Shown: positions 1-64,000 of the stretch, one piece after another
How the letters are laid out: each line of letters opens with the position of its first letter
Position numbering within the stretch: the first letter of the stretch is position 1
Assembly (NCBI RefSeq): GCF_001767395.1
Contig: NZ_CP017014.1
Coordinates: 1,240,001 to 1,304,000 of the forward strand
DNA from: Rhodococcus sp. WMMA185
Lineage (GTDB): Bacteria; Actinomycetota; Actinomycetes; Mycobacteriales; Mycobacteriaceae
Length of the DNA stretch: 64,000 bases
Reading direction: 5' to 3'
Position numbers and translations under genes: made by a program
Notes under the pieces: model-generated
What the model saw: the letters and a program-made list of their open reading frames with translations, nothing else
Told to the model about the DNA's origin: nothing
The model's database searches: none

Positions 1-216
1 GGCCAGAACGGCCTGGCCCAGGCGCGCGTATTCGCCGAGGTCGTCGACATCACGGGTGTGGTGCTCACCAAACTCGACGGCACGGCCAAGGGCGGCATCG
101 TCTTCCAGGTCCAGCACGAGCTGGGTGTGCCGGTGAAACTGGTCGGCCTCGGTGAGGGCGCGGACGACCTCGCACCGTTCGAGCCGGAGGCGTTCGTCGA
201 CGCGCTGCTCGGCTGA
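1..216 (+). CDS. ftsY: Signal recognition particle receptor FtsY, C-terminal end (partial)
   Basis: This is the last 71 codons of the SRP receptor GTPase, open at the left edge of the window. The frame starts at base 1 and stops with TGA at 214-216. The visible part holds the G4 guanine-specificity motif TKLDGTAKGG and the closing stretch of the NG domain (VKLVGLGEGADDLAPFEPEAF), which is typical of FtsY. The protein docks SRP-ribosome complexes at the membrane and works with Ffh, encoded 4.5 kb downstream. The paralogue Ffh has a similar TKLDGDARGG motif, but here the protein ends at once after the NG domain with no M domain, which identifies FtsY. Confidence 0.93.
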   Translation, partial: GQNGLAQARVFAEVVDITGVVLTKLDGTAKGGIVFQVQHELGVPVKLVGLGEGADDLAPFEPEAFVDALLG

Positions 217-246
217 CAGCCAGCGACAGGTGGAAACCGACCTCCC

Positions 247-274
247 GGAACCTCTGGTGAAACCTGCACGCAAC
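247..274. promoter_or_regulatory. Possible GlnR-type box upstream of amtB
   Basis: GAAAC at 259-263 and GCAAC at 270-274 are exactly 11 bp apart, with a further GGAAC at 247-251. Actinobacterial GlnR operators are spaced GAAAC/GTNAC half-sites with an 11-bp repeat, and amtB-glnB-glnD is a classic GlnR target. The half-sites are imperfect and no clear -10/-35 pair was identified, so this is a candidate only. Confidence 0.35.
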
Positions 275-386
275 ATAACCCGCCGCTGCGTTCACGTGCG
301 TGCAACAGTTCGGTGGCAAATCCGAAACACTGCGAAACCAAACTACTCCTGACCGCGCGCGGCCCAGCGCGCAACAGGAGGTAGTG

Positions 387-4631
<4,245 letters not shown>

Positions 4632-4707
4632 TCCGCCGGGCGCAAGCGGCTACGCTGGTGCCCGAGAATGTCCATCGCACACTCGTACGACTTCAGGAGC
4701 CTAATCG

Positions 4708-6294
4708 GTGTTCGAATCCCTTTCCGACAGGTTGACCGGAGCCCTCAAGGATCTGCGCGGCAAGGGTCGCCTCTCCGGTGCCGACATCGATGCTACGTGC
4801 CGTGAGATCCGGTTGGCTCTGCTCGAGGCAGACGTCGCGCTTCCTGTGGTCCGAGCGTTCATCGCCAAGATCAAGGAGCGCGCCAAGGGGGTCGAGGTCT
4901 CGGCGGCGCTCAACCCTGCGCAGCAGGTGGTCAAGATCGTCAACGAGGAACTCGTCGGGATCCTCGGTGGCGAGACACGTCGATTGGCCCTCGCCAAGAC
5001 GCCGCCGACGGTCATCATGCTCGCCGGTCTGCAGGGTTCGGGTAAGACGACCCTGGCCGGCAAGCTCGCCAAGTGGTTGCGCGACCAGGGGCACACTCCG
5101 TTGCTGGTGGCCTGCGACCTGCAGCGCCCCGGTGCGGTCGGCCAGCTGCAGATCGTCGGTGAGCGTGCGGGGGCCACGGTGTTCGCCCCGCATCCCGGCA
5201 CGTCCGTAGGCGGCGGCGACAACGAGTTGGGCATCAGCGCTGCCGATCCGGTGGAGGTCGCGCGCGCCGGTGTCGAGGAGGCTCGCAACAAGCAGTTCGA
5301 CGTGGTCGTCGTCGACACCGCCGGCCGTCTCGGAATCGACGCCGATCTGATGGCGCAGGCCGCGGGAATCCGCGACGCCGTGAACCCGGACGAGACGATC
5401 TTCGTTCTCGACGCGATGATCGGTCAGGACGCGGTCAGCACCGCCGAGGCGTTCCGCGAAGGAGTCGGGTTCACCGGTGTCGTGCTCACCAAGCTCGACG
5501 GCGACGCGCGGGGCGGCGCCGCGCTCAGTGTGCGTGAGGTCACCGGCCAACCCATCCTGTTCGCCTCCACGGGTGAGAAGCTCGAAGATTTCGACGTTTT
5601 CCACCCCGACCGGATGGCCAGTCGCATCCTGGGTATGGGCGACGTGCTCAGCCTCATCGAGCAGGCCGAGCAGGTCTTCGACCAGAAGCAGGCCGAGGCG
5701 ACGGCCCAGAAGATCGGCGCAGGTGAGCTCACCCTCGAGGACTTCCTCGAGCAGATGATGGCCGTCCGCAAGATGGGGCCCATCGGCAACCTCCTGGGGA
5801 TGCTCCCCGGTGCCGGCCAGATGAAGGACGCCCTCGCGAATGTCGACGAGAAACAACTCGATCGCGTACAGGCCATCATCCGGGGCATGACACCCGCCGA
5901 ACGCGAGAACCCGAAGATCATCAACGCCTCCCGCCGGCTGCGGATAGCGAACGGTTCAGGCGTGAAGGTGTCCGACGTCAATCAACTCGTCGACCGCTTC
6001 TACGAGGCCCGCAAGATGATGGCTGCGATGGCGGGGCGCATGGGTATGCCGGGTTCGCGCAAGCCCCAGCGCAGCAAGAAGGGCAAGAAGGGCAAGAAGG
6101 GCGGCAAGGGGCCGACGCCACCGAAGGTCCGGGGAGGATTTCCGGGCGGAATGCCGGCAGGGTTCCCGGGTATGCCCCCCGGTGGCCTGCCCGCCGGCAT
6201 GCCGGACCTGTCGAAGATGCCCAAGGGTCTTGACGAATTGCCTCCCGGGCTCGAAGACATCGACTTGTCCAAGCTGAAGCTGCCGAAGAAGTAA
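4708..6294 (+). CDS. ffh: Signal recognition particle protein Ffh (SRP54)
   Basis: The GTPase subunit of SRP, which binds 4.5S RNA and signal sequences and delivers ribosomes to FtsY. The N domain is followed by the P-loop GLQGSGKTTLAGKLA (about 107-121), DTAGR and TKLDGDARGG in the G domain, then a methionine-rich M domain with the RNA-binding region around INASRRLRIANGSG. GTG 4708 has an AGGAG at 4695-4699. At 528 residues it is longer than the roughly 450-residue E. coli protein: after the M domain comes a Lys/Gly block (about 455-472) and a Gly/Pro/Met-rich tail with repeated GGMP/GFPG-like units. Similar tails are known in actinobacterial Ffh. Confidence 0.96.
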   Translation: MFESLSDRLTGALKDLRGKGRLSGADIDATCREIRLALLEADVALPVVRAFIAKIKERAKGVEVSAALNPAQQVVKIVNEELVGILGGETRRLALAKTPPTVIMLAGLQGSGKTTLAGKLAKWLRDQGHTPLLVACDLQRPGAVGQLQIVGERAGATVFAPHPGTSVGGGDNELGISAADPVEVARAGVEEARNKQFDVVVVDTAGRLGIDADLMAQAAGIRDAVNPDETIFVLDAMIGQDAVSTAEAFREGVGFTGVVLTKLDGDARGGAALSVREVTGQPILFASTGEKLEDFDVFHPDRMASRILGMGDVLSLIEQAEQVFDQKQAEATAQKIGAGELTLEDFLEQMMAVRKMGPIGNLLGMLPGAGQMKDALANVDEKQLDRVQAIIRGMTPAERENPKIINASRRLRIANGSGVKVSDVNQLVDRFYEARKMMAAMAGRMGMPGSRKPQRSKKGKKGKKGGKGPTPPKVRGGFPGGMPAGFPGMPPGGLPAGMPDLSKMPKGLDELPPGLEDIDLSKLKLPKK

Positions 6295-6297
6295 TCG

Positions 6298-7383
6298 GTG
6301 GGGGCCCTGCACTTTCGGGGGATCGGCCTGCCGGAGGAGTGCCCGGTCGAGTATTGGGTCGATCAGGGTGTCATCGCTGCCGAGCCGATTCCCGGGGCCG
6401 AGACCGTATGTGAGTCGGGATGGATTGTTCCCGGGCTGGTCGATGCGCACTGTCACGTCGGCATCCGGTTCGGTGGCGGTGGCGGCGAGAGTATCGACGG
6501 ACTGATCGCCCAGGCGAAGACCGAGCGCGACGCCGGAGTCCTGCTGATCCGTGACGCCGGTTCTCCGGTCGACACCCGGTGTGTCGACGACCGTCTCGAC
6601 CTGCCGCGCATCGTCCGGGCCGGACAGCACATCGCCGCCCCCAAGAGGTATATACGCGGGCTTCCTGTCGATCTCGAGGACGAAGCGCAACTGCCGGACG
6701 AGGTGGTTCGGCAGGCCAGAGCCGGTGACGGTTGGGTCAAGCTGGTCGGTGACTGGATCGACCGTTCCTCAGGCGATCTGGCCCCGCTGTGGAGCGACGA
6801 TATCCTCGTCGAGGCGATCGCGGCGGCACATCGAGAAGGCGCTCGCGTTACCGCGCACGTTTTCGCCGAGGATGCACTCCCGGGCCTGCTCGAGGCGGGA
6901 ATCGACTGCATCGAGCACGGGACCGGGCTCACCGACGAGACGATCGGACTGATGGCTACCCACGGCGCCGCGCTCGTCCCGACCATGATCAACATCGCGA
7001 CGTTCCCGCAGATCGCCGACTCCGCCGAGCGGTTCCCGATCTACGCCTCCCACATGCGTGACCTGCACTCGCGAGTCAAGGACACGATCGGTGCGGCTCG
7101 GGACGCGGGCATCCCCATCTATGCGGGCACCGACGCAGGCGGATCGATCGCCCATGGGCGGATCGCCGACGAGGTGGAGGAACTGAAGTCGGTCGGGCTG
7201 TCGCCGACGGAGGCGCTCGGTGCCGCGTGCTGGAATGCCCGTTCGTGGCTCGGCCATCGAGGACTCGAGGCAGGCGCACCCGCGGACCTGCTGGTCTTCC
7301 GGAACGACCCCCGTGCGAGCAGTGACGTTCTCTCCGCGCCCGATGTCGTCGTGTTGCGAGGGCAGGTCGTGAAGACCAGATGA
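6298..7383 (+). CDS. Metal-dependent amidohydrolase (imidazolonepropionase-like family)
   Basis: A 361-residue amidohydrolase-superfamily enzyme starting with GTG 3 bp after the ffh stop. The metal-site pattern is complete: the HxH motif in GLVDAHCHVG, a lysine in GWVKLVGDW that could bridge the metals, histidines in VTAHVF and CIEHGTG, and the late aspartate in AGTDAGGS. The substrate cannot be read from sequence; relatives include Xaa-Pro dipeptidases, imidazolonepropionases and other cyclic-amide hydrolases. An uncharacterised amidohydrolase sits beside ffh in mycobacteria too, so the pairing is conserved, but I know of no functional link to SRP. Confidence 0.85.
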   Translation: MGALHFRGIGLPEECPVEYWVDQGVIAAEPIPGAETVCESGWIVPGLVDAHCHVGIRFGGGGGESIDGLIAQAKTERDAGVLLIRDAGSPVDTRCVDDRLDLPRIVRAGQHIAAPKRYIRGLPVDLEDEAQLPDEVVRQARAGDGWVKLVGDWIDRSSGDLAPLWSDDILVEAIAAAHREGARVTAHVFAEDALPGLLEAGIDCIEHGTGLTDETIGLMATHGAALVPTMINIATFPQIADSAERFPIYASHMRDLHSRVKDTIGAARDAGIPIYAGTDAGGSIAHGRIADEVEELKSVGLSPTEALGAACWNARSWLGHRGLEAGAPADLLVFRNDPRASSDVLSAPDVVVLRGQVVKTR

Positions 7384-7410
7384 CCTTCGTTTTTCTCTCT
7401 CGGTGTTCGT

Positions 7411-7563
7411 CTGGCAGAATAAGGGGCTGTTCGTCGCATCCGGTTACGCACCGAGCGGCGGTCACAGGAAAGAGGCAAAACCGGGCGCGCTATTCCTGCG
7501 CGTCGCAGAATTGCACGTGACACGTGGGTGCACTCGTGTGCGCCCCGAAGGAGAAGTACAGCA
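7411..7563 (+). promoter_or_regulatory. Candidate promoter and long leader of rpsP
   Basis: The sequence CGTCTGGCAGAAT ends at 7420 with a -10-like CAGAAT (7415-7420). Almost the same string, CGTCTGGCACAAT, lies upstream of rplS at 13880. If it is the promoter, the rpsP transcript would carry a leader of about 135 nt ending in the AAGGAGAA Shine-Dalgarno at 7548-7555. The -35 region is not convincing. Confidence 0.35.
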
Positions 7564-8025
7564 GTGGCTGTCAAGATCAAGCTCACCCGGCTCGGCAAGA
7601 TCCGGAACCCTCAGTACCGCATCGTCGTTGCTGATTCCCGCACCCGTCGCAACGGTCGTGCGATCGAGACCATCGGCAAGTACCACCCCAAGGAAGAGCC
7701 CTCGCTGATCGAGGTCGATTCCGATCGCGCTCAGTACTGGCTCGGCGTCGGAGCCCAGCCCACCGAGCCTGTCGAGGCAATCCTCAAGATCACCGGTGAC
7801 TGGCAGAAGTTCAAGGGTCTCCCCGGTGCCGAGGGCACCCTGCGCGTCAAGGAAGCCCAGCCCACCAAGCTCGAACTGTTCCAGGCCGCACTCGCGCAGG
7901 CCGAGAACGAGCCCGCTGCCGAGGCCGTCACCCCCAAGAAGAAGAAGGCCAAGGCGGAAGCCAAGGATGACGCCGAGGCTCCCGCAGAAGCGGCTGCTGA
8001 GGACGCGGAGGCTGCGCAGAAGTGA
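7564..8025 (+). CDS. rpsP: 30S ribosomal protein S16
   Basis: A small-subunit assembly protein. The N-terminal 80-90 residues match S16 ([20 protein letters not shown], then [11 protein letters not shown] and a [13 protein letters not shown] segment). The GTG at 7564 is preceded at 8 bp by AAGGAGAA, and initiation there gives the expected N-terminus. The 153-residue product has a C-terminal extension of about 50 residues rich in Ala, Glu and Lys (including [10 protein letters not shown]) that is absent from E. coli S16 but common in actinobacteria. It opens the operon rpsP-khpA-rimM-trmD. Confidence 0.97.
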
Positions 8026-8264
8026 GTGCCGTCGTCGCCGATGCCGTAGAGCACCTCGTTCGTGGCATCGTCGCCAATCCCGACGACGTTCGTGTCGAGC
8101 TGATCACCGGGCGTCGGGGGCGCACTGTCGAGGTCCATGTCAATCCTGACGATCTCGGCAAGGTCATCGGACGGGGTGGTCGCACTGCGACCGCCCTGCG
8201 CACGCTGGTCTCCGGCATCGGTGGCCGCGGGATCCGGGTCGACGTCGTCGACACGGATCAATAG
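8022..8264 (+). CDS. khpA: KH-domain RNA-binding protein KhpA
   Basis: An 80-residue single KH-domain protein. The nucleic-acid-binding loop is visible as [15 protein letters not shown] after a typical beta-alpha lead-in ([25 protein letters not shown]). Family members (formerly YlqC) bind RNA together with KhpB/EloR and affect cell-wall growth in firmicutes. The GTG start overlaps the rpsP stop by 4 bp (GTGA), so translation is coupled. The rpsP-khpA-rimM-trmD order is conserved in actinobacteria. Confidence 0.93.
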
Positions 8265-8277
8265 GGGTCGTCCTCCG

Positions 8278-8850
8278 GTGGAGCTCGTCGTGGGCCGGGT
8301 CGCGAAGTCGCACGGCATCAGGGGTGAGGTCGTGGTCGAGGTTCGTACCGACGAACCCGAGAAGCGGTTCGCCGTCGGTGCGGTGCTGCGGGGTCGAAAG
8401 CCGCGCGAGCAGAATCTGAGTACCTACACGGTGGAAGCCGCCCGGGAACATTCCGGGCGGCTTCTGTTGTGCCTCGAGGGTGTCTCCGATCGCACGGGAG
8501 CAGATGCCCTGCGGGGCATGCTGTTCGTCATCGACAGCGCGGACCTCGAGCCGTCGGACGATCCCGACGAGTTCTACGACCACGAACTCGAGGGTCTGTC
8601 CGTGCGTCTCGTGGACGGAACCGAGGTGGGCACCGTCGTCGAGGTATTGCATTCGGCTGCAGGAGAATTGCTTTCGATCCGACGCGCGGGCGAACAGTCC
8701 GGCGAGCTCCTCGTTCCTTTCGTCGCCGCGATCGTCACGTCGGTGTCGGTGACCGGCGGCGTCATCGAGATCGACCCGCCGGAAGGGTTGCTCGACCCCG
8801 ATTTCGGTGATTCGGCCGATGGGATCCGTGACTCCGCCCATGGGAAGTGA
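8278..8850 (+). CDS. rimM: Ribosome maturation factor RimM
   Basis: A 16S rRNA processing and 30S head-assembly factor that binds S19. The protein has 190 residues. The N-terminal RimM domain begins [17 protein letters not shown], and the C-terminal PRC-barrel half contains [26 protein letters not shown] and ends with a family-typical [13 protein letters not shown] 8278 is chosen because the conserved domain begins immediately after it; the longer in-frame stretch upstream overlaps khpA and has no similarity to the family. It lies 13 bp after khpA and 10 bp before trmD. Confidence 0.94.
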
Positions 8851-8860
8851 GAGGGTAGGC

Positions 8861-9553
8861 ATGCGTCTCGACGTGGTCACCATCTTTCCCGAGTACCTCG
8901 AACCGTTGCGAACAGCGCTGCTGGGCAAGGCAATCGATAAGGGGTTGCTGTCCGTAGAGGTACACGACCTACGGAACTGGGCGCACGACGTGCACAAGGC
9001 AGTGGACGATTCGCCGTACGGCGGCGGTCCCGGAATGGTCATGAAACCTACCGTGTGGGGGCCGGCCCTCGATGACGTTCTGGCTGACGGTGACGACGAA
9101 TCGGACACCCTTCTCGTCGTTCCCACTCCCGCTGGGGTCCCCTTCACGCAGTCCACTGCCGAGCGTTGGACAGGGGAGAAGCACATCGTCTTCGCCTGCG
9201 GGCGTTACGAAGGAATCGACCAACGCGTCTTCGACGACGCCGCCCGCCGCGTGCGGGTCGAAGAGGTGAGCATCGGCGACTACGTGCTCATCGGAGGCGA
9301 GGCGGCCGTACTGGTGATGACGGAAGCCGTCGTCCGGCTGATCCCGGGTGTCCTGGGCAATCAGCAATCGCACCAGGAGGATTCGTTCTCGGACGGTCTC
9401 TTGGAGGGTCCGAGCTACACCCGTCCCGCCACATGGCGCGGACTCGACGTACCGCCGGTGTTGTTGTCGGGGGATCACGCCAGGGTGGCAGCCTGGCGCC
9501 GCGAGCAGGCGCTGCGGCGCACCGCCGAACGGCGCCCGGACCTGTTGCCCTGA
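8861..9553 (+). CDS. trmD: tRNA (guanine-N1-)-methyltransferase TrmD
   Basis: Methylates G37 of tRNAs using S-adenosylmethionine and prevents +1 frameshifting. The 230-residue protein begins [13 protein letters not shown], has the [12 protein letters not shown] motif, and carries the SPOUT trefoil-knot segment [20 protein letters not shown]. The C-terminal domain ([21 protein letters not shown]) is standard. ATG 8861 fits the family N-terminus. It is the last gene of the rpsP operon and converges on the minus-strand hydrolase gene, with only 1 bp between stops. Confidence 0.96.
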
Positions 9554-9554
9554 G

Positions 9555-10541
9555 CTAGTTTTGGATCCTCGACCAATCGTCTATCGAGCCGGTTGGGAAG
9601 AGCGTCCGCACCACGTCGGTCACCGTATCGCGGGCGTGTATGGCGCTGGCGTCCCCCGACGCATCTGTGTATGACGTATCGGGATAACCCTGTTGGCCGT
9701 TGCCGTAGGTGATGTTCTCCCTGGATGCAACGGCCAGAACGTAGCGGTTGTCCTCGCCGATCACCCCGGTGGACAGGTGGATCCACCTGCTCGCCACGCA
9801 GCACATCCAGCCCTGCTTCACCCCGACGGCATGTTCACCCGGTAGTCCGTCGGGAATGCCGAACCGCTGGTCATAGCCGTCGGTCCCCAGCGGAGTCGCC
9901 GAGTGAAGGTAGCCGAGGAACTCGGCGCTGCGCTCGGGCCCGATTCCGTCCCTGTCGTGGAGGAGGCCGACGTAGAAGTTCACCAGGTCGGAGGCCGTGG
10001 TCTCGGTGTTCCACCATGAGCCGTCGCGGGGCGCGGTGGTGGCGACGAGGCCGTAGCGCTGTGCCACGTCGGGAACGATGTTGCCGCCGCCGAGATCGGC
10101 CCAGAGCGTGCTGGCGGCGTTGTCGTCGGAGGACTCGAGCATCGGCTCGAGCAGCAGGTGGTCGTGCACGGAGAGCGGTCGCCCGCCGGTCGCGTCGAGG
10201 TGGAACAACTGGGCCGCAATGAACAGTTTGGACAGTGATGCCGATTCGATCGGCTGGTCACCCCCCGATTCCAGGTAGCTCCCCGTGGCGCGGTCGAGGA
10301 CGGCGATGGAGACGTCGGCGCCGCGGTCGGCGGCCGTTGCCACGGCGGCGGTCATGCGTTCGGTGATCGGTGGAACTGCGGGAACGTTCCTGCCGGAAAG
10401 GTGCTCGACACTACTTGCGGGTGTCGGAACTTCGGGGGTCGGAGCGGCGACGACCGTGTTCGTGTCTGTGGGAATCGTGCCGATGAGTGCCGCGCCCAGG
10501 AGCAGGACGAGGACTGCCAGGAACCAAGTCGGCCTGGGCAT
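9555..10541 (-). CDS. Exported serine beta-lactamase-like protein in the lppW position
   Basis: A 328-residue secreted protein with an N-terminal hydrophobic signal segment (about residues 6-24). It belongs to the penicillin-binding/class A beta-lactamase fold: SLSK (SxxK, in SASLSKLFIAAQL), SSDDN (like SxN), but KQG where KTG is expected. In M. tuberculosis the lipoprotein gene lppW occupies the same slot between trmD and rplS on the opposite strand. This protein has no lipobox cysteine, so it is probably released or signal-anchored. The ATG is preceded by AGGAGA at about 7 bp. Hydrolytic activity is uncertain because of the altered third motif. Confidence 0.75.
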   Translation of the reverse strand: MPRPTWFLAVLVLLLGAALIGTIPTDTNTVVAAPTPEVPTPASSVEHLSGRNVPAVPPITERMTAAVATAADRGADVSIAVLDRATGSYLESGGDQPIESASLSKLFIAAQLFHLDATGGRPLSVHDHLLLEPMLESSDDNAASTLWADLGGGNIVPDVAQRYGLVATTAPRDGSWWNTETTASDLVNFYVGLLHDRDGIGPERSAEFLGYLHSATPLGTDGYDQRFGIPDGLPGEHAVGVKQGWMCCVASRWIHLSTGVIGEDNRYVLAVASRENITYGNGQQGYPDTSYTDASGDASAIHARDTVTDVVRTLFPTGSIDDWSRIQN

Positions 10542-10603
10542 AGATTTCTCCTGAGAAACTCCGTGACGGCATCACCGCCGCCGCCATGGTTTCAGCCTAG
10601 CGG

Positions 10604-10617
10604 TAGGGTCCATTCCC
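10604..10617 (+). promoter_or_regulatory. Candidate promoter for a leaderless tex transcript
   Basis: TAGGGT (10604-10609) fits the TANNNT -10 element of actinobacteria. It lies 8 bp before the GTG start of tex, and no Shine-Dalgarno is present. This spacing would put the transcription start at or next to the start codon, giving a leaderless mRNA. Confidence 0.4.
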
Positions 10618-12909
10618 GTGATTCTCAGGACCGTCAACCAGCGCATTGCCGAGGAACTCGACGTTCGGGAAGGACAGGTCGCGGCCGCCGTGGACCTTCT
10701 CGACGGCGGAGCGACCGTGCCTTTCATCGCCCGCTACCGCAAGGAGGTCACCGGGGCGCTCGACGACGCCCAGCTCCGCCAACTCGAGGAACGGCTCCGA
10801 TACCTGCGGGAACTCGACGAGCGCCGGGTAGCGGTACTCGAGTCGATCGACTCACAGGGCAAGCTCGACGATCAGTTGCGGGGGCAGATCATGGCCGCCG
10901 ACACGAAGGCGCGCCTCGAAGACATCTATCTTCCTTTCAAGCCGAAAGTCCGCACGAAGGCGCAAATCGCGCGCGAAGCCGGCCACGAGCCGGTCGCCGA
11001 TGCACTGATCACCGATCCTTCGATCGATCCCGCTTCGTACACGGCGGAACAACTCGAGGGGGCGCGCGCCATCCTGGTCGAGCGTTTCGCGGAAGACGCC
11101 GATCTGGTGGGCGAGCTTCGCGAGCTGATGTGGACCCGCGGGCAGCTGGTGTCCGCGGTCCGTAAGGGCAAGGAGACCGAAGGAGCGAAGTTCGCGGACT
11201 ACTTCGAGTTCTCCGAGCCGTTCACCAAACTTCCGTCCCACCGGATTCTCGCGGTGCTGCGCGGGGAGAAGGAAGAGGTGCTCACCCTCACCCTGGCACC
11301 CGAGTCACAGGAGCCGGTCCCGGGCGAGCCGACGATCTACGAGGGCCACATCGCGGAACGCTTCGCCATCGCTGATCGGGGTCGGCCCGCCGACCGTTGG
11401 TTGCTGGACACGGTGCGCTGGGCGTGGCGTACCAAGCTGCTGGTCAAGCTGGGTATCGACACCAGGATGCGACTGCGCCAGTCGGCGGAGAAGGATGCGG
11501 TCGACGTCTTCGCAGCCAATCTGCGCGACCTGCTATTGGCCGCACCCGCCGGTACCCGCGCTACGATGGGCCTCGACCCCGGGTTCCGGACCGGCACCAA
11601 GGTTGCCGTCGTGGACGCCACAGGCAAGGTGGTGGCCCACGAGACCATCTACCCTCATCAGCCACAGAACAATTGGGACGCCTCCCTGGCCACTCTCGCA
11701 GGCCTCGTCGCCCGGCACGGTGTCGAGCTCATCGCGATCGGGAACGGCACAGCCTCCCGTGAGACGGACGCGCTGGCAACCGAACTCATCGCAAAGTTGG
11801 GCAGGACCAACCTGACGAAGATCGTGGTGTCCGAGGCCGGAGCGTCGGTGTATTCGGCGTCTGCCTATGCATCAGCCGAGTTGCCCGATCTCGATGTGTC
11901 GATTCGCGGTGCTGTTTCCATCGCCCGACGTCTGCAGGATCCCCTCGCGGAATTGGTGAAGATCGATCCGAAATCGATCGGCGTCGGCCAGTACCAGCAC
12001 GACGTATCGGAGACGCTGCTCGCGCGGTCGCTGGGCGCCGTCGTCGAGGACGCGGTGAACGCAGTCGGAGTCGATGTGAACACAGCGTCCGCGCCGCTGC
12101 TTGCGCGCGTATCCGGTATCTCTGGGTCGCTGGCCGAGAGCATCGTCGCGCACCGCGACCGCAGCGGCCCGTTCCGGAACCGGCAAGGGCTCAAGGACGT
12201 CACGAGGCTCGGTCCCAAAGCCTTCGAGCAGTGTGCGGGCTTCCTCCGCATTCCAGCCGGCGACGACCCCCTCGACGCATCGAGCGTCCACCCGGAGGCG
12301 TATCCCGTGGTGCGCAGGATCGTCTCTGCGAGCGGTACCGATGTTCGTGAGGTCATCGGCAACACGGCTGTTCTGCGCCGTCTGAATCCTGCAGATTTCG
12401 TCGACGACCGGTTCGGTCTGCCCACGGTCACGGACATCATCGGAGAGCTCGAGAAGCCCGGGCGTGACCCGCGCCCGGAGTTCAAGACGGCCACGTTCGC
12501 GGCGGGCATCGAGAAGGTGTCGCATCTGAAGCCGGGAATGACGCTCGAGGGGGTCGTCACCAACGTGGCGGCATTCGGTGCGTTCGTCGACGTCGGCGTC
12601 CATCAGGATGGCCTCGTCCACGTTTCGGCGATGTCCCGCAACTTCGTCAAGGATCCTCGTGACGTCGTGAAGTCGGGTGACGTGGTGAAGGTGAAGGTTC
12701 TCGAGGTCGATGAGGCCCGACAGCGGATCTCGCTGACCCTACGGCTTGACGACGAGGTCGCGGCGGGCGGTCGCAAGAGCGAGGCCCCCGCCGGCGGCCC
12801 GAAACGGGAGCGCCGCGGTGGAAAGCCGCAGCAGGGGCGACGCGAATCACGGCAGGCTCCCGGCGGTTCGATGGCCGACGCCCTGCGAAAGGCGGGCTTC
12901 GGCAAGTAA
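10618..12909 (+). CDS. tex: RNA-binding transcription accessory protein Tex
   Basis: A 763-residue Tex/YhgF homologue linked in other bacteria to transcript release and stress tolerance. Domains in order: helical Tex N-terminus (INQRIAEELDVREGQV, PFIARYRKEVTGALDD), a YqgF/RuvC-like domain (TMGLDPGFRTGTKVAVVD at about 318-335), a helix-hairpin-helix region (LARVSGISGSLAESIVAHR), and a C-terminal S1 RNA-binding domain (LKPGMTLEGVVTNVAAFGAF). A basic Gly/Arg/Lys tail of about 45 residues follows S1. The GTG start is set by the conserved N-terminus and the -10 element just upstream. Confidence 0.95.
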   Translation: MILRTVNQRIAEELDVREGQVAAAVDLLDGGATVPFIARYRKEVTGALDDAQLRQLEERLRYLRELDERRVAVLESIDSQGKLDDQLRGQIMAADTKARLEDIYLPFKPKVRTKAQIAREAGHEPVADALITDPSIDPASYTAEQLEGARAILVERFAEDADLVGELRELMWTRGQLVSAVRKGKETEGAKFADYFEFSEPFTKLPSHRILAVLRGEKEEVLTLTLAPESQEPVPGEPTIYEGHIAERFAIADRGRPADRWLLDTVRWAWRTKLLVKLGIDTRMRLRQSAEKDAVDVFAANLRDLLLAAPAGTRATMGLDPGFRTGTKVAVVDATGKVVAHETIYPHQPQNNWDASLATLAGLVARHGVELIAIGNGTASRETDALATELIAKLGRTNLTKIVVSEAGASVYSASAYASAELPDLDVSIRGAVSIARRLQDPLAELVKIDPKSIGVGQYQHDVSETLLARSLGAVVEDAVNAVGVDVNTASAPLLARVSGISGSLAESIVAHRDRSGPFRNRQGLKDVTRLGPKAFEQCAGFLRIPAGDDPLDASSVHPEAYPVVRRIVSASGTDVREVIGNTAVLRRLNPADFVDDRFGLPTVTDIIGELEKPGRDPRPEFKTATFAAGIEKVSHLKPGMTLEGVVTNVAAFGAFVDVGVHQDGLVHVSAMSRNFVKDPRDVVKSGDVVKVKVLEVDEARQRISLTLRLDDEVAAGGRKSEAPAGGPKRERRGGKPQQGRRESRQAPGGSMADALRKAGFGK

Positions 12910-13002
12910 TTCGGCGCCGCGGCCGCTTTCGTGCCGAAACAGCCGACGGTGTAGAGGCATTTTCGTTTTGATGGAGCCGATGGTTCCTCACTGAAATGGG
13001 CG

Positions 13003-13914
13003 ATGTCGATGCACGAATGGCTGGAGACCGAAATCATCGGACAGGGGCGCTTGCCGCTGCTGTTCTTCCTGCTCGGATTCCTTGGGACGTTTCTCTTCAT
13101 CCGGGTGAGCGTGCGGATGATTCGTGCCGAGGTCTCGTGGTGGCCCGGCAACGTGACGCCGGGCGGACACCACGTCCACCACGTGGTGTTCGGTGTGGTT
13201 GCCATGCTCGTGTCGGGGGTCTCCCTGATCGCGGTGTACGAGGACGGCACCCAGATGACCGGTGCGGTCCTCGCCGCGTTCTTCGGGGGCGGCGCGGCCC
13301 TCGTGCTCGACGAGTTCGCGTTGATCTTTTATCTGCAAGACGTCTACTGGTCGGCTGAAGGTCGGGCCTCGGTCGACGCCGTGTTCGTCGCAGTTGCCGT
13401 GACGGGTCTGTTGCTGCTCGGGTTCCGACCACTCGAGTTGATGGATGTCACCAGCTTCCGCGACTCCCCGGAGATCGGGGTCCGAGTCGGTATCGCCGTG
13501 CTGTCCGTGGTCAATCTGCTGATCGCGGCGGTGGTGCTGTCGAAGGGGAAGATATGGACGGGCCTGTTGGGCCTGTTCGTCTTCCCGATACTGCTGGTCG
13601 GTGCAATCCGGTTGAGCAGGCCGGGTGCGCCTTGGGCCCGTTGGCGCTACACGGACAAGCCCAAGCGGATGCTGCGGGCTCTCGAGCGAGAGCGTAAGTG
13701 GCGTCGGCCGGTGATCAGGGCCAAGATCTTCGTGCAGGATTTCATCGCAGGTCCGCCGAGTGCGGAACAGGTGAGGAAGGCCGCGGAGCACGCGAAGGCG
13801 GCGGCGGAAGCCGAACTCGACCAGGTAGTGCATCCCGCCCCACCGCCGGGTTCGTCGAGTTTGGTGGCGTCTGGCACAATGGACGGGTTGCCTGCACCAG
13901 GCAGCACTACTTGA
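13003..13914 (+). CDS. Integral membrane protein of unknown function
   Basis: A 303-residue protein with four to six predicted membrane segments (starting at about residues 17, 60, 85, 125 and 165). Between the first two lies a His-rich motif, [11 protein letters not shown], which could bind metal or haem, and an acidic stretch [15 protein letters not shown] follows. After the last segment comes a basic linker and a cytoplasmic Ala/Glu/Lys-rich helix (about 250-285). I do not recognise a named family. It lies between tex and rplS in the same orientation. An alternative start is the ATG two codons downstream. Confidence 0.7.
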
Positions 13915-14008
13915 TCAGAGCACGAACCAGACGAGCAGCGGGCTCCTTCGGGTCCTTGCGTGCCGCTCGGTTCCTCTGCTCCTGCGAGAATGCAAGGATG
14001 GAACACCG
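13871..14008 (+). promoter_or_regulatory. Candidate promoter and structured leader of rplS
   Basis: The string CGTCTGGCACAAT (ending at 13880) closely matches the one upstream of rpsP and could be the -10 region. It overlaps the end of the preceding gene. The following leader of about 120 nt can fold: GAGCAG at 13933-13938 pairs with CTGCTC at 13976-13981, enclosing further G+C pairing. This could be an autoregulatory ribosomal-protein leader, but I do not recognise a described RNA family. Confidence 0.35.
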
Positions 14009-14350
14009 ATGAACACTCTCGATTTCCTGGACAAGAAGTCCCTGCGCGACGACATTCCCGATTTCCGCCCGGGCGACACCCTGAACGTACACGTCAAGGT
14101 GATCGAGGGCTCGAAGGAGCGTGTGCAGGTCTTCAAGGGCGTCGTGATTCGCCGCCAGGGCGGTGGTATCCGCGAGACCTTCACCGTCCGGAAGGTCTCT
14201 TTCGGTGTAGGCGTCGAGCGCACCTTCCCCGTGCACAGCCCCAACCTGGCGAAGATCGAGGTCGCCACCCGCGGTGACGTTCGTCGCGCCAAGCTGTACT
14301 ACCTCCGCGATCTGCGTGGCAAGGCCGCCAAGATCAAGGAAAAGCGCTGA
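14009..14350 (+). CDS. rplS: 50S ribosomal protein L19
   Basis: L19 sits at the 30S-50S interface. The 113-residue protein is full length and shows the family segments [50 protein letters not shown] and the closing [25 protein letters not shown] 14009 gives the expected N-terminus. It is followed by a strong hairpin and then lepB, as in mycobacteria (rplS-lepB-rnhB). Confidence 0.97.
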
Positions 14351-14361
14351 CCTATCCGATG

Positions 14362-14393
14362 AGCCCGGCATCGCGTACGCGCGGTGTCGGGCT
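14362..14393 (+). terminator. Terminator hairpin after rplS
   Basis: A stem of about 14 bp (14362-14375 with 14380-14393) closed by a 4-nt loop, with outer arms AGCCCG and CGGGCT and two G-T wobbles. It lies 12 bp after the rplS stop and is followed by AATCTGT. The weak T-run is usual for actinobacteria. It may also attenuate transcription into lepB. Confidence 0.65.
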
Positions 14394-14431
14394 AATCTGT
14401 CTCAAAACCAGATTCTTCGAAGGAGTTCGCA

Positions 14432-15214
14432 TTGTCGTCGGAATCCGAGACCACCGGCGAGTCTGCCGCCGCCCCGAACGGTGACGACGGTACCGCGAAG
14501 TCCGAGAAGAAGAACCGCTCCTTTCTCCGCGAGCTGCCGATCCTGATTCTGGTCGCACTCGTTCTGAGTTTCTTTCTGCAAACGTTCATCGCCCGCGTGT
14601 ATCTCATTCCGTCGGAATCGATGGAACCGACGCTGCACGGGTGTCCGGGTTGCACCGGTGACCGCATCGTCGTCGAGAAGATCGGCTACCGGTTCGGTGA
14701 CCCGCAGCCGGGTGATGTCATCGTGTTCCGCGGTCCCGAGTCCTGGTCGCAGGACTTCGTTTCCACTCGTTCCTCCAACACGGTGATCCGTGGCATGCAG
14801 GAACTCGGCTCCCTCGTCGGTCTCGTCCCACCGGACGAGAACGACCTCGTCAAGCGTGTGATCGCCACCGGCGGTCAGACCGTCGAATGCTGCGACGACG
14901 AGGGCAACGTCCTCGTCGACGGTCAACCACTCGACGAACCGTATGTCGTCATGGATTTCCCCTTCGTTCCTGGCTCCCAGACCTGTGACACAGCCTTGAA
15001 GTCCGCGCGCTGCTTCGGTCCCGTCACGGTGCCGGAGGGGAACCTGTGGATGATGGGGGACAATCGCAGCAATTCCGCGGACTCGAGGTATCACGTCGGC
15101 GACGAACTGCAGGGCACCATTCCGATCGACAACGTAATCGGGAAAGCTGTATTCATAGTGTTGCCGCCCTCCCGTATGGGCACGATCAGTTCGCCCAACC
15201 CTCAGGAACAGTGA
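14432..15214 (+). CDS. lepB: Signal peptidase I
   Basis: A membrane protease that cleaves Sec and Tat signal peptides on the outer face of the membrane. The 260-residue protein has an acidic/Ser-rich cytoplasmic N-terminus, one clear transmembrane helix (about 35-55), the catalytic serine in [10 protein letters not shown] (Ser63) and the catalytic lysine in [12 protein letters not shown] (Lys141), plus the late box [15 protein letters not shown]. The start is TTG 14432, supported by GAAGGAG at 14419-14425. The 3' end overlaps the rnhB start by 4 bp. Confidence 0.95.
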
Positions 15215-15870
15215 CGTCCTGGCCTCCACGCGTAACCATTCGCAGGTCGTCCGGTCTGCGGACGATGGAGTCCGCGCTGATTCGCAGCGGCCTCGGCCCG
15301 GTGGCCGGTGTCGACGAGGCAGGCCGCGGGGCGTGTGCAGGCCCACTCGTGGTCGCGGCATGCGTGCTGGCCGCCAAGCCCAGTCCCGCGCTCGCCAGGA
15401 TGGACGATTCGAAGAAGCTCACCGAACGCACGCGTGAAGAACTCTTCCCCGTCATCACTCGGCTTGCGCTGGCGTGGAGCGTGGTGTCGTTTCCCGCCCG
15501 GGAGGTCGACCGCATGGGTGTGCACGTAGCCAACATCGAGGGGATGCGCCGAGCGGTCGCGGGGCTCTCGACCGCACCCGGTTACGTCCTCACAGACGGC
15601 TTCCGGGTTCCAGGACTGCCGGTTCCGTCGCTGCCGGTAGTCGGCGGTGACGGGGCAGCCGCGTGCATCGCGGCCGCGAGTGTACTGGCGAAGGTCTCCC
15701 GCGACCGGGCGATGGTGACGATGGACGATACGCACCCGGGATACGGATTCGCGGTTCACAAGGGATACGGCACCACTGCTCACATGACGGCGCTCGCGGA
15801 ATTGGGTCCGTGCCCGGAGCACCGCCGTTCATGGTCAAATGTCGCGGCGTTGCTTCGGCCGAGTGGATAA
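15211..15870 (+). CDS. rnhB: Ribonuclease HII
   Basis: Removes RNA from RNA-DNA hybrids and single misincorporated ribonucleotides. The 219-residue protein has the catalytic box [20 protein letters not shown] (the Asp-Glu pair), the DDSKKL motif, and the histidine-containing [14 protein letters not shown] with [10 protein letters not shown] after it. GTG 15211 overlaps the lepB stop (GTGA), which argues for coupled translation; a longer frame into lepB has no family similarity. Confidence 0.94.
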
Positions 15871-15930
15871 CATCTGCAGAAAGTGCGAGATGATGAAGAC
15901 TCACACCAGAGCGGGAGGGTTCCGATACCG

Positions 15931-16248
15931 ATGAGTGCCGAGGATCTCGAGAAGTACGAAACAGAGATGGAGCTGTCGCTCTACCGCGAGTATCGGGACA
16001 TCGTCGGCCAGTTCTCCTACGTCGTGGAAACCGAGCGCCGGTTCTACCTGGCCAACTCTGTGGAACTGCTGCCGCACAACGCCGACGGGGAGATCTACTT
16101 CGAACTGCGTATGTCCGATGCCTGGGTGTGGGACATGTACCGCCCCGCCCGATTCGTGAAGTATGTCCGAGTCATCACGTTCAAGGACGTGAACATCGAG
16201 GAGCTAGACAAGCCTGATCTCCGGCTGCCGGACAACGGTCTGTCGTAG
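15931..16248 (+). CDS. DUF2469 family protein
   Basis: A 105-residue conserved actinobacterial protein of unknown function, rich in acidic and aromatic residues (starts MSAEDLEKYETEMELSLYRE; contains VVETERRFYLANSVELLP). It lies after rnhB in M. tuberculosis as well. ATG 15931 matches the family N-terminus; a GGGAGG lies about 12 bp upstream. No catalytic motif or membrane segment is visible. Confidence 0.88.
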   Translation: MSAEDLEKYETEMELSLYREYRDIVGQFSYVVETERRFYLANSVELLPHNADGEIYFELRMSDAWVWDMYRPARFVKYVRVITFKDVNIEELDKPDLRLPDNGLS

Positions 16249-16405
16249 AGTTCCGGCCGCCCATACGTAGGGTGTTTACCCATCAAGTGAGTTTGGGTTC
16301 GCCTATGCCACTTGCCGGCCGGAGTATCGGCGGATTCACGCCAGGCTGGTTCTTCAATGTTGGTTGGTTGTGCCTGTCTGTGGCCGCAGGGCCACTCTCG
16401 CTTCC

Positions 16406-16924
16406 CTACGCAAGCCGACCCGGTGCTGTGGCAGCGTCATTGGAGCCGAAATCCCGGCGGAGGCAGGCAGTCACAGCCGGATTGAGGTGGTTCCGGGAAT
16501 TCGGGGCGGCTTCGGTCTCGACCGGGTCGCTCTTGCGATCGATCGGCCACACCTTGGCCGAGAGGTCCAAGGTCGACGCTGGCTCGGCCTCCGCAACAAC
16601 CGTGAGGGGAACGGGGGTCGCGACGTCGGTAGCGTCCTCCCCCCGGCGGCGTAGCTTCGACTTGAGGTTGACCAGCCCGCTCATGACGTGCGGCGCTGCC
16701 TTCGTCGCGCCGGCCCCCAGCGCGACGCACACGGCGCACGCGGCGACAATCACCTGGGTCGTCTTGGTCCCGTCGAACAGTTCGGCGTGCGTAACGAGCG
16801 TGTTGTCGTCATCCCGCACCAGCGGGCTCTTCCACCCCTGAGTGCTCGACTCCGAAAAATGTGTGTCGGAGGGACGCCTCGTCAGCATCAGTCCCCAGAT
16901 CTCGCCACCCCAGTTGAATTCCAT
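16406..16924 (-). CDS. Hypothetical membrane-anchored protein
   Basis: A 172-residue protein I do not recognise. It begins MEFNWGGEIWGLM, has a hydrophobic helix around residues 53-73 (TTQVIVAACAVCVALGAGAT), then a basic stretch (LKSKLRRR) and a polar C-terminal half. The frame is open for a further 82 codons upstream, but that part is Arg/Ser-rich and looks like noise, so I used the ATG at 16924. No strong Shine-Dalgarno is present. It runs against the surrounding plus-strand backbone, beside another minus-strand membrane protein. Confidence 0.5.
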   Translation of the reverse strand: MEFNWGGEIWGLMLTRRPSDTHFSESSTQGWKSPLVRDDDNTLVTHAELFDGTKTTQVIVAACAVCVALGAGATKAAPHVMSGLVNLKSKLRRRGEDATDVATPVPLTVVAEAEPASTLDLSAKVWPIDRKSDPVETEAAPNSRNHLNPAVTACLRRDFGSNDAATAPGRLA

Positions 16925-17096
16925 GACGCAACTGTAGAGGTGACCATATTCAACGGTTTCTAGAGGGGAACCCCGACTGGACGAGCCGTTGGTACGCGTC
17001 GGCGGCGCGGCACACTCGGATTTCGGGGCGCGTCCACGCGACCAGTCGCCAGACCCGGCCGATAGGCCGCTCCTACGTAAAGTCAAGCCGGAGTAG

Positions 17097-17612
17097 CTAT
17101 GAGCGTCCTCGAGGTGGCCGAGAGGGCAGCTCACGTGACCACTCACGTTCCACCCCCTCTTCCGTGTCACGCCAGCGGACAGTGATTTGCATTGACCCAG
17201 TTCCCATCGTCACCAGAGCCCAGAATCCGAGCGAGGAACCGGCCTCCAATCGATCCACTACTGTTGCTGAGTTTCGGCTAGCGAGGCGCGCGATCGGCTC
17301 GCCCTCAACCCGCACTCCGAACTTCGGCGTGGGCCCATCGTTGATGACTTCGTACGTGTCGCCCGCACGGTGTTGAAGCGCCCAAGGCGGCTTCTGGGCG
17401 TCCACTTCCGCAAGTGTGGCGAGTCGGCTCTGCGCCTTGGCGGAGCGGTCCGCCGCGGTGGCCGAGCGCTCGGCAGCGTCGACAGCCCGCGTCTCGGCGG
17501 CGCTGGCCGCCTGCGCAGCCTGACTCGCCTTCCGTGTCTGCACGATCGCCACGACCGCCGCCGCCACTGCTGCGATCGCACCGATCCAGGTCGCGACATC
17601 ACCCCACACCAT
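17097..17612 (-). CDS. Hypothetical membrane-anchored coiled-coil protein
   Basis: A 171-residue protein with an N-terminal transmembrane helix (WGDVATWIGAIAAVAAAVVAIV, about residues 3-24). An Ala/Arg/Glu-rich predicted coiled coil (about 26-70) follows, then a compact beta-rich region (VINDGPTPKFGVRVEGE, MQITVRWRDTEEGVER). This layout, one helix plus coiled coil plus small beta domain, occurs in many uncharacterised actinobacterial and phage-associated proteins. It lies 172 bp upstream of the other minus-strand hypothetical, so the two may form an accessory pair. Confidence 0.6.
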   Translation of the reverse strand: MVWGDVATWIGAIAAVAAAVVAIVQTRKASQAAQAASAAETRAVDAAERSATAADRSAKAQSRLATLAEVDAQKPPWALQHRAGDTYEVINDGPTPKFGVRVEGEPIARLASRNSATVVDRLEAGSSLGFWALVTMGTGSMQITVRWRDTEEGVEREWSRELPSRPPRGRS

Positions 17613-17938
17613 GCTCCACCGCCTTCTGACCTCGGTACATGCGAAGCCACGCTGGTTCTACCACAACGCCCGACATTCCCGCACCTCACGCCTCCTACCG
17701 GCGGCCTGACCCACCGAGCCTGAATCGACCGGGACTGTCGGAGACTCCGCCGAACTCGGGTCGATTCAGTCCACGGTTCACCGTTGCCCCACTGTGGCGT
17801 GTTGTCCACAACGTGTGACCCATACACAACCCGATCCGTTCGCCCAGTTGGCGCAGTTTCTCCAAAACTCCGGTGGGGCACGGTGGTGCGAGGCGCGGTT
17901 CGCATCGGCGGATCGCCTCGGACAGGGTGGGGGTTGCC
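17613..17938. other. Intergenic region with a long inverted repeat and a DnaA-box-like site
   Basis: No gene is visible here. An 11-bp perfect inverted repeat, CTGAATCGACC (17720-17730) and GGTCGATTCAG (17759-17769), is separated by 28 bp. TTGTCCACA at 17802-17810 matches the actinobacterial DnaA-box consensus exactly and sits within the palindrome GTTGTCCACAAC. It separates the divergent minus-strand hypothetical from yraN-comM-dprA, so promoters for both sides are expected here. Confidence 0.5.
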
Positions 17939-18295
17939 GTGGCACACAATCTCGCGCTCGGAGCGCATGGTGAGGATCTGGCCGCCCGGTATCTCACCGA
18001 GGCGGGTATGGAGATCATCGATCGCAATTGGCGGTCCCGATACGGCGAAGTCGATCTCATTGCGGTAGAGGGGGACTGGCTGGTCTTCATCGAGGTCAAG
18101 ACTCGCCGCGGATTGCGATTCGGAACTCCGGCAGAGGCGGTGACGTTCTCCAAGCAGCGGAGAATACGTCTGCTGGCGGTGGAGTGGCTGCGCGACTGCG
18201 GTCGGCATTGGTCTCGCGTTCGGTTCGATGTGGTCGCGATCGTGGTCGGACACGGTCCCAGGCCGCAGATCGAGCACGTGCGGGACGCCTTCTGA
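17939..18295 (+). CDS. YraN/UPF0102 family endonuclease-like protein
   Basis: A 118-residue protein of the UPF0102 (YraN) family, which has a restriction-endonuclease-like fold. The nuclease core is visible: LGAHGEDLAARYL, then the acidic motif RYGEVDLIAVEGDWLVFIEVKTRRG with its D...EVK signature. GTG 17939 is preceded by a G-rich Shine-Dalgarno. It overlaps comM by one base. Members commonly precede comM and dprA, suggesting a DNA-uptake or recombination role, but the function is unproven. Confidence 0.9.
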   Translation: MAHNLALGAHGEDLAARYLTEAGMEIIDRNWRSRYGEVDLIAVEGDWLVFIEVKTRRGLRFGTPAEAVTFSKQRRIRLLAVEWLRDCGRHWSRVRFDVVAIVVGHGPRPQIEHVRDAF

Positions 18296-19803
18296 TGGCG
18301 CTCGGACGTGCGCATTCGGTGGCGGTGACGGGGGTCGACGGCCAACTCGTGGAGATCGAGGCCGACATCGGGCGTGGCTTGCCCGCCGTCCATCTAGTGG
18401 GGCTTCCGGACACGGCGCTGCAGGAGGCACGAGATCGGATTCGTGCCGCGACAGCGAATTCTGGTGAGGAGTGGCCGGATTCGAAGGTGATACTCGCACT
18501 GTCGCCGGCAACGCTGCCGAAAGTCGGATCGGTCTACGATCTGGCACTGGTTGCGGCCGTACTGGATGCGGCGAAACAGATCAAACGCCAGAGGTTACGC
18601 GAAACCGTCTTGCTCGGGGAACTGGCCCTCGACGGGCGACTCCGCTCGGTCCGAGGCATATTGCCCGCCGTGCTGGCCGCAAAGGGTGCCGGATGGGCGA
18701 CTGTGGTGGTCCCGGTGCAGTCGTTGCCGGAGGCGGGTCTCGTCGGTGGCATCGAAGTGCTCGGCGCGCATGACCTGAAGGCGGTGATCGGCTGGCTTCG
18801 AGAAGAACACGAGCTCGAGCATCCAGAGCCCGTGCAACGGACTGCGCAACCGACGCGTGGGAATCTGAGTGAGGTGGTGGGACAAGCCGAGGCCCGCTGG
18901 GCGATCGAGGTGGCGGCGGCGGGGGCGCACCACCTGATGCTGACCGGCCCACCGGGCGTCGGGAAGACGATGCTGGCGCAACGGCTTCCAGGAGTCTTGC
19001 CGACTCTCACCGAGAGCGAATCATTGGAGGTGACGGCAATCCACTCGGTGGCGGGGCTCCTGCCTCCCGAGCGGCCTCTCGTCGACGTGCCGCCCTTTAT
19101 CGCACCCCACCACACAGCGTCGGTGAGCGCGCTTGTCGGTGGTGGGAGTGGGGTGGCGAAGCCGGGCGCGGTCAGTCGCGCTCATCGCGGGGTGTTGTTT
19201 CTCGACGAATGCGCGGAGGTCGGAACCAAAGTACTCGAAGCGCTCCGAACCCCGCTCGAGGATGGCGAGGTGCGGATCGCGCGACGGGACGGGGTCGCCC
19301 GCTACCCGGCGCGATTCCAGTTGATTCTCGCGGCCAACCCGTGCCCGTGCGCGCCGCCGCGGGAGGCGGACTGCGTCTGCGCCCCGACCGCACGGCGCCG
19401 TTATCTCGGCAAGCTGTCGGGCCCGCTGATGGATCGGGTGGATTTGCGGGTTCGGATGCAGGCGGTGGCGACCGATGCGTTCATCGATGAGGTGGGCGAG
19501 AGTACGGAACAGGTCCGGCACCGAGTGGCTGAGGCGCGGGCCGCCGCCAGTGCGCGCTGGTGCGAGTACGGGTGGCGCACCAACGCCGAGGTGCCCGGTC
19601 CGGCGCTGAGACAGAAGTTCCGGTTGTCACGGCCGGCGTTGGCTCCGGTGGAGCGTGCATTGCGTAAGGGACTCATTACGGCGAGGGGTGCAGATCGCGC
19701 ACTGAGAGTGGCCTGGACGGTGAGCGATTTGGCGGGGCTGGACATGCCGGGTCCGGATCAGGTCATGACTGCGTTGGGATTTCGTGATCGGAGCTTTCAA
19801 TGA
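18295..19803 (+). CDS. comM: ComM/YifB family AAA+ ATPase (Mg-chelatase-like)
   Basis: A 502-residue hexameric helicase-type ATPase; in Gram-negative competence ComM drives branch migration during natural transformation. An N-terminal Lon-protease-like domain (starting ALGRAHSVAVTGVDG; GLPAVHLVGLPDTALQEARDR) is followed by the Walker A GPPGVGKTMLAQRLPG, Walker B GVLFLDECAEV, and a four-cysteine element in NPCPCAPPREADCVCAP. The C-terminal Mg_chelatase_C region is complete. ATG 18295 overlaps the yraN stop and the gene overlaps dprA by 4 bp, so yraN-comM-dprA is one translational unit. Confidence 0.94.
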   Translation: MALGRAHSVAVTGVDGQLVEIEADIGRGLPAVHLVGLPDTALQEARDRIRAATANSGEEWPDSKVILALSPATLPKVGSVYDLALVAAVLDAAKQIKRQRLRETVLLGELALDGRLRSVRGILPAVLAAKGAGWATVVVPVQSLPEAGLVGGIEVLGAHDLKAVIGWLREEHELEHPEPVQRTAQPTRGNLSEVVGQAEARWAIEVAAAGAHHLMLTGPPGVGKTMLAQRLPGVLPTLTESESLEVTAIHSVAGLLPPERPLVDVPPFIAPHHTASVSALVGGGSGVAKPGAVSRAHRGVLFLDECAEVGTKVLEALRTPLEDGEVRIARRDGVARYPARFQLILAANPCPCAPPREADCVCAPTARRRYLGKLSGPLMDRVDLRVRMQAVATDAFIDEVGESTEQVRHRVAEARAAASARWCEYGWRTNAEVPGPALRQKFRLSRPALAPVERALRKGLITARGADRALRVAWTVSDLAGLDMPGPDQVMTALGFRDRSFQ

Positions 19804-20969
19804 CGGTGGAGAGTCGGAACGGCGCCGGCGGTAGCTGCACCCGCTCTGCTGGGCACGATCCACGTCTGCTGGCGTGGGCGTATCTGTCGAAGGTTGTGCA
19901 GGGCCCTTGCCCAGTGCTCTCGAGGCTCGTCGAGGATGTGGGGCCGGAGGAGGCTGCGCGGGCGGTACGCGAGCGCGATCTCTCGGAGGTGTTGGGGGAG
20001 AGGACCGTAGCCCGATCGCACGTGGATACGGCGGCGCACGATCTCGATCTCGTGACGGGAATGGGTGGCCGACTCGTGACACCGGACGACGACGAGTGGC
20101 CGCGGTGGCGGCTACTCGGTTTCGACGGTCTGTCGCGGTCACGGGACGACGGACCACCGCTGGCGTTGTGGGTGCTCGGTTCACGTTCGGTGGCCGAACT
20201 CACCGATCGGGCGATCTCGATCGTGGGGACGAGGGCGGCGAGCGGTTACGGCGAGCATGTGACCGCGGAGATTTCGGGTGACCTCGCTGTCGACGGGTGG
20301 ACTGTTGTGTCGGGTGCGGCGTTCGGGGTCGACGGTGCCGCCCATCGTGCAGCGCTGGGAGTCGGAGGTCTCACGGTGGCGGTGCTGGCCTGCGGGGTGG
20401 ATCGGGCCTACCCGGCCGGACATGCCCGATTGCTGCGGCAGATCGCCCAGAACGGTGTGGTGATCAGTGAGTATGCGCCGGGGACGGCACCGGCGAAGCA
20501 TCGCTTCCTCGCGCGGAATCGATTGGTGGCGAGTCTGTCCGACGGTGTTGTCGTGGTGGAGGCGGGTTGGCGCAGTGGTGCCAGGAACACGGCGAGTTGG
20601 GCGCGCAGGCTGGGCCGGCCGGTGATGGCAGTGCCGGGGCCGGTGACATCCGCTTCGTCGACCGGGTGCCACCGAATGATCAGAGAGGGTGAGGCGCGGC
20701 TGGTGGCGAATGCCGCAGACGTCGTGGAGGAGGCCGGTCCGATCGAGCTGAGGGAGGTCGAGGACGGCGGGGCCGTACGCGATCTCGACGCGCTGTCGGG
20801 CGATGCGTTGTTGGTGTACGAGGCGCTGCCTGCGGTCGGGTCGAGGGGAGTCAGGGAGTTGTCGGAGTTGTCCGGGGTTGAGGTCGAGCAGGTTCGAGCC
20901 GCGTTGCCATTGTTGGAGATGGAAGGCTTCGTGAACTCGGATGACACGGGATGGTCGATTCACCGGTGA
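19800..20969 (+). CDS. dprA: DNA processing protein DprA
   Basis: A ssDNA-binding RecA loader needed for natural transformation in competent bacteria. The 389-residue protein has an N-terminal helical region, the Rossmann-like DprA core (AISIVGTRAASGYGEH; VVSGAAFGVDGAAHRAAL; KHRFLARNRLVASLSDGVVVVEAG), and a C-terminal winged-helix region (LSELSGVEVEQVRAALPLLEMEG). ATG 19800 overlaps the comM stop (ATGA). The 3' end overlaps the convergent SRPBCC gene by 10 bp. This is the last conserved gene before the accessory block. Confidence 0.94.
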   Translation: MTVESRNGAGGSCTRSAGHDPRLLAWAYLSKVVQGPCPVLSRLVEDVGPEEAARAVRERDLSEVLGERTVARSHVDTAAHDLDLVTGMGGRLVTPDDDEWPRWRLLGFDGLSRSRDDGPPLALWVLGSRSVAELTDRAISIVGTRAASGYGEHVTAEISGDLAVDGWTVVSGAAFGVDGAAHRAALGVGGLTVAVLACGVDRAYPAGHARLLRQIAQNGVVISEYAPGTAPAKHRFLARNRLVASLSDGVVVVEAGWRSGARNTASWARRLGRPVMAVPGPVTSASSTGCHRMIREGEARLVANAADVVEEAGPIELREVEDGGAVRDLDALSGDALLVYEALPAVGSRGVRELSELSGVEVEQVRAALPLLEMEGFVNSDDTGWSIHR

Positions 20970-21490
20970 ATCGTCGGGTGTCTTCCCCGTCGGGCTGCCC
21001 GTTCGAGTTGGGCTTGCTTGCGCGGCGACGGCACGCCGTGCTCTACGTAGTGCGTCAGGTCGGCAAGCACCTGCCGACCGGCGCGGCGAAGCGTGATCAG
21101 CATCCACCAGCCTGCCAGCAACCCGAGCACACCGCGGGTGGTGACTTCGGCGTCGTAGCTGACCATGCTGCGTCGCTCGTCGACAGGCGTGACCGTCCAG
21201 TGGTTCCGCGCGACGGACAGGAACCGCGGTTTCTGCGTGGCCTCGTAGGTCAGACTTCGCGTGGAGTCGTCGTAGGCAACGATCGCTTCCGTTACGTTCG
21301 GGACCATCCTGATGCCGGTTTGACACACGCGGCCCGCAACCGGCGCCTCGTCCGCGGTCGTCGAACCTGGAAGAGCGACGGAGGAGGGAACGGCGGTAGC
21401 CCAGTCGCCGATCTTGTCGAACCGACGGCCGATGACGTCCCAGACAGCATCGGCGGGCGCTACGATCTCAATATCGTTGGACAGTTTCAT
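20960..21490 (-). CDS. SRPBCC (polyketide cyclase/START-like) family protein
   Basis: A small helix-grip-fold protein, probably binding a hydrophobic ligand. Family features are the opening beta strand (LSNDIEIVAPADAVWDVIG), FDKIGDWATAVPSS, and a C-terminal amphipathic helix after GVLGLLAGWWMLITLRRAG. I used the ATG at 21490 because the domain begins there; in-frame ATGs at 21502 and 21556 would extend it to 198 residues but reach almost to the divergent regulator gene. The ligand is unknown. The head-to-head arrangement suggests control by that regulator. Confidence 0.75.
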   Translation of the reverse strand: MKLSNDIEIVAPADAVWDVIGRRFDKIGDWATAVPSSVALPGSTTADEAPVAGRVCQTGIRMVPNVTEAIVAYDDSTRSLTYEATQKPRFLSVARNHWTVTPVDERRSMVSYDAEVTTRGVLGLLAGWWMLITLRRAGRQVLADLTHYVEHGVPSPRKQAQLERAARRGRHPTIHR

Positions 21491-21576
21491 GCTTTCGAGC
21501 ATGGCCTCGCGTCGCTGGCGAGTCGATTCCCCAACAGGGAATCGGCGCTTCGGCATGGACCTGGAGTGCTGGCATC

Positions 21577-22377
21577 ATGATTCGTGCGCAGCCTGGGACC
21601 ACCAGCCCTTTCGGTGCTCTGCTGCGTCGATGGCGAGACAACCGCGGACTCAGCCAGCTCGCATTGGCGGCGGAAGTGGGCTCCACATCGCGACATGTGT
21701 CGTTCCTGGAGACGGGTCGGTCGCGGCCCAGCGAGCAGATGGTGCTGCGGCTCGGCGAAGTGCTCGGAATCCCGCTGCGCGAGCAGAACCGGCTCCTAGA
21801 GGCCGCCGGACTGCCCGCGGCCTACCCGGACGTGGCGCTCGAGGATGCCGATTTGGCGCCGTTTCGCGCCGCGATCAACCAGCTGCTGACCGCACACATG
21901 CCCTATCCGGCCGTCGTCGTCGATGAACACTGGAACGTGTTGCTCGCCAATCGAGCGTGCGCTGTCTTGTTCGGCGACGAGCTGGTCGGTAGCAACCTTG
22001 CCTATCGCTACTTCGCCGACCCGGCCTCCGCAGAGGCGATCGTCAACTGGCCGCAGGTCGCCTGGGCCGGCATCGACAGGTTGCGCCAGCAGCTTGCACT
22101 ACGACCTTTCGATGACAGGCTGCGTGAGCTTGCCGCGCTCGCCGAGCGGGCCACCGTGGGTCTGCCCCGTCCGTCTCCGCCTGCTGAGGGGCTGGTGGTA
22201 TGCCCATGGTTTCGGATAGGCGGGCAGGTGATTCGGATGATCGGGATGGCCGCCCGGTTCGACACCACGGTCGCGGTGACGCTGGAAGAGCTTCGGGTCG
22301 AGTTGTTGTATCCCCTCGACAGCGACGCCGAGCGCTTCTTTCGAGAGTCGGTGACGGCTCAATCGACGCGCGAATGA
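21577..22377 (+). CDS. XRE-family transcriptional regulator with MmyB-like ligand domain
   Basis: A 266-residue repressor-type protein. An N-terminal Cro/C1 helix-turn-helix (about 10-66: LRRWRDNRGLSQLALAAEVG, SRHVSFLETGRSRPS) is followed by an MmyB-like PAS domain (about 95-250) that opens PYPAVVVDEHWNVLLANRA. MmyB-type regulators bind fatty acids or other small hydrophobic ligands. It is divergent from the SRPBCC gene and lies 42 bp upstream of the dienelactone hydrolase fusion, so those are its likely targets. Confidence 0.9.
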   Translation: MIRAQPGTTSPFGALLRRWRDNRGLSQLALAAEVGSTSRHVSFLETGRSRPSEQMVLRLGEVLGIPLREQNRLLEAAGLPAAYPDVALEDADLAPFRAAINQLLTAHMPYPAVVVDEHWNVLLANRACAVLFGDELVGSNLAYRYFADPASAEAIVNWPQVAWAGIDRLRQQLALRPFDDRLRELAALAERATVGLPRPSPPAEGLVVCPWFRIGGQVIRMIGMAARFDTTVAVTLEELRVELLYPLDSDAERFFRESVTAQSTRE

Positions 22378-22419
22378 CAACCGGCACAACATAGTCAATG
22401 AGCGAGAACAGAGAGTGAA

Positions 22420-23667
22420 GTGAGTGCCATGGGTCAGTACGTGGATGTAACCAAGCAGTCCGGCGAGTCGTTCGCTGCCTACCTGTCTCTACCCGCGCGG
22501 GGCTCGGGACCGGGGCTGGTGCTACTCCAGGAGATCTTCGGGATCAACGACTATATGCGCGACATGGCCGATCGGTACGCCGAAGAGGGGTACGTGGTGA
22601 TGGTGCCCGATCTGTTCTGGCGCTCCGGTCCGCGGCTCGAATTGGGCTACGACCAGCAGGGATTCGAGCGTGGCCTGGCACTTCGGGACGAGCTGGAGGA
22701 CGATCTCGTCGTGGAGGACATCGGTGATACGGTGCGTGCCCTCCGCGCCCGCGGTGACCACGTCGGCGGCGTGGGAGCCATCGGATACTGCCTCGGCGGA
22801 TTACTCGCGTACTTGTCGGCCCTGCATCTGGAGATCGACTGCGCAGTAAGCTATTACGGTGTAGGGGTTCAAGATCACCTGGACGAGGCGGGCCTGCTGA
22901 AAGTGCCCATGGTCTTCCACCTCGCCGAACTCGACAGGTACTGCCCCGACGCCGCTCGCGTTGCTATCCGGGCGGCCTTCGAAGGCAACGAGTTGGTCCG
23001 AATCTACGACTATTCCGGTGTGGATCATGCATTCGCCACCCACGGTCGGGACGTGTACGACCCTCTTGCGGCGGGGTTGGCCTATTCACGGACGCTCGCG
23101 GTCCTGCGGGAGACGATAGGTCCGCGTTACGACCTCTCGGCGCTGTGGGACAGTCACACGTACTACGAGTTCGAGGCCCGCGATGTGCCCGGAACGATGT
23201 CGACCATGGTCGACGAACCCTACGTCAACCACATTCCGACGATGACTGGCGGCGTTGGCCGGAAAGATGTCGCCCGCTTCTATGCGCATCACTTCATCCC
23301 CGGCATACCCGCTGACACCAAGACCATCCCGATTTCTCGTACGGTCGGCGCCGACCGGGTCGTCGACGAGATGCTCTTCTGCTTCACCCACGACCGCGAG
23401 ATCGAGTGGATGCTGCCGGGCGTTGCGCCGACCGGACGTTACGTCGAAATTCCACTGGTCGCCGTGGTGACATTGCGCGGCGACAAGTTGCACAACGAGC
23501 ACATCTACTGGGATCAGGCCAGCCTTCTGGTACAGATCGGCCTACTCGATCCCGAGGGTCTTCCGGTCACCGGCGCCACGCAGGCGCACAAGTTGATGGA
23601 CGAGTCGCTGCCATCGAACGAACTCATGCCGGGTTGGCCCGCCAGCGAAACGAAGCCCGTCACCTAG
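22420..23667 (+). CDS. Dienelactone hydrolase fused to a SnoaL-like domain
   Basis: A 415-residue two-domain protein. Residues 1-235 form an alpha/beta hydrolase of the dienelactone hydrolase family, with the cysteine nucleophile in GYCLGG (Cys124), an acid residue near Asp172 and His203 in GVDHAFA. Residues 245-385 resemble a SnoaL/NTF2-like domain, as found in polyketide cyclases and ester cyclases. The two are usually separate genes. The start is GTG 22420 or ATG 22429, three codons later. The substrate is unknown; a cyclic ester or lactone is plausible. It is possibly cotranscribed with the XRE gene upstream. Confidence 0.8.
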   Translation: MSAMGQYVDVTKQSGESFAAYLSLPARGSGPGLVLLQEIFGINDYMRDMADRYAEEGYVVMVPDLFWRSGPRLELGYDQQGFERGLALRDELEDDLVVEDIGDTVRALRARGDHVGGVGAIGYCLGGLLAYLSALHLEIDCAVSYYGVGVQDHLDEAGLLKVPMVFHLAELDRYCPDAARVAIRAAFEGNELVRIYDYSGVDHAFATHGRDVYDPLAAGLAYSRTLAVLRETIGPRYDLSALWDSHTYYEFEARDVPGTMSTMVDEPYVNHIPTMTGGVGRKDVARFYAHHFIPGIPADTKTIPISRTVGADRVVDEMLFCFTHDREIEWMLPGVAPTGRYVEIPLVAVVTLRGDKLHNEHIYWDQASLLVQIGLLDPEGLPVTGATQAHKLMDESLPSNELMPGWPASETKPVT

Positions 23668-23785
23668 CCGCGGTTGCGTGCCGCTGCCTTCCTCGGGTGT
23701 CGCCACGGGCCGGATCGTCTTCGGCTCGAAGATTCTGTTGGGCGGTCTTAGGCTGAAAGCGCTTTTCTCCTAGGAGGCGGTTGGC

Positions 23786-26700
23786 ATGAACATCCCGCAC
23801 ACCGGTAGCCCACTGGAAGAGGCACTCCTGAAAGGAGGGCGGTTCTTCACGCGGGGAACGTTCTCCGACGATCTGCGCACCCTCACGCGGGAGGGCGGGC
23901 GCGAGGGTGATGTCTTCTACCGGAATCGATGGAGCCACGACAAGGTAGTGCGGTCAACGCACGGTGTGAACTGCACCGGATCGTGTTCGTGGAAGATCTA
24001 CGTCAAGGACGGAATCATTACCTGGGAGACCCAGGAAACCGACTATCCGTCGGTGGGGCCCGACCGTCCCGAGTACGAACCCCGCGGTTGTCCGCGCGGC
24101 GCGGCGTTCTCCTGGTACACGTACTCGCCGACGCGGGTTCGGTATCCGTACGCGCGCGGGGTTCTCGTCGAGATGTACCGGGAGGCGAAGGACCGGCTCG
24201 GTGACCCTGTGGACGCTTGGGCCGACATCCAGTCCGACCCCGAGCGTCGGCGCAGGTACCAGCAGGCCCGCGGTAAGGGCGGACTGGTACGGGTGACGTG
24301 GGCCGAAGCGACCGAGATGATCGCCGCCGCGCACGTCCACACGATCAAGGAGTACGGACCCGACCGCGTCGCCGGGTTCTCGCCGATCCCCGCTATGTCG
24401 ATGGTGTCGTTCGCCGCCGGGTCTCGGTTCATCGAACTGCTCGGCGGTGTCATGACCTCGTTCTACGACTGGTACGCCGACCTGCCGGTCGCATCGCCGC
24501 AGGTGTTCGGCGATCAGACCGACGTCCCCGAGTCCGGTGACTGGTGGGACGCGTCGTACCTGATGATGTGGGGTTCCAACGTTCCAGTCACCCGTACTCC
24601 GGATGCCCACTGGATGGCGGAGGTGCGCTACCGCGGGACAAAGGTCGTGTCGGTCAGCCCCGACTACGCGGACAACACCAAGTTCGCCGACGAATGGATG
24701 CCGTGTGCAGCGGGCACGGACGGCGCGATGGCGATGGCTATGGGTCACGTGATCCTCTCGGAGTTTTTCGTGGAGAGGCGGGAACCGTTCTTCGTCGACT
24801 ACGTGCGGCAGTTCACCGATCTGCCGTTTCTCGTCACGCTGGAGAATCGGGACGGCCGGGTGGTGCCGGGGAAGAATCTCACCGCGGCCGACCTCGGCGA
24901 ATCTTCCGAGAATGCGGCGTTCAAACCGGTGCTGGTGGACGGCGCGACCGATGAGATTGTGGCACCTGGCGGATCCCTCGGATTCCGATTCGGCGACAAG
25001 GGTGTGGGGAAGTGGAACCTCGATCTCGGCGGTATCGTCCCTGCGCTGACGGTGGCTGGAGAGGGTGGTGAGACGGCGCTGCTGCATCTGCCGCGTTTCG
25101 ACACACCCAGCGGGCATGGCGAATTGCTGGTGCGCGGCGTTCCGGTGCGGCGGGTGGGCAAGTTCCGGGTCTGCACGGTGTTCGATCTGATGCTCGCGCA
25201 ATACGGTGTCGCTCGGCCGGGGCTTGCGGGTGAATGGCCCTCGGGCTTCGACGACGCGAGCGCACCGTACACGCCGGCGTGGCAAGAGTCGATCACCGGC
25301 GTCAGCGCCGCACAGGTGGTTCGCATTGCCCGAGAGTTCGCGCAGAATTCCGTGGATTCCGGTGGGCGCTCGATGATCATCATGGGAGCCGGGATCTGCC
25401 AGTGGTTCCACGGTGACGCGACGTACCGGGCGGTGCTCAGCCTGCTCTTGCTGACCGGTGCGATGGGCCGCAACGGCGGTGGCTGGGCGCACTATGTCGG
25501 TCAGGAGAAGGTGCGTCCGATCACCGGGTGGACGGCCCTGGCCATGGGAACCGACTGGTCTCGGCCCGCGAGACAGATGCCGGGCACCTCTTACTGGTAC
25601 ACGCACACCGACCAGTGGCGCTACGACGGATACCGGGCGGACGCCCTCTCGAGCCCCACCGGACGCGGACACTTTCGAGATCGGCACACCATGGACGTGA
25701 TGGCGTCGGCGGTGGCGATGGGGTGGACGCCCTTCTACCCTCAGTTCGACCGCTCGAGTCTTCAGTTGGCCGACGAGGCAGCCGCGCAGGGAAAAGAGGT
25801 GATCGGCTATGTTGCCGAGCAACTCGGTAGCGGGGGCCTGAAGCTTGCGGTCACCGACCCCGACAACCCGCGGAACTGGCCACGGGTGTTGTCCGTGTGG
25901 CGATCGAATCTGATGGGTTCGTCGAGCAAGGGTAACGAGTACTTCCTGCGGCACCTGCTGGGAACGGACTCGAATCTGCAGTCCGAGCAAGCAGGTGAGG
26001 ATCTGCGACCCCACGACGTGTCATGGACCGATGAGGTGCCCGAGGGAAAACTCGACATGCTGATGTCGATCGATTTCCGGATGACGTCGACGACCCTGTT
26101 GTCGGACGTGGTCCTGCCGGCCGCGACATGGTACGAGAAGTCCGACCTGTCGAGCACCGATATGCACCCGTACATCAATGCGTTCTCGCCGGCGATCGAT
26201 CCGCCATGGGAGACGCGGTCGGATTTCGATGCATTCGCCGCGATTGCGCGATCCTTCTCCGCACTGGCGAAGGACCACCTCGGTGTTCGACGTGATGTCG
26301 TGCTTGGTGCATTGCAACACGACACACCGGGCGCGATGGCCTACCCCGGTGGCGTCGAACATGATTGGAGAACGGCAGGTCAGGTTCCCGTCCCAGGCAA
26401 GACGATGGGACCATTGGCGGTCGTCGAGCGGGACTACCCGGCGACAGCTGAGAAATGGGCTGCTCTGGGACCTCTGGTGGAGACTGCGGGCCTGACAACC
26501 AAGGGGGTGACCACGTTCCCCGATCAGGAGGTTACGGAACTCGCCGCCAAACACGGAGTCATGAGTTCGGGGGCGGCCGCCGGTAGGCCGGCCCTGGACA
26601 CGCCGGAGAAGATGTGTGACACCCTGCTCGCCCTGTCGGGTGCCTCCAACGGCAGGTTGGCGGTCGAGGGTTTCGAGCAACTCGAGAATCGAACCGGAAG

Positions 26701-27466
26701 ACCCCTGGCGCACTTGGCTGAAGGCAGCGAGGAACGTCGAATCACCTATGCGGACACACAGTCCCGTCCGGTGCCGGTGATCAGTAGCCCGGAATGGTCC
26801 GGCAGCGAGACCGGCGGCCGCCGATACGCCCCGTTCACGATGAACATCGAGGAACTCGTGCCTTTCCACACGCTCACTGGGCGAATGCACTTCTTCCTCG
26901 ACCATGGCTGGATCGAGGAACTGGGGGAGCAGCTGCCGATCTACCGTCCGCCGCTCGACCTCACCAGGCTGTTCGGAGAGTCCACCATCGGGACGAGTCG
27001 GGCAGGCATCGGGCTGACAGTCCGCTATCTGACGCCGCATTCGAAATGGTCGATCCACTCCGAGTATCAGGACAACCTGTTCATGTTGTCGCTCTCACGC
27101 GGAGGTCCGACCATGTGGATGAGCCCGAACGACGCCGCGAAGATCGATGTGCGGGACAATGATTGGATCGAGGCGGTGAACCGCAACGGCGTCGTCGTCG
27201 CCCGTGCTGTCGTATCGCACCGGATGCCCGACGGCGTGGTGTACGTCTATCACGCGCAGGAGCGCACGATCGACGTGCCCCTCACCGAGAAGACGGGCAA
27301 GCGCGGTGGCATCCACAACTCCCTGACCAGGGTGCTGATCAAGCCGACGCACCTGGCCGGTGGATACGCCCAATTGTCTTTTGCCTTCAACTATCTCGGT
27401 CCCACCGGGAATCAACGGGACGAGGTGACCGTCGTTCGGCGTCGATCACAGGAGGTGTCCTACTGA
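23786..27466 (+). CDS. narG: Respiratory nitrate reductase, alpha subunit
   Basis: The molybdopterin-bis-MGD catalytic subunit, which reduces nitrate to nitrite on the cytoplasmic face of the membrane. It is full length at 1226 residues. The [4Fe-4S] FS0 motif begins STHGVNCTGSCSWKIYVKD (His first ligand), and the molybdenum-ligating aspartate lies in SFYDWYADLP. The late region FHTLTGRMHFFLDH and the cofactor-binding end YLGPTGNQRDEVTVVRRR are family-typical. ATG 23786 has AGGAGG at 23772-23777. It opens the narGHJI operon, and its stop overlaps the narH start by one base. Confidence 0.97.
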   Translation: MNIPHTGSPLEEALLKGGRFFTRGTFSDDLRTLTREGGREGDVFYRNRWSHDKVVRSTHGVNCTGSCSWKIYVKDGIITWETQETDYPSVGPDRPEYEPRGCPRGAAFSWYTYSPTRVRYPYARGVLVEMYREAKDRLGDPVDAWADIQSDPERRRRYQQARGKGGLVRVTWAEATEMIAAAHVHTIKEYGPDRVAGFSPIPAMSMVSFAAGSRFIELLGGVMTSFYDWYADLPVASPQVFGDQTDVPESGDWWDASYLMMWGSNVPVTRTPDAHWMAEVRYRGTKVVSVSPDYADNTKFADEWMPCAAGTDGAMAMAMGHVILSEFFVERREPFFVDYVRQFTDLPFLVTLENRDGRVVPGKNLTAADLGESSENAAFKPVLVDGATDEIVAPGGSLGFRFGDKGVGKWNLDLGGIVPALTVAGEGGETALLHLPRFDTPSGHGELLVRGVPVRRVGKFRVCTVFDLMLAQYGVARPGLAGEWPSGFDDASAPYTPAWQESITGVSAAQVVRIAREFAQNSVDSGGRSMIIMGAGICQWFHGDATYRAVLSLLLLTGAMGRNGGGWAHYVGQEKVRPITGWTALAMGTDWSRPARQMPGTSYWYTHTDQWRYDGYRADALSSPTGRGHFRDRHTMDVMASAVAMGWTPFYPQFDRSSLQLADEAAAQGKEVIGYVAEQLGSGGLKLAVTDPDNPRNWPRVLSVWRSNLMGSSSKGNEYFLRHLLGTDSNLQSEQAGEDLRPHDVSWTDEVPEGKLDMLMSIDFRMTSTTLLSDVVLPAATWYEKSDLSSTDMHPYINAFSPAIDPPWETRSDFDAFAAIARSFSALAKDHLGVRRDVVLGALQHDTPGAMAYPGGVEHDWRTAGQVPVPGKTMGPLAVVERDYPATAEKWAALGPLVETAGLTTKGVTTFPDQEVTELAAKHGVMSSGAAAGRPALDTPEKMCDTLLALSGASNGRLAVEGFEQLENRTGRPLAHLAEGSEERRITYADTQSRPVPVISSPEWSGSETGGRRYAPFTMNIEELVPFHTLTGRMHFFLDHGWIEELGEQLPIYRPPLDLTRLFGESTIGTSRAGIGLTVRYLTPHSKWSIHSEYQDNLFMLSLSRGGPTMWMSPNDAAKIDVRDNDWIEAVNRNGVVVARAVVSHRMPDGVVYVYHAQERTIDVPLTEKTGKRGGIHNSLTRVLIKPTHLAGGYAQLSFAFNYLGPTGNQRDEVTVVRRRSQEVSY

Positions 27467-29124
27467 TGCGGGTCATGGCGCAACTTGCGATGGTGATGAA
27501 TCTCGACAAGTGCATCGGCTGCCACACCTGTTCGGTGACGTGCAAACAGGCGTGGACCAACCGCGCCGGAACCGAGTACGTGTGGTTCAACAACGTGGAA
27601 ACGCGACCGGGGCAGGGCTATCCGCGTACCTACGAAGATCAGACGAAGTGGAACGGAGGTTGGGTACGGGGCAAGAATGGCAATCTGCGCCTGCGCGACG
27701 GTGGACGGCTGAAGAAGCTCTCTCGGATCTTCTCCAACCCCAAGATGCCTTCGATCGACGACTACTACGAGCCGTGGACCTACGACTACGAGAACCTGAC
27801 GAACGCACCACTGGGTGACAGCATGCCGGTGGCGCCGCCGCGCAGCGTGATCAGTGGGAAGCCGATGAAGGTGAAGTGGTCGGCCAACTGGGACGACGAC
27901 CTGGGAGGCTCGCCCGAGATCCTGGCCGGCGATCCCATCCTCGAGCAGGTCGGCGAGAAGGTGAAGCTTCAGCTCGAAGAGACGTTCATGTTCTACCTAC
28001 CCCGCATCTGCGAGCACTGTCTCAATCCGTCGTGCGTGGCGTCGTGCCCGTCGGGGGCGATGTACAAGCGGTCCGAAGACGGGATCGTGCTCGTCGACCA
28101 GGACAGATGTCGCGGCTGGCGAATGTGCGTCTCGGGGTGTCCCTACAAGAAGGTGTACTTCAACCACAAGACAGGCAAGGCGGAGAAGTGCACGTTCTGC
28201 TACCCGCGCATCGAGGTGGGACTGCCGACCGTATGCGCAGAGACGTGTGTCGGGCGACTGCGCTACATCGGGCTGGTCTTCTACGACGTGGACAAGGTGC
28301 TCGCTGCGGCATCGGCGGAGAGGGACACCGATCTCTACCCGGCGCAACTCGACGCCCTGCTCGATCCCCACGATCCCGATGTCATCGCCGGAGCGCGCGC
28401 GGAAGGTATTGCCGAGGACTGGATCGACGGCGCTGCGCGTTCGCCCATCCACGCCCTGATCAAGGAATACCGGGTGGCTCTTCCCCTGCATCCGGAGTAC
28501 CGGACGATGCCCATGGTCTGGTACGTACCACCGCTCTCGCCGGTCGTCGACGCCGTGAGCCGGGGCGGCCATGACGGGGAGGACGTAGGCAACCTGTTCG
28601 GCGCCCTCGATTCGTTGCGAATCCCAGTGGAGTACTTGGCAGGGTTGTTCACCGCGGGCGACACCGATGTGGTGGACGGGGTGCTGCGCCGTCTCGCCGC
28701 GATGCGCTCGTACATGCGCGACATCAACCTCGGTCGGGAACCGCAGGCGCACATCCCGCAGGCCGTGGGGATGACAGAGGAAGAGATCTACCGAATGTAC
28801 CGACTGCTGGCACTGGCGAAATACGAAGAGCGGTACGTGATCCCCACCGCATACGCCACGGATGGGCACCGCCTCGAGGAGACGGCCACCGAGTGTGCTC
28901 TCGACTTCGAGGGCGGGCCCGGCATGCACGAGTCGGGGCCCTTCGGCGAAGCCAGCGGTGGCCCAGTTCCGGTCGCCGTCGAGACCTTCCACGCCCTGCG
29001 CGAAAGGCAGACCACCGACGCGATATCGGCCGGTGCCAGCGACCCGTCCCGGGTGAACCTGCTGAACTGGGATGGCAAGGGAACACCCACCGGAATGTTT
29101 CCCCAGCGGAGGGATCGACCGTGA
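27466..29124 (+). CDS. narH: Respiratory nitrate reductase, beta subunit
   Basis: The four-cluster iron-sulphur subunit that passes electrons from NarI to NarG. Of 552 residues, cysteine groups are seen at CIGCHTCSVTCKQ, CEHCLNPSCVASCPSG, CRGWRMCVSGCPYKK and KAEKCTFCYPR. The tryptophan in CRGWRMC replaces a cysteine and marks the [3Fe-4S] cluster, as in E. coli NarH. The N-terminus has the expected VMNLDKCIGCH. The ATG shares one base with the narG stop (TGATG), and a GGAGG just upstream lies inside narG. Confidence 0.97.
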   Translation: MRVMAQLAMVMNLDKCIGCHTCSVTCKQAWTNRAGTEYVWFNNVETRPGQGYPRTYEDQTKWNGGWVRGKNGNLRLRDGGRLKKLSRIFSNPKMPSIDDYYEPWTYDYENLTNAPLGDSMPVAPPRSVISGKPMKVKWSANWDDDLGGSPEILAGDPILEQVGEKVKLQLEETFMFYLPRICEHCLNPSCVASCPSGAMYKRSEDGIVLVDQDRCRGWRMCVSGCPYKKVYFNHKTGKAEKCTFCYPRIEVGLPTVCAETCVGRLRYIGLVFYDVDKVLAAASAERDTDLYPAQLDALLDPHDPDVIAGARAEGIAEDWIDGAARSPIHALIKEYRVALPLHPEYRTMPMVWYVPPLSPVVDAVSRGGHDGEDVGNLFGALDSLRIPVEYLAGLFTAGDTDVVDGVLRRLAAMRSYMRDINLGREPQAHIPQAVGMTEEEIYRMYRLLALAKYEERYVIPTAYATDGHRLEETATECALDFEGGPGMHESGPFGEASGGPVPVAVETFHALRERQTTDAISAGASDPSRVNLLNWDGKGTPTGMFPQRRDRP

Positions 29125-29804
29125 CCCGCATCCTTCCCGGAATCTTGTCACCTGCGCGTTCAAGCCACCGCCGCCTGGGTCGGGGGAACGATCGGCTGGT
29201 CTGGCACGCGGCCGCGCTGCTGTTGGCCTACCCGGACGGGGACCAGGAGAAGCGCCTCGAGATCGTCGCCGACATCCTCGGGCATCTACCACCCGAGGCT
29301 GCGACTCTGCTCGGCGAGACGCACCGATTCCTGGAGGAGACGGAGATCTACAGCGCGGCAGCCCAGTACGTCGAAACCTTCGATCTGCGGCGGCGTACGA
29401 CGCTGTATCTGACGTACTGGACCGCCGGCGATACCCGCAACCGGGGACGCGAGATCCTGGCCTTCGCCGATGTGTATCGCTCGTCCGGTGCCGAACCCCC
29501 GGCGGACGAGTTGGCTGATCATCTTGCAGTGGTGCTCGACTTCGCTGCAATCGTGGATGCGGTTGCCGGCGAGGCGCTGCTGAGGCGGTACCGGGCTCCC
29601 CTCGAACTGCTGCACTCGGCTCTCGCCGAATCACGCTCGGCATACGCGGGCGTCTTGGCCGCTGTGTGCTCCACGTTGCCCACTGCTACCGCCAAGGATG
29701 TAGCGCGGGCCCGGCACCTCGCCGCCGAAGGCCCGCCCGCCGAGGCCGTAGGGCTCGGGCCCTTCACACTGTCGGTTCCGCCCCGCCGAGAAGGAATGAC
29801 CTGA
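29121..29804 (+). CDS. narJ: Nitrate reductase molybdenum cofactor assembly chaperone NarJ
   Basis: A cytoplasmic TorD/NarJ-family chaperone that inserts the molybdenum cofactor into NarG before membrane attachment. The 227-residue protein has the family segments LLLAYPDGDQEKRLEIVADI, YVETFDLRRRTTLYLTYWTAGDTRNRG and ADELADHLAVVLDFAA. GTG 29121 overlaps the narH stop (GTGA). The position between narH and narI is standard. Confidence 0.94.
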   Translation: MTRILPGILSPARSSHRRLGRGNDRLVWHAAALLLAYPDGDQEKRLEIVADILGHLPPEAATLLGETHRFLEETEIYSAAAQYVETFDLRRRTTLYLTYWTAGDTRNRGREILAFADVYRSSGAEPPADELADHLAVVLDFAAIVDAVAGEALLRRYRAPLELLHSALAESRSAYAGVLAAVCSTLPTATAKDVARARHLAAEGPPAEAVGLGPFTLSVPPRREGMT

Positions 29805-29805
29805 G

Positions 29806-30537
29806 ATGTCCGCAGGTGAATTGTTCTGGAACGTAGTTCCGTATGTAACTCTGGCGATCTTCGCTATCGGCACGTGGTGGCGGTATCGGTACGACAAATT
29901 CGGCTGGACCACCCGCTCTTCCCAACTCTACGAACATCGGTTGCTGCGCATCGGCAGCCCGCTCTTCCACTTCGGCATCCTCGTCGTGATCGTCGGACAC
30001 GTCATCGGACTCGTGATTCCGCAGTCGTGGACGGACGCCGTCGGGATAAGCGAGGAGGCCTATCACTTCCAGGCGCTGGTGCTCGGCGCCATCGCGGGTG
30101 TCGCGACGCTCGTGGGGGCGCTTCTGCTGGTGTATCGGCGGCGCACCCGTGGCCCAGTGTTCACCGCCACCACCTGGAATGACAAGCTGATGTACGCGGT
30201 ACTGCTGTCCGCGATCATCGCGGGATTGACGACCACACTCCTCGGGGCAGGTGTCGTCGGCGAGGTGAGCAACTACCGCGAGACGGTGTCGCCGTGGTTC
30301 AGGTCGATCTGGATACTGCAGCCGCGCGGCGATCTCATGGCCCAGGCGCCACTGGCGTTCCATATTCACGTCGGGATAGCTCTGGTCCTGTTCGCGCTGT
30401 GGCCGTTCACGCGCCTGGTGCATGCGTTCAGCGCACCGGTGGCCTATCTGTTTCGGCCCTACATCGTCTATCGAAGCCGCGCAGTGGCTCGCGAGGGCGA
30501 GGTTGTCGGGTCGTCTCCGCGCAGGCGAGGGTGGTGA
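29806..30537 (+). CDS. narI: Respiratory nitrate reductase, gamma (cytochrome b) subunit
   Basis: The membrane subunit, which oxidises menaquinol and carries two b haems. The 243-residue protein has five hydrophobic segments. Probable haem histidines lie in two pairs: SPLFHFGILVVIVGHVIGL in the second helix, and FHIHVGIALVLFALWPFTRLVHAF in the last. It starts 1 bp after narJ and closes the narGHJI operon. No nitrate transporter of the NarK type follows in this window; the convergent neighbour is a TDT-family channel. Confidence 0.96.
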   Translation: MSAGELFWNVVPYVTLAIFAIGTWWRYRYDKFGWTTRSSQLYEHRLLRIGSPLFHFGILVVIVGHVIGLVIPQSWTDAVGISEEAYHFQALVLGAIAGVATLVGALLLVYRRRTRGPVFTATTWNDKLMYAVLLSAIIAGLTTTLLGAGVVGEVSNYRETVSPWFRSIWILQPRGDLMAQAPLAFHIHVGIALVLFALWPFTRLVHAFSAPVAYLFRPYIVYRSRAVAREGEVVGSSPRRRGW

Positions 30538-30566
30538 AGCTCGAAGGACTCGAGGGATCGGTGCAG

Positions 30567-31532
30567 TCAGGTCTTGGCTGCAACACGCAGCTGCCTCCAG
30601 GTTGCCACCAACAAGATTAGGCACAGCACGACTGCCGGCCATACCAACACCGAGCCGACAGGCGCGACCCATGCCGACGATGAGGCCGCCACAGTGAGCG
30701 ATGCCGCCGATGTCATTCCCATCGGGAACGCTGTCGACCACCGCCGAACGTCGTAGTGAAGCCGCGGCCAGCGCACCTCAGATGCCACCAGTAGTGCATA
30801 GCAGGCCAGGTCGAGCCCGATAAGCACGACGCCGGCGATCTGCAGCGATCGGTGTAGTGAGGTAGGCCAGCCCAGCACATCTGCGCTTCCGGCAAGTTTG
30901 CCTGCAGCCAGAGCGCTGATGGCCAACGCCCCGGCGAACACCCACTGGTCACCTGCACCGACCCGCAACTGATCGAACGAGAAGCGGGTGATCACGATCA
31001 CATAGAAGCCGAGACCGAGCACGAACATCCCCAACGCTGGAACGCCGAGCCAATGCATGCTCGTTCCGGTGGCCAGGGCTGATCCGAGCACGGCGAGCCC
31101 CTGGGTGGCAACGCACAGCAGGAAATGTGCCCCGACAGTTGGCGTGGTCCAGTGCCGCACCACCGCCGGCATCAACACGACCCACGCGATTGCTGCGATT
31201 ACCAGAGCTGCCGCTCCGACCGGTTCCCACCCGAACAGCACACACCGGGTGCCGAGGACGCTCGTCGCCGCTACACCCGTCAGCGCCGGTGGGGTGTCCG
31301 CCTCGTGTACCCAGCGGGAGGCGTTCTTCGCTAGTCGTGACACGAAGACCAGGACGAGTACCGACCAGATGAGAATGCCGACGAGGAACCACAGCCGAGA
31401 CAAGACCTCGAATCCGGTCAGATGCAAAGCCACCGACACGATGCCGGTGGACATCGCTGCAGCCCCGGCGGCTGGTGGGATGATCTCGAGGGTGGGGGCA
31501 ACGGGCGATTTCACCGGACGTTCTCGAAACAC
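30567..31532 (-). CDS. TDT (TehA/Mae1/SLAC1-like) family transporter
   Basis: A 321-residue membrane protein with about ten hydrophobic segments. The start of the TDT fold is recognisable (IPPAAGAAAMSTGIVSVALHL), as is the RFSFDQLR loop. Family members export sulphite, take up malate, or, like plant SLAC1 and bacterial TehA, form anion channels. The start is uncertain: I used GTG 31532, with another GTG at 31514. It converges on narI, so an anion such as nitrate or nitrite is a reasonable but unproven substrate. Confidence 0.75.
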   Translation of the reverse strand: MFRERPVKSPVAPTLEIIPPAAGAAAMSTGIVSVALHLTGFEVLSRLWFLVGILIWSVLVLVFVSRLAKNASRWVHEADTPPALTGVAATSVLGTRCVLFGWEPVGAAALVIAAIAWVVLMPAVVRHWTTPTVGAHFLLCVATQGLAVLGSALATGTSMHWLGVPALGMFVLGLGFYVIVITRFSFDQLRVGAGDQWVFAGALAISALAAGKLAGSADVLGWPTSLHRSLQIAGVVLIGLDLACYALLVASEVRWPRLHYDVRRWSTAFPMGMTSAASLTVAASSSAWVAPVGSVLVWPAVVLCLILLVATWRQLRVAAKT

Positions 31533-31591
31533 TTGCCCATGATGCGCGACCCCGCGCCCTCCGTCACGCGCGCTGCGGATGCAGGGCGCGC

Positions 31592-32026
31592 TCAGCGAAC
31601 GGGATCGGGTCCGAAGAGTAGTTGTCGGCCACTGATCTCGGTGGGCGTGATCTCCACGTAGTCGTATTTGGGAGTCGGAACCCACGAGTGCAACGGTAGT
31701 TCTTCTGCCGCAGCGATCTCCTGGGACGTCTGGAGTTGCCGAGCCATCCCGTGCACGACAACACTCCAACCGGATTCCGGGCCCACGTGGTCGGCTTCGA
31801 ATGCAACCTCACGGTTGATGGTGATCTCGACGAGCTTGGTGCCCTGGGCTGTGCGGAAGAGGATCTTGCCTGCGTGCGTCACATAGTTGACAGGGAATAC
31901 GTCGACGCGGCCAGCGGCGCTGACAACCAGCCGGCCCAACTGTTCGGTGCCGAGAAGATCCCAGCTCTCCTCGGCCGTGAGTACGGTGACGGGGTCGCCC
32001 GGACTGTCGTTCGCGGATGTGGTCAT
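31592..32026 (-). CDS. Pyridoxamine 5'-phosphate oxidase-like (PPOX) family protein
   Basis: A 144-residue split-barrel protein likely to bind a flavin (FMN or F420). Seen are the opening helix and strand WDLLGTEQLGRLVVSAAGRVDVFPVNYVT, then FRTAQGTKL and VAFEADH, which outline the cofactor site, and a WSVVVHG strand. Such proteins are frequent in mycobacterial hypoxia and nitrate-linked gene sets. ATG 32026 is used; a GTG at 32041 would add five residues. It lies 46 bp after the cupin gene and 59 bp before the TDT gene, and the three may form an operon. Confidence 0.82.
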   Translation of the reverse strand: MTTSANDSPGDPVTVLTAEESWDLLGTEQLGRLVVSAAGRVDVFPVNYVTHAGKILFRTAQGTKLVEITINREVAFEADHVGPESGWSVVVHGMARQLQTSQEIAAAEELPLHSWVPTPKYDYVEITPTEISGRQLLFGPDPVR

Positions 32027-32072
32027 GCTCGATGATGGCACTTATGAGTTGCGGTTGTCACTGGTCCGGGTT

Positions 32073-32459
32073 TCATCGGGCGTTCGGATCCAGCATGGTC
32101 AGCATCAGCGTCGAGGGTTCCATGGCGATGACGGCGTGGCGAAGTCGTGTCGTCATGTGCACCAGGCCGCCTGGTTGTAGATCGATGGTCTGATCGTCCG
32201 CGGTCACACGGAGGTGCCCCGACAGTGCCTGCAGCAGAATCGGGAAGGCGGCGGAGTGCTCGCGCAACTCCTGGCCGGCGTCGAAAGCGAAGATCACCAC
32301 CCGGGCGCCCTCGGCGACGAGTGCACGATGCGAGCGCGGTCTGGCCGGGTCGATCGGGGCGACGGTGCGCAGGTCGCGGTGCGACCACATCCCTGCCACG
32401 GGTGCGTCGGAGTAGCTGTGATCGCCGGTGGTGCCTGTCGGCGTCGACTGTTCGGTCAT
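32073..32459 (-). CDS. Cupin-domain protein
   Basis: A 128-residue single-cupin protein. The barrel motifs are visible in ARVVIFAFDAGQELREHSAAFPILLQALSG (first box, with a histidine) and LQPGGLVHMTTRLRHAVIAME (second box, with histidines), so metal binding is likely. ATG 32459 is preceded by AGGAGG at 6 bp. It is transcribed divergently from the Cys-containing regulator, with a palindrome between them, and heads the cupin-PPOX-TDT run. Its chemical role is unknown; it may be a sensor or a small-molecule binder. Confidence 0.82.
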   Translation of the reverse strand: MTEQSTPTGTTGDHSYSDAPVAGMWSHRDLRTVAPIDPARPRSHRALVAEGARVVIFAFDAGQELREHSAAFPILLQALSGHLRVTADDQTIDLQPGGLVHMTTRLRHAVIAMEPSTLMLTMLDPNAR

Positions 32460-32483
32460 CGGAACCTCCTGTTCGAGGCTCAG

Positions 32484-32508
32484 TTTATACAACTACTGAT
32501 TGTGTAAA
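32484..32508. promoter_or_regulatory. Divergent operator/promoter between cupin and regulator genes
   Basis: An inverted repeat of TTTATACAA (32484-32492) and TTGTGTAAA (32500-32508) has one mismatch over 9 bp and a 7-bp spacer. It overlaps plausible -10 elements in both directions: TAAAAT (32505-32510) for the regulator and TATAAA (complement of 32484-32489) for the cupin gene. A dimeric regulator bound here could block both promoters. The adjacent winged-helix gene is the obvious candidate. Confidence 0.6.
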
Positions 32509-32541
32509 ATCAGCTAGAGTCTACAAGGAGCCGGACGTCCT

Positions 32542-33336
32542 GTGGTGCCTGCATCGCTCCTGGCTGAGGTGAGGAAGAGTACTGTGCAACCTGGGAAAAC
32601 TGCCGCGATTCGAAGCGAAGGCGGACTTGGTGACGGCCGATCAGGGCGCTCGCCCGGCCGCCGCGACGAGGTCCTCGCGGTTCTGCGAGCCGCTTCAGGA
32701 CCGTTGAGCATCGCCGAGATCGCGAGACTGCTCGGGGTGCATCCGAATACGGTTCGGTTCCATCTCGACGTGTTGATCGACGCCGGACAGGTCGAACAGT
32801 TGCCCGTCGCACCGACTGGTAGGGGACGTCCGCCGTTTCGATTCCGATATCGGTCGGGAATGGACCCTTGCGGGCCACGAAATTACTTGCTGCTAGCCGA
32901 AATCCTGACCGAAGATCTCGCCGTGCGCCGCGGCGGCCGTACCCGGGCGATGGAGGCAGGGCGGGAGTGGGGTCGCGGACTCCTCGGTTCACTGGCCGCG
33001 ACGGAGGTCGCCGCCACCGACGCGGTCGACGCGTTGTCCGAACTTCTCGCCGAACTCGGATTTGCGCCCGAACAACGAACCGCGAACGGCGAGCTGAGAG
33101 TCGGTCTGCGGAACTGCCCGTTCCTCGACCTCGTGAAGACTCGCTCCCAGATCGTGTGCTCCCTGCATCTCGGGCTCATGCAAGGTGCGATGTCGGCTCT
33201 CGGATCACCGGTCGCTGTCACGCGGCTCGATCCGTTCGCCGAACCGGATCTCTGCCTCGCGCATCTGGCTCCTGCCACGGCTGACGCGGCCCGTGAGGTC
33301 CCGTCCGACGCTCAGGAGAAGGAGGATTCACGATGA
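32542..33336 (+). CDS. Winged-helix regulator, SufR-like with conserved cysteines
   Basis: A 264-residue DNA-binding protein. The winged helix spans about residues 42-95 (EVLAVLRAASGPLSIAEIAR, LGVHPNTVRFHLDVL). The C-terminal half has the pattern NCPFLDLV...IVCSLHLGLMQG...LCLAH, with Cys192, Cys206 and Cys238 plus nearby histidines, resembling the iron-sulphur ligand region of SufR-type regulators. SufR itself is described with four cysteines and different spacing, so cluster binding here is inferred. GTG 32542 has AAGGAG 11 bp upstream. The stop overlaps the next gene by 4 bp. Confidence 0.8.
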   Translation: MVPASLLAEVRKSTVQPGKTAAIRSEGGLGDGRSGRSPGRRDEVLAVLRAASGPLSIAEIARLLGVHPNTVRFHLDVLIDAGQVEQLPVAPTGRGRPPFRFRYRSGMDPCGPRNYLLLAEILTEDLAVRRGGRTRAMEAGREWGRGLLGSLAATEVAATDAVDALSELLAELGFAPEQRTANGELRVGLRNCPFLDLVKTRSQIVCSLHLGLMQGAMSALGSPVAVTRLDPFAEPDLCLAHLAPATADAAREVPSDAQEKEDSR

Positions 33337-33758
33337 CCGCCGCACCAGCAGTGGGCACTGCGATGGCATTCTTGTGGCTGGGCATGGTGCTGGCCATCTC
33401 GTTCGTCGAGGCCCCGCTCAAGTTCCGCGCGCCCGATGTCACGGTGCGCATCGGACTCGGAATCGGCCGGCTAGTTTTCCGAGCCCTCAACGCCATCGAA
33501 TCGGTCCTTGCGATCGTGCTGATCATCGTGGTTGTCGTCGCCGACGTCCCCGCCCGGGTCGTCATCGCCGCACTGGTCGCCGTCGGGGCGCTGGCCGCCC
33601 AACTCGTCGCGGTCCGTCCCATCCTGACCCGGCGTTCGGATCGGATTCTCGCCGGCGAGGACGCGCCCCGTTCGCGCGCCCACTTCGCCTACATCGCACT
33701 GGAAGTGGTGAAAGTCCTCGCCCTCCTCGCCACGGGCGTCGCACTCCTCGCTGCTTGA
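33333..33758 (+). CDS. Small integral membrane protein
   Basis: A 141-residue protein with four predicted transmembrane helices (about 8-25, 55-72, 75-95 and 118-140). A conserved-looking SFVEAPLKFRAP loop lies after the first helix, and the second half has a basic and acidic loop RRSDRILAGEDAPRSRAH. No named function. The ATG overlaps the stop of the SufR-like regulator (ATGA), so the two are cotranslated. The protein may signal to, or be controlled by, that regulator. Confidence 0.78.
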   Translation: MTAAPAVGTAMAFLWLGMVLAISFVEAPLKFRAPDVTVRIGLGIGRLVFRALNAIESVLAIVLIIVVVVADVPARVVIAALVAVGALAAQLVAVRPILTRRSDRILAGEDAPRSRAHFAYIALEVVKVLALLATGVALLAA

Positions 33759-33905
33759 AAGTGTGGAGTTTGTAGCCCCACGCTTCGGCTCTGCCCACCC
33801 GAGGTTCGCCGGCACCTCAGGTGCGACCGACGATCGCTTTCCCGCGAGTGGCCAGGGTCGGTGAACGCAAGTGGCATCGGATCATGTACCACGGCGAGTT
33901 CATGT

Positions 33906-34013
33906 TCACATTGGTGGCATCATTCCCATCTGCTGCATGTGCATCATCATCATGTGACACATGCCCATCATGTCCATGTTCCCCATGTCCATGCCCATGT
34001 CCATGCCCATCAT
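33906..34013 (-). CDS. Methionine-rich 35-residue peptide, probable copper binder
   Basis: A very short gene with a perfect AGGAGG (34019-34024) 5 bp before its ATG, 29 bp downstream of the multicopper oxidase stop and on the same strand. The product has 35 residues, of which 19 are Met, with one Cys and two His. It opens MMGMDMGMDMGNMDMMGMCH and ends in TGA at 33906-33908. MxxM, MxM and HM patterns are classic Cu(I) ligands. It has no signal peptide of its own, so it is likely cytoplasmic. I know of no named family; function as a copper chaperone or store is inferred. Confidence 0.7.
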   Translation of the reverse strand: MMGMDMGMDMGNMDMMGMCHMMMMHMQQMGMMPPM

Positions 34014-34042
34014 CCTCACCTCCTCTCGGTGAACTGATCGAG

Positions 34043-35620
34043 TCAACTGAGATAGTCGAGACGCGTCATCATTCCTGAATCTTGGTGATAACCATTGTGG
34101 CAGTGCAACATCCAGTCTCCAGGATTGTCGGCGAGCAGGTCCACCGCGAGCGAGCGCATGGGAAGCACGATGACGGTGTCCTTGCGGGGGCCGGGGGTGC
34201 CGTCGGGCTTGACGATCTGGAAGGTGTGCCCGTGCAAGTGCATCGGATGCCACATCATGGTCCGGTTCGTGAAGGTCAGTCGGGCCCGTTGGCCCTGGCG
34301 AATGGTCAGCGGCTCGGTCTGGTCGTAGGTGCGGCCATTGATGGTCCACGTGTAGCGCATCATCCCCCCGCCTAGATCTGCCGCAAGATTCACATCGGTC
34401 CGGCCTCTGGGCAGCAGGACATCGTCGGTCGCCACGAAGGTATCGACGGTACCGACGCGGCCGCTCGACTCGACGGGCACAAATTCGGGATCCGGATCCG
34501 ACCCGGCAGCGGTGCGCAGCAAAGCACGGCCCTGCCCGTTCTTGCCTTCGGCTGATGCGACTAGCGGGAAGACGCCGTCCTGGGCGGTGACGATGACGTC
34601 GAAGCGTTCGCCCATGCCGAGTATGAGCGCATCGACGTCGACCGGCAACACCGGGAAACCGTCGGTGTGAGTGACGGTCATGGGGTGCCCGGTGAGGGCG
34701 ACGCGGAAAGCGGTGTCGGCACCGGCGTTGATGATGCGGATACGTATACGTTGACCGGGTCTGGCGGTGAAGGTCGTCGGGGCGGCCGGGATTCGTCCAT
34801 TGACGAGATAACAGGGGTAGTCGACATCGCCGGGCTTACCGCCGAGGAGGGTACTGCTAGCGACCGCGTCCGGTTCCGTGGCGGCGGAACCGGGGGCGCT
34901 GCCGGGATCGGGCCCGTGACCTGAGTCGGGCGCACGACCCGAGCCACCCATACCGTGCATGTTCCCCATGTACATTCCGCCCGATTGCAGGTTCGACAGA
35001 ATCTCTTGCGGGCTTGCGCCGATTCCGTCGGTCCAGTCGTCGAGTACGACGATCCACTCGGCATCGTAGTTGCCGGGTTCCTTCGGGTCGTCGACGATGA
35101 AGGGCAGGTAGAGGCCGTAGTCGGTGTCGAGCCCGACGTGCGGATGTGCCCAGTAGGTTCCTGAATGCGGCACCGAGAATCGGTAGGTGAAGCTTCGGTC
35201 CGGGTCCACGTTGGGGGTGGCGGGTGCGGCCCCGTCCATGTCGTTTCGTAGTGCGATGCCGTGCCAGTGCACCGAGGTCTCATGGTCGAGGCTGTTGGTC
35301 AGGGCGACCTCGACCTCGTCGCCGACGTTGGCCCGGATCGCGGCACCGGGAATGCTGTTTCCATAGGCCAATGTGCGAACCGTCGGTCCGCCGATGTCGA
35401 TTTCGACGCGGTGTGGGGTCAGGGCGGCGTTGACGGTGCGGCCGGTGTGGGGCCGGGCTTCCTCAGCGAAGGAGACCGCGTTCTCGTCGACCCGATGCGC
35501 GTCGACGGAGGAAGCGTCGCGGGTGCATGCGGCCAGGGCGAGGCTGCCTAACCCCGCTGCCGCCGCGGTGAGGAAGGTGCGCCGGTTGACCCCGAACCCC
35601 GGGGCGGATGAGCTGGCCAT
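34043..35620 (-). CDS. Multicopper oxidase, Tat-exported lipoprotein
   Basis: A 525-residue laccase-type oxidase, probably oxidising Cu(I) outside the membrane, like mycobacterial MmcO. The N-terminus has a twin-arginine signal (NRRTFL, Arg13-Arg14) ending in a lipobox LAAC (Cys32). Copper ligands are complete: H118-W-H120, H159-P-H161, HPMHLHGH (458-465) and HCHNGYHQDSGM (506-517) with the axial Met517. A Met/His/Gly-rich insertion (MYMGNMHGMGGSG and following) lies in the middle. It is flanked by the Met-rich peptide and a SHOCT protein, consistent with a copper-resistance unit. Confidence 0.93.
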   Translation of the reverse strand: MASSSAPGFGVNRRTFLTAAAAGLGSLALAACTRDASSVDAHRVDENAVSFAEEARPHTGRTVNAALTPHRVEIDIGGPTVRTLAYGNSIPGAAIRANVGDEVEVALTNSLDHETSVHWHGIALRNDMDGAAPATPNVDPDRSFTYRFSVPHSGTYWAHPHVGLDTDYGLYLPFIVDDPKEPGNYDAEWIVVLDDWTDGIGASPQEILSNLQSGGMYMGNMHGMGGSGRAPDSGHGPDPGSAPGSAATEPDAVASSTLLGGKPGDVDYPCYLVNGRIPAAPTTFTARPGQRIRIRIINAGADTAFRVALTGHPMTVTHTDGFPVLPVDVDALILGMGERFDVIVTAQDGVFPLVASAEGKNGQGRALLRTAAGSDPDPEFVPVESSGRVGTVDTFVATDDVLLPRGRTDVNLAADLGGGMMRYTWTINGRTYDQTEPLTIRQGQRARLTFTNRTMMWHPMHLHGHTFQIVKPDGTPGPRKDTVIVLPMRSLAVDLLADNPGDWMLHCHNGYHQDSGMMTRLDYLS

Positions 35621-35677
35621 GAGATTCTTTCCTGCACTGCCTTACCGGCCGTATCGCCGGCAGGCGCTCGTGCGGCA

Positions 35678-35711
35678 AGGTGACACCGCACTTCCCAGTG
35701 CGGTGTCACCT
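35678..35711 (-). terminator. Perfect 14-bp hairpin between the SHOCT gene and the multicopper oxidase gene
   Basis: AGGTGACACCGCAC (35678-35691) and its exact complement (35698-35711) flank a 6-nt loop. The hairpin includes the stop codon of the SHOCT gene and lies 58 bp upstream of the oxidase start. There is no T-run, which is common for actinobacterial terminators. It could end or attenuate the SHOCT transcript, or act as a dyad operator for the oxidase gene. Confidence 0.6.
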
Positions 35712-35984
35712 GTCGTGTTCTTGCGCGGAACGCAGATGGTCTCGGCGGATGCGGTACTCGTCGACGTCGATCTCCCCGCGTGCGAAGCGCTCGTCGAGGA
35801 TGGCGTCCGCACTACGTTTGCTGGTGTCGTTGGTCCCGTAGGGGGGGTTGCGGTCCGCACGGATGCTTCGAAAGAGTGCCATCACCGCGACGATGACCAA
35901 TGTCCAGAACGCGACCATCGCCAGGACCATCAGCACCCAGCCGCCCCAGCTCAATCCGTAGCCGATCCCGTCGTTCCACATCAT
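35706..35984 (-). CDS. SHOCT-domain small membrane protein
   Basis: A 92-residue protein. It has an N-terminal aromatic/Gly segment, one strong transmembrane helix (about 16-39: WVLMVLAMVAFWTLVIVAVMALF) and a C-terminal SHOCT domain (SADAILDERFARGEIDVDEYRIRRDHL). SHOCT proteins often neighbour copper oxidases in actinobacteria; their role is unknown. It is divergent from the two-component system and upstream of the oxidase on the same strand. Confidence 0.85.
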   Translation of the reverse strand: MMWNDGIGYGLSWGGWVLMVLAMVAFWTLVIVAVMALFRSIRADRNPPYGTNDTSKRSADAILDERFARGEIDVDEYRIRRDHLRSAQEHDR

Positions 35985-36069
35985 GGTTGCTCACCTTGCC
36001 TTGTCGCCGGTTCGAACTTCTTGCCGTCCAGAGTGGATCTCGGGTCCACATGAATCGATGAGGGTTCTG

Positions 36070-36087
36070 TGAAGATTCGCTGAAGAT
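36070..36087. promoter_or_regulatory. Direct-repeat site, candidate OmpR-type operator
   Basis: TGAAGAT occurs at 36070-36076 and 36081-36087, exactly 11 bp apart in direct orientation. OmpR/PhoB-family regulators bind direct repeats with about one helical turn of spacing. The site lies between the divergent SHOCT gene and the response-regulator gene, so autoregulation and control of the copper genes are plausible. Confidence 0.45.
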
Positions 36088-36149
36088 ATGGCCGGTCCAG
36101 TGTGGCCGGCACAGGATCGAGTGGGCACCAGCAACGATGGAGGGTGACG

Positions 36150-36944
36150 ATGGAGAGCATGGATGACATGCCCGGCCTCTCACGTAGGGGTTCTTGCGAG
36201 TATCGGGCGTTGGTGGTGGACGACGAGCGCCCGCTCGCCGCGGTCGTCGTGAGCTACCTCGAACGGGAGAACTTCGAGGTAGCGGTGTGTTACGACGGTG
36301 GGGACGCGCTCGCGCGCGCCCGGGAGTTCGATCCGGACGTCGTGATCCTCGATCTCGGGCTGCCAGGTATGGATGGAATCGAGGTGTGCCGTGGGCTACG
36401 GACGTTCTCCGACGCGTACGTGGTCATGTTGACCGCCCGAGACTCGGAGATGGACACAATCATCGGTCTGTCCGTCGGCGCCGATGACTACATCACCAAG
36501 CCATTCAGCCCGCGGGAATTGGTTGCCCGTATCCGGGCAATGTTGCGCCGGCCCCGGAACGGTTCGGCAGGCGTGTCGCGGCCACCTGAGCCGGGATCAT
36601 CCAGGCCGGGATCACCCGGGCCGCCTGCGAGTGAGGCTCCGCCGCGGGTGTTCGGGGCGCTGCACATCGATGTCGCAGGGCGGGAGGTTCATCTCGGCGA
36701 GCGTCCGGTGATGCTGACACGCACCGAATTCGATGTGCTGGCGGCACTGTCGTCCCGGCCGGGTATGGCCTTCAGTCGGCGCCAGTTGATCGAGGCGGTG
36801 TGGGGGGAGTCCTGGGTCGGTAACGAGCACCTCGTCGACGTTCATGTCGGGCACCTGCGCCGAAAACTCGGCGATGACCCGGCCGCGTCCCGGTACGTCA
36901 ACACCATTCGCGGGATCGGGTACCGGATGGGCACGGGGCAATGA
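36150..36944 (+). CDS. OmpR-family response regulator
   Basis: A 264-residue regulator. The receiver domain has VVDDE near residue 23, the phospho-acceptor Asp68 in VVILDLGLPGMDG, TA in MLTARDSE, and the lysine in DYITKPFSPRE. After a Pro/Ser/Gly linker comes a winged-helix DNA-binding domain ending HLVDVHVGHLRRKLGDD and NTIRGIGYRMG. ATG 36150 has GGAGGG 5 bp upstream; a start at 36102 would add 16 unsupported residues. The stop overlaps the kinase gene by 4 bp. Confidence 0.93.
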   Translation: MESMDDMPGLSRRGSCEYRALVVDDERPLAAVVVSYLERENFEVAVCYDGGDALARAREFDPDVVILDLGLPGMDGIEVCRGLRTFSDAYVVMLTARDSEMDTIIGLSVGADDYITKPFSPRELVARIRAMLRRPRNGSAGVSRPPEPGSSRPGSPGPPASEAPPRVFGALHIDVAGREVHLGERPVMLTRTEFDVLAALSSRPGMAFSRRQLIEAVWGESWVGNEHLVDVHVGHLRRKLGDDPAASRYVNTIRGIGYRMGTGQ

Positions 36945-38089
36945 CGGCGCCCCATTCAGTGCACGCTCTCGCCCCGCGCCGGGTGAGCGGCCCTGGGCTG
37001 GGCATGCGTCTGCTGTTGGCACAGTCAATGGTGCTGGTCGCAGGTGGTGCGACCTCGTGGGTGGTCGCGGGATTGGTCGGCCCCCCGTTGTTCCGTGAGC
37101 ACCTGCAGCGCGCCGGAGTACCGGACTCGTCCAACGAGCAGCTACATGTCGAGCAGGCATACCACTCCGCCACCGCGATTTCCCTGGCGGTGGCTATCGG
37201 TGTGGCCGTCCTCGCCGCGTTCTTGGTGACCTGGTATGTCAGTCGGCGCCTACAGCGCTCGGTGACGGAGGTGTCGTCCGCCGCTCGAGCAGTGGCTGAC
37301 GGTTGCTATGGCATCCGTGTCTCTCCACCCCGTCTGGGTGAGGATTTCAATGCCCTCGCCGAAGCGTTCAACCGGATGGCGCTCCGGCTGGAATCGGTAG
37401 AATCTACCCGCCGTCAGCTGCTCGGTGACCTCGCCCACGAGATTCGCACGCCGGTTTCGGTGCTCGAGGCGTACATGGAGGCGCTCGAGGACGGTATCGA
37501 GACTCTGGACGCCGATACGCTCGCGATGCTTCGTGCTCAGACCCGTAGACTCGCCCGATTCTCGGACGACGTCAGCGCGCTGTCTCGAGCGGAAGGGAGC
37601 CGAACGTCGATCGAACTCGCATGGGTGGACCCCGAGGCGCTGATATCCACCGCGGTCGCGATCGCAGCCGACCGTTACGCAGCAAAGGAAGTGGCGCTCA
37701 CCTCACATGTTCCCGCGGGCCTTCCGCAGCTGCTTGCCGACCCGATAAGGCTCGGGCAGGTGCTGGGAAACCTGCTCGACAACGCGTTGCGACACACCCC
37801 GCAAGGCGGCCGAGTGAGTGTGTCCGCGCGGCAGCGGCACCGAGTGCTCACGATCGAGGTGACCGACCGCGGCGACGGAATCCCCGCAGAACACCTCCCG
37901 TACGTGTTCGAGAGGTTTTATCGGGTCGATGCGGCTCGCGACCGAGAGCATGGAGGAGCTGGGATCGGTCTTGCGATCGCCAAGGCGCTCGTCGAGGCGC
38001 AGCAGGGTCACATCACTGCGACTAGCGATGGCCCTGGCCTGGGAAGTACCTTCACCATCACCTTTCCTCTGCACCGGGATCAGAGATGA
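36941..38089 (+). CDS. Sensor histidine kinase
   Basis: A 382-residue membrane kinase and partner of the upstream regulator (ATGA overlap). Two transmembrane helices (about 23-46 and 79-100) enclose a short extracytoplasmic loop of about 30 residues with several histidines (FREHLQRAG, LHVEQAYHS). A HAMP domain follows (about 100-153), then the H-box LAHEIRTPVSVLEAYMEAL (His166) and the ATPase motifs N (GNLLDNALRHTP), G1 (DRGDGIP) and G2 (GGAGIGLAIAK). The loop histidines and the adjacent copper genes suggest metal sensing, which is inference. Confidence 0.92.
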   Translation: MTAPHSVHALAPRRVSGPGLGMRLLLAQSMVLVAGGATSWVVAGLVGPPLFREHLQRAGVPDSSNEQLHVEQAYHSATAISLAVAIGVAVLAAFLVTWYVSRRLQRSVTEVSSAARAVADGCYGIRVSPPRLGEDFNALAEAFNRMALRLESVESTRRQLLGDLAHEIRTPVSVLEAYMEALEDGIETLDADTLAMLRAQTRRLARFSDDVSALSRAEGSRTSIELAWVDPEALISTAVAIAADRYAAKEVALTSHVPAGLPQLLADPIRLGQVLGNLLDNALRHTPQGGRVSVSARQRHRVLTIEVTDRGDGIPAEHLPYVFERFYRVDAARDREHGGAGIGLAIAKALVEAQQGHITATSDGPGLGSTFTITFPLHRDQR

Positions 38090-38274
38090 GGAAGTGCCTC
38101 CGACCGCGAGCACTTGAAGTGGGCTCGGTTGCGTTCCCAGAACACCGTGAAGGCTCATGTCGCGGATGCGAAGTCACCGCTCAGGCGCATCCCCGGCATG
38201 ACCCCGGGCACGACTAACGCACCGAGCCCTTCCTCGCGAAACTGGCCATGAAAGTCCCCGATATGCGTAGCATC

Positions 38275-38301
38275 TAGACCATCTCGTGTAGACCATCTCG
38301 T
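38275..38301. repeat. 13-bp direct repeat upstream of the mreB-like gene
   Basis: TAGACCATCTCGT occurs at 38275-38287 and 38289-38301, a 14-bp period. The second copy ends 23 bp before the GTG start. It may be a regulatory site or a small duplication. The rest of the 235-bp gap (38090-38324) shows nothing else I can name. Confidence 0.6.
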
Positions 38302-38324
38302 TCGATTCCAATCGGGAGGCTGGC

Positions 38325-39314
38325 GTGCGCGGACTTGGCATCGATCTCGGAACCACGAACACCGTCGTGGGGACCCTCGAAGACGGGATAGTCCTGAACG
38401 AACCGTCTTTCATGCTGGTTCGGAACAAGGATCCGCACCGCGCCCTTGCGATCGGCAAGGAGGCTCGGAGGCTCATCGGTCGTACACCCACAGGGATCAG
38501 GCAAGTGCGGCCCATGCGCGACGGCGTCATCGTGGATCTGGAGTTGGCCCGAGCATTTCTTGCGGCCGTCATCGAGCAGGCCGCCCCACGCAGATGGTAT
38601 GGCCGGCGCCGCAAGGCCGTCATCTCGGCTCCGGCCGGGGCCACCCCACTCGAGCGTCGCGCACTGCTCGAGGTCGGGCATGAGGCAGGCCTACGGAAGG
38701 TCGGTCTGATCCCGGAACCGGTGGCGGGTGCTCTCGGGTGCGGTGTCAATCCGCTCGAGCCTCGCACTCATCTCATCTTGAACATCGGCGGCGGCACCTC
38801 GGAGGTCACCGCCATCTGTTTCGGTGGCGTGATCTCGCACCGCAGTTGCCCACTGGCGGGGGAGGAACTCACCGAGGCGTTGCACCAATACCTGCGCGAA
38901 GAGCACCAGACCATCGTCGGCGAGCTGACCGCCGAGCGCGCCAAAATGGGCACACCCGACACTGCCGACGGGGAATCGCTCGTCGTCGAGGGACTCGACG
39001 CGGTCACGGGCCGCGCACGACTGCTCTCGCTCGACGTAGGGGAGATCGTGGAAGCGCTGCGGCCGACCACGACAGGAATCGTGCAGACGTTGACCGCCTG
39101 CCTGGAGGACCTTCCCCCGCAGGCGATCAGTGACGTGATGTCCGAAGGGGTGCTGGTGATCGGGGGCGGTTCAATGCTCCGCGGACTGTCTCAACTGTTC
39201 GAAGAGTCGTTTGGCCTCCCGGTGAAGACCGCCGAGCGGCCACTGACGTGCGTCGCCGAGGGCGCTACTGCATGTCTGGATCACCCAGAGATCGTTGCCG
39301 CCTTCAGCGGCTGA
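38325..39314 (+). CDS. mreB: MreB-like actin-family protein
   Basis: A 329-residue actin/Hsp70-superfamily ATPase, close in length to MreB (335-350). The phosphate-1 loop is GLGIDLGTTNTVVG, phosphate-2 is LNIGGGTSEVTAI and the adenosine region is GVLVIGGGSMLRGLSQLFEE. MRPMRDGVIVDLELA and a GLIPEPVAGALG segment are also MreB-like. MreB filaments organise lateral wall synthesis with RodA and PBP2. GTG 38325 follows a GGGAGG. It converges on a RodA-PBP fusion gene, with no mreC or mreD here. Membrane-binding residues are not obvious. Its presence is unusual for a tip-growing mycolic-acid actinobacterium. Confidence 0.85.
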   Translation: MRGLGIDLGTTNTVVGTLEDGIVLNEPSFMLVRNKDPHRALAIGKEARRLIGRTPTGIRQVRPMRDGVIVDLELARAFLAAVIEQAAPRRWYGRRRKAVISAPAGATPLERRALLEVGHEAGLRKVGLIPEPVAGALGCGVNPLEPRTHLILNIGGGTSEVTAICFGGVISHRSCPLAGEELTEALHQYLREEHQTIVGELTAERAKMGTPDTADGESLVVEGLDAVTGRARLLSLDVGEIVEALRPTTTGIVQTLTACLEDLPPQAISDVMSEGVLVIGGGSMLRGLSQLFEESFGLPVKTAERPLTCVAEGATACLDHPEIVAAFSG

Positions 39315-39484
39315 TCACCGAGGCGGTGCCTAGCTGATGCTGCTGGGGCGGTGCCGCACTGATGTCGCTGAAGCGCTCCCTCGCTGAAGTCACCGAGGTG
39401 GCGCTGTGCCGATGTCGCCGGGGTGGTGCCTCGCTGAAGTTACCGGGGTGGTGCCTCGCTGAAGTTACCGGGGTGGTGCCGGGG
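39310..39484. repeat. Seven tandem 25-bp repeats across two convergent gene ends
   Basis: Seven consecutive 25-nt units fill 39310-39484 with an unbroken period: starts at 39310, 39335, 39360, 39385, 39410, 39435 and 39460. The unit is close to TGAAGTTACCGGGGTGGTGC followed by CTCGC. The last two copies are identical over their first 21 bases, and the left-hand copies are more diverged. The first unit contains the mreB stop codon and the last contains the stop of the convergent RodA-PBP gene. The period is not a multiple of three, and there are no spacers. Confidence 0.9.
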
Positions 39485-42350
39485 CCGGACGTTCCGCGAG
39501 GTAGCGCTCGAGGATCGACATGGCCACGGGGCCTGATGTCGCCGAACCGAATCCCCCGCCACGGACCATTACCGTGACGACGATTTCGGGAGACTCGAAG
39601 GGCACGACCGCGGAGAACCAAGCGTCGAGACCATCGCCCGGTGCCGACGGATCCTCAGCCGTTCCGGTCTTGGAGCCGGCTGTGATCGGCAGACTGGCGA
39701 GCTGCCCGCCCGTACCGGCAGCGGCCGAAGCCCGCATGCCGGCGCGGACCGGGTCGAGCCGATCGTCGAAGGGAAGCCGATGAGGCTCAGCGGTCGGAAT
39801 CGACGTGCCCTCCCCGGGTCCGTACGCGCCGGCAAGTTGTGGAGTGACCATCGCTCCGGTAGCGATGCCAGACGTCCACCCCGCCACTTGCAGTGGGGTT
39901 GCCGTTACTGTGCCCTGCCCGATGCCCATCAACACCGTCGAGCCGGGATACCAAATCGCCCCGATGTCGCCGACCGACTCAGGTGTCCCCAGGAATCCTG
40001 CGGACTCGCCGGGTAGATCGATCCCTGAGCGCCGACCCACACCCAATTGGTCTGCGACCGTGGCGATCCGCTCGGGACCGAGGAGTAGGGCGAGCTTGTA
40101 GAAGTACACGTTGTCCGACCACTGGATCGCTTGCAGCAGGTTGTTCGGGCCCATCGGCTGCCAATTCGCGAATGTGTGCCCGCCGTAGGTGAAAGCGGCA
40201 CCGGTCGGGATCGCCTCATCCGGATCCAGGACCTGATCCTCCGCGTTCGCCGAGGCGACAACGATCTTGAATGTCGAGCCGGGTGGCGCGGCGGTCTGGA
40301 ACGCGTGGTTGAGCATCCGACTGGGCCCCGGCCCCTCCGTTTGGGCGGCCAGTGCGACGGCATCGACGGGAGGACCGTACACGTTGTTGTCGTACCCGGG
40401 GACGCTGGCGAGCGCCAGGATGGCGCCGGTGCGCGCGTCCATCACCACCGCAGCGCCGAGGTCGCCCCCGCTGCCGCGGACTGCCTGGGCGAGTGCGTCG
40501 GTCGCCACATTCTGCAATCCGATGTCCAAGTGCAGTCGCAGGTCGTGACCCGGCACTGGATCAACGCGTTCTCCCGGACCGACCACATTTCCAGTCGGGT
40601 CGACGTATAGGCACTGCTTGCCATCGGTGCCGCGCAGCAGGGCGTCGTATTGCTTCTCGAGTCCCGCACTGCCGACCCGCGATCCGAGTGCGAGCTGCGG
40701 CCAGCGTTCCATGTCCTGCGGATCGCCGATGCCGACGTATCCGAGGACGGAGGCGAGTGAATCCCCGTACGGATAGTGCCGACGTCCGGAGGGGACGATG
40801 AGGACTCCTGGGATCTGCGCATCGATGATTTGTCGAGCCTGATCGGGCGCGACCCTGCCGACGACAGTCTCCATTTCCCCTACGCCGCGTTCCCCCAGGG
40901 TGTTTGTCAGCTCGTCCTGAGAAGTCCCGAGCAACGCGCCCAGCTCACCGAGCGTGGCGGGGTCGTTCTCTTCGAACATTCGGGTGACCACCGAAATGGT
41001 GTATTCGGCAACGTTGGTCGCCAACGGTACGCCGTTCCGGTCGAGGATCTGACCGCGCTCGGCAGGCAGACGGATACAGCGCGTCATCTGTTCATCGCTC
41101 AACGCGCGCAGTTCCGAACCGCGCTCGCCCTGCAACTGCCAGGCGAACACCGACATCGCGACGAGGAGTGCGGTGACCGCAGCGGTACCCACCGTCATGC
41201 CCCGAGGCCGTCGCCGACGTGTGGACGGCTGGGCCCACAGCGGGCGGGCGACCCCGTCTCGGCGCACCGCGAGCACCAGCCCGATTGCAACGAATCCGAC
41301 GAGTGCGACTGTGCCGCCGTAGCTGAACATCGGGAGCGGCATCCCGGTGTGGGGCAGTAGCGACAGGCTCGCACCGATCGACAGGACCGCGTGGATCCCG
41401 AACAAGCCGCCGATGCCCGCGGCCACGAGCGCGGCTTCTTTAGTGCGTGCCCGTCGTGCAGCTAGTGCGGCACGCCACGTGATCACCAAGCTGGCTGCCA
41501 CGACTGCAATGCCGGCGAACAGCCCCCACCCGTATACGACGGATGCGAACGCAAGGTCGTGCTCCGATTCGGGAAGGTATTGCGCTCTCAGGTCGTACAT
41601 GGGGTCTAGCGCCAGGCCCCACAGCCCACCGCTGCCTATTGCGATGTCGGCTTGAAGCGATGCCCAGCCCGACCCGCTGGGGTCGGCATCGCTCGACAGG
41701 AACACCTGGATCCGTTCGAGTTGGTACGGGCGGAGGAAGAGACCGAGGATGGGCAACGCGGCGATTCCCAGTCCGAACAGCGGCAGAAGGGGCAACATCG
41801 GCACCCTGCCGAGGACAAGCATCAACGCCGCTACCGCTGCCAACACCACGGCACTCGACAGGTCGGGTTGGAGAGCGACCAGGGCAATCACGCCGCTCGC
41901 GATCAACAGCATCGTCATCAGCCGACCGAACGTGTAGCCACCGGACAGGATGGACGCCGCCACCAGGACCAGACCGAGCTTGGCGATTTCGGCGGGCTGA
42001 ATGGAAAACAGGCCGAAATCCAGCCAGCGTTGTGCACCTTTGACCGATACCCCGACGAACGGCACCGCCATCAGCATCGCGACCGATACCCCGAGGGTCA
42101 CCCACCCGAATCGTCGCAGCTTGCTCACCCGCATCCGCGACAGGAGCAACATCACTCCGATGCCGACGACGGCAAAGATCGCGTGGCGCACCGCTTGCGA
42201 CGTCAGTCCGATCGACACCAAGTTGAGAAGCCCTAGGACGGTGAGAACGACCGCCGCCGTGACAATCCAGGGATCGGACTCCCGATCTTGTCCCCGCACG
42301 GGGACGTCGTCCACGGGAGCGTCGTCCACGGGAACGCCGCCGCTACTCAT
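39465..42350 (-). CDS. SEDS glycosyltransferase-class B PBP fusion (RodA/FtsW-PBP2)
   Basis: A 961-residue peptidoglycan synthase joining two enzymes that are normally separate. Residues about 25-365 form a SEDS polytopic domain with the catalytic aspartate in YLPESEHDLAFA (Asp265) and the SYGGTVAL motif. A basic linker (about 364-386) leads to a further transmembrane helix (388-404) and a class B PBP: the opening RGQILDRNG (432-440), SxxK at Ser692-Lys695, SDN at 745-747 and KTG at 894-896. All catalytic motifs are present. The ATG shares a base with the upstream stop (TGATG). It should both polymerise and cross-link glycan strands. RodA versus FtsW assignment is uncertain. Confidence 0.92.
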   Translation of the reverse strand: MSSGGVPVDDAPVDDVPVRGQDRESDPWIVTAAVVLTVLGLLNLVSIGLTSQAVRHAIFAVVGIGVMLLLSRMRVSKLRRFGWVTLGVSVAMLMAVPFVGVSVKGAQRWLDFGLFSIQPAEIAKLGLVLVAASILSGGYTFGRLMTMLLIASGVIALVALQPDLSSAVVLAAVAALMLVLGRVPMLPLLPLFGLGIAALPILGLFLRPYQLERIQVFLSSDADPSGSGWASLQADIAIGSGGLWGLALDPMYDLRAQYLPESEHDLAFASVVYGWGLFAGIAVVAASLVITWRAALAARRARTKEAALVAAGIGGLFGIHAVLSIGASLSLLPHTGMPLPMFSYGGTVALVGFVAIGLVLAVRRDGVARPLWAQPSTRRRRPRGMTVGTAAVTALLVAMSVFAWQLQGERGSELRALSDEQMTRCIRLPAERGQILDRNGVPLATNVAEYTISVVTRMFEENDPATLGELGALLGTSQDELTNTLGERGVGEMETVVGRVAPDQARQIIDAQIPGVLIVPSGRRHYPYGDSLASVLGYVGIGDPQDMERWPQLALGSRVGSAGLEKQYDALLRGTDGKQCLYVDPTGNVVGPGERVDPVPGHDLRLHLDIGLQNVATDALAQAVRGSGGDLGAAVVMDARTGAILALASVPGYDNNVYGPPVDAVALAAQTEGPGPSRMLNHAFQTAAPPGSTFKIVVASANAEDQVLDPDEAIPTGAAFTYGGHTFANWQPMGPNNLLQAIQWSDNVYFYKLALLLGPERIATVADQLGVGRRSGIDLPGESAGFLGTPESVGDIGAIWYPGSTVLMGIGQGTVTATPLQVAGWTSGIATGAMVTPQLAGAYGPGEGTSIPTAEPHRLPFDDRLDPVRAGMRASAAAGTGGQLASLPITAGSKTGTAEDPSAPGDGLDAWFSAVVPFESPEIVVTVMVRGGGFGSATSGPVAMSILERYLAERPAPAPPR

Positions 42351-43576
42351 CAGCAGGTCACTTTCTCGGCAGGCACGTACAGCGGCTCCGAAGCAGCAAC
42401 TGCAGGGGCGCTCGTGACCGCAGCGACGGCCAGGGCGTAACCGGGCGGCAGGAAGGTCTTGCTCAACCCGTACACGTCGTCCCGGCCTGGCTCGGTGCGC
42501 ACGGTGATGTCTCCGCCTGCCTGTACTTCGCCGGTGCATCGGTCGTAGACGTTCAGCTTCCAGGCGACCGTGTCGGTGGTCGCAGCCGGATCCAGGCGAA
42601 CGTCCACTCGTATGGCGCACGGCTGTCCCGCGCTACACGATCCGTCCGCGAAACTCGCGGTGACACCAGTGATCTGGCCTGCGCTGGCAGGGGCTCCGGT
42701 CTGGACGGGTGCCGGCTCGACTCCGTCGGTATTCGTCGCGGATATGGACGGGTCCGGCGGGACGACCGGCGGCGGGGACACCGGCCGGAGAGTGTTCTCC
42801 TCAGAGAAGTCCACTGGGTTGACGACGGTGTTCCAACCTTTGTTCAGCTCCGTCCATACGCGGGGACCCGAAACGACTGCCCCGACGACTACAACGAGCG
42901 TGAGCACGGTGAGCGTTCCCTGACGCCATGAGGGCCTTCTCCGCCGAGTGTGCCAGGCGCTTCGGACCGGCGGATACCAGCCGGTGGATGGCGTGAGGGA
43001 CCCCGCAGGCACGTTGGTCCGATCTTCCATCGCACGACCATCCGGAATGGGCCGATCCATCGCCGCCCTGACGAGTTCGCCGATCTGGCTCCTCCGTCTG
43101 GGCTCCTCGGCAGGGTCGAGTTCGGGAGCGATTACCAGACCAACTCGACGCACCAAATCCTCGAGATCCGTTGCATCTGGTACCGATTCGATTACAAGAT
43201 TGCCGAACTCCGGCCCCCGGCAGTTGGTCGCGATACGGCGGAGCAGGACCGTGATCGTATCGTTGATCTCGGCGCACGACGAGTCGATCCCGACGCGGTC
43301 GATTGTGAGCCGCCCGCCGTCGGACACCATCACGGTGTCATCAAGTGGGGCGGTTCGGCAGCCACCGGCGCCGCCCGCCAGTTCGAGCTGGCCAGCCAAG
43401 TCGCTAACCAGCTGCGCAGCTTGCGGCGGCGTCAGCCGCGCGACCTCGAGAAGCGCCGTGAGGCTGACAGCGTCAAGGCTGCCACCCGAGTCGTCATCGA
43501 TCAGTTCAGGTGGATCAGGTCGGTCCGCAGCGGGCTCGCTGTTGCTCGCGTGGACCCCCAAGGCTGCTTCGTTCAT
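42350..43576 (-). CDS. Single-pass membrane protein with kinase-like remnant, coupled to the SEDS-PBP gene
   Basis: A 408-residue protein of unknown function. The cytoplasmic N-terminal part (about 1-215) contains a stretch, LTPPQAAQLVSDLAGQLELA followed by VMVSDGGRLTIDRVGI, that resembles the C-lobe of Ser/Thr kinases. The HRD and DFG positions would read CRT and DRV, so it would be inactive. A transmembrane helix (TLTVLTLVVVVGAVVSG, about 220-238) and a Pro-rich, cysteine-bearing external domain follow. ATG 43576 is used; in-frame ATG 43597 and GTG 43615 are alternatives. Its stop overlaps the fusion gene start, so they are cotranslated. Confidence 0.7.
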   Translation of the reverse strand: MNEAALGVHASNSEPAADRPDPPELIDDDSGGSLDAVSLTALLEVARLTPPQAAQLVSDLAGQLELAGGAGGCRTAPLDDTVMVSDGGRLTIDRVGIDSSCAEINDTITVLLRRIATNCRGPEFGNLVIESVPDATDLEDLVRRVGLVIAPELDPAEEPRRRSQIGELVRAAMDRPIPDGRAMEDRTNVPAGSLTPSTGWYPPVRSAWHTRRRRPSWRQGTLTVLTLVVVVGAVVSGPRVWTELNKGWNTVVNPVDFSEENTLRPVSPPPVVPPDPSISATNTDGVEPAPVQTGAPASAGQITGVTASFADGSCSAGQPCAIRVDVRLDPAATTDTVAWKLNVYDRCTGEVQAGGDITVRTEPGRDDVYGLSKTFLPPGYALAVAAVTSAPAVAASEPLYVPAEKVTC

Positions 43577-44155
43577 CGCGCATCCCCGAAACGACATGCC
43601 TCCCGCGGGTGACACCGAACCGAAGCGGGTGGGCGGTGGACTGGGCTTTTGCTTGCTCCTGTCGAAACCCTTGCGTCGAAACCCTTGCGCCTGCTCGAAC
43701 TATTAAACTCCGATTCGGTCAATCGCGAGGAGAAATCGCAAAGGCAAAAGTGTGGCAATGTCTAGCCGACACGCGCATCGCCGCCAAAAACCTTTCGCTG
43801 AACCAGGATCTGGCCGCGCAGCAATCGGTGCACGGCACCCGCAGCCGATGTAGCAAATCGCATCGGTAGTCTCTGTAGCTTCGCCCGAAGGGGAGCCATG
43901 ACGAACGCCGCCGACAAGGTCACCCGGATTTCGTAGGACTCGTCGACCATGCGGCAGCCGAGGGGAGCGCGAGCACCGCCCGGCACGCCGGCAGCTCGAG
44001 CACTGGGTCAGGGTGGGTCGCGAGATGTCGAATCAGCGCCGGGTCGCGCGCCGACCGCGTGGGCACGGCTGCGCAACGGTCCTGCTCGATGAACAGGGCC
44101 GCGACACGGGCGTCGCTGCTTGATTTATTTTCCGTCCAACGCAACTGTTACCAGC
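43577..44155. other. 579-bp stretch without a convincing gene
   Basis: It lies between the membrane-protein gene and xerC, both transcribed away from it. The AT-richer part near 43690-43740 probably contains the leftward promoter. Two short minus-strand frames (43920-44144 and 43762-43986) overlap in different phases; the first has HEAT/LRV-like wording (RDPALIRHLATHPDPV) and could be a frameshifted remnant of a gene. A TTGATTTATTTT run at 44120-44131 may belong to the xerC promoter. Neither frame has a Shine-Dalgarno. I see no tRNA or attachment site. Confidence 0.4.
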
Positions 44156-45082
44156 ATGAGCACGGACCTTCCGGACCCGCTGGAGCGGGTACTCGGCGAG
44201 TACGCGCGGCATCTCGAGCTCGAACGCGGCCGCTCGCAGCACACGGTGAAGGCATACGTCGCCGATGCAAAGTCGCTTTTGCAGCACTGGTTGTCGACAA
44301 CTCCCGGAGCCCACCTCGGTGAGCTCGACATCGAGGTACTCAGGGCATGGCTCGCCGGCCAGGCGGCGGCGGGTGCGGCTCGGACGACACTCGCGCGGCG
44401 AACATCGTCGGTGCGCAACTTCACCGCCTGGCTGCTGCGAACGCGCCGAATCTTCGTCGACCCCGGAGTCCGTTTGGGTGCGGCGAAGTCTCACCGGAAA
44501 CTCCCGGTGGTCCTACGCCAGTCGCAGGCGACAGATGTGATGGATGCCGCCGAATCCGGTGCGCAACAGCAGGATCCGATCGCCCTGCGCGATCGTCTGA
44601 TCGTGGAACTGTTGTATGCCACGGGAATTCGGGTAGGTGAACTGTGCGGCCTCGACCTCGAATCGGTGGACCGCGAACGCAGGCTCTTGCGTGTAATGGG
44701 CAAGGGAGACAAGGAGCGGTCGGTGCCCTACGGCAAGCCTGCCGCCGAAGCGCTCGATCTGTGGCTGCACGTCGGCCGCCCGGCAATCGCCACAGCTGCC
44801 GCTGGACAGGCTCTCCTGCTGGGCAGACGAGGAAAGCGGCTGGACCAGCGGCAAGCGCGCACCGTTGTGCACGACGTCCTCTCCGCCGTTCCCGGTGCCC
44901 CAGATCTCAGCCCACACGGACTTCGTCATACCTCTGCCACACATCTACTCGAAGGGGGCGCCGACCTGAGGGTGGTTCAGGAGTTGCTGGGGCACGCGAG
45001 CCTTGCGACCACTCAGCTCTACACGCATGTTTCCGTCGAGAGGCTGCGCGCGGTCCACGACCAGGCGCATCCGCGGGCCTGA
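44156..45082 (+). CDS. xerC: Tyrosine recombinase XerC
   Basis: A site-specific recombinase that, with XerD, resolves chromosome dimers at dif. The 308-residue protein has an N-terminal SAM-like core-binding domain ([22 protein letters not shown]) and a C-terminal catalytic domain with Arg in [13 protein letters not shown], HxxR in [18 protein letters not shown], the [16 protein letters not shown] box and its nucleophilic Tyr. ATG 44156 matches the usual N-terminus; an upstream in-frame ATG at 44120 adds 12 atypical residues. It opens the second conserved block, before an M23 peptidase and rpsB as in mycobacteria. Confidence 0.93.
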
Positions 45083-45119
45083 GCCGGCGTTCGGTGGCGT
45101 TCTTCGGATGGACGGTCCG

Positions 45120-45656
45120 TCAGCCTCCGCGCGTGCGGACAGGTTCGAGTCGCACCGGCACGGCCCGGACGAGGGCGAGCGGGTTCAGGTACTCACGACC
45201 TCGGCGCACTCCCCAGTGCAGGCAGGCGGTCACCTGCGCGATGCAGCCCGGGTGGCCGGGTTCGAGGTAGCCGAGCACGGTGCCGCGGCCGACCCGCATC
45301 CCAGCAGTGACGCGGGCAGTGACGGGCTCGTACGTGGTGCGAAGGCCGCCCGGGTGGTCGACCGAAACCACCGGTTTGCCCGCGACCGTGCCCGCGAACA
45401 CCACCACACCGGTGCCGGCCGAGAGTACGGCCCGGTCGGGCGCTCCGGCCAGGTCCACTCCGCGATGCCCGGGTAGCCAGTCGTGTTCGGGGTTGTCGTA
45501 CGTCCGCACCACCGTCGGCCGCGGGTGTAGTGGCCAGTCGAAAGCAGTGGTCGATGCTGGGTGTGCGGGTGGGGAGAGAACGACCGCGCCGACGAGGGCG
45601 GTGGCGGCGGTGGCTGCCGCTGCGAGTGATCGGGTGAGTGTTTCCCACATCGTCAT
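45120..45656 (-). CDS. Secreted M23-family peptidase/LytM-like protein
   Basis: A 178-residue exported protein with a signal peptide (about 5-32, ending in a PAHPA-type site) followed directly by a LytM/M23 domain. The metal-site residues are visible: His in [11 protein letters not shown] (with its Asp), and the closing histidine in [10 protein letters not shown]. Such proteins cut peptide cross-links or act as non-catalytic regulators of amidases. A homologue lies between xerC and rpsB in M. tuberculosis. ATG 45656 is used, with ATG 45650 as an alternative. The open frame upstream of 45656 is not signal-like. Confidence 0.88.
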
Positions 45657-46008
45657 GACGTCGACGATGTCCCATTCGGCGACTTCGATACCGGCAGTGG
45701 AAGAAGTTGTGGATGGACCCCGATCCGTCCACAGATTGCGCAGAGCTATCGCGTCGGCGGCGCGAGTGTGGGTTGGCCGGGGTGCCGACGGTGGAGTGAA
45801 GAAGGAGTGCGGTTGGGGCCTATTGAACCGCAGGCCGTACACTGATCAGGCGGTCTGTGCTCGCACAGTCCGACTTCGCGCACCCGTGCAGGTTATCGAC
45901 CATCGGCTGGTCTCACATCACGATGTGAGTTCCGGTGGTTCAGGGGTGCTAGGGCGGAGCGTCACCGACGTTCTGCGTCAACTGGCAATGAAAGAGAGAT
46001 ACACAGCC
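45657..46008 (+). promoter_or_regulatory. rpsB promoter region and leader
   Basis: No gene is visible. TACACT (45838-45843) is the best -10 candidate for rpsB, with a weak TTGGGG 19 bp upstream. It would give a leader of about 160 nt. The leader contains a hairpin, CTCACAT (45912-45918) with ATGTGAG (45923-45929), a 4-nt CACG loop between them. The left part of the region must hold the minus-strand promoter of the M23 peptidase. Autoregulation by S2 through the leader is known in other bacteria, but I cannot demonstrate it here. Confidence 0.4.
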
Positions 46009-46878
46009 ATGGCTGTCGTAACAATGAAGCAGCTGCTCGACAGCGGCACGCACTTCGGTCACCAGACTCGTCGCTGGAACCCGAAGATGAAGCGATTCAT
46101 TTTCACCGACCGTAACGGCATCTACATCATCGACTTGCAGCAGACGCTGACGTACATCGACAAGGCGTACGAGTTCGTCAAGGAAACTGTTGCCCACGGT
46201 GGCACCGTCCTCTTCGTCGGCACCAAGAAGCAGGCCCAGGAATCCATCGCTGCCGAGGCCACCCGCGTCGGTATGCCCTTCGTCAACCAGCGTTGGCTCG
46301 GCGGCATGCTCACCAACTTCACCACTGTCCACAAGCGCCTGCTCCGCCTCAAGGAACTCGAGGCGATGGAGCAGACCGGTGGATTCGAGGGTCGCACCAA
46401 GAAGGAAATCCTCATGCTCACGCGTGAGATGACCAAGCTGGATCGCACCCTCGGTGGTATCCGCGACATGTCCAAGGTTCCTTCCGCCGTGTGGGTTGTC
46501 GACACCAACAAGGAGCACCTTGCGGTTGCCGAGGCGCGCAAGCTGAACATCCCGGTCATCGCGATCCTGGACACCAACTGCGACCCTGACCTCGTCGACT
46601 ACCCGATCCCGGGCAACGACGACGCCATTCGCAGCGCCGCGCTGCTCACCAAGGTGGTTGCGTCTGCGGTAGCCGAGGGTGTGCAGGCACGTGCCGGACT
46701 GAGCGCCGACAAGGACGCGAAGCCCGAGGCAGGCGCAGGCGAGCCCCTCGCCGAGTGGGAGCAGGAACTGTTGTCGCAGGCAGCTCCCGCGGCAGAGGTA
46801 GCCTCCGCAGAGGATGCCCAGGCTCCCGCAGCGGAGGGCGACGCTCCTGCAGCAGAGGCCCCCTCGACCGAGGCCTGA
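46009..46878 (+). CDS. rpsB: 30S ribosomal protein S2
   Basis: The 289-residue S2 protein. It begins [28 protein letters not shown] and contains [30 protein letters not shown] and the C-terminal [25 protein letters not shown] 46009 gives the expected N-terminus, although the frame is open far upstream. A C-terminal Ala/Glu/Pro-rich tail of about 45 residues is typical of actinobacterial S2. It pairs with tsf downstream, separated by a strong terminator-like hairpin. Confidence 0.97.
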
Positions 46879-46888
46879 TTCGTTGTAC

Positions 46889-46923
46889 ACGGCCCTGACC
46901 AGAGATCCTGTGGTCAGGGCCGT
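46889..46923 (+). terminator. Terminator/attenuator hairpin between rpsB and tsf
   Basis: A perfect 13-bp stem, ACGGCCCTGACCA (46889-46901) with its complement (46911-46923), encloses a 9-nt loop and ends CGTTTG. It lies 10 bp after the rpsB stop. Because tsf follows on the same strand, it probably lowers tsf expression relative to rpsB or ends the rpsB transcript. Confidence 0.75.
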
Positions 46924-46990
46924 TTGCCGGTCTGCCCCGAGTACTACCCTGACTTAAGTCCGAACAGACATATGAGGAGGCTCGCTCACC

Positions 46991-47818
46991 ATGGCGAACT
47001 ACACCGCCGCTGACGTCAAGCGGCTCCGCGAGCTCACCGGCTCCGGAATGATGGCCTGCAAGAACGCTCTCGCCGAGGCTGAGGGCGACTTCGACAAGGC
47101 CGTCGAGCAGCTGCGCATCAAGGGTGCCAAGGACGTAGGCAAGCGCGCCGAGCGCACCACGGCCGAGGGCCTGGTCGTCTCCAGGGACGGCGTCCTGCTC
47201 GAGATCAACTGCGAGACGGACTTCGTTGCGAAGAATGAAGACTTCCTGAAGCTCGCCGAGTCGATCGTGGCGGTCGCCGCGGCCGCGAAGCCCGCCGACA
47301 TCGAGACGCTCAAGGCACTCGAGCTCGACGGCAAGACCGTCGACGAGGTGGTCCAGGAGCGGTCCGCGAAGATCGGTGAGAAGCTCGAACTGAGCAGGAT
47401 TGCTTCCTTCGACGGACAGGTCGCGGTTTACCTGCACAAGCGCAGTGCTGACCTCCCGCCCGCCGTCGGCGTTCTGGTCGAGTACACCGGCGAGGGCGAG
47501 ACGGCCGCCGAGGCAGCCCGTGGTGCTGCCATGCAGGTCGCTGCCCTCAAGGCGAAGTACGTCACGCGTGACGAGGTCCCCGAGGACATCGTCGCGGGTG
47601 AGCGCCGTATCGCCGAGGAGACGGCCCGCTCCGAGGGCAAGCCGGAGCAGGCCCTGCCGAAGATCATCGAAGGCCGTGTCACCGGTTACTTCAAGGACGT
47701 CGTGCTGCTCGAGCAGTCTTCTGTGCAGGACTCCAAGAAGCCCGTCAAGGCAGTCCTCGACGAGGCCGGCGTCACCATCAAGCGCTTCGTTCGCTTCGAG
47801 GTCGGTGCTTCGAGCTAG
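46991..47818 (+). CDS. tsf: Translation elongation factor Ts
   Basis: The guanine nucleotide exchange factor for EF-Tu. The 275-residue protein has the N-terminal UBA-like domain with [25 protein letters not shown] (signature 1), and the second signature region [17 protein letters not shown]. Length and domain content match the family, with EF-Tu-contacting core domains to the end ([10 protein letters not shown]). ATG 46991 follows a GAGGAGG. It may have its own promoter (TACCCT near 46945). Confidence 0.97.
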
Positions 47819-47833
47819 TCGTGTGAGTCGTAG

Positions 47834-47867
47834 ACCCCGCCAGACGAGTGCGCTCGCCCGGCGGGGT
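47834..47867 (+). terminator. Terminator after tsf
   Basis: ACCCCGCC (47834-47841) pairs with GGCGGGGT (47860-47867), with an inner CGAG/CTCG stem (47845-47848 and 47853-47856). It is followed by TTTACG. It lies 15 bp after the tsf stop and separates tsf from pyrH. Confidence 0.8.
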
Positions 47868-48012
47868 TTACGTATACCGTCGTGGCCTCGATGAGGCAGG
47901 ATGAAGACGGCGGTTTCGTATGGGTGTAGAGCACAGTGAGTCGGTGCGCTCATCTCCTGTCGAGGAGTCGACGAGTGCTGTAGAGGCGAGTGCGGTGGAA
48001 CTGAGGAGAGTA

Positions 48013-48741
48013 ATGACCGAACCAGTCAGCGAGCGTATGGGATTCCAGCGAGTCCTTCTCAAGCTCGGCGGAGAAATGTTCGGTGGTGGGAAGGTCGGCC
48101 TCGACCCCGACGTGGTGACAAGGGTGGCGCAGCAGATCGCCGGAGTGGTGCGCTCTGGTGTTCAAGTGGCAGTCGTCATCGGCGGCGGGAACTTCTTCCG
48201 TGGAGCGGAACTGCAGCAGCGAGGACTCGATCGTGCGCGCTCCGACTACATGGGAATGCTCGGGACCGTGATGAATTGCCTTGCTCTGCAGGACTTCCTG
48301 GAGAAGGAAGGTATCGACAGCCGTGTTCAGACGGCGATCACGATGGGTCAGGTTGCTGAGCCGTACATTCCGCTGCGAGCCCAGCGGCATCTGGAGAAGG
48401 GCCGAGTCGTGATCTTCGGCGCCGGTATGGGAATGCCCTACTTCTCGACTGACACGACGGCAGCGCAGCGTGCTCTCGAAATCGGCGCAGAGGTGGTCCT
48501 GATGGCCAAGGCGGTCGACGGGGTGTTCACCGCGGACCCGAACGTCGATCCGGACGCCACGATGTACAGCCAGATCACGCACCGGGAAGTGATCGAGCGG
48601 GGACTCAAGGTGGCTGATGCGACCGCTTTCAGCCTGTGCATGGACAACGAAATGCCGATCATGGTGTTCAATCTGCTGACCGAGGGGAATATCGCTCGGG
48701 CAGTGTCCGGTGACAAGATCGGGACGCTCGTCAAGTCATGA
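48013..48741 (+). CDS. pyrH: UMP kinase
   Basis: Phosphorylates UMP to UDP for RNA, DNA and cell-wall precursor synthesis. The 242-residue protein belongs to the amino-acid kinase fold: [45 protein letters not shown] and [17 protein letters not shown] are all standard. ATG 48013 has AGGAG 4 bp upstream. An in-frame ATG at 47920 would add 31 poorly conserved residues. It heads pyrH-frr-cdsA. Confidence 0.95.
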
Positions 48742-48766
48742 CGCGCAACACGGCTAACACGGCAAT

Positions 48767-48803
48767 TTCTCGAAGCAGGGTTCTCGAGAACGGGTTTTCT
48801 CGA
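48767..48803. repeat. Three TTCTCGA repeats between pyrH and frr
   Basis: TTCTCGA occurs at 48767-48773, 48781-48787 and 48797-48803. The middle copy is part of the perfect palindrome TTCTCGAGAA (48781-48790). They fill the 109-bp gap before frr and could be a regulator site or an RNA-level feature. No promoter was identified. Confidence 0.55.
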
Positions 48804-48850
48804 AACAGAGGCAGTGACGAATCGATGCAGAACGACATGGAGGAACAGCT

Positions 48851-49408
48851 GTGATTGACGAAGCTCTCTTCGAGGCCGAGGAAAAGATGGAGAAGGCCGT
48901 CAACGTGGCCAAGGACGACCTGGGCTCGATCCGGACCGGCCGCGCGAACCCGGGCATGTTCAACCGCATCGGAGTCGACTATTACGGGTCATTCACCCCG
49001 ATCAGCCAGTTGGCGAGCATCAATGTGCCTGAAGCGCGCCTCGTAGTGGTCAAGCCCTACGAGGCCGCGCAGTTGGGTCCGATCGAGACTGCCATTCGTA
49101 ACTCCGACTTGGGTGTGAACCCCACCAACGACGGAAACTTGATTCGCATCTCCGTTCCCCAGCTCACCGAGGAGCGTCGACGCGAGTTGGTGAAACAGGC
49201 CAAGTCCAAGGGCGAGGACGCCAAGGTGTCGATCCGCAGCGTGCGCCGCAAGGCGATGGACGAGCTCTCGCGGATCCAGAAGGAAGGCGAAGCAGGCGAG
49301 GACGAGGTCGGGCGCGCCGAGAAGGAACTCGACAAGACGACCGCCCGCTATGTCGGGCAGATCGAAGAACTTGTCAAGCACAAGGAAGCCGAGTTGCTTG
49401 AAGTTTAG
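48851..49408 (+). CDS. frr: Ribosome recycling factor
   Basis: Splits post-termination ribosomes together with EF-G. The 185-residue protein has the family N-terminus ([20 protein letters not shown]), the [21 protein letters not shown] segment in its long helical domain, and the [20 protein letters not shown] hinge region. GTG 48851 is preceded by GGAGG. Length matches E. coli Frr. It lies between pyrH and cdsA, a conserved order. Confidence 0.97.
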
Positions 49409-49436
49409 GCATGAAACGAGGAGTGGATCGGGGACA

Positions 49437-50363
49437 GTGACCGTGCCAGCAGAACACGGGACCCCACGCGGACCCATATCAGAGGGCGAGTCCTCGATGA
49501 AGCCGGAGGGCGAGCCCTCGCGGGAGTCGAATGCCGGCCCGAAGTCGAAGGCAGGGCGAAACCTGCCCGCGGCGATCGCGGTCGGGGTCGGGCTCGGAGT
49601 CTCCCTGATCGTGGTTCTTATCTACGTTCCGCTGGTGTGGATAGCCGTAGTTGCGGCTGCGATGGCCGTCGCTACGTGGGAGGTCACCAAACGGCTCCGA
49701 GAAGAGACCGACATCAGCGCGCCCCGGATTCCGCTTCTCCTCGGCGGTCAGGCGATTCTGTGGCTTGGGTGGCCCTTCGGTCCGGTCGGTGTACTCGGCG
49801 CTTTCGCGGGGACGGTGCTGGTCTGCATGATCTGGCGCCTATTCGAGAGCGGCCTGAAAGCGACGCCGCAGAACTTCCTCCGAGATACCGCGGTCACTGT
49901 ATTCGTGGCCTCGTGGATCCCGCTGCTGGCGTCGTTTGCGGTTTTGATGGTGCTACAGGAAGACGGTGCCGGTCGGGTCTTCTGCCTGATGATCGCCGTG
50001 GTCTGTTCCGACGTGGGCGGCTACGCGGCGGGCGTCCTCTTCGGCAAACATCCGATGGTCCCCGCGATCAGCCCCAAGAAGTCGTGGGAGGGATTCTTCG
50101 GGTCGCTGCTGTTCTGCGTGATCGGCAGCATCCTTTCGGTCACCTTGATCCTCGACGCGAACCTGATGATCGGTGTGCTCCTCGGTGTCGCTCTGGTGAT
50201 CACCGCAACGATCGGAGATCTCATCGAATCTCAGGTCAAGCGAGAACTGGGTATCAAGGACATGGGCACGCTTCTGCCCGGGCACGGCGGCATCATGGAC
50301 CGTCTCGACTCGCTGCTGCCGTCGGCGTTCGTGACGTGGCTCGTGTTGACGGCCCTCGTCTAA
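49437..50363 (+). CDS. cdsA: Phosphatidate cytidylyltransferase
   Basis: Makes CDP-diacylglycerol, the precursor of phosphatidylinositol, cardiolipin and phosphatidylethanolamine. The 308-residue protein has a hydrophilic N-terminal region of about 45 residues and about eight transmembrane helices. The signature lies near the end (ATIGDLIESQVKRELGIKD, then LPGHGGIMDRLDS). GTG 49437 is preceded by GGGGA; GTG 49443 and ATG 49497 are alternatives. It follows frr after 28 bp. Confidence 0.94.
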   Translation: MTVPAEHGTPRGPISEGESSMKPEGEPSRESNAGPKSKAGRNLPAAIAVGVGLGVSLIVVLIYVPLVWIAVVAAAMAVATWEVTKRLREETDISAPRIPLLLGGQAILWLGWPFGPVGVLGAFAGTVLVCMIWRLFESGLKATPQNFLRDTAVTVFVASWIPLLASFAVLMVLQEDGAGRVFCLMIAVVCSDVGGYAAGVLFGKHPMVPAISPKKSWEGFFGSLLFCVIGSILSVTLILDANLMIGVLLGVALVITATIGDLIESQVKRELGIKDMGTLLPGHGGIMDRLDSLLPSAFVTWLVLTALV

Positions 50364-50372
50364 TTCCGGGTC

Positions 50373-51074
50373 GTGACGATCCCGAGTCCGAACATCTGGC
50401 ACTGGCCGGGAATGTACGAGGTCGAGAACCGAGCTCAGGACGTCGACGGAGCGATTTTCCGGCATCTGCGAGCGGTCTTCGACTGGACCGGCAACACCGT
50501 CGTCGACGTCGGCTGCGGATCGGGGTTCCATCTACCCGTCTTCGCGGAATCCGCCCACGCCGTGATCGGTGTCGAACCGCACCCGCCGCTGGTGGGCCTG
50601 GCCCGGCAGCGGGTGGCCGGAATGCGGAACGTGCAAGTGGTGGACGGCTCCGCGGAGCGGATCCCCCTCGCCGATGCGAGCGTGGATCTCGTGCACGCCC
50701 GCACCGCCTACTTTTTCGGTCCTGGGTGTGGCCCCGGCATTGGCGAGGCATTACGCGTCCTACGGCCTGGGGGAGTGCTGGTGGTGGTAGATCTCGACGC
50801 CACCGCCCATCCGTACGGCGCATGGATGTGTGCGGACCTTCCGCAATACCGTCCGGCGTCCGTTGAAGCATTCTTCGCGGCGCAAGGCTTCGACCTTGCG
50901 CGAGTGGATACGCGGTGGATGTTCCCCGACCGCGAATCGCTGCGCGGGGTGCTCGGCATCGAATTCACGAAGCGGACGGCGGCGAGGGCGTTCGCACAGA
51001 CACCGGGCTTGTCGCTCGACGTGCGCTACCGCGTACACAGCCGACGAAAGTCAGCCCTCCTCGAAATACCCTGA
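50373..51074 (+). CDS. SAM-dependent methyltransferase (class I)
   Basis: A 233-residue Rossmann-fold methyltransferase. Motif I is VVDVGCGSGFHLPVF (about residues 47-61), motif II includes VIGVEPHPPLVGLAR, the acidic/aromatic motif is ASVDLVHARTAYFFG, and LRVLRPGGVLVVVDLD follows. It belongs to the methyltransf_11 group, and the substrate cannot be deduced. GTG 50373 lies 9 bp after the cdsA stop, so it may be the last gene of pyrH-frr-cdsA. Confidence 0.9.
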   Translation: MTIPSPNIWHWPGMYEVENRAQDVDGAIFRHLRAVFDWTGNTVVDVGCGSGFHLPVFAESAHAVIGVEPHPPLVGLARQRVAGMRNVQVVDGSAERIPLADASVDLVHARTAYFFGPGCGPGIGEALRVLRPGGVLVVVDLDATAHPYGAWMCADLPQYRPASVEAFFAAQGFDLARVDTRWMFPDRESLRGVLGIEFTKRTAARAFAQTPGLSLDVRYRVHSRRKSALLEIP

Positions 51075-51081
51075 TCGGCGC

Positions 51082-51966
51082 CTACGACCGTGGGGCAATA
51101 TCGAATATTCGCGCGAGCGCGTTGATCTTCTTCGCCTTCGCGAGCTTGGGTACATCGCTGCCGTCTCGAACGCGAGATCCGTCTTCTCCCAGGTCTGCGA
51201 TGACCTCGGACGCCCACTTGGCCTCAGCGGGAGACGGGCTCAGCGCATCATTGACCGGCCCCGTCTGCGCGATCGTCATGCACAGCTTTCCGGTCATGCC
51301 CATCGACAGGGTCAGGGCCGCGGCCCTGCTCAGGGCGTCTACGTCGGTGCCGAGGGTGGGGCCATCGATTGGGGCGCAGATGCGCGCCGCTCGGCTGGCG
51401 ATCGCCAGCCTCGATCGCGGGTACGCCATTGCCAGAGGTGAGTCGTCCATGCCCGTGTCGCGGCGGAAGTCACCACTGCCGAATGCGAGTCGGAACGTGG
51501 CCTCAGTGCGTGCAATTTCGGGTGCAGCCTCGAGGCCTACCGCGGATTCGATGAGGGCGAGAATCCTCGTGCCTTCGCGCAGCCTTTCCGCTGTGGCGTC
51601 GACCTGCATGCCGCTCTCGGTCTTGGCGAGCATGACGCCCTCGAGGCCGGGAACACCGCTGAGCGCATCCAGGTCCTCGGCCCAGTACGGGGTGGTGGCG
51701 TCGTTGATGCGTACCCACGCTCGACCGTGTTCACTGAGCCACTCGACCACGTCGGTGCGGGCCTGCGGTTTGCGGCCAGGAGTGACCGCATCCTCGAGGT
51801 CGAGGATGACCGCGTCCGCGGCGCTGGACTGAGCCGCCTCGAAGTTCTCGGGTCTTCCGCCCGGAACCAGTAGCCAGGACCTTGCCTGTTCGGCCGCGAT
51901 GCGCGGTGCCAACGAGGCCTGGGGGTCGGCTGTCCGGGGGTCGGCTGTCTCCATGTCGGCCTTCAC
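51082..51966 (-). CDS. citE: HpcH/HpaI aldolase-family CoA lyase (CitE-like)
   Basis: A 294-residue TIM-barrel enzyme of the citrate lyase beta/malyl-CoA lyase group. Seen are [19 protein letters not shown] (N-terminal, substrate phosphate region), [10 protein letters not shown], an Arg in [23 protein letters not shown] (glutamate metal ligand) and [11 protein letters not shown] (aspartate ligand). Stand-alone CitE-like proteins usually cleave or hydrolyse citramalyl-CoA or related acyl-CoAs; without citrate lyase partners here, classical citrate lyase is unlikely. GTG 51966 follows AAGGGA. It converges on the methyltransferase. Confidence 0.88.
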
Positions 51967-52152
51967 AGTCGTATCCCTTCAATGATGTCCACGACACCAA
52001 TCATGCTCGCCGAGTACCCCTGCTATCCACTCGAGAAACTACTGTTCGGTCAGTTGGTGCGGTTTGGCTGCGCTCGACTGCGGACGCATTTGTCGGCTTA
52101 CCACACCTCCGTGCGAGGTTCGCCGCCGAAGCAATGGGACAATGGCGAGACT

Positions 52153-53262
52153 ATGGTTGCTTCTCTTCCTCTCGTGTTCAACGCTCCCCGGCGGGGGATG
52201 CCCTCTCGACATCTCGCGGACCTCGACTCCTCCGAGCGGCGAGAGGCGGTTGAATCGCTGGGTCTGCCTGGTTTCCGCGCAGACCAACTGGCCCGCCAGT
52301 ACTACGCGCGTCTCGAGGCAGATCCCGAGAAGATGACCGATCTTCCGGCGGCAGTCCGAGGGCAGGTCGGCTCCGCACTCTTCCCGACGCTGTTGACTCC
52401 GATCAGGCATGTGGACTGCGACCGGGGGGAAACGCGCAAGACGCTGTGGCGGGCGTGCGACGGAACACTGCTCGAAAGCGTCCTCATGCGCTACCCCGAC
52501 CGCGCGACGCTGTGTATATCCAGCCAGGCAGGGTGCGGCATGGCCTGCCCCTTCTGCGCAACCGGCCAGGCCGGACTGCAGCGCAACCTGTCGACAGCCG
52601 AGATCGTCGACCAGGTGCGGGCTGCGGCGGCCGCGCTGCGGGACGGCGAGGTGGCCGGCGGCCCGGGCAGGTTGTCGAACGTGGTCTTCATGGGGATGGG
52701 CGAGCCACTAGCCAACTACAAGCGCGTTGTAGCGGCTGTCAGGCGCATCACCTCGCCGGCCCCGGACGGACTCGGGTTGTCGCAGCGGTCTGTGACGGTG
52801 TCGACGGTCGGGTTGGCTCCCGCCATCCGCAAGCTCGCCGACGAGGGTCTCAGCGTTACGTTGGCGGTGTCACTGCACACACCCGACGACGAACTGAGGG
52901 ACACTCTGGTTCCGGTCAACAACCGGTGGCCGGTGGCCGAGGTTCTCGAGGCCGCCCGGTATTACGCGGACAAGACAGGCAGGCGGGTCTCGATCGAGTA
53001 CGCATTGATACGAGATGTCAATGATCAGCCGTGGCGGGCAGATCTGCTGGGAAAGAAGTTGCGCAAAGCCCTGGGCGCTTTGGTGCATGTGAATCTGATT
53101 CCGCTCAACCCCACACCGGGTAGCCAATGGGACGCGAGCCCGAAGCCGGTGGAGAAGGAGTTCGTCCGGCGCGTGCTCGCCCAAGGCGTGTCCTGCACGG
53201 TGCGCGACACCCGCGGCCAGGAGATCGCCGCAGCCTGCGGTCAACTCGCGGCCGAGAGTTGA
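52153..53262 (+). CDS. rlmN: Dual-specificity RNA methyltransferase RlmN
   Basis: A radical-SAM enzyme that methylates C2 of A2503 in 23S rRNA and of A37 in some tRNAs. The 369-residue protein has the [4Fe-4S] motif [11 protein letters not shown] (CxxxCxxC), the [15 protein letters not shown] motif, and the later conserved cysteine in [14 protein letters not shown]. The first domain ([25 protein letters not shown]) is standard. ATG 52153 matches the family start. A GACAAT about 9 bp upstream could be a -10 element for a near-leaderless message; the upstream extension overlaps the citE promoter. Confidence 0.95.
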
Positions 53263-53282
53263 ACTCGCCAAATACACGAACC

Positions 53283-53318
53283 GAGCCCCTGGTCCCGACT
53301 ATTCGGGGCCAGGGGCTC
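53283..53318. terminator. Bidirectional terminator between rlmN and the DUF2631 gene
   Basis: GAGCCCCTGG (53283-53292) pairs perfectly with CCAGGGGCTC (53309-53318), with a further inner TCCCG/CGGGG stem and a 6-nt loop. It lies 20 bp after the rlmN stop and 40 bp after the end of the convergent minus-strand gene, so it can serve both. Confidence 0.8.
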
Positions 53319-53357
53319 AGTTCTGAGCTCGTCTGGGAACCGGCTCGCCCTTCGGAG

Positions 53358-53666
53358 CTACCGAGGCTTGCGGCGAATGACGATGTCGCGGACGAGGATG
53401 ACTACCAGCAGCGCTGCGCTGCCGACCAGCCACCAGTCCTCGACCCGGCCGGTGTGGTTGCCGATGATCATGGTCAACAGGAAGGCCGCGAAGAACCATC
53501 CGAAGAATCGGAACGTCTTGGGAGCCTCGCCACTCCAGCCCCAGGCCGCCGACGGAACCTCCGCGGTGTCGACGTGCGCGGCCGTCATGGGGTCGCTGGA
53601 TGAGGGCTCCAACTGGGTACCGGCCACGATCGATCCTCCTGCAGATTCGGTTGCGCTACTCGACAT
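53358..53666 (-). CDS. DUF2631 family membrane protein
   Basis: A 102-residue actinobacterial protein of unknown function. A soluble N-terminal part with [21 protein letters not shown] leads to two membrane helices (about 51-67 and 77-93) and a basic end (RRKPR). A family member lies in the same region in M. tuberculosis, near dxr. It is divergent from dxr with about 80 bp between starts. Confidence 0.88.
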
Positions 53667-53747
53667 ATCGTGGCATACGACTGTGCGTCGTATGTAGCGG
53701 GGCCATCCGTTGCAGTTAGCTGCGGTTCCATCAGGAACAATGGGCGG

Positions 53748-54905
53748 GTGGATGAAACCAGGCCCACTCGTGTCCTACTGCTCGGCAGCACCGGTTCGAT
53801 CGGTACCCAAGCGTTGGAGGTGGTGGCCGCCAACCCGGACAAGTTCGAAGTTGTCGGCCTGTCCGCGGGAGGGGGAAACGTCGATCTGCTCGCGCAACAG
53901 ATTCGGGACACGGGTGTGTCGTCCGTTGCAGTCGCAGATCCTCGGGCTGCTGCCGCGCTGGAGTTGCCGGGTGTGCTGAGCGGACCGGACGCGGCAACGG
54001 AACTGGTGCGGACCACCGAGGCGGACGTCGTCCTCAACGCGCTTGTCGGATCCCTGGGGCTCGAGCCGACCCTGGCAGCACTGGAGACGGGGGCGAGTCT
54101 CGCGCTGGCGAACAAGGAGTCCCTCGTCGCGGGCGGACCACTCGTGACGGCTGCCGCGGCGCCGGGTCAGATCGTTCCCGTGGACTCCGAACACTCCGCG
54201 CTGGCGCAATGCTTGCGTGGGGGGCGCGCGGACGAGGTGGACAGGATCGTACTGACCGCGTCCGGCGGGCCGTTCCGAGGCTGGAGCGCCGAAGACCTCG
54301 AGAGTGTGGACCCGACACGGGCGCTGGCCCATCCCACCTGGTCAATGGGTCCGATGAATACGCTCAACTCCGCGACGCTCGTCAACAAGGGACTCGAGTT
54401 GATCGAGACTCACCTGCTGTTCGGTATCGACTACGACCGGATCGACGTCACCGTCCACCCGCAGTCCATCGTGCACTCGATGGTCACGTTCATCGACGGC
54501 TCCACGCTGGCGCAGGCCAGCCCACCGGACATGAAGTTGCCGATCGCACTTGCGCTGGGCTGGCCGGACCGGGTGGCGGGAGTAGCGGCGGCGTGCGACT
54601 TCACGACGGCGTCGACGTGGGATTTCGAGCCGCTCGACGCGAACGTCTTTCCCGCTGTCGACCTGGCACGGGACGCGGGCAAGGGTGGCGGATGCCTCAC
54701 CGCCGTCTACAATGCCGCCAACGAGGTCGCGGCTCATGCATTCTTGGACGGCCTCATCCGATTCCCGGCGATCGTTCGCACCGTCGGGATGGTGCTTTCG
54801 GAGGCGGATGAATGGTCGGTTCCACCGGCTAACGTGGAAGATGTTCTAGCCGCCGACGGCTGGGCGCGTGAGCGGGCACGTCAACTCGTGAAGCAGGAAG
54901 GCTAG
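53748..54905 (+). CDS. dxr: 1-deoxy-D-xylulose 5-phosphate reductoisomerase
   Basis: The second step of the MEP isoprenoid pathway: converts DXP to MEP with NADPH. The 385-residue protein has the NADPH-binding N-terminus [18 protein letters not shown], the [11 protein letters not shown] motif, the substrate loop [12 protein letters not shown] and the catalytic-loop region [30 protein letters not shown] 53748 places the Rossmann motif at residue 8. ispG, a later enzyme of the same pathway, lies two genes downstream. Confidence 0.96.
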
Positions 54906-54911
54906 AGCTGC

Positions 54912-56129
54912 ATGATTTTCGTAGTGGGCGTTGTTCTCTTCGCCCTCGGGATCGCCCTGTCGATCGCGCTTCACGAAGCGGGTCACATGTGGGTGGCGAA
55001 AGCCGCCGGCATGAAGGTGCGTAGATATTTCATCGGGTTCGGGCCCAAGATCTTCTCGTTCCGGCGCGGGGAAACGGAGTACGGTCTCAAAGCGCTTCCG
55101 CTCGGGGGCTTTTGCGACATCGCCGGAATGACGGCGATGGACGAGCTGGCGCCCGACGAAGAAGACCGGGCCATGTACAAGAAGGCAACCTGGAAGCGGC
55201 TCGCCGTGATGTCGGGCGGCATCGTCATGAACTTCGCGCTCGGTCTGGTTCTGATTTTCGTGCTTGCCGTCGGGTGGGGGCTGCCCAACCTCAACACTCC
55301 GCCTGCGACGGCGCTCGGCGACATGAGTTGCGCACCCGCGACCCAGTCCGAGGACGGTCGGGTCGCCTCGTGCACGGGTGAAGGTCCTGCCCAGCAAGCC
55401 GGCCTAGAGCGGGGCGATGTAGTCACCTCCGTGGGCGGCACCCCGGTCGATACGTGGGCGCAGGTTGTGTCCGAGACGCAGAAGCTGACCGGGCCCGTCG
55501 ACTACACGGTCGAGCGCGGGGGCGAGACCCTCACATTCACTGTGGTACCGCAGGAGGTGCAGCGGTATGTGATCGATCCGGAGACCGGTGAGAAGTCGTC
55601 GAAGACGGTCAGCGCGATCGGCGTCGGACCCGACTACTATCTCCCGACTCAGTACAACGCGTTGGCGGCGATCCCGGCTTCGGTCGCGTTCACGGGTGAC
55701 ATGTTCACGATGACAGCGGAGCGCCTCGTTCAGCTGCCCGGCAAGGTTGTGGATCTGTGGCAGTCCGTGACCGGTGGGGAGCGTGACATGGACACTCCGA
55801 TCAGTGTCGTCGGTGCCAGCGTCATCGGTGGCGAGGTGGCGGAGCGCGGATTGTGGGAGGTGTTCATCCTCCTGCTGGCGAGCCTCAACTTCTTCCTCGG
55901 AATGTTCAACGTCTTGCCTTTGCTCCCGCTCGACGGCGGGCACATGGCCGTGGCGGTGTACGAGCGTTTCCGGGATTTCTTCCGCAACCGTCGGGGACTG
56001 CCGAGCGGTGAGCCCGTCGACTACATGAAACTGCTGCCCGTCACCTACGTTTTCATCGTCGTCGGCGGTGCTTACATGCTCCTGACTCTGACCGCCGACA
56101 TCGTCAACCCGATCCAGCTCTTCCAGTGA
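54912..56129 (+). CDS. rip1: Site-2 intramembrane protease Rip1/RseP
   Basis: An M50-family membrane metalloprotease that cleaves anti-sigma factors within the membrane; in M. tuberculosis Rip1 controls several sigma factor pathways and cell-envelope composition. The 405-residue protein shows the zinc-binding HExxH in ALHEAGHMWVAKAAG (first helix), a central PDZ domain (QQAGLERGDVVTSVGG) and the second active-site motif NVLPLLPLDGGHM in the third membrane segment. It starts 6 bp after dxr. The dxr-rip1-ispG order is conserved in mycobacteria. Confidence 0.95.
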   Translation: MIFVVGVVLFALGIALSIALHEAGHMWVAKAAGMKVRRYFIGFGPKIFSFRRGETEYGLKALPLGGFCDIAGMTAMDELAPDEEDRAMYKKATWKRLAVMSGGIVMNFALGLVLIFVLAVGWGLPNLNTPPATALGDMSCAPATQSEDGRVASCTGEGPAQQAGLERGDVVTSVGGTPVDTWAQVVSETQKLTGPVDYTVERGGETLTFTVVPQEVQRYVIDPETGEKSSKTVSAIGVGPDYYLPTQYNALAAIPASVAFTGDMFTMTAERLVQLPGKVVDLWQSVTGGERDMDTPISVVGASVIGGEVAERGLWEVFILLLASLNFFLGMFNVLPLLPLDGGHMAVAVYERFRDFFRNRRGLPSGEPVDYMKLLPVTYVFIVVGGAYMLLTLTADIVNPIQLFQ

Positions 56130-56169
56130 TAGCTAGACTCGATCTCGAGCTACGAAAGAAGGCCCTCAC

Positions 56170-57327
56170 GTGACCAGCCCGGTCGGACTAGGAATGCCGG
56201 AAGGCCCGGCCGCGGTTCTCGCGCCCCGGCGCAAGACCCGCCAACTCCAGGTTGGTGGGGTTGGTGTAGGCAGTGACTTCCCGGTGTCCGTGCAGTCGAT
56301 GTGCACCACCAAGACCCACGACGTCAACGCCACCCTGCAGCAGATCGCCGAGCTCACCGCATCCGGCTGCGACATCGTGCGTGTCGCCTGCCCGCGCCAA
56401 GAGGATGCCGACGCGCTCGCGACGATCGCCAAGAAGAGCCAGATCCCGGTCATCGCCGACATTCACTTCCAGCCGCGCTACATCTTCGCCGCGATCGACG
56501 CCGGCTGTGCGGCCGTTCGTGTGAATCCCGGCAACATCAAGGAGTTCGACGGACGGGTCAAGGAGGTCGCGAAAGCGGCCGGGGATGCAGGCATCCCGAT
56601 CCGGATCGGTGTCAATGCAGGCTCGCTCGATCCGCGCCTGATGCGCAAATACGGCAAGGCGACGCCCGAGGCCCTCGTGGAGTCGGCACTGTGGGAGGCG
56701 AGCCTGTTCGAGGAACACGGCTTCGGCGACATCAAGATCTCGGTCAAGCACAACGACCCGGTCATCATGGTCGAGGCTTACCGCCAGCTGGCCGCCCAGT
56801 GTGACTACCCGCTGCACCTCGGTGTGACCGAGGCCGGCCCGGCGTTCCAGGGCACCATCAAATCTGCTGTCGCGTTCGGCGCACTGCTGGCCGAGGGCAT
56901 CGGTGACACGATCCGGGTGTCTTTGTCCGCGCCGCCGGCCGAGGAGGTGAAGGTCGGCACCCAAATCCTGCAGTCGCTGAACCTGCGTCCGCGGAAGCTC
57001 GAGATCGTGTCGTGTCCCTCGTGCGGTCGCGCACAGGTCGATGTGTACAAGTTGGCGGACGAGGTCACAGCCGGACTCGAGGGCATGGAGATCCCGCTGC
57101 GCGTGGCCGTGATGGGGTGTGTCGTCAATGGTCCTGGCGAGGCTCGGGAGGCTGATTTGGGTGTTGCCTCCGGGAACGGCAAGGGACAGATCTTCGTCAA
57201 AGGCAAAGTCATCAAGACCGTGCCCGAGGCGCAGATCGTGGAGACTCTGATTGAAGAAGCGATGCGGATAGCGGAGGAGATGGACAGCGATTCGACGTCC
57301 GGATCACCCGTGGTGACGGTCAGCTGA
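56170..57327 (+). CDS. ispG: 4-hydroxy-3-methylbut-2-enyl-diphosphate synthase
   Basis: The [4Fe-4S] enzyme of the MEP pathway, formerly GcpE, which makes HMBPP from MEcPP. The 385-residue protein is of the short bacterial form. A TIM barrel ([35 protein letters not shown]) is followed by the cluster domain, with cysteines in SCPSCGRAQ and [14 protein letters not shown]. The GTG start lies 40 bp after rip1. Confidence 0.96.
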
Positions 57328-57420
57328 CGGGCGTGCGCGGTGACCGTCGAAACGACTCCCGTTTTCGGCGAGTTCGTGGCAACCTGGTGGGCACGACGAC
57401 AAACTGACAAGGTTGGGTAG

Positions 57421-58257
57421 ATGCTCAAGCTCCTTGGTGCAAAACAGTTGAGCAGTCGAGACACGGCGCTCGCGCTTCGTGTCCTCGACTCCGACCCTGT
57501 CGCTACGTGCATGGTCGCCGCGCGAGTAGAGCAAGGCGGAACCGACCCTCGGATGATCCACGGAGAGTTGTGGAGTCGTGGCGGGCCGCTCGAGTCGTTG
57601 TGTTTCTCCGGCGCGAACTTCGTACCGCTGCGGGGAAGCACGGACGATATGCGGGCGTTTGCAGACCGCGCATGTCGGACACCGCGCATGTGTTCGTCCC
57701 TGGTCGGGCGTGCCGAGTTGACCCTGCCGCTCTGGGAGATGCTCGAACTCGACTGGGGGCCTGCCCGTGAGGTCCGCGCTGATCAGCCGCTGCTGGCCCT
57801 GGCGAGCGAACCGCTGTGCCGACCCGACCCCCTGGTGCGTCAGGTGCGGATGCGTGAACTCGACCAGTACCTTCCGGCCGCTGTCGCGATGTTCATCGAG
57901 GAGGTCGGCGTCGATCCCCGCGCAAACGACGATGGTCGTGGCTACCGCCGCCGCGTCGCGAACCTCATCGCAGCCGGCCGGGCGTGGGCCCGGTTCGAGG
58001 ACGGTCAGGTGGTCTTCAAGGCCGAGGTGGGGTCGGTGTCCTCCCGGGTCGGGCAGATTCAGGGCGTCTGGGTACATCCGATGTACCGGGGGCGCGGACA
58101 CGGCGCGGCCGGTACGGCGACAGTAGCTCAGGCAGTCATTGCCGAGGGCCGAGTCGCCAGCTTGTACGTCAACAGCTTCAACACGATTGCCCGCAGCACG
58201 TATTCACGCATCGGCTTCAGCCAGGTGGGGACGTTCGCCACAATTCTGTTGGATTGA
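57421..58257 (+). CDS. GNAT-family N-acetyltransferase
   Basis: A 278-residue protein with an N-terminal DUF4081-like half (LLGAKQLSSRDTALALRVLD; CSSLVGRAELTLPLW) and a C-terminal GNAT domain (about 135-278). The acetyl-CoA loop is VWVHPMYRGRGHGAAGT, followed by SLYVNSFNTIARSTYSRIGF. The substrate is unknown. A homologue lies immediately after ispG in M. tuberculosis, so the position is conserved. The ATG at 57421 is the first of the frame. Confidence 0.9.
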   Translation: MLKLLGAKQLSSRDTALALRVLDSDPVATCMVAARVEQGGTDPRMIHGELWSRGGPLESLCFSGANFVPLRGSTDDMRAFADRACRTPRMCSSLVGRAELTLPLWEMLELDWGPAREVRADQPLLALASEPLCRPDPLVRQVRMRELDQYLPAAVAMFIEEVGVDPRANDDGRGYRRRVANLIAAGRAWARFEDGQVVFKAEVGSVSSRVGQIQGVWVHPMYRGRGHGAAGTATVAQAVIAEGRVASLYVNSFNTIARSTYSRIGFSQVGTFATILLD

Positions 58258-58344
58258 TGAAACCTGTTGAATTGATGTAGCGCGGACTGACATGGCGCTC
58301 GACCTACCGTGTCGACGACCGTCGCCGACATAGCATGAGCGGCG

Positions 58345-60159
58345 ATGAACCCTCGTCTCTTTCCCCACGCACGCGTCGTCAGGTCGATCGCCTTCGGCGG
58401 GGTCGCTGTGCTGATGATTGGCGTCGCGGCATGCACACCCCGACCGGGTGGTCCCGAGCCCGCCGCTCGAGCGTTTCTGGCGGCCTTTGCCGAACGCGAT
58501 TCCGAGCGGGCCGCCGCCCTCTCGGACCGCCCTGACAACGCGATGCAGACGCTCGAGTCGACGTGGGAGTCGTTGCAGGCCGAGTCCCTCGAGGCGGAGA
58601 CCACCCACGTCCGAGTAACCGGCGACACCGCCACCGTGGGGTACACCTATGAATGGCAACTGCCGAAAGACCGGGTGTGGACATATTCAGGCGAACTCCA
58701 GATGGGCCGACGTGGCGGCGACTGGGCCGTGCGCTGGAGTGCGACCAACGTCCATCCGCGGCTAGGGGATCGTCAGACGATGTCGCTGCGGTCCGTTGCG
58801 GCGCCCAGGGCCCGCGTCAACGAGCGCGCCGGATCGGACGTTCTCGTGCCCGGTGTCGTGTATCGCGTCAAGTTCGATGCGAGGGAATCGGACGATGTGA
58901 TCCGCAGCGCGCAGTCGCTGACGTCGGCGCTGGCGGAGTTCGACAACACCCTCACCGCGCAGTCGATCGCGGAGTCCGCAACCGCGGTGAAAGGTGACTA
59001 CCTCGTCACCCGGCTGAGATCCGAGGACTACGACCGAGTCGAGGGTGTGCTCGGCGCGATCCCCGGTGTGACCGTGTCAGACGAGGCCGACCTGGTGGCT
59101 ACCGATCGGACGTTCGCCCCCGATCTCATCGGCCGGGTCAAGCAGACGGTGATCGATGAGGTCGACGGTGAGGCCGGATGGAGAGTGGTCACCGTCAATC
59201 AGAACGGCGTCGACACCGCCGTGCTCACCGAGACACCGCCGAAGCCTGTCCCGTCGTTCTCGATCAGCCTGGATCGGCCCATTCAGGTTGCCGCGCAGAA
59301 TGCGGTCAACGCCCGACCCGAGCAGGCCATGATGGTGGTCATTGCTCCCTCGACCGGTGACATCCTCGCCGTGGCGCAGAACGAGGCCGCCGACAGAGAC
59401 GGACCCGTGGCCCTGACGGGCCTCTACCCCCCGGGCTCGACGTTCAAGATCGTGACCGCGGGAGCGGCGATCTCGTCGGACCTCGCGACACCTCACACAT
59501 TGGTTCCGTGCCCCGGCCTCATCGTGATCGGCGACCGGAGCGTGCCGAACTACAACGAATTCGCGCTCGGGACGGTCCCGATGGCCACGGCGTTCGCCCG
59601 TTCGTGCAACACCTCGTTCGCGAAACTGGCGAGTGAGATGCAGTCGGATGCGCTGACCGTCGCGGCCTCACAGTTCGGAGTCGGGGCCGACTATGAGGTC
59701 GTGGGCTTGCCCACCTACACGGGCTCGGTGCCCGAAGCAGACGATCTGGTCCAGCGAACAGAGGACGGCTTCGGGCAGGGCAGGGTCGTGGTCAGCCCAT
59801 TCGGTATGGCTTTGGCAGCGGCGACCGTAGCGAATGGCTCGACGCCGGTTCCGTCGCTGATCGCCGGACGGGAAACGTCGATCGACGAAGACCCTCCGCC
59901 GATCAGCCCTGAGATGGTCGACGGACTCCGCGAGATGATGCGCCTCGTGGTCACGAGTGGCACGGCCGGGAGAATCGGGGATCAGGGCGAGGTGTACGGC
60001 AAGACGGGCGAAGCCGAGGTCGAGGGTGGGTCGCACGCCTGGTTCGTCGGCTACCGCGGCGATCTCGCCTTCGCAACGCTGGTGGTGCGCGGGGGAAGCT
60101 CCGACAACGCTGTTGCCGTGACTCGTGACATGTTCGCGGCGCTGCCGGAGGGGTATTGA
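58345..60159 (+). CDS. Penicillin-binding lipoprotein (class B-type transpeptidase)
   Basis: A 604-residue membrane-anchored transpeptidase. A lipoprotein signal ends in VAAC (Cys30). An NTF2-like MecA-N domain (about 35-145) and a dimerisation region precede the transpeptidase domain: SxxK at Ser365-Lys368 (PPGSTFKIV), SCN in ARSCNTSFAKL, and KTGEAEVEGG near the end. The M. tuberculosis homologue is a putative PBP lipoprotein between the GNAT gene and mapB. It probably cross-links peptidoglycan or acts in its remodelling. Confidence 0.93.
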   Translation: MNPRLFPHARVVRSIAFGGVAVLMIGVAACTPRPGGPEPAARAFLAAFAERDSERAAALSDRPDNAMQTLESTWESLQAESLEAETTHVRVTGDTATVGYTYEWQLPKDRVWTYSGELQMGRRGGDWAVRWSATNVHPRLGDRQTMSLRSVAAPRARVNERAGSDVLVPGVVYRVKFDARESDDVIRSAQSLTSALAEFDNTLTAQSIAESATAVKGDYLVTRLRSEDYDRVEGVLGAIPGVTVSDEADLVATDRTFAPDLIGRVKQTVIDEVDGEAGWRVVTVNQNGVDTAVLTETPPKPVPSFSISLDRPIQVAAQNAVNARPEQAMMVVIAPSTGDILAVAQNEAADRDGPVALTGLYPPGSTFKIVTAGAAISSDLATPHTLVPCPGLIVIGDRSVPNYNEFALGTVPMATAFARSCNTSFAKLASEMQSDALTVAASQFGVGADYEVVGLPTYTGSVPEADDLVQRTEDGFGQGRVVVSPFGMALAAATVANGSTPVPSLIAGRETSIDEDPPPISPEMVDGLREMMRLVVTSGTAGRIGDQGEVYGKTGEAEVEGGSHAWFVGYRGDLAFATLVVRGGSSDNAVAVTRDMFAALPEGY

Positions 60160-60463
60160 CACGCTCGATCAAGCGTTGCAAGTAATCTCGCCGTCTCCAG
60201 TCCGCTGGAGAGTCGTGCGCTGCCGCAGTATCCGTATTCCAAATGCATTGTGAGACAGTGCGGTTCGATTGTATTGCGGAGATGAATACCGTTCTCCAGG
60301 TTGTCGGCGTCGCTGTGGGCCGCAAGACGCCTGTGACGCAGTGACGTGCTTGTGCGGATCTGTCTCATCTGGGGCAGACTGGTTCAGGGTCATCGCGCAA
60401 TGTCGCCCAGATCTGCGAGGAGCGGCAACGAACCTCTGATCTTCTCGAAAGGTGTTGAGAGAC
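60160..60463. other. Intergenic region between the PBP and FAD oxidoreductase genes
   Basis: No gene is visible in these 304 bp, which are AT-richer than the surroundings. A short hairpin, CTCCAG-TCCG-CTGGAG (60194-60209), may terminate the PBP transcript. A promoter for the oxidoreductase is expected in the right half, but I found no clear -10/-35 pair. Confidence 0.4.
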
Positions 60464-61771
60464 ATGCACGAACGTCCAGACGCAGTGGTTGTCGGTGCAG
60501 GCGTGATCGGCAGTTCGATCGCTTTGCAACTGGCAAAACGGGGAAACAACGTCCTGGTGGTCGACAAGGCGGGCGGCCCGGGCTACGGATCGACCAGCGC
60601 ATCGAGCGCCATCATCCGATTCAATTACTCCACTTTCGACGGCGTCGTGACCGCTTGGGAGTCGAGTCGATGCTGGGCCGATTGGCGAAGCTACCTCGGG
60701 TTGGATCAGGATGTCGCAGTCGCCCGGTTTCACAGGACCGGAATGGTCTTTCTCGATGTCGACACGGTTCCCCGGGACCACACCATCAAGCTGTACCAGG
60801 ATGTGAACATCCCTTACGAGGAGTGGGACAGCGCAGAGCTGGTCCAGCGCATACCCGGAATCGACCCCGGCCGTTACTTTCCACCCAAGCCGGTCCATTC
60901 CGAAGAATTCTTCGCGGAGGCCACCGCCACTCTGGGCGCTCTCTACACCCCCGACGCCGGATTCGTCGACGACCCCCAGCTCGCGGCCGCCAATCTGGCG
61001 CAAGCGGCCGCCGATCACGGAGCTGCCTTCAAGTATCGGGCGACCATCGTCGAGATCGATCAGAGCCCCGACGGTCTGTGGCACCTACATCTCGACGACG
61101 GCACCATCATCGACTCATCGGTCGTGGTCAACGCAGCCGGGCCCTGGTCGGGGGCCCTGAACACGATGGCGGACGTCGGAGCCGATTTCACGGTAGCCGT
61201 TGCGCCCCTGCGCCAGGAAGTTCACCACGTCAGCGCTCCGACTGGATTCGACACGGGAGGACGGCCAGGTCCGTGTATCGCCGACCTGGATGTGGGGATC
61301 TACGCGCGGCCCGATACTCGGGGTGGGTTCCTCATCGGCGGAACCGAACCTGCATGCGACCCGCTCGAATGGATCGACGATCCCGATACGGCCGATCTCA
61401 ACAGAACCGCAGACCGCTTCGAGTCCCAAGTGATGCGGGCTGCCCGGCGGTTCCCCGACCTGACCGTGCCTGCTCAACCCCGCGGCATCGCCGGCGTTTA
61501 CGATGTCGCGTCGGATTGGACTCCGATCTACGACAAGACAGATCGAGACGGGTTCTACGTAGCGATCGGAACCAGCGGCAATCAGTTCAAGAATGCTCCA
61601 CTCGCTGGCGAGTTCCTCGCCGAGATCATCACAGCTGTCGAGGCGGGTCACGACCACGACCGCGACCCGGTCCAGTACATCGGGCGTACGACAAGGCTCA
61701 CCGTCGACCTCGGGTCGTTTTCGCGAAAGCGACAGCTCAATGCCGAATCATCGGGAACGGTACTCGGCTGA
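60464..61771 (+). CDS. FAD-dependent oxidoreductase (DAO family)
   Basis: A 435-residue D-amino-acid oxidase-type flavoenzyme, similar in plan to sarcosine or dimethylglycine oxidase and dehydrogenase beta chains. The dinucleotide-binding fold is AVVVGAGVIGSSIALQLAKRG near the N-terminus; later motifs include SSAIIRFNYS, VVVNAAGPWSGAL and GIAGVYDVASDWTPIYDK, and the closing GTSGNQFKNAPLAGEF. The substrate is probably a secondary or tertiary amine. ATG 60464 is used; an in-frame GTG at 60452 is possible. No partner subunits lie nearby. Confidence 0.9.
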   Translation: MHERPDAVVVGAGVIGSSIALQLAKRGNNVLVVDKAGGPGYGSTSASSAIIRFNYSTFDGVVTAWESSRCWADWRSYLGLDQDVAVARFHRTGMVFLDVDTVPRDHTIKLYQDVNIPYEEWDSAELVQRIPGIDPGRYFPPKPVHSEEFFAEATATLGALYTPDAGFVDDPQLAAANLAQAAADHGAAFKYRATIVEIDQSPDGLWHLHLDDGTIIDSSVVVNAAGPWSGALNTMADVGADFTVAVAPLRQEVHHVSAPTGFDTGGRPGPCIADLDVGIYARPDTRGGFLIGGTEPACDPLEWIDDPDTADLNRTADRFESQVMRAARRFPDLTVPAQPRGIAGVYDVASDWTPIYDKTDRDGFYVAIGTSGNQFKNAPLAGEFLAEIITAVEAGHDHDRDPVQYIGRTTRLTVDLGSFSRKRQLNAESSGTVLG

Positions 61772-61783
61772 CCGCCTCGCACC

Positions 61784-62419
61784 TCAGACCTCGAGCTCGG
61801 TGTTCAGGGCGGCGGCGATCTGGGCGTCGTGCTCGGCGGCCTGGCTGAGAGCGGCACTGGCCAGCCCGGAGAGCGAGCGCACCCCGTGCCGATTGGTGTG
61901 TAGCGCACTGATCAGAGAGAACGCGTCCTTGCAGATCCCGACCCAGTGCCGGTCGGTTTCCCCGCGGATCGAGGCCGGGTCCGCGGCCGCCTCGGACGCG
62001 ATGTCCGGGCGGCAGACCGGGCACGGCCGACGGTCCTCGGTCGCGAACTCGTCGCTCTTCATGTCGGCGACGGCGGGCAGGTTCTTTCCTTCGATGGCGG
62101 AGCAGTCGGCTCGGTGCGCGACACAGGAGACACCGACCCGATGGGCGATGAACAGGCCGTCCTCTTTCCGGTAGATGCTCAGTTCCGTCCAGTGCAGCGA
62201 GTCCGGTCGCTCACTGGTGATGTGCCCGAGCAGGGTGCCGGTGAATGCCACGACCCGGATACCGTCGCGGACCTTGATCCGGCGCATGGGCCCATTGACT
62301 GGCCCGCCGACCGGCCCGTGCTCTGCCGGATCGATGTCCGGGTACATGTTCGAGTGGTCGCTGTTCGAGTGGCCGTCGATCTCGGAGTCGGGTGGGGACT
62401 CGTCGGGGTGCGTACGCAT
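61784..62419 (-). CDS. Hypothetical protein with paired cysteines
   Basis: A 211-residue soluble protein I do not recognise. A polar Asp/Pro/His-rich N-terminus (1-45) is followed by a beta-rich segment with VSCVAHRADCSAIEG (CX6C-like, with His) and, further on, RRPCPVCRPDI, a CxxC that could form a zinc site. The C-terminal part is helical and Ala-rich. It ends 12 bp from the convergent FAD oxidoreductase and is divergent from map. Codon use looks native. Confidence 0.65.
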   Translation of the reverse strand: MRTHPDESPPDSEIDGHSNSDHSNMYPDIDPAEHGPVGGPVNGPMRRIKVRDGIRVVAFTGTLLGHITSERPDSLHWTELSIYRKEDGLFIAHRVGVSCVAHRADCSAIEGKNLPAVADMKSDEFATEDRRPCPVCRPDIASEAAADPASIRGETDRHWVGICKDAFSLISALHTNRHGVRSLSGLASAALSQAAEHDAQIAAALNTELEV

Positions 62420-62678
62420 CCTACTGATCTCTTTCGCGTCGGTGTCGCCGGTGCAATCACTCCCGCCTCGCGGGGAACACTCCTTCTCGGTTCCAATGAT
62501 GAACTCGATTGCGAGATGACCCCGGCATTCGGGGAGAATATCGGCGTGTCCTCGGGGGCGGCCCGAGGGGAGGAAATCATCCTCGTCTCGCGTCGCTCGA
62601 TCGCCTTCTGGGCAACTTGCCGGAGTGACGCCGAGCCGCGGTCGGCGGGTCCGGGAACAATCGGGCCGCGACCGGGTC

Positions 62679-62691
62679 TAACCTGGTAGCC
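62679..62691 (+). promoter_or_regulatory. Candidate promoter for leaderless map
   Basis: TAACCT (62679-62684) fits the actinobacterial TANNNT -10 pattern and lies 7 bp before the map ATG, with no Shine-Dalgarno between. Transcription would start at about the A of ATG. Confidence 0.45.
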
Positions 62692-63549
62692 ATGTCTGTC
62701 CGCACTGCACTGAGCCCTGGAACCGTGTCTCCGGTCCTCGCCGTCCCGACGAGCATCGAGCGTCCCGAGTATGCGTGGAAGCCCACGGCGAACGAAGGCA
62801 ACGAACCTTGGGTGCAGACACCCGAGACCATCGAGGCAATGCGGGTAGCGGGCAAGATTGCTGCGCAGGCCCTGCAGGAGGCCGGCAAGGCGGTGGCGCC
62901 CGGTGTCACCACCGACGAACTGGACCGCATCGCCCATGAGTACATGATCGACCATGGCGCCTACCCGTCAACGCTCGGCTACAAGGGTTTCCCCAAGTCG
63001 TGCTGCACGTCGCTCAACGAGGTCATCTGCCACGGTATCCCGGACTCGACGGTGATCGAGGACGGGGACATCGTCAACATCGACGTCACCGCGTACATCG
63101 GTGGAGTGCACGGCGACACCAATGCCACGTTCCTCGCAGGTGACGTTGCGGAGGAGAACCGCCTGCTGGTCGAGCGAACCCGCGAAGCCACGATGCGTGC
63201 GATCAAGGCGGTCAAGCCGGGCCGCGAGCTCAACGTGATCGGCCGCGTCATCGAGTCGTACGCCAACCGTTTCGGTTACGGCGTCGTACAAGATTTCACC
63301 GGCCACGGCATCGGCGAGACCTTCCACAACGGCCTGGTGATCCTGCACTACGACCAGCCCAACGTCGACACCGTCATCGAACCGGGCATGGTGTTCACGA
63401 TCGAACCGATGATCAACCTCGGCGACATCGGCTGGGAGATCTGGGACGACGACTGGACCGTTGTCACCAAGGACCGCAAGTGGACGGCTCAGTTCGAGCA
63501 CACCATCGTCGTCACGGATACCGGCAGCGAGATCCTCACCCTGCCTTGA
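62692..63549 (+). CDS. map: Methionine aminopeptidase, type I
   Basis: Removes N-terminal methionine from new proteins. The 285-residue enzyme has the metal ligands in [20 protein letters not shown] (two Asp), [11 protein letters not shown] (His), VFTIEPM (Glu) and QFEHTIVVT (Glu). An N-terminal extension of about 40 residues with Pro-containing motifs matches the mycobacterial MapB (type Ic) form rather than MapA. The stop overlaps the cobQ start by 4 bp. Confidence 0.96.
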
Positions 63550-64000
63550 GTTCGGGTCGTTGGAACGGCGCCTTGCTCGTGGCCGGCACTACGTCGGACG
63601 CGGGCAAGAGCGTGCTTGTCGCGGGGCTGTGTCGGATGCTGGCGCGGCGAGGGGTTCGGGTAGCGCCCTTCAAGGCCCAGAACATGTCGAACAACTCCGT
63701 CGTCACCTTGGACGGCGGTGAGATCGGGCGCGCTCAGGCGCTCCAGGCGGCGGCCTGTGGTCTCGAGCCCAGTGTGCGGTTCAACCCCGTTCTGCTGAAA
63801 CCGGGAAGCGACCGCACCTCCCAACTTGTGGTGCGTGGACGGGCGGTGACATCCGTCGGCGCCCGCGACTACATCGAACACCGTGAACATTTGCGTTCGG
63901 TCGTGGCCGAGGAATTGAGCACGTTGCGAGCCGATTTCGACGTGGTGATCTGCGAGGGAGCAGGTTCGCCGGCCGAGATCAATCTGCGCGCAACCGATCT
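63546..64000 (+). CDS. cobQ: Cobyric acid synthase CobQ, N-terminal part (partial)
   Basis: Amidates adenosylcobyrinic acid a,c-diamide at four positions in cobalamin synthesis. The first 151 codons are in the window, and the gene runs off the right edge. Seen are the ATP-binding P-loop-like [21 protein letters not shown], the [14 protein letters not shown] motif and [16 protein letters not shown], all diagnostic. The start is TTG 63546, overlapping the map stop (TTGA); no other start lies before the P-loop. Confidence 0.92.

Follow-up and report, generated by a model that had tools for sequence, protein, structure and literature searches.

The window, a 64,000-nucleotide stretch of the genome of Rhodococcus sp. 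WMMA185, encodes a RodA-like SEDS domain and a PBP2-like class B PBP in a single chain. Comparison of sequences makes it probable that this fusion serves as the peptidoglycan synthase in a small wall-building module guided by MreB, whose three genes are mreB, that for the RodA–PBP2 fusion and that for an upstream membrane protein, UP. A SEDS–PBP fusion is not in itself new. The earlier note had doubted its novelty, and rightly, for a 2023 structural paper (PMC10449877) mentions in passing natural single-ORF fusions of the same kind; the passages concerned do not touch on MreB, on UP or on the linker. In the open-licence literature we found no title or opening of an abstract that deals with MreB beside such a fusion, or with UP; PMC8406291 had no passage on fusions, and those of PMC6403190 and PMC3989709 were not relevant to it. 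The reference that the 2023 paper gives for its fusions, McLeod 'The complete genome...', is presumably the Rhodococcus RHA1 genome paper.

38325..39314, plus strand: 329-aa MreB, module subfamily (PF06723, E 2.6e-91), convergent with the fusion
39322..39480, no strand: 25-base tandem repeats between the mreB end and the fusion end
39465..42350, minus strand: RodA-like SEDS/PBP2-like class B PBP fusion, 961 aa
39507..40457, minus strand: transpeptidase domain, residues 632–948 (PF00905, E 4e-51)
40581..41069, minus strand: PBP dimerisation/pedestal domain, residues 428–590 (PF03717, PBP_dimer, E 7.4e-32)
41199..41261, minus strand: cytoplasmic basic linker, residues 364–384, candidate MreB docking site
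41259..42203, minus strand: SEDS domain, residues 50–364 (PF01098, FTSW_RODA_SPOVE, E 4.5e-60)
41556–41558, minus strand: codon of the catalytic D265, within PESEHD
42350..43615, minus strand: UP, which spans the membrane once and has no Pfam family; its gene lies immediately upstream of the fusion
42353..42688, minus strand: UP extracellular beta-sandwich domain, residues 310–421 (structure model)
42821..42928, minus strand: UP membrane-spanning helix, modelled at 230–265 (structure model)
43055..43477, minus strand: UP cytoplasmic domain, residues 47–187, predicted kinase-C-lobe (KIND-like) fold

The fusion protein and its linker

The fusion starts with an ATG at 42350, which overlaps the stop of the UP gene (TGATG), and its own stop ends at 39465. 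Pfam domains and motifs agree with the earlier note that this one 961-codon frame holds a whole SEDS domain, with D265 in PESEHD, and a whole class B PBP, with STFK (S692 and K695), SDN at 745 and KTG at 894. The SEDS half belongs to its family, scoring 204 bits on PF01098 against a curated cut-off of 26.4. The other half has what defines a class B PBP: PBP_dimer and Transpeptidase domains, SxxK, SxN, KTG and a membrane helix of its own. D265 aligns with an aspartate of RodA chain 6bar, and the same position is alanine in chain 6bas. We take that aspartate to be T. thermophilus D255, and 6bas to be its inactive mutant.

How close do the two halves come to RodA and PBP2 proper? The nearest solved sequences are RodA 6bar and 6pl5, together with chain B of 8tj3, for the SEDS half, and MrdA 7kis, together with chain C of 8tj3, for the PBP half. 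For the latter the PBP2/MrdA equivalog TIGR03423 was the top of 22 families, at 402.9 bits against a cut-off of 455; the RodA equivalog TIGR02210 gave 225.4 bits against 336.7. Since both values lie below the curated NCBIfam cut-offs, we name the halves PBP2-like and RodA-like. The chain is predicted to run through about ten SEDS helices and the basic linker into a separate hydrophobic helix near 385–403 (low-confidence model), in keeping with the claim that the linker retains the PBP's own transmembrane helix. The structure prediction that the earlier note had proposed for comparison with RodA–PBP2 was run, and its low confidence (mean pLDDT 60.7) makes it unfit for comparing the interface; Foldseek with this model returned PBP3 matches first and E. 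coli PBP2 at rank 9.

Could the frame be an artefact of assembly or frame that joins two genes? This is refuted, and chance is no explanation either. All three Pfam domains (SEDS, PBP_dimer and Transpeptidase) occur together in 119 of the 120 homologues listed, the remaining one lying on a 1.8-kb contig. The fusion was matched at full length in 44 of 45 positive family genomes, and a full frame is present at 77 of 80 named loci. The same domain order, with a linker of 19–22 residues, recurs in every one of the 87 non-identical full frames that make up our conservation alignment, which rules out the merged-gene error that the earlier note had allowed for. Nothing about the fusion itself speaks for an artefact; only genome G193 (79% complete) has the fusion and mreB in pieces. 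D265, S692, K695, S745, K894 and G896 are identical in 87/87 fusions. The third residue of SDN is an exception in the wider family: roughly 52% of these fusions have D there. The ratio of polymerase to cross-linker is fixed at 1:1 by the fusion, as had been proposed.

The linker itself is comparable in conservation to the SEDS domain (0.673 vs 0.646), and L371, W372, P382 and R383 are invariant in 87/87 fusions. In E. coli, as described in parts of PMC13327600, MreB contacts the C-terminal tail of RodA and the cytoplasmic N-terminus of PBP2. The fusion merges these two elements into one short conserved linker, which is therefore, by analogy, its likely MreB docking site. As a precedent for the module, artificial RodA–PBP2 fusions are functional (PMC6207328, PMC10449877). 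It is very improbable that the protein is instead cut in this linker into two ordinary subunits. Partial cleavage during purification is described for one artificial fusion, built with a GGGS linker (PMC6207328); on the other hand, the length and invariant residues of the natural linker, and the whole fusions among the homologues listed, argue against cleavage.

MreB and UP as candidate partners of the fusion

The MreB of the window scores 306 bits on PF06723 (cut-off 27) and is a member of that family. It passes PRK13927 (298.9 vs 293) and fails TIGR00904 (281 vs 365.75). The nucleotide motif DLGTTNT is present; in the phosphate-2 motif N replaces D (NIGGGTSE), so that its ATPase may differ.

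UP is 408 aa long in database record P0123, or 421 aa if translated from the first GTG. The best match of its predicted cytoplasmic fold is Spire KIND, a kinase C-lobe, at 13–19% identity in alignments, which is no evidence of a common function. The HRD and DFG motifs of active kinases are absent from the aligned positions. Against PDB sequences this domain gave Spire KIND at E 0.054 and StkP at 0.29, neither significant, and in Pfam UP found only matches below cut-off (E 0.02 to 4.2) that varied from member to member. Four cysteines of the extracellular domain are kept in every aligned member. Protein searches returned 51 and 53 relatives, none with a functional name; the word-based search missed UPs seen in Pseudonocardia and Geodermatophilus loci.

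Do these neighbours belong with the fusion, or is the fusion a self-standing additional synthase in fixed 1:1 ratio, its neighbours incidental? The earlier note had proposed such an additional synthase and did not mention the neighbours, and in part its view stands: the fusion is the third SEDS protein of the genome, beside FtsW and a RodA upstream of pknA/pknB-like kinase genes. Genome G230, moreover, carries the fusion twice, and the 18 kb read at the second copy, which lies on a 299-kb contig, hold neither MreB nor UP. As the whole story the view is not supported, for the fusion does not look free-standing: the gene is tied to MreB and the membrane protein and its SEDS half groups with the RodA of mre clusters (see below). 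Of the 251 genomes of the family, the same 45 have all three genes (fusion, MreB and UP) and the others have none of them, no exception occurring in the sample. Among 394 genomes of the class, 269 have an MreB of some type; the fusion (E ≤ 1e-150) is found in 6, and the module type of MreB in exactly those 6, at 383–882 bits vs at most 252 for every other MreB. At the 77 named loci with a full frame, MreB is linked at 76 (68 convergent, 6 upstream and 2 downstream on the same strand) and UP at 70. The link with MreB is kept in several gene orders and therefore survives rearrangement. UP was not found at three MAG loci with space for it (L121, L136, L157), and so is not universal. Pairwise distances correlate with r of 0.93, 0.83 and 0.81 (69 loci; permutation maxima < 0.1), shared descent being left uncontrolled. 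We conclude that the co-inheritance of the three genes shows functional linkage, as distinct from contact, and that a self-standing synthase is unlikely.

Two-component genes beside mreB were considered as a further part of the module and rejected, since R. marinonascens (L075) has them on the opposite side.

Origin, and comparison with known systems

From which RodA and PBP2 did the fusion arise? Its SEDS halves, its PBP halves and the module MreBs each form one clade (100/100 in all three cases). In the tree the SEDS half joins RodA from actinobacterial mre clusters (94/91), not the pkn-cluster RodA, and profile scores descend from mre-type RodA (174–215 bits) through FtsW (134–158) to pkn RodA (62–86), ranges given without L193 and L194, whose frames are partial (96 and 127 bits). 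The pkn-cluster rodA–pbpA shares with the fusion the order RodA then class B PBP and lies beside membrane kinases, but its genes are separate and both halves fall in other clades; the origin suggested by the shared order is rejected by the SEDS tree and the profile scores. The exact sister of the PBP half is not resolved because FtsI is a long branch. The mre cluster (mreB–mreC–mreD–PBP2–rodA) likewise has an MreB gene adjoining genes of the RodA and PBP2 types. It differs from the fusion module in having separate genes in the order PBP2–RodA, genes for MreC and MreD, and an MreB of a separate clade. A supposed Streptomyces fusion between two neighbouring MreBs was also rejected: the three such loci that were read have other genes in that space and encode RodA and PBP2 in separate frames.

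The catalytic residues of a SEDS polymerase and of a class B PBP are likewise all present in the E. coli RodA–PBP2 (MrdB–MrdA), though in two chains rather than one. What of the other Rod components? MreC was found in 3 of 28 fusion genomes, none of them among the 12 family genomes (own genome included) and 3 among the 16 others, and MreD in 2, one of these below the curated cut-off. Set against the E. coli Rod complex, MreC was thus not found in 25/28 hosts and MreD in 26/28, the MreD model having missed at least one. All the positive genomes are Nocardioides, in two of which a canonical mre cluster was also read. The own genome gave no MreD match, with a profile that detected MreD in both mre-cluster controls yet missed it in G594, where MreC and an mre cluster are present; given so weak a model, absence of MreD alone counts little. 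The HTH_25 profile matched generic helix-turn-helix proteins in 14/14 genomes and so did not single out RodZ.

A closer parallel is the minimal elongasome described in excerpts of PMC13327600, in which E. coli MreB and an activated RodA–PBP2 act without MreCD and RodZ. Both systems have MreB and RodA–PBP2, most hosts of the module appear to lack MreCD as well, and the contacts reported there fall at the position of our linker; but the E. coli system is a product of mutation, with two chains and no UP, whereas the fusion module is natural and conserved. The module may itself be a natural minimal elongasome, in which a one-chain RodA–PBP2 is driven through the merged linker by an MreB subfamily of its own, while UP, with a KIND-like, kinase-derived domain inside and a beta-sandwich outside, replaces MreC and MreD, and perhaps RodZ; we hold this to be a serious possibility, somewhat short of probable.

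Proposed working and significance

How might the module work? The sequences show its gene content, its single clades and co-occurrence, its catalytic residues, a conserved linker and a predicted fold for UP; catalysis, binding of MreB, regulation by UP and a part in shape or growth are inferred from these. Polymerisation of lipid II would fall to the SEDS half, in which D265 would be critical, and cross-linking to the PBP half, via S692. MreB filaments would position and orient the synthase. Because most hosts seem to have neither MreC nor MreD, the fusion would be either self-active or switched by UP. With a KIND-like domain inside and a beta domain outside, UP has the predicted layout of a transmembrane coupler and is a candidate regulator.

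Counted against the three-gene module were the scores of the fusion below the RodA and PBP2 cut-offs, the low-confidence fusion model with PBP3 as its best Foldseek hits, the N in the phosphate-2 motif of MreB, the three loci without UP, the lone copy of G230 and the apical, DivIVA-led growth by which passages of PMC3296230 and PMC4255298 characterise Actinobacteria.

The same mechanism might act at another time or place, serving not rod elongation but wall synthesis at a particular stage of life (in spores, during fragmentation, in coccoid or resting cells). We regard this as quite possible, though somewhat less likely than not. Portions of PMC3296230 (see also PMC4255298) state that the Streptomyces MreB homologues serve sporulation only. 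The own genome retains the pkn-linked RodA, and 12 of the 21 genomes listed for the genus of the window lack the module, which is therefore dispensable for basic growth there. On the other hand, several host genera of the module are not known to sporulate.

The three-gene module bears on how MreB signals to RodA–PBP2 and on the true roles of MreC, MreD and RodZ. Evolution has apparently done away with MreC, at least, in most hosts and made one piece of the two MreB-contacting tails, so that a single short linker with invariant positions gives access to this coupling; the fusion also offers a single-chain SEDS–bPBP for structural work. If the minimal-elongasome reading is true, the module would be a second, independently reduced coupling of an actin filament to wall synthesis, and one that coexists with DivIVA-led polar growth in mycolic-acid bacteria. 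M. tuberculosis and its kin are described, in a part of PMC8262863, as having no Rod components except RodA–PBP2; the module places an MreB in their Rhodococcus-type relatives. These findings suggest that Rhodococcus and some related bacteria possess a pared-down natural version of the rod-shaping machine.

The fusion gene and its precedents

Is the fusion one gene, or are two neighbours merged by mistake? On the minus strand a single 961-codon frame runs from the ATG at 42350 to the stop at 39465; the plus strand of this interval is broken by stops. This ATG shares bases with the stop codon of the upstream gene (TGATG).

38325–39314, plus strand: mreB, downstream of the fusion and convergent with it (PF06723, E = 2.6e-91)
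39322–39480: tandem repeats of 25 bases, between mreB and the fusion where the two genes converge
39465–42350, minus strand: fusion gene

Pfam places SEDS at residues 50–364, PBP_dimer at 428–590 and Transpeptidase at 632–948, all far above cut-offs, and the translation carries the catalytic motifs where the earlier note had put them. D265 aligns opposite D in RodA chain 6bar and A in chain 6bas, the T. thermophilus enzyme and an inactive mutant of it. The best matches of the PBP half among solved structures are MrdA sequences. At fusion residue 747 (window 40110–40112), the third position of the SDN motif, about 52% of the 87 fusions compared have D. A further transpeptidase-domain gene lies at 58345–60159, its start reading lipoprotein-like.

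With the fusion as query, 2889 of 8000 scored proteins matched at E ≤ 0.001; two matches, P0020 and P0029, are plasmid-borne by name. The two-domain architecture for which the earlier note had proposed a search recurs, SEDS, PBP_dimer and Transpeptidase standing together in 119 of the 120 matches listed, which rules out a merged-gene artefact. The doubt about novelty voiced there was justified: natural single-ORF SEDS–PBP fusions are on record in PMC10449877, and PMC6207328 describes engineered RodA–PBP2 fusions as active. The fusion as such is already known. The reference given for natural fusions is presumably the Rhodococcus RHA1 genome paper.

The conserved neighbourhood

How constant are the neighbours of the fusion? 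Scanning a single genome for each species, we kept the best 80 of 289 stretches encoding a relative. Hosts among these 80 include Rhodococcus, Prescottella, Skermania, Hoyosella, Haloechinothrix, Amycolatopsis, Pseudonocardia, Actinomycetospora, Geodermatophilus, Blastococcus, Modestobacter, Nocardioides and Phytoactinopolyspora, together with MAGs named Chloroflexi and Dormiibacterota. The full frame is present in 77 of the 80 loci; at each of the other three (L111, L118, L155) the match runs to a contig end.

MreB accompanies the fusion in 76 of these 77 loci: downstream and convergent in 68, upstream on the same strand in 6, downstream on the same strand in 2. At L112, the one locus without it, the sequence starts 139 bases ahead of the fusion, and it is on this side that six Actinomycetospora loci carry mreB (L106, L113, L117, L119, L125, L128; upstream, same strand, low profile scores). 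The two frames overlap on paper in 5 of 76 loci because each frame was taken to begin at its first start codon. In four of the 76, more than 400 bases lie between the two (432, 1003, 1146 and 7003), the longest gap being at L135, where mreB is split over two frames. At L077, in a 79% complete genome (G193), the fusion and mreB frames are both broken.

UP, the single-pass membrane protein gene directly upstream, occurs in 70 of the 77 loci. Four of the seven misses have fewer than 140 bases upstream; L121, L136 and L157 lack UP despite room. Its product matched nothing above cut-off in Pfam or NCBIfam. A second fusion copy (L068; G230 contig C3, 299 kb, 7982–10807) has neither MreB nor UP within the 18 kb read.

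Among 251 genomes of the GTDB family, fusion, module MreB and UP each occur in 45; comparison of the genome lists shows these to be identical genomes, spread over 6 of 31 genera. Of the 21 listed genomes from the genus of the window, 9 carry all three genes and 12 none. In the class sample the fusion was found at E ≤ 1e-150 in 6 of 394 genomes. The family and class searches scored only 2 to 8 candidates per genome, at strict cut-offs that far diverged fusions could escape. Some MreB occurs in 269 of the 394, the module type only in the same six, with a clear gap in score (383–882 bits versus ≤252 for the rest). Two of the six, both Nocardioides, have a canonical MreB in addition. The nearest solved relatives of the window MreB are MreB chains 1jce and 4czf; its phosphate-2 motif, NIGGGTSE, has N for the usual D, as do a few relatives.

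Origin of the halves and descent of the set

In trees of 40 SEDS, 37 PBP and 30 MreB sequences, the fusion SEDS halves, the fusion PBP halves and the module MreBs each form one clade (100/100 in every case), the last with a long-branch warning that includes Actinomycetospora, represented there by L106 alone of the six loci. The SEDS half adjoins RodA of canonical mre clusters (94/91, not starred), far from RodA of pknA/pknB-type clusters; the PBP half groups with mre PBP2 and FtsI at an open fork. The canonical clusters read have PBP2 then RodA, whereas the fusion has RodA then PBP. At L195 (G524, 3818–8238) MreB, PBP2 and RodA frames are consecutive, with no space for MreC/MreD between MreB and PBP2; this is a possible unfused relative of the module.

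Did the three genes travel together? Across 69 loci with all three (L135 left out), inter-locus distances correlate at r = 0.81–0.93 against permutation maxima below 0.1, kinship being ignored. RodA of the pkn-type cluster joins Haloechinothrix with Pseudonocardia (93/93), whereas the fusion SEDS halves place Haloechinothrix beside Hoyosella, Skermania and Rhodococcus (100/95), and Pseudonocardia beside Geodermatophilus (100/95). The MreB tree repeats both fusion groupings (85/77 and 99/96). This discordance is one sign of something beyond shared descent; since fusion and MreB group otherwise than pkn-type RodA, the three genes may have moved together.

Linker, MreB and missing Rod components

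The linker (364–384) was aligned in 87 non-identical fusions, drawn from 96 frames above 1000 bits plus the window, duplicates counted once. It has 19–22 residues (21 in 72 fusions), a mean net charge of +5.5 (range 1 to 9) and a mean conservation of 0.673, versus 0.646 for the SEDS domain. L371, W372, P382 and R383 are invariant in all 87; LW is found in none of 10 standalone SEDS tails compared. In E. coli, according to PMC13327600, MreB is bound by both the RodA C-terminal tail and the cytoplasmic N-terminus of PBP2, and without MreCD and RodZ, MreB plus activated RodA–PBP2 is partly enough. There the two pieces are separate, whereas in the fusion they are joined. By analogy, the linker would be an MreB-binding site.

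No MreC was found in the 12 fusion-bearing genomes searched from the family, nor in 2 family genomes without the fusion; among 16 other fusion genomes 3 have it, all Nocardioides. MreD was matched in 2 of 28 fusion genomes, one under the curated cut-off, by a weak model. Both mre-cluster controls were positive with it, yet G594, whose mre cluster was read, gave no match, so the model overlooks some MreDs. Because some of the 28 are MAGs (e.g. G621, G623), single absences carry little weight. For RodZ, the HTH_25 model matched generic helix-turn-helix proteins in all 14 genomes. MreC alters the PBP2–RodA interaction and MreD suppresses this effect (PMC7793260); a covalent SEDS–PBP pair may therefore need them less.

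As far as our searches go, what is new is the conserved module: an MreB clade of its own, no MreC in most hosts and a membrane partner whose cytoplasmic domain has a predicted KIND-like (kinase C-lobe type) fold. The mechanism proposed for it is likely.
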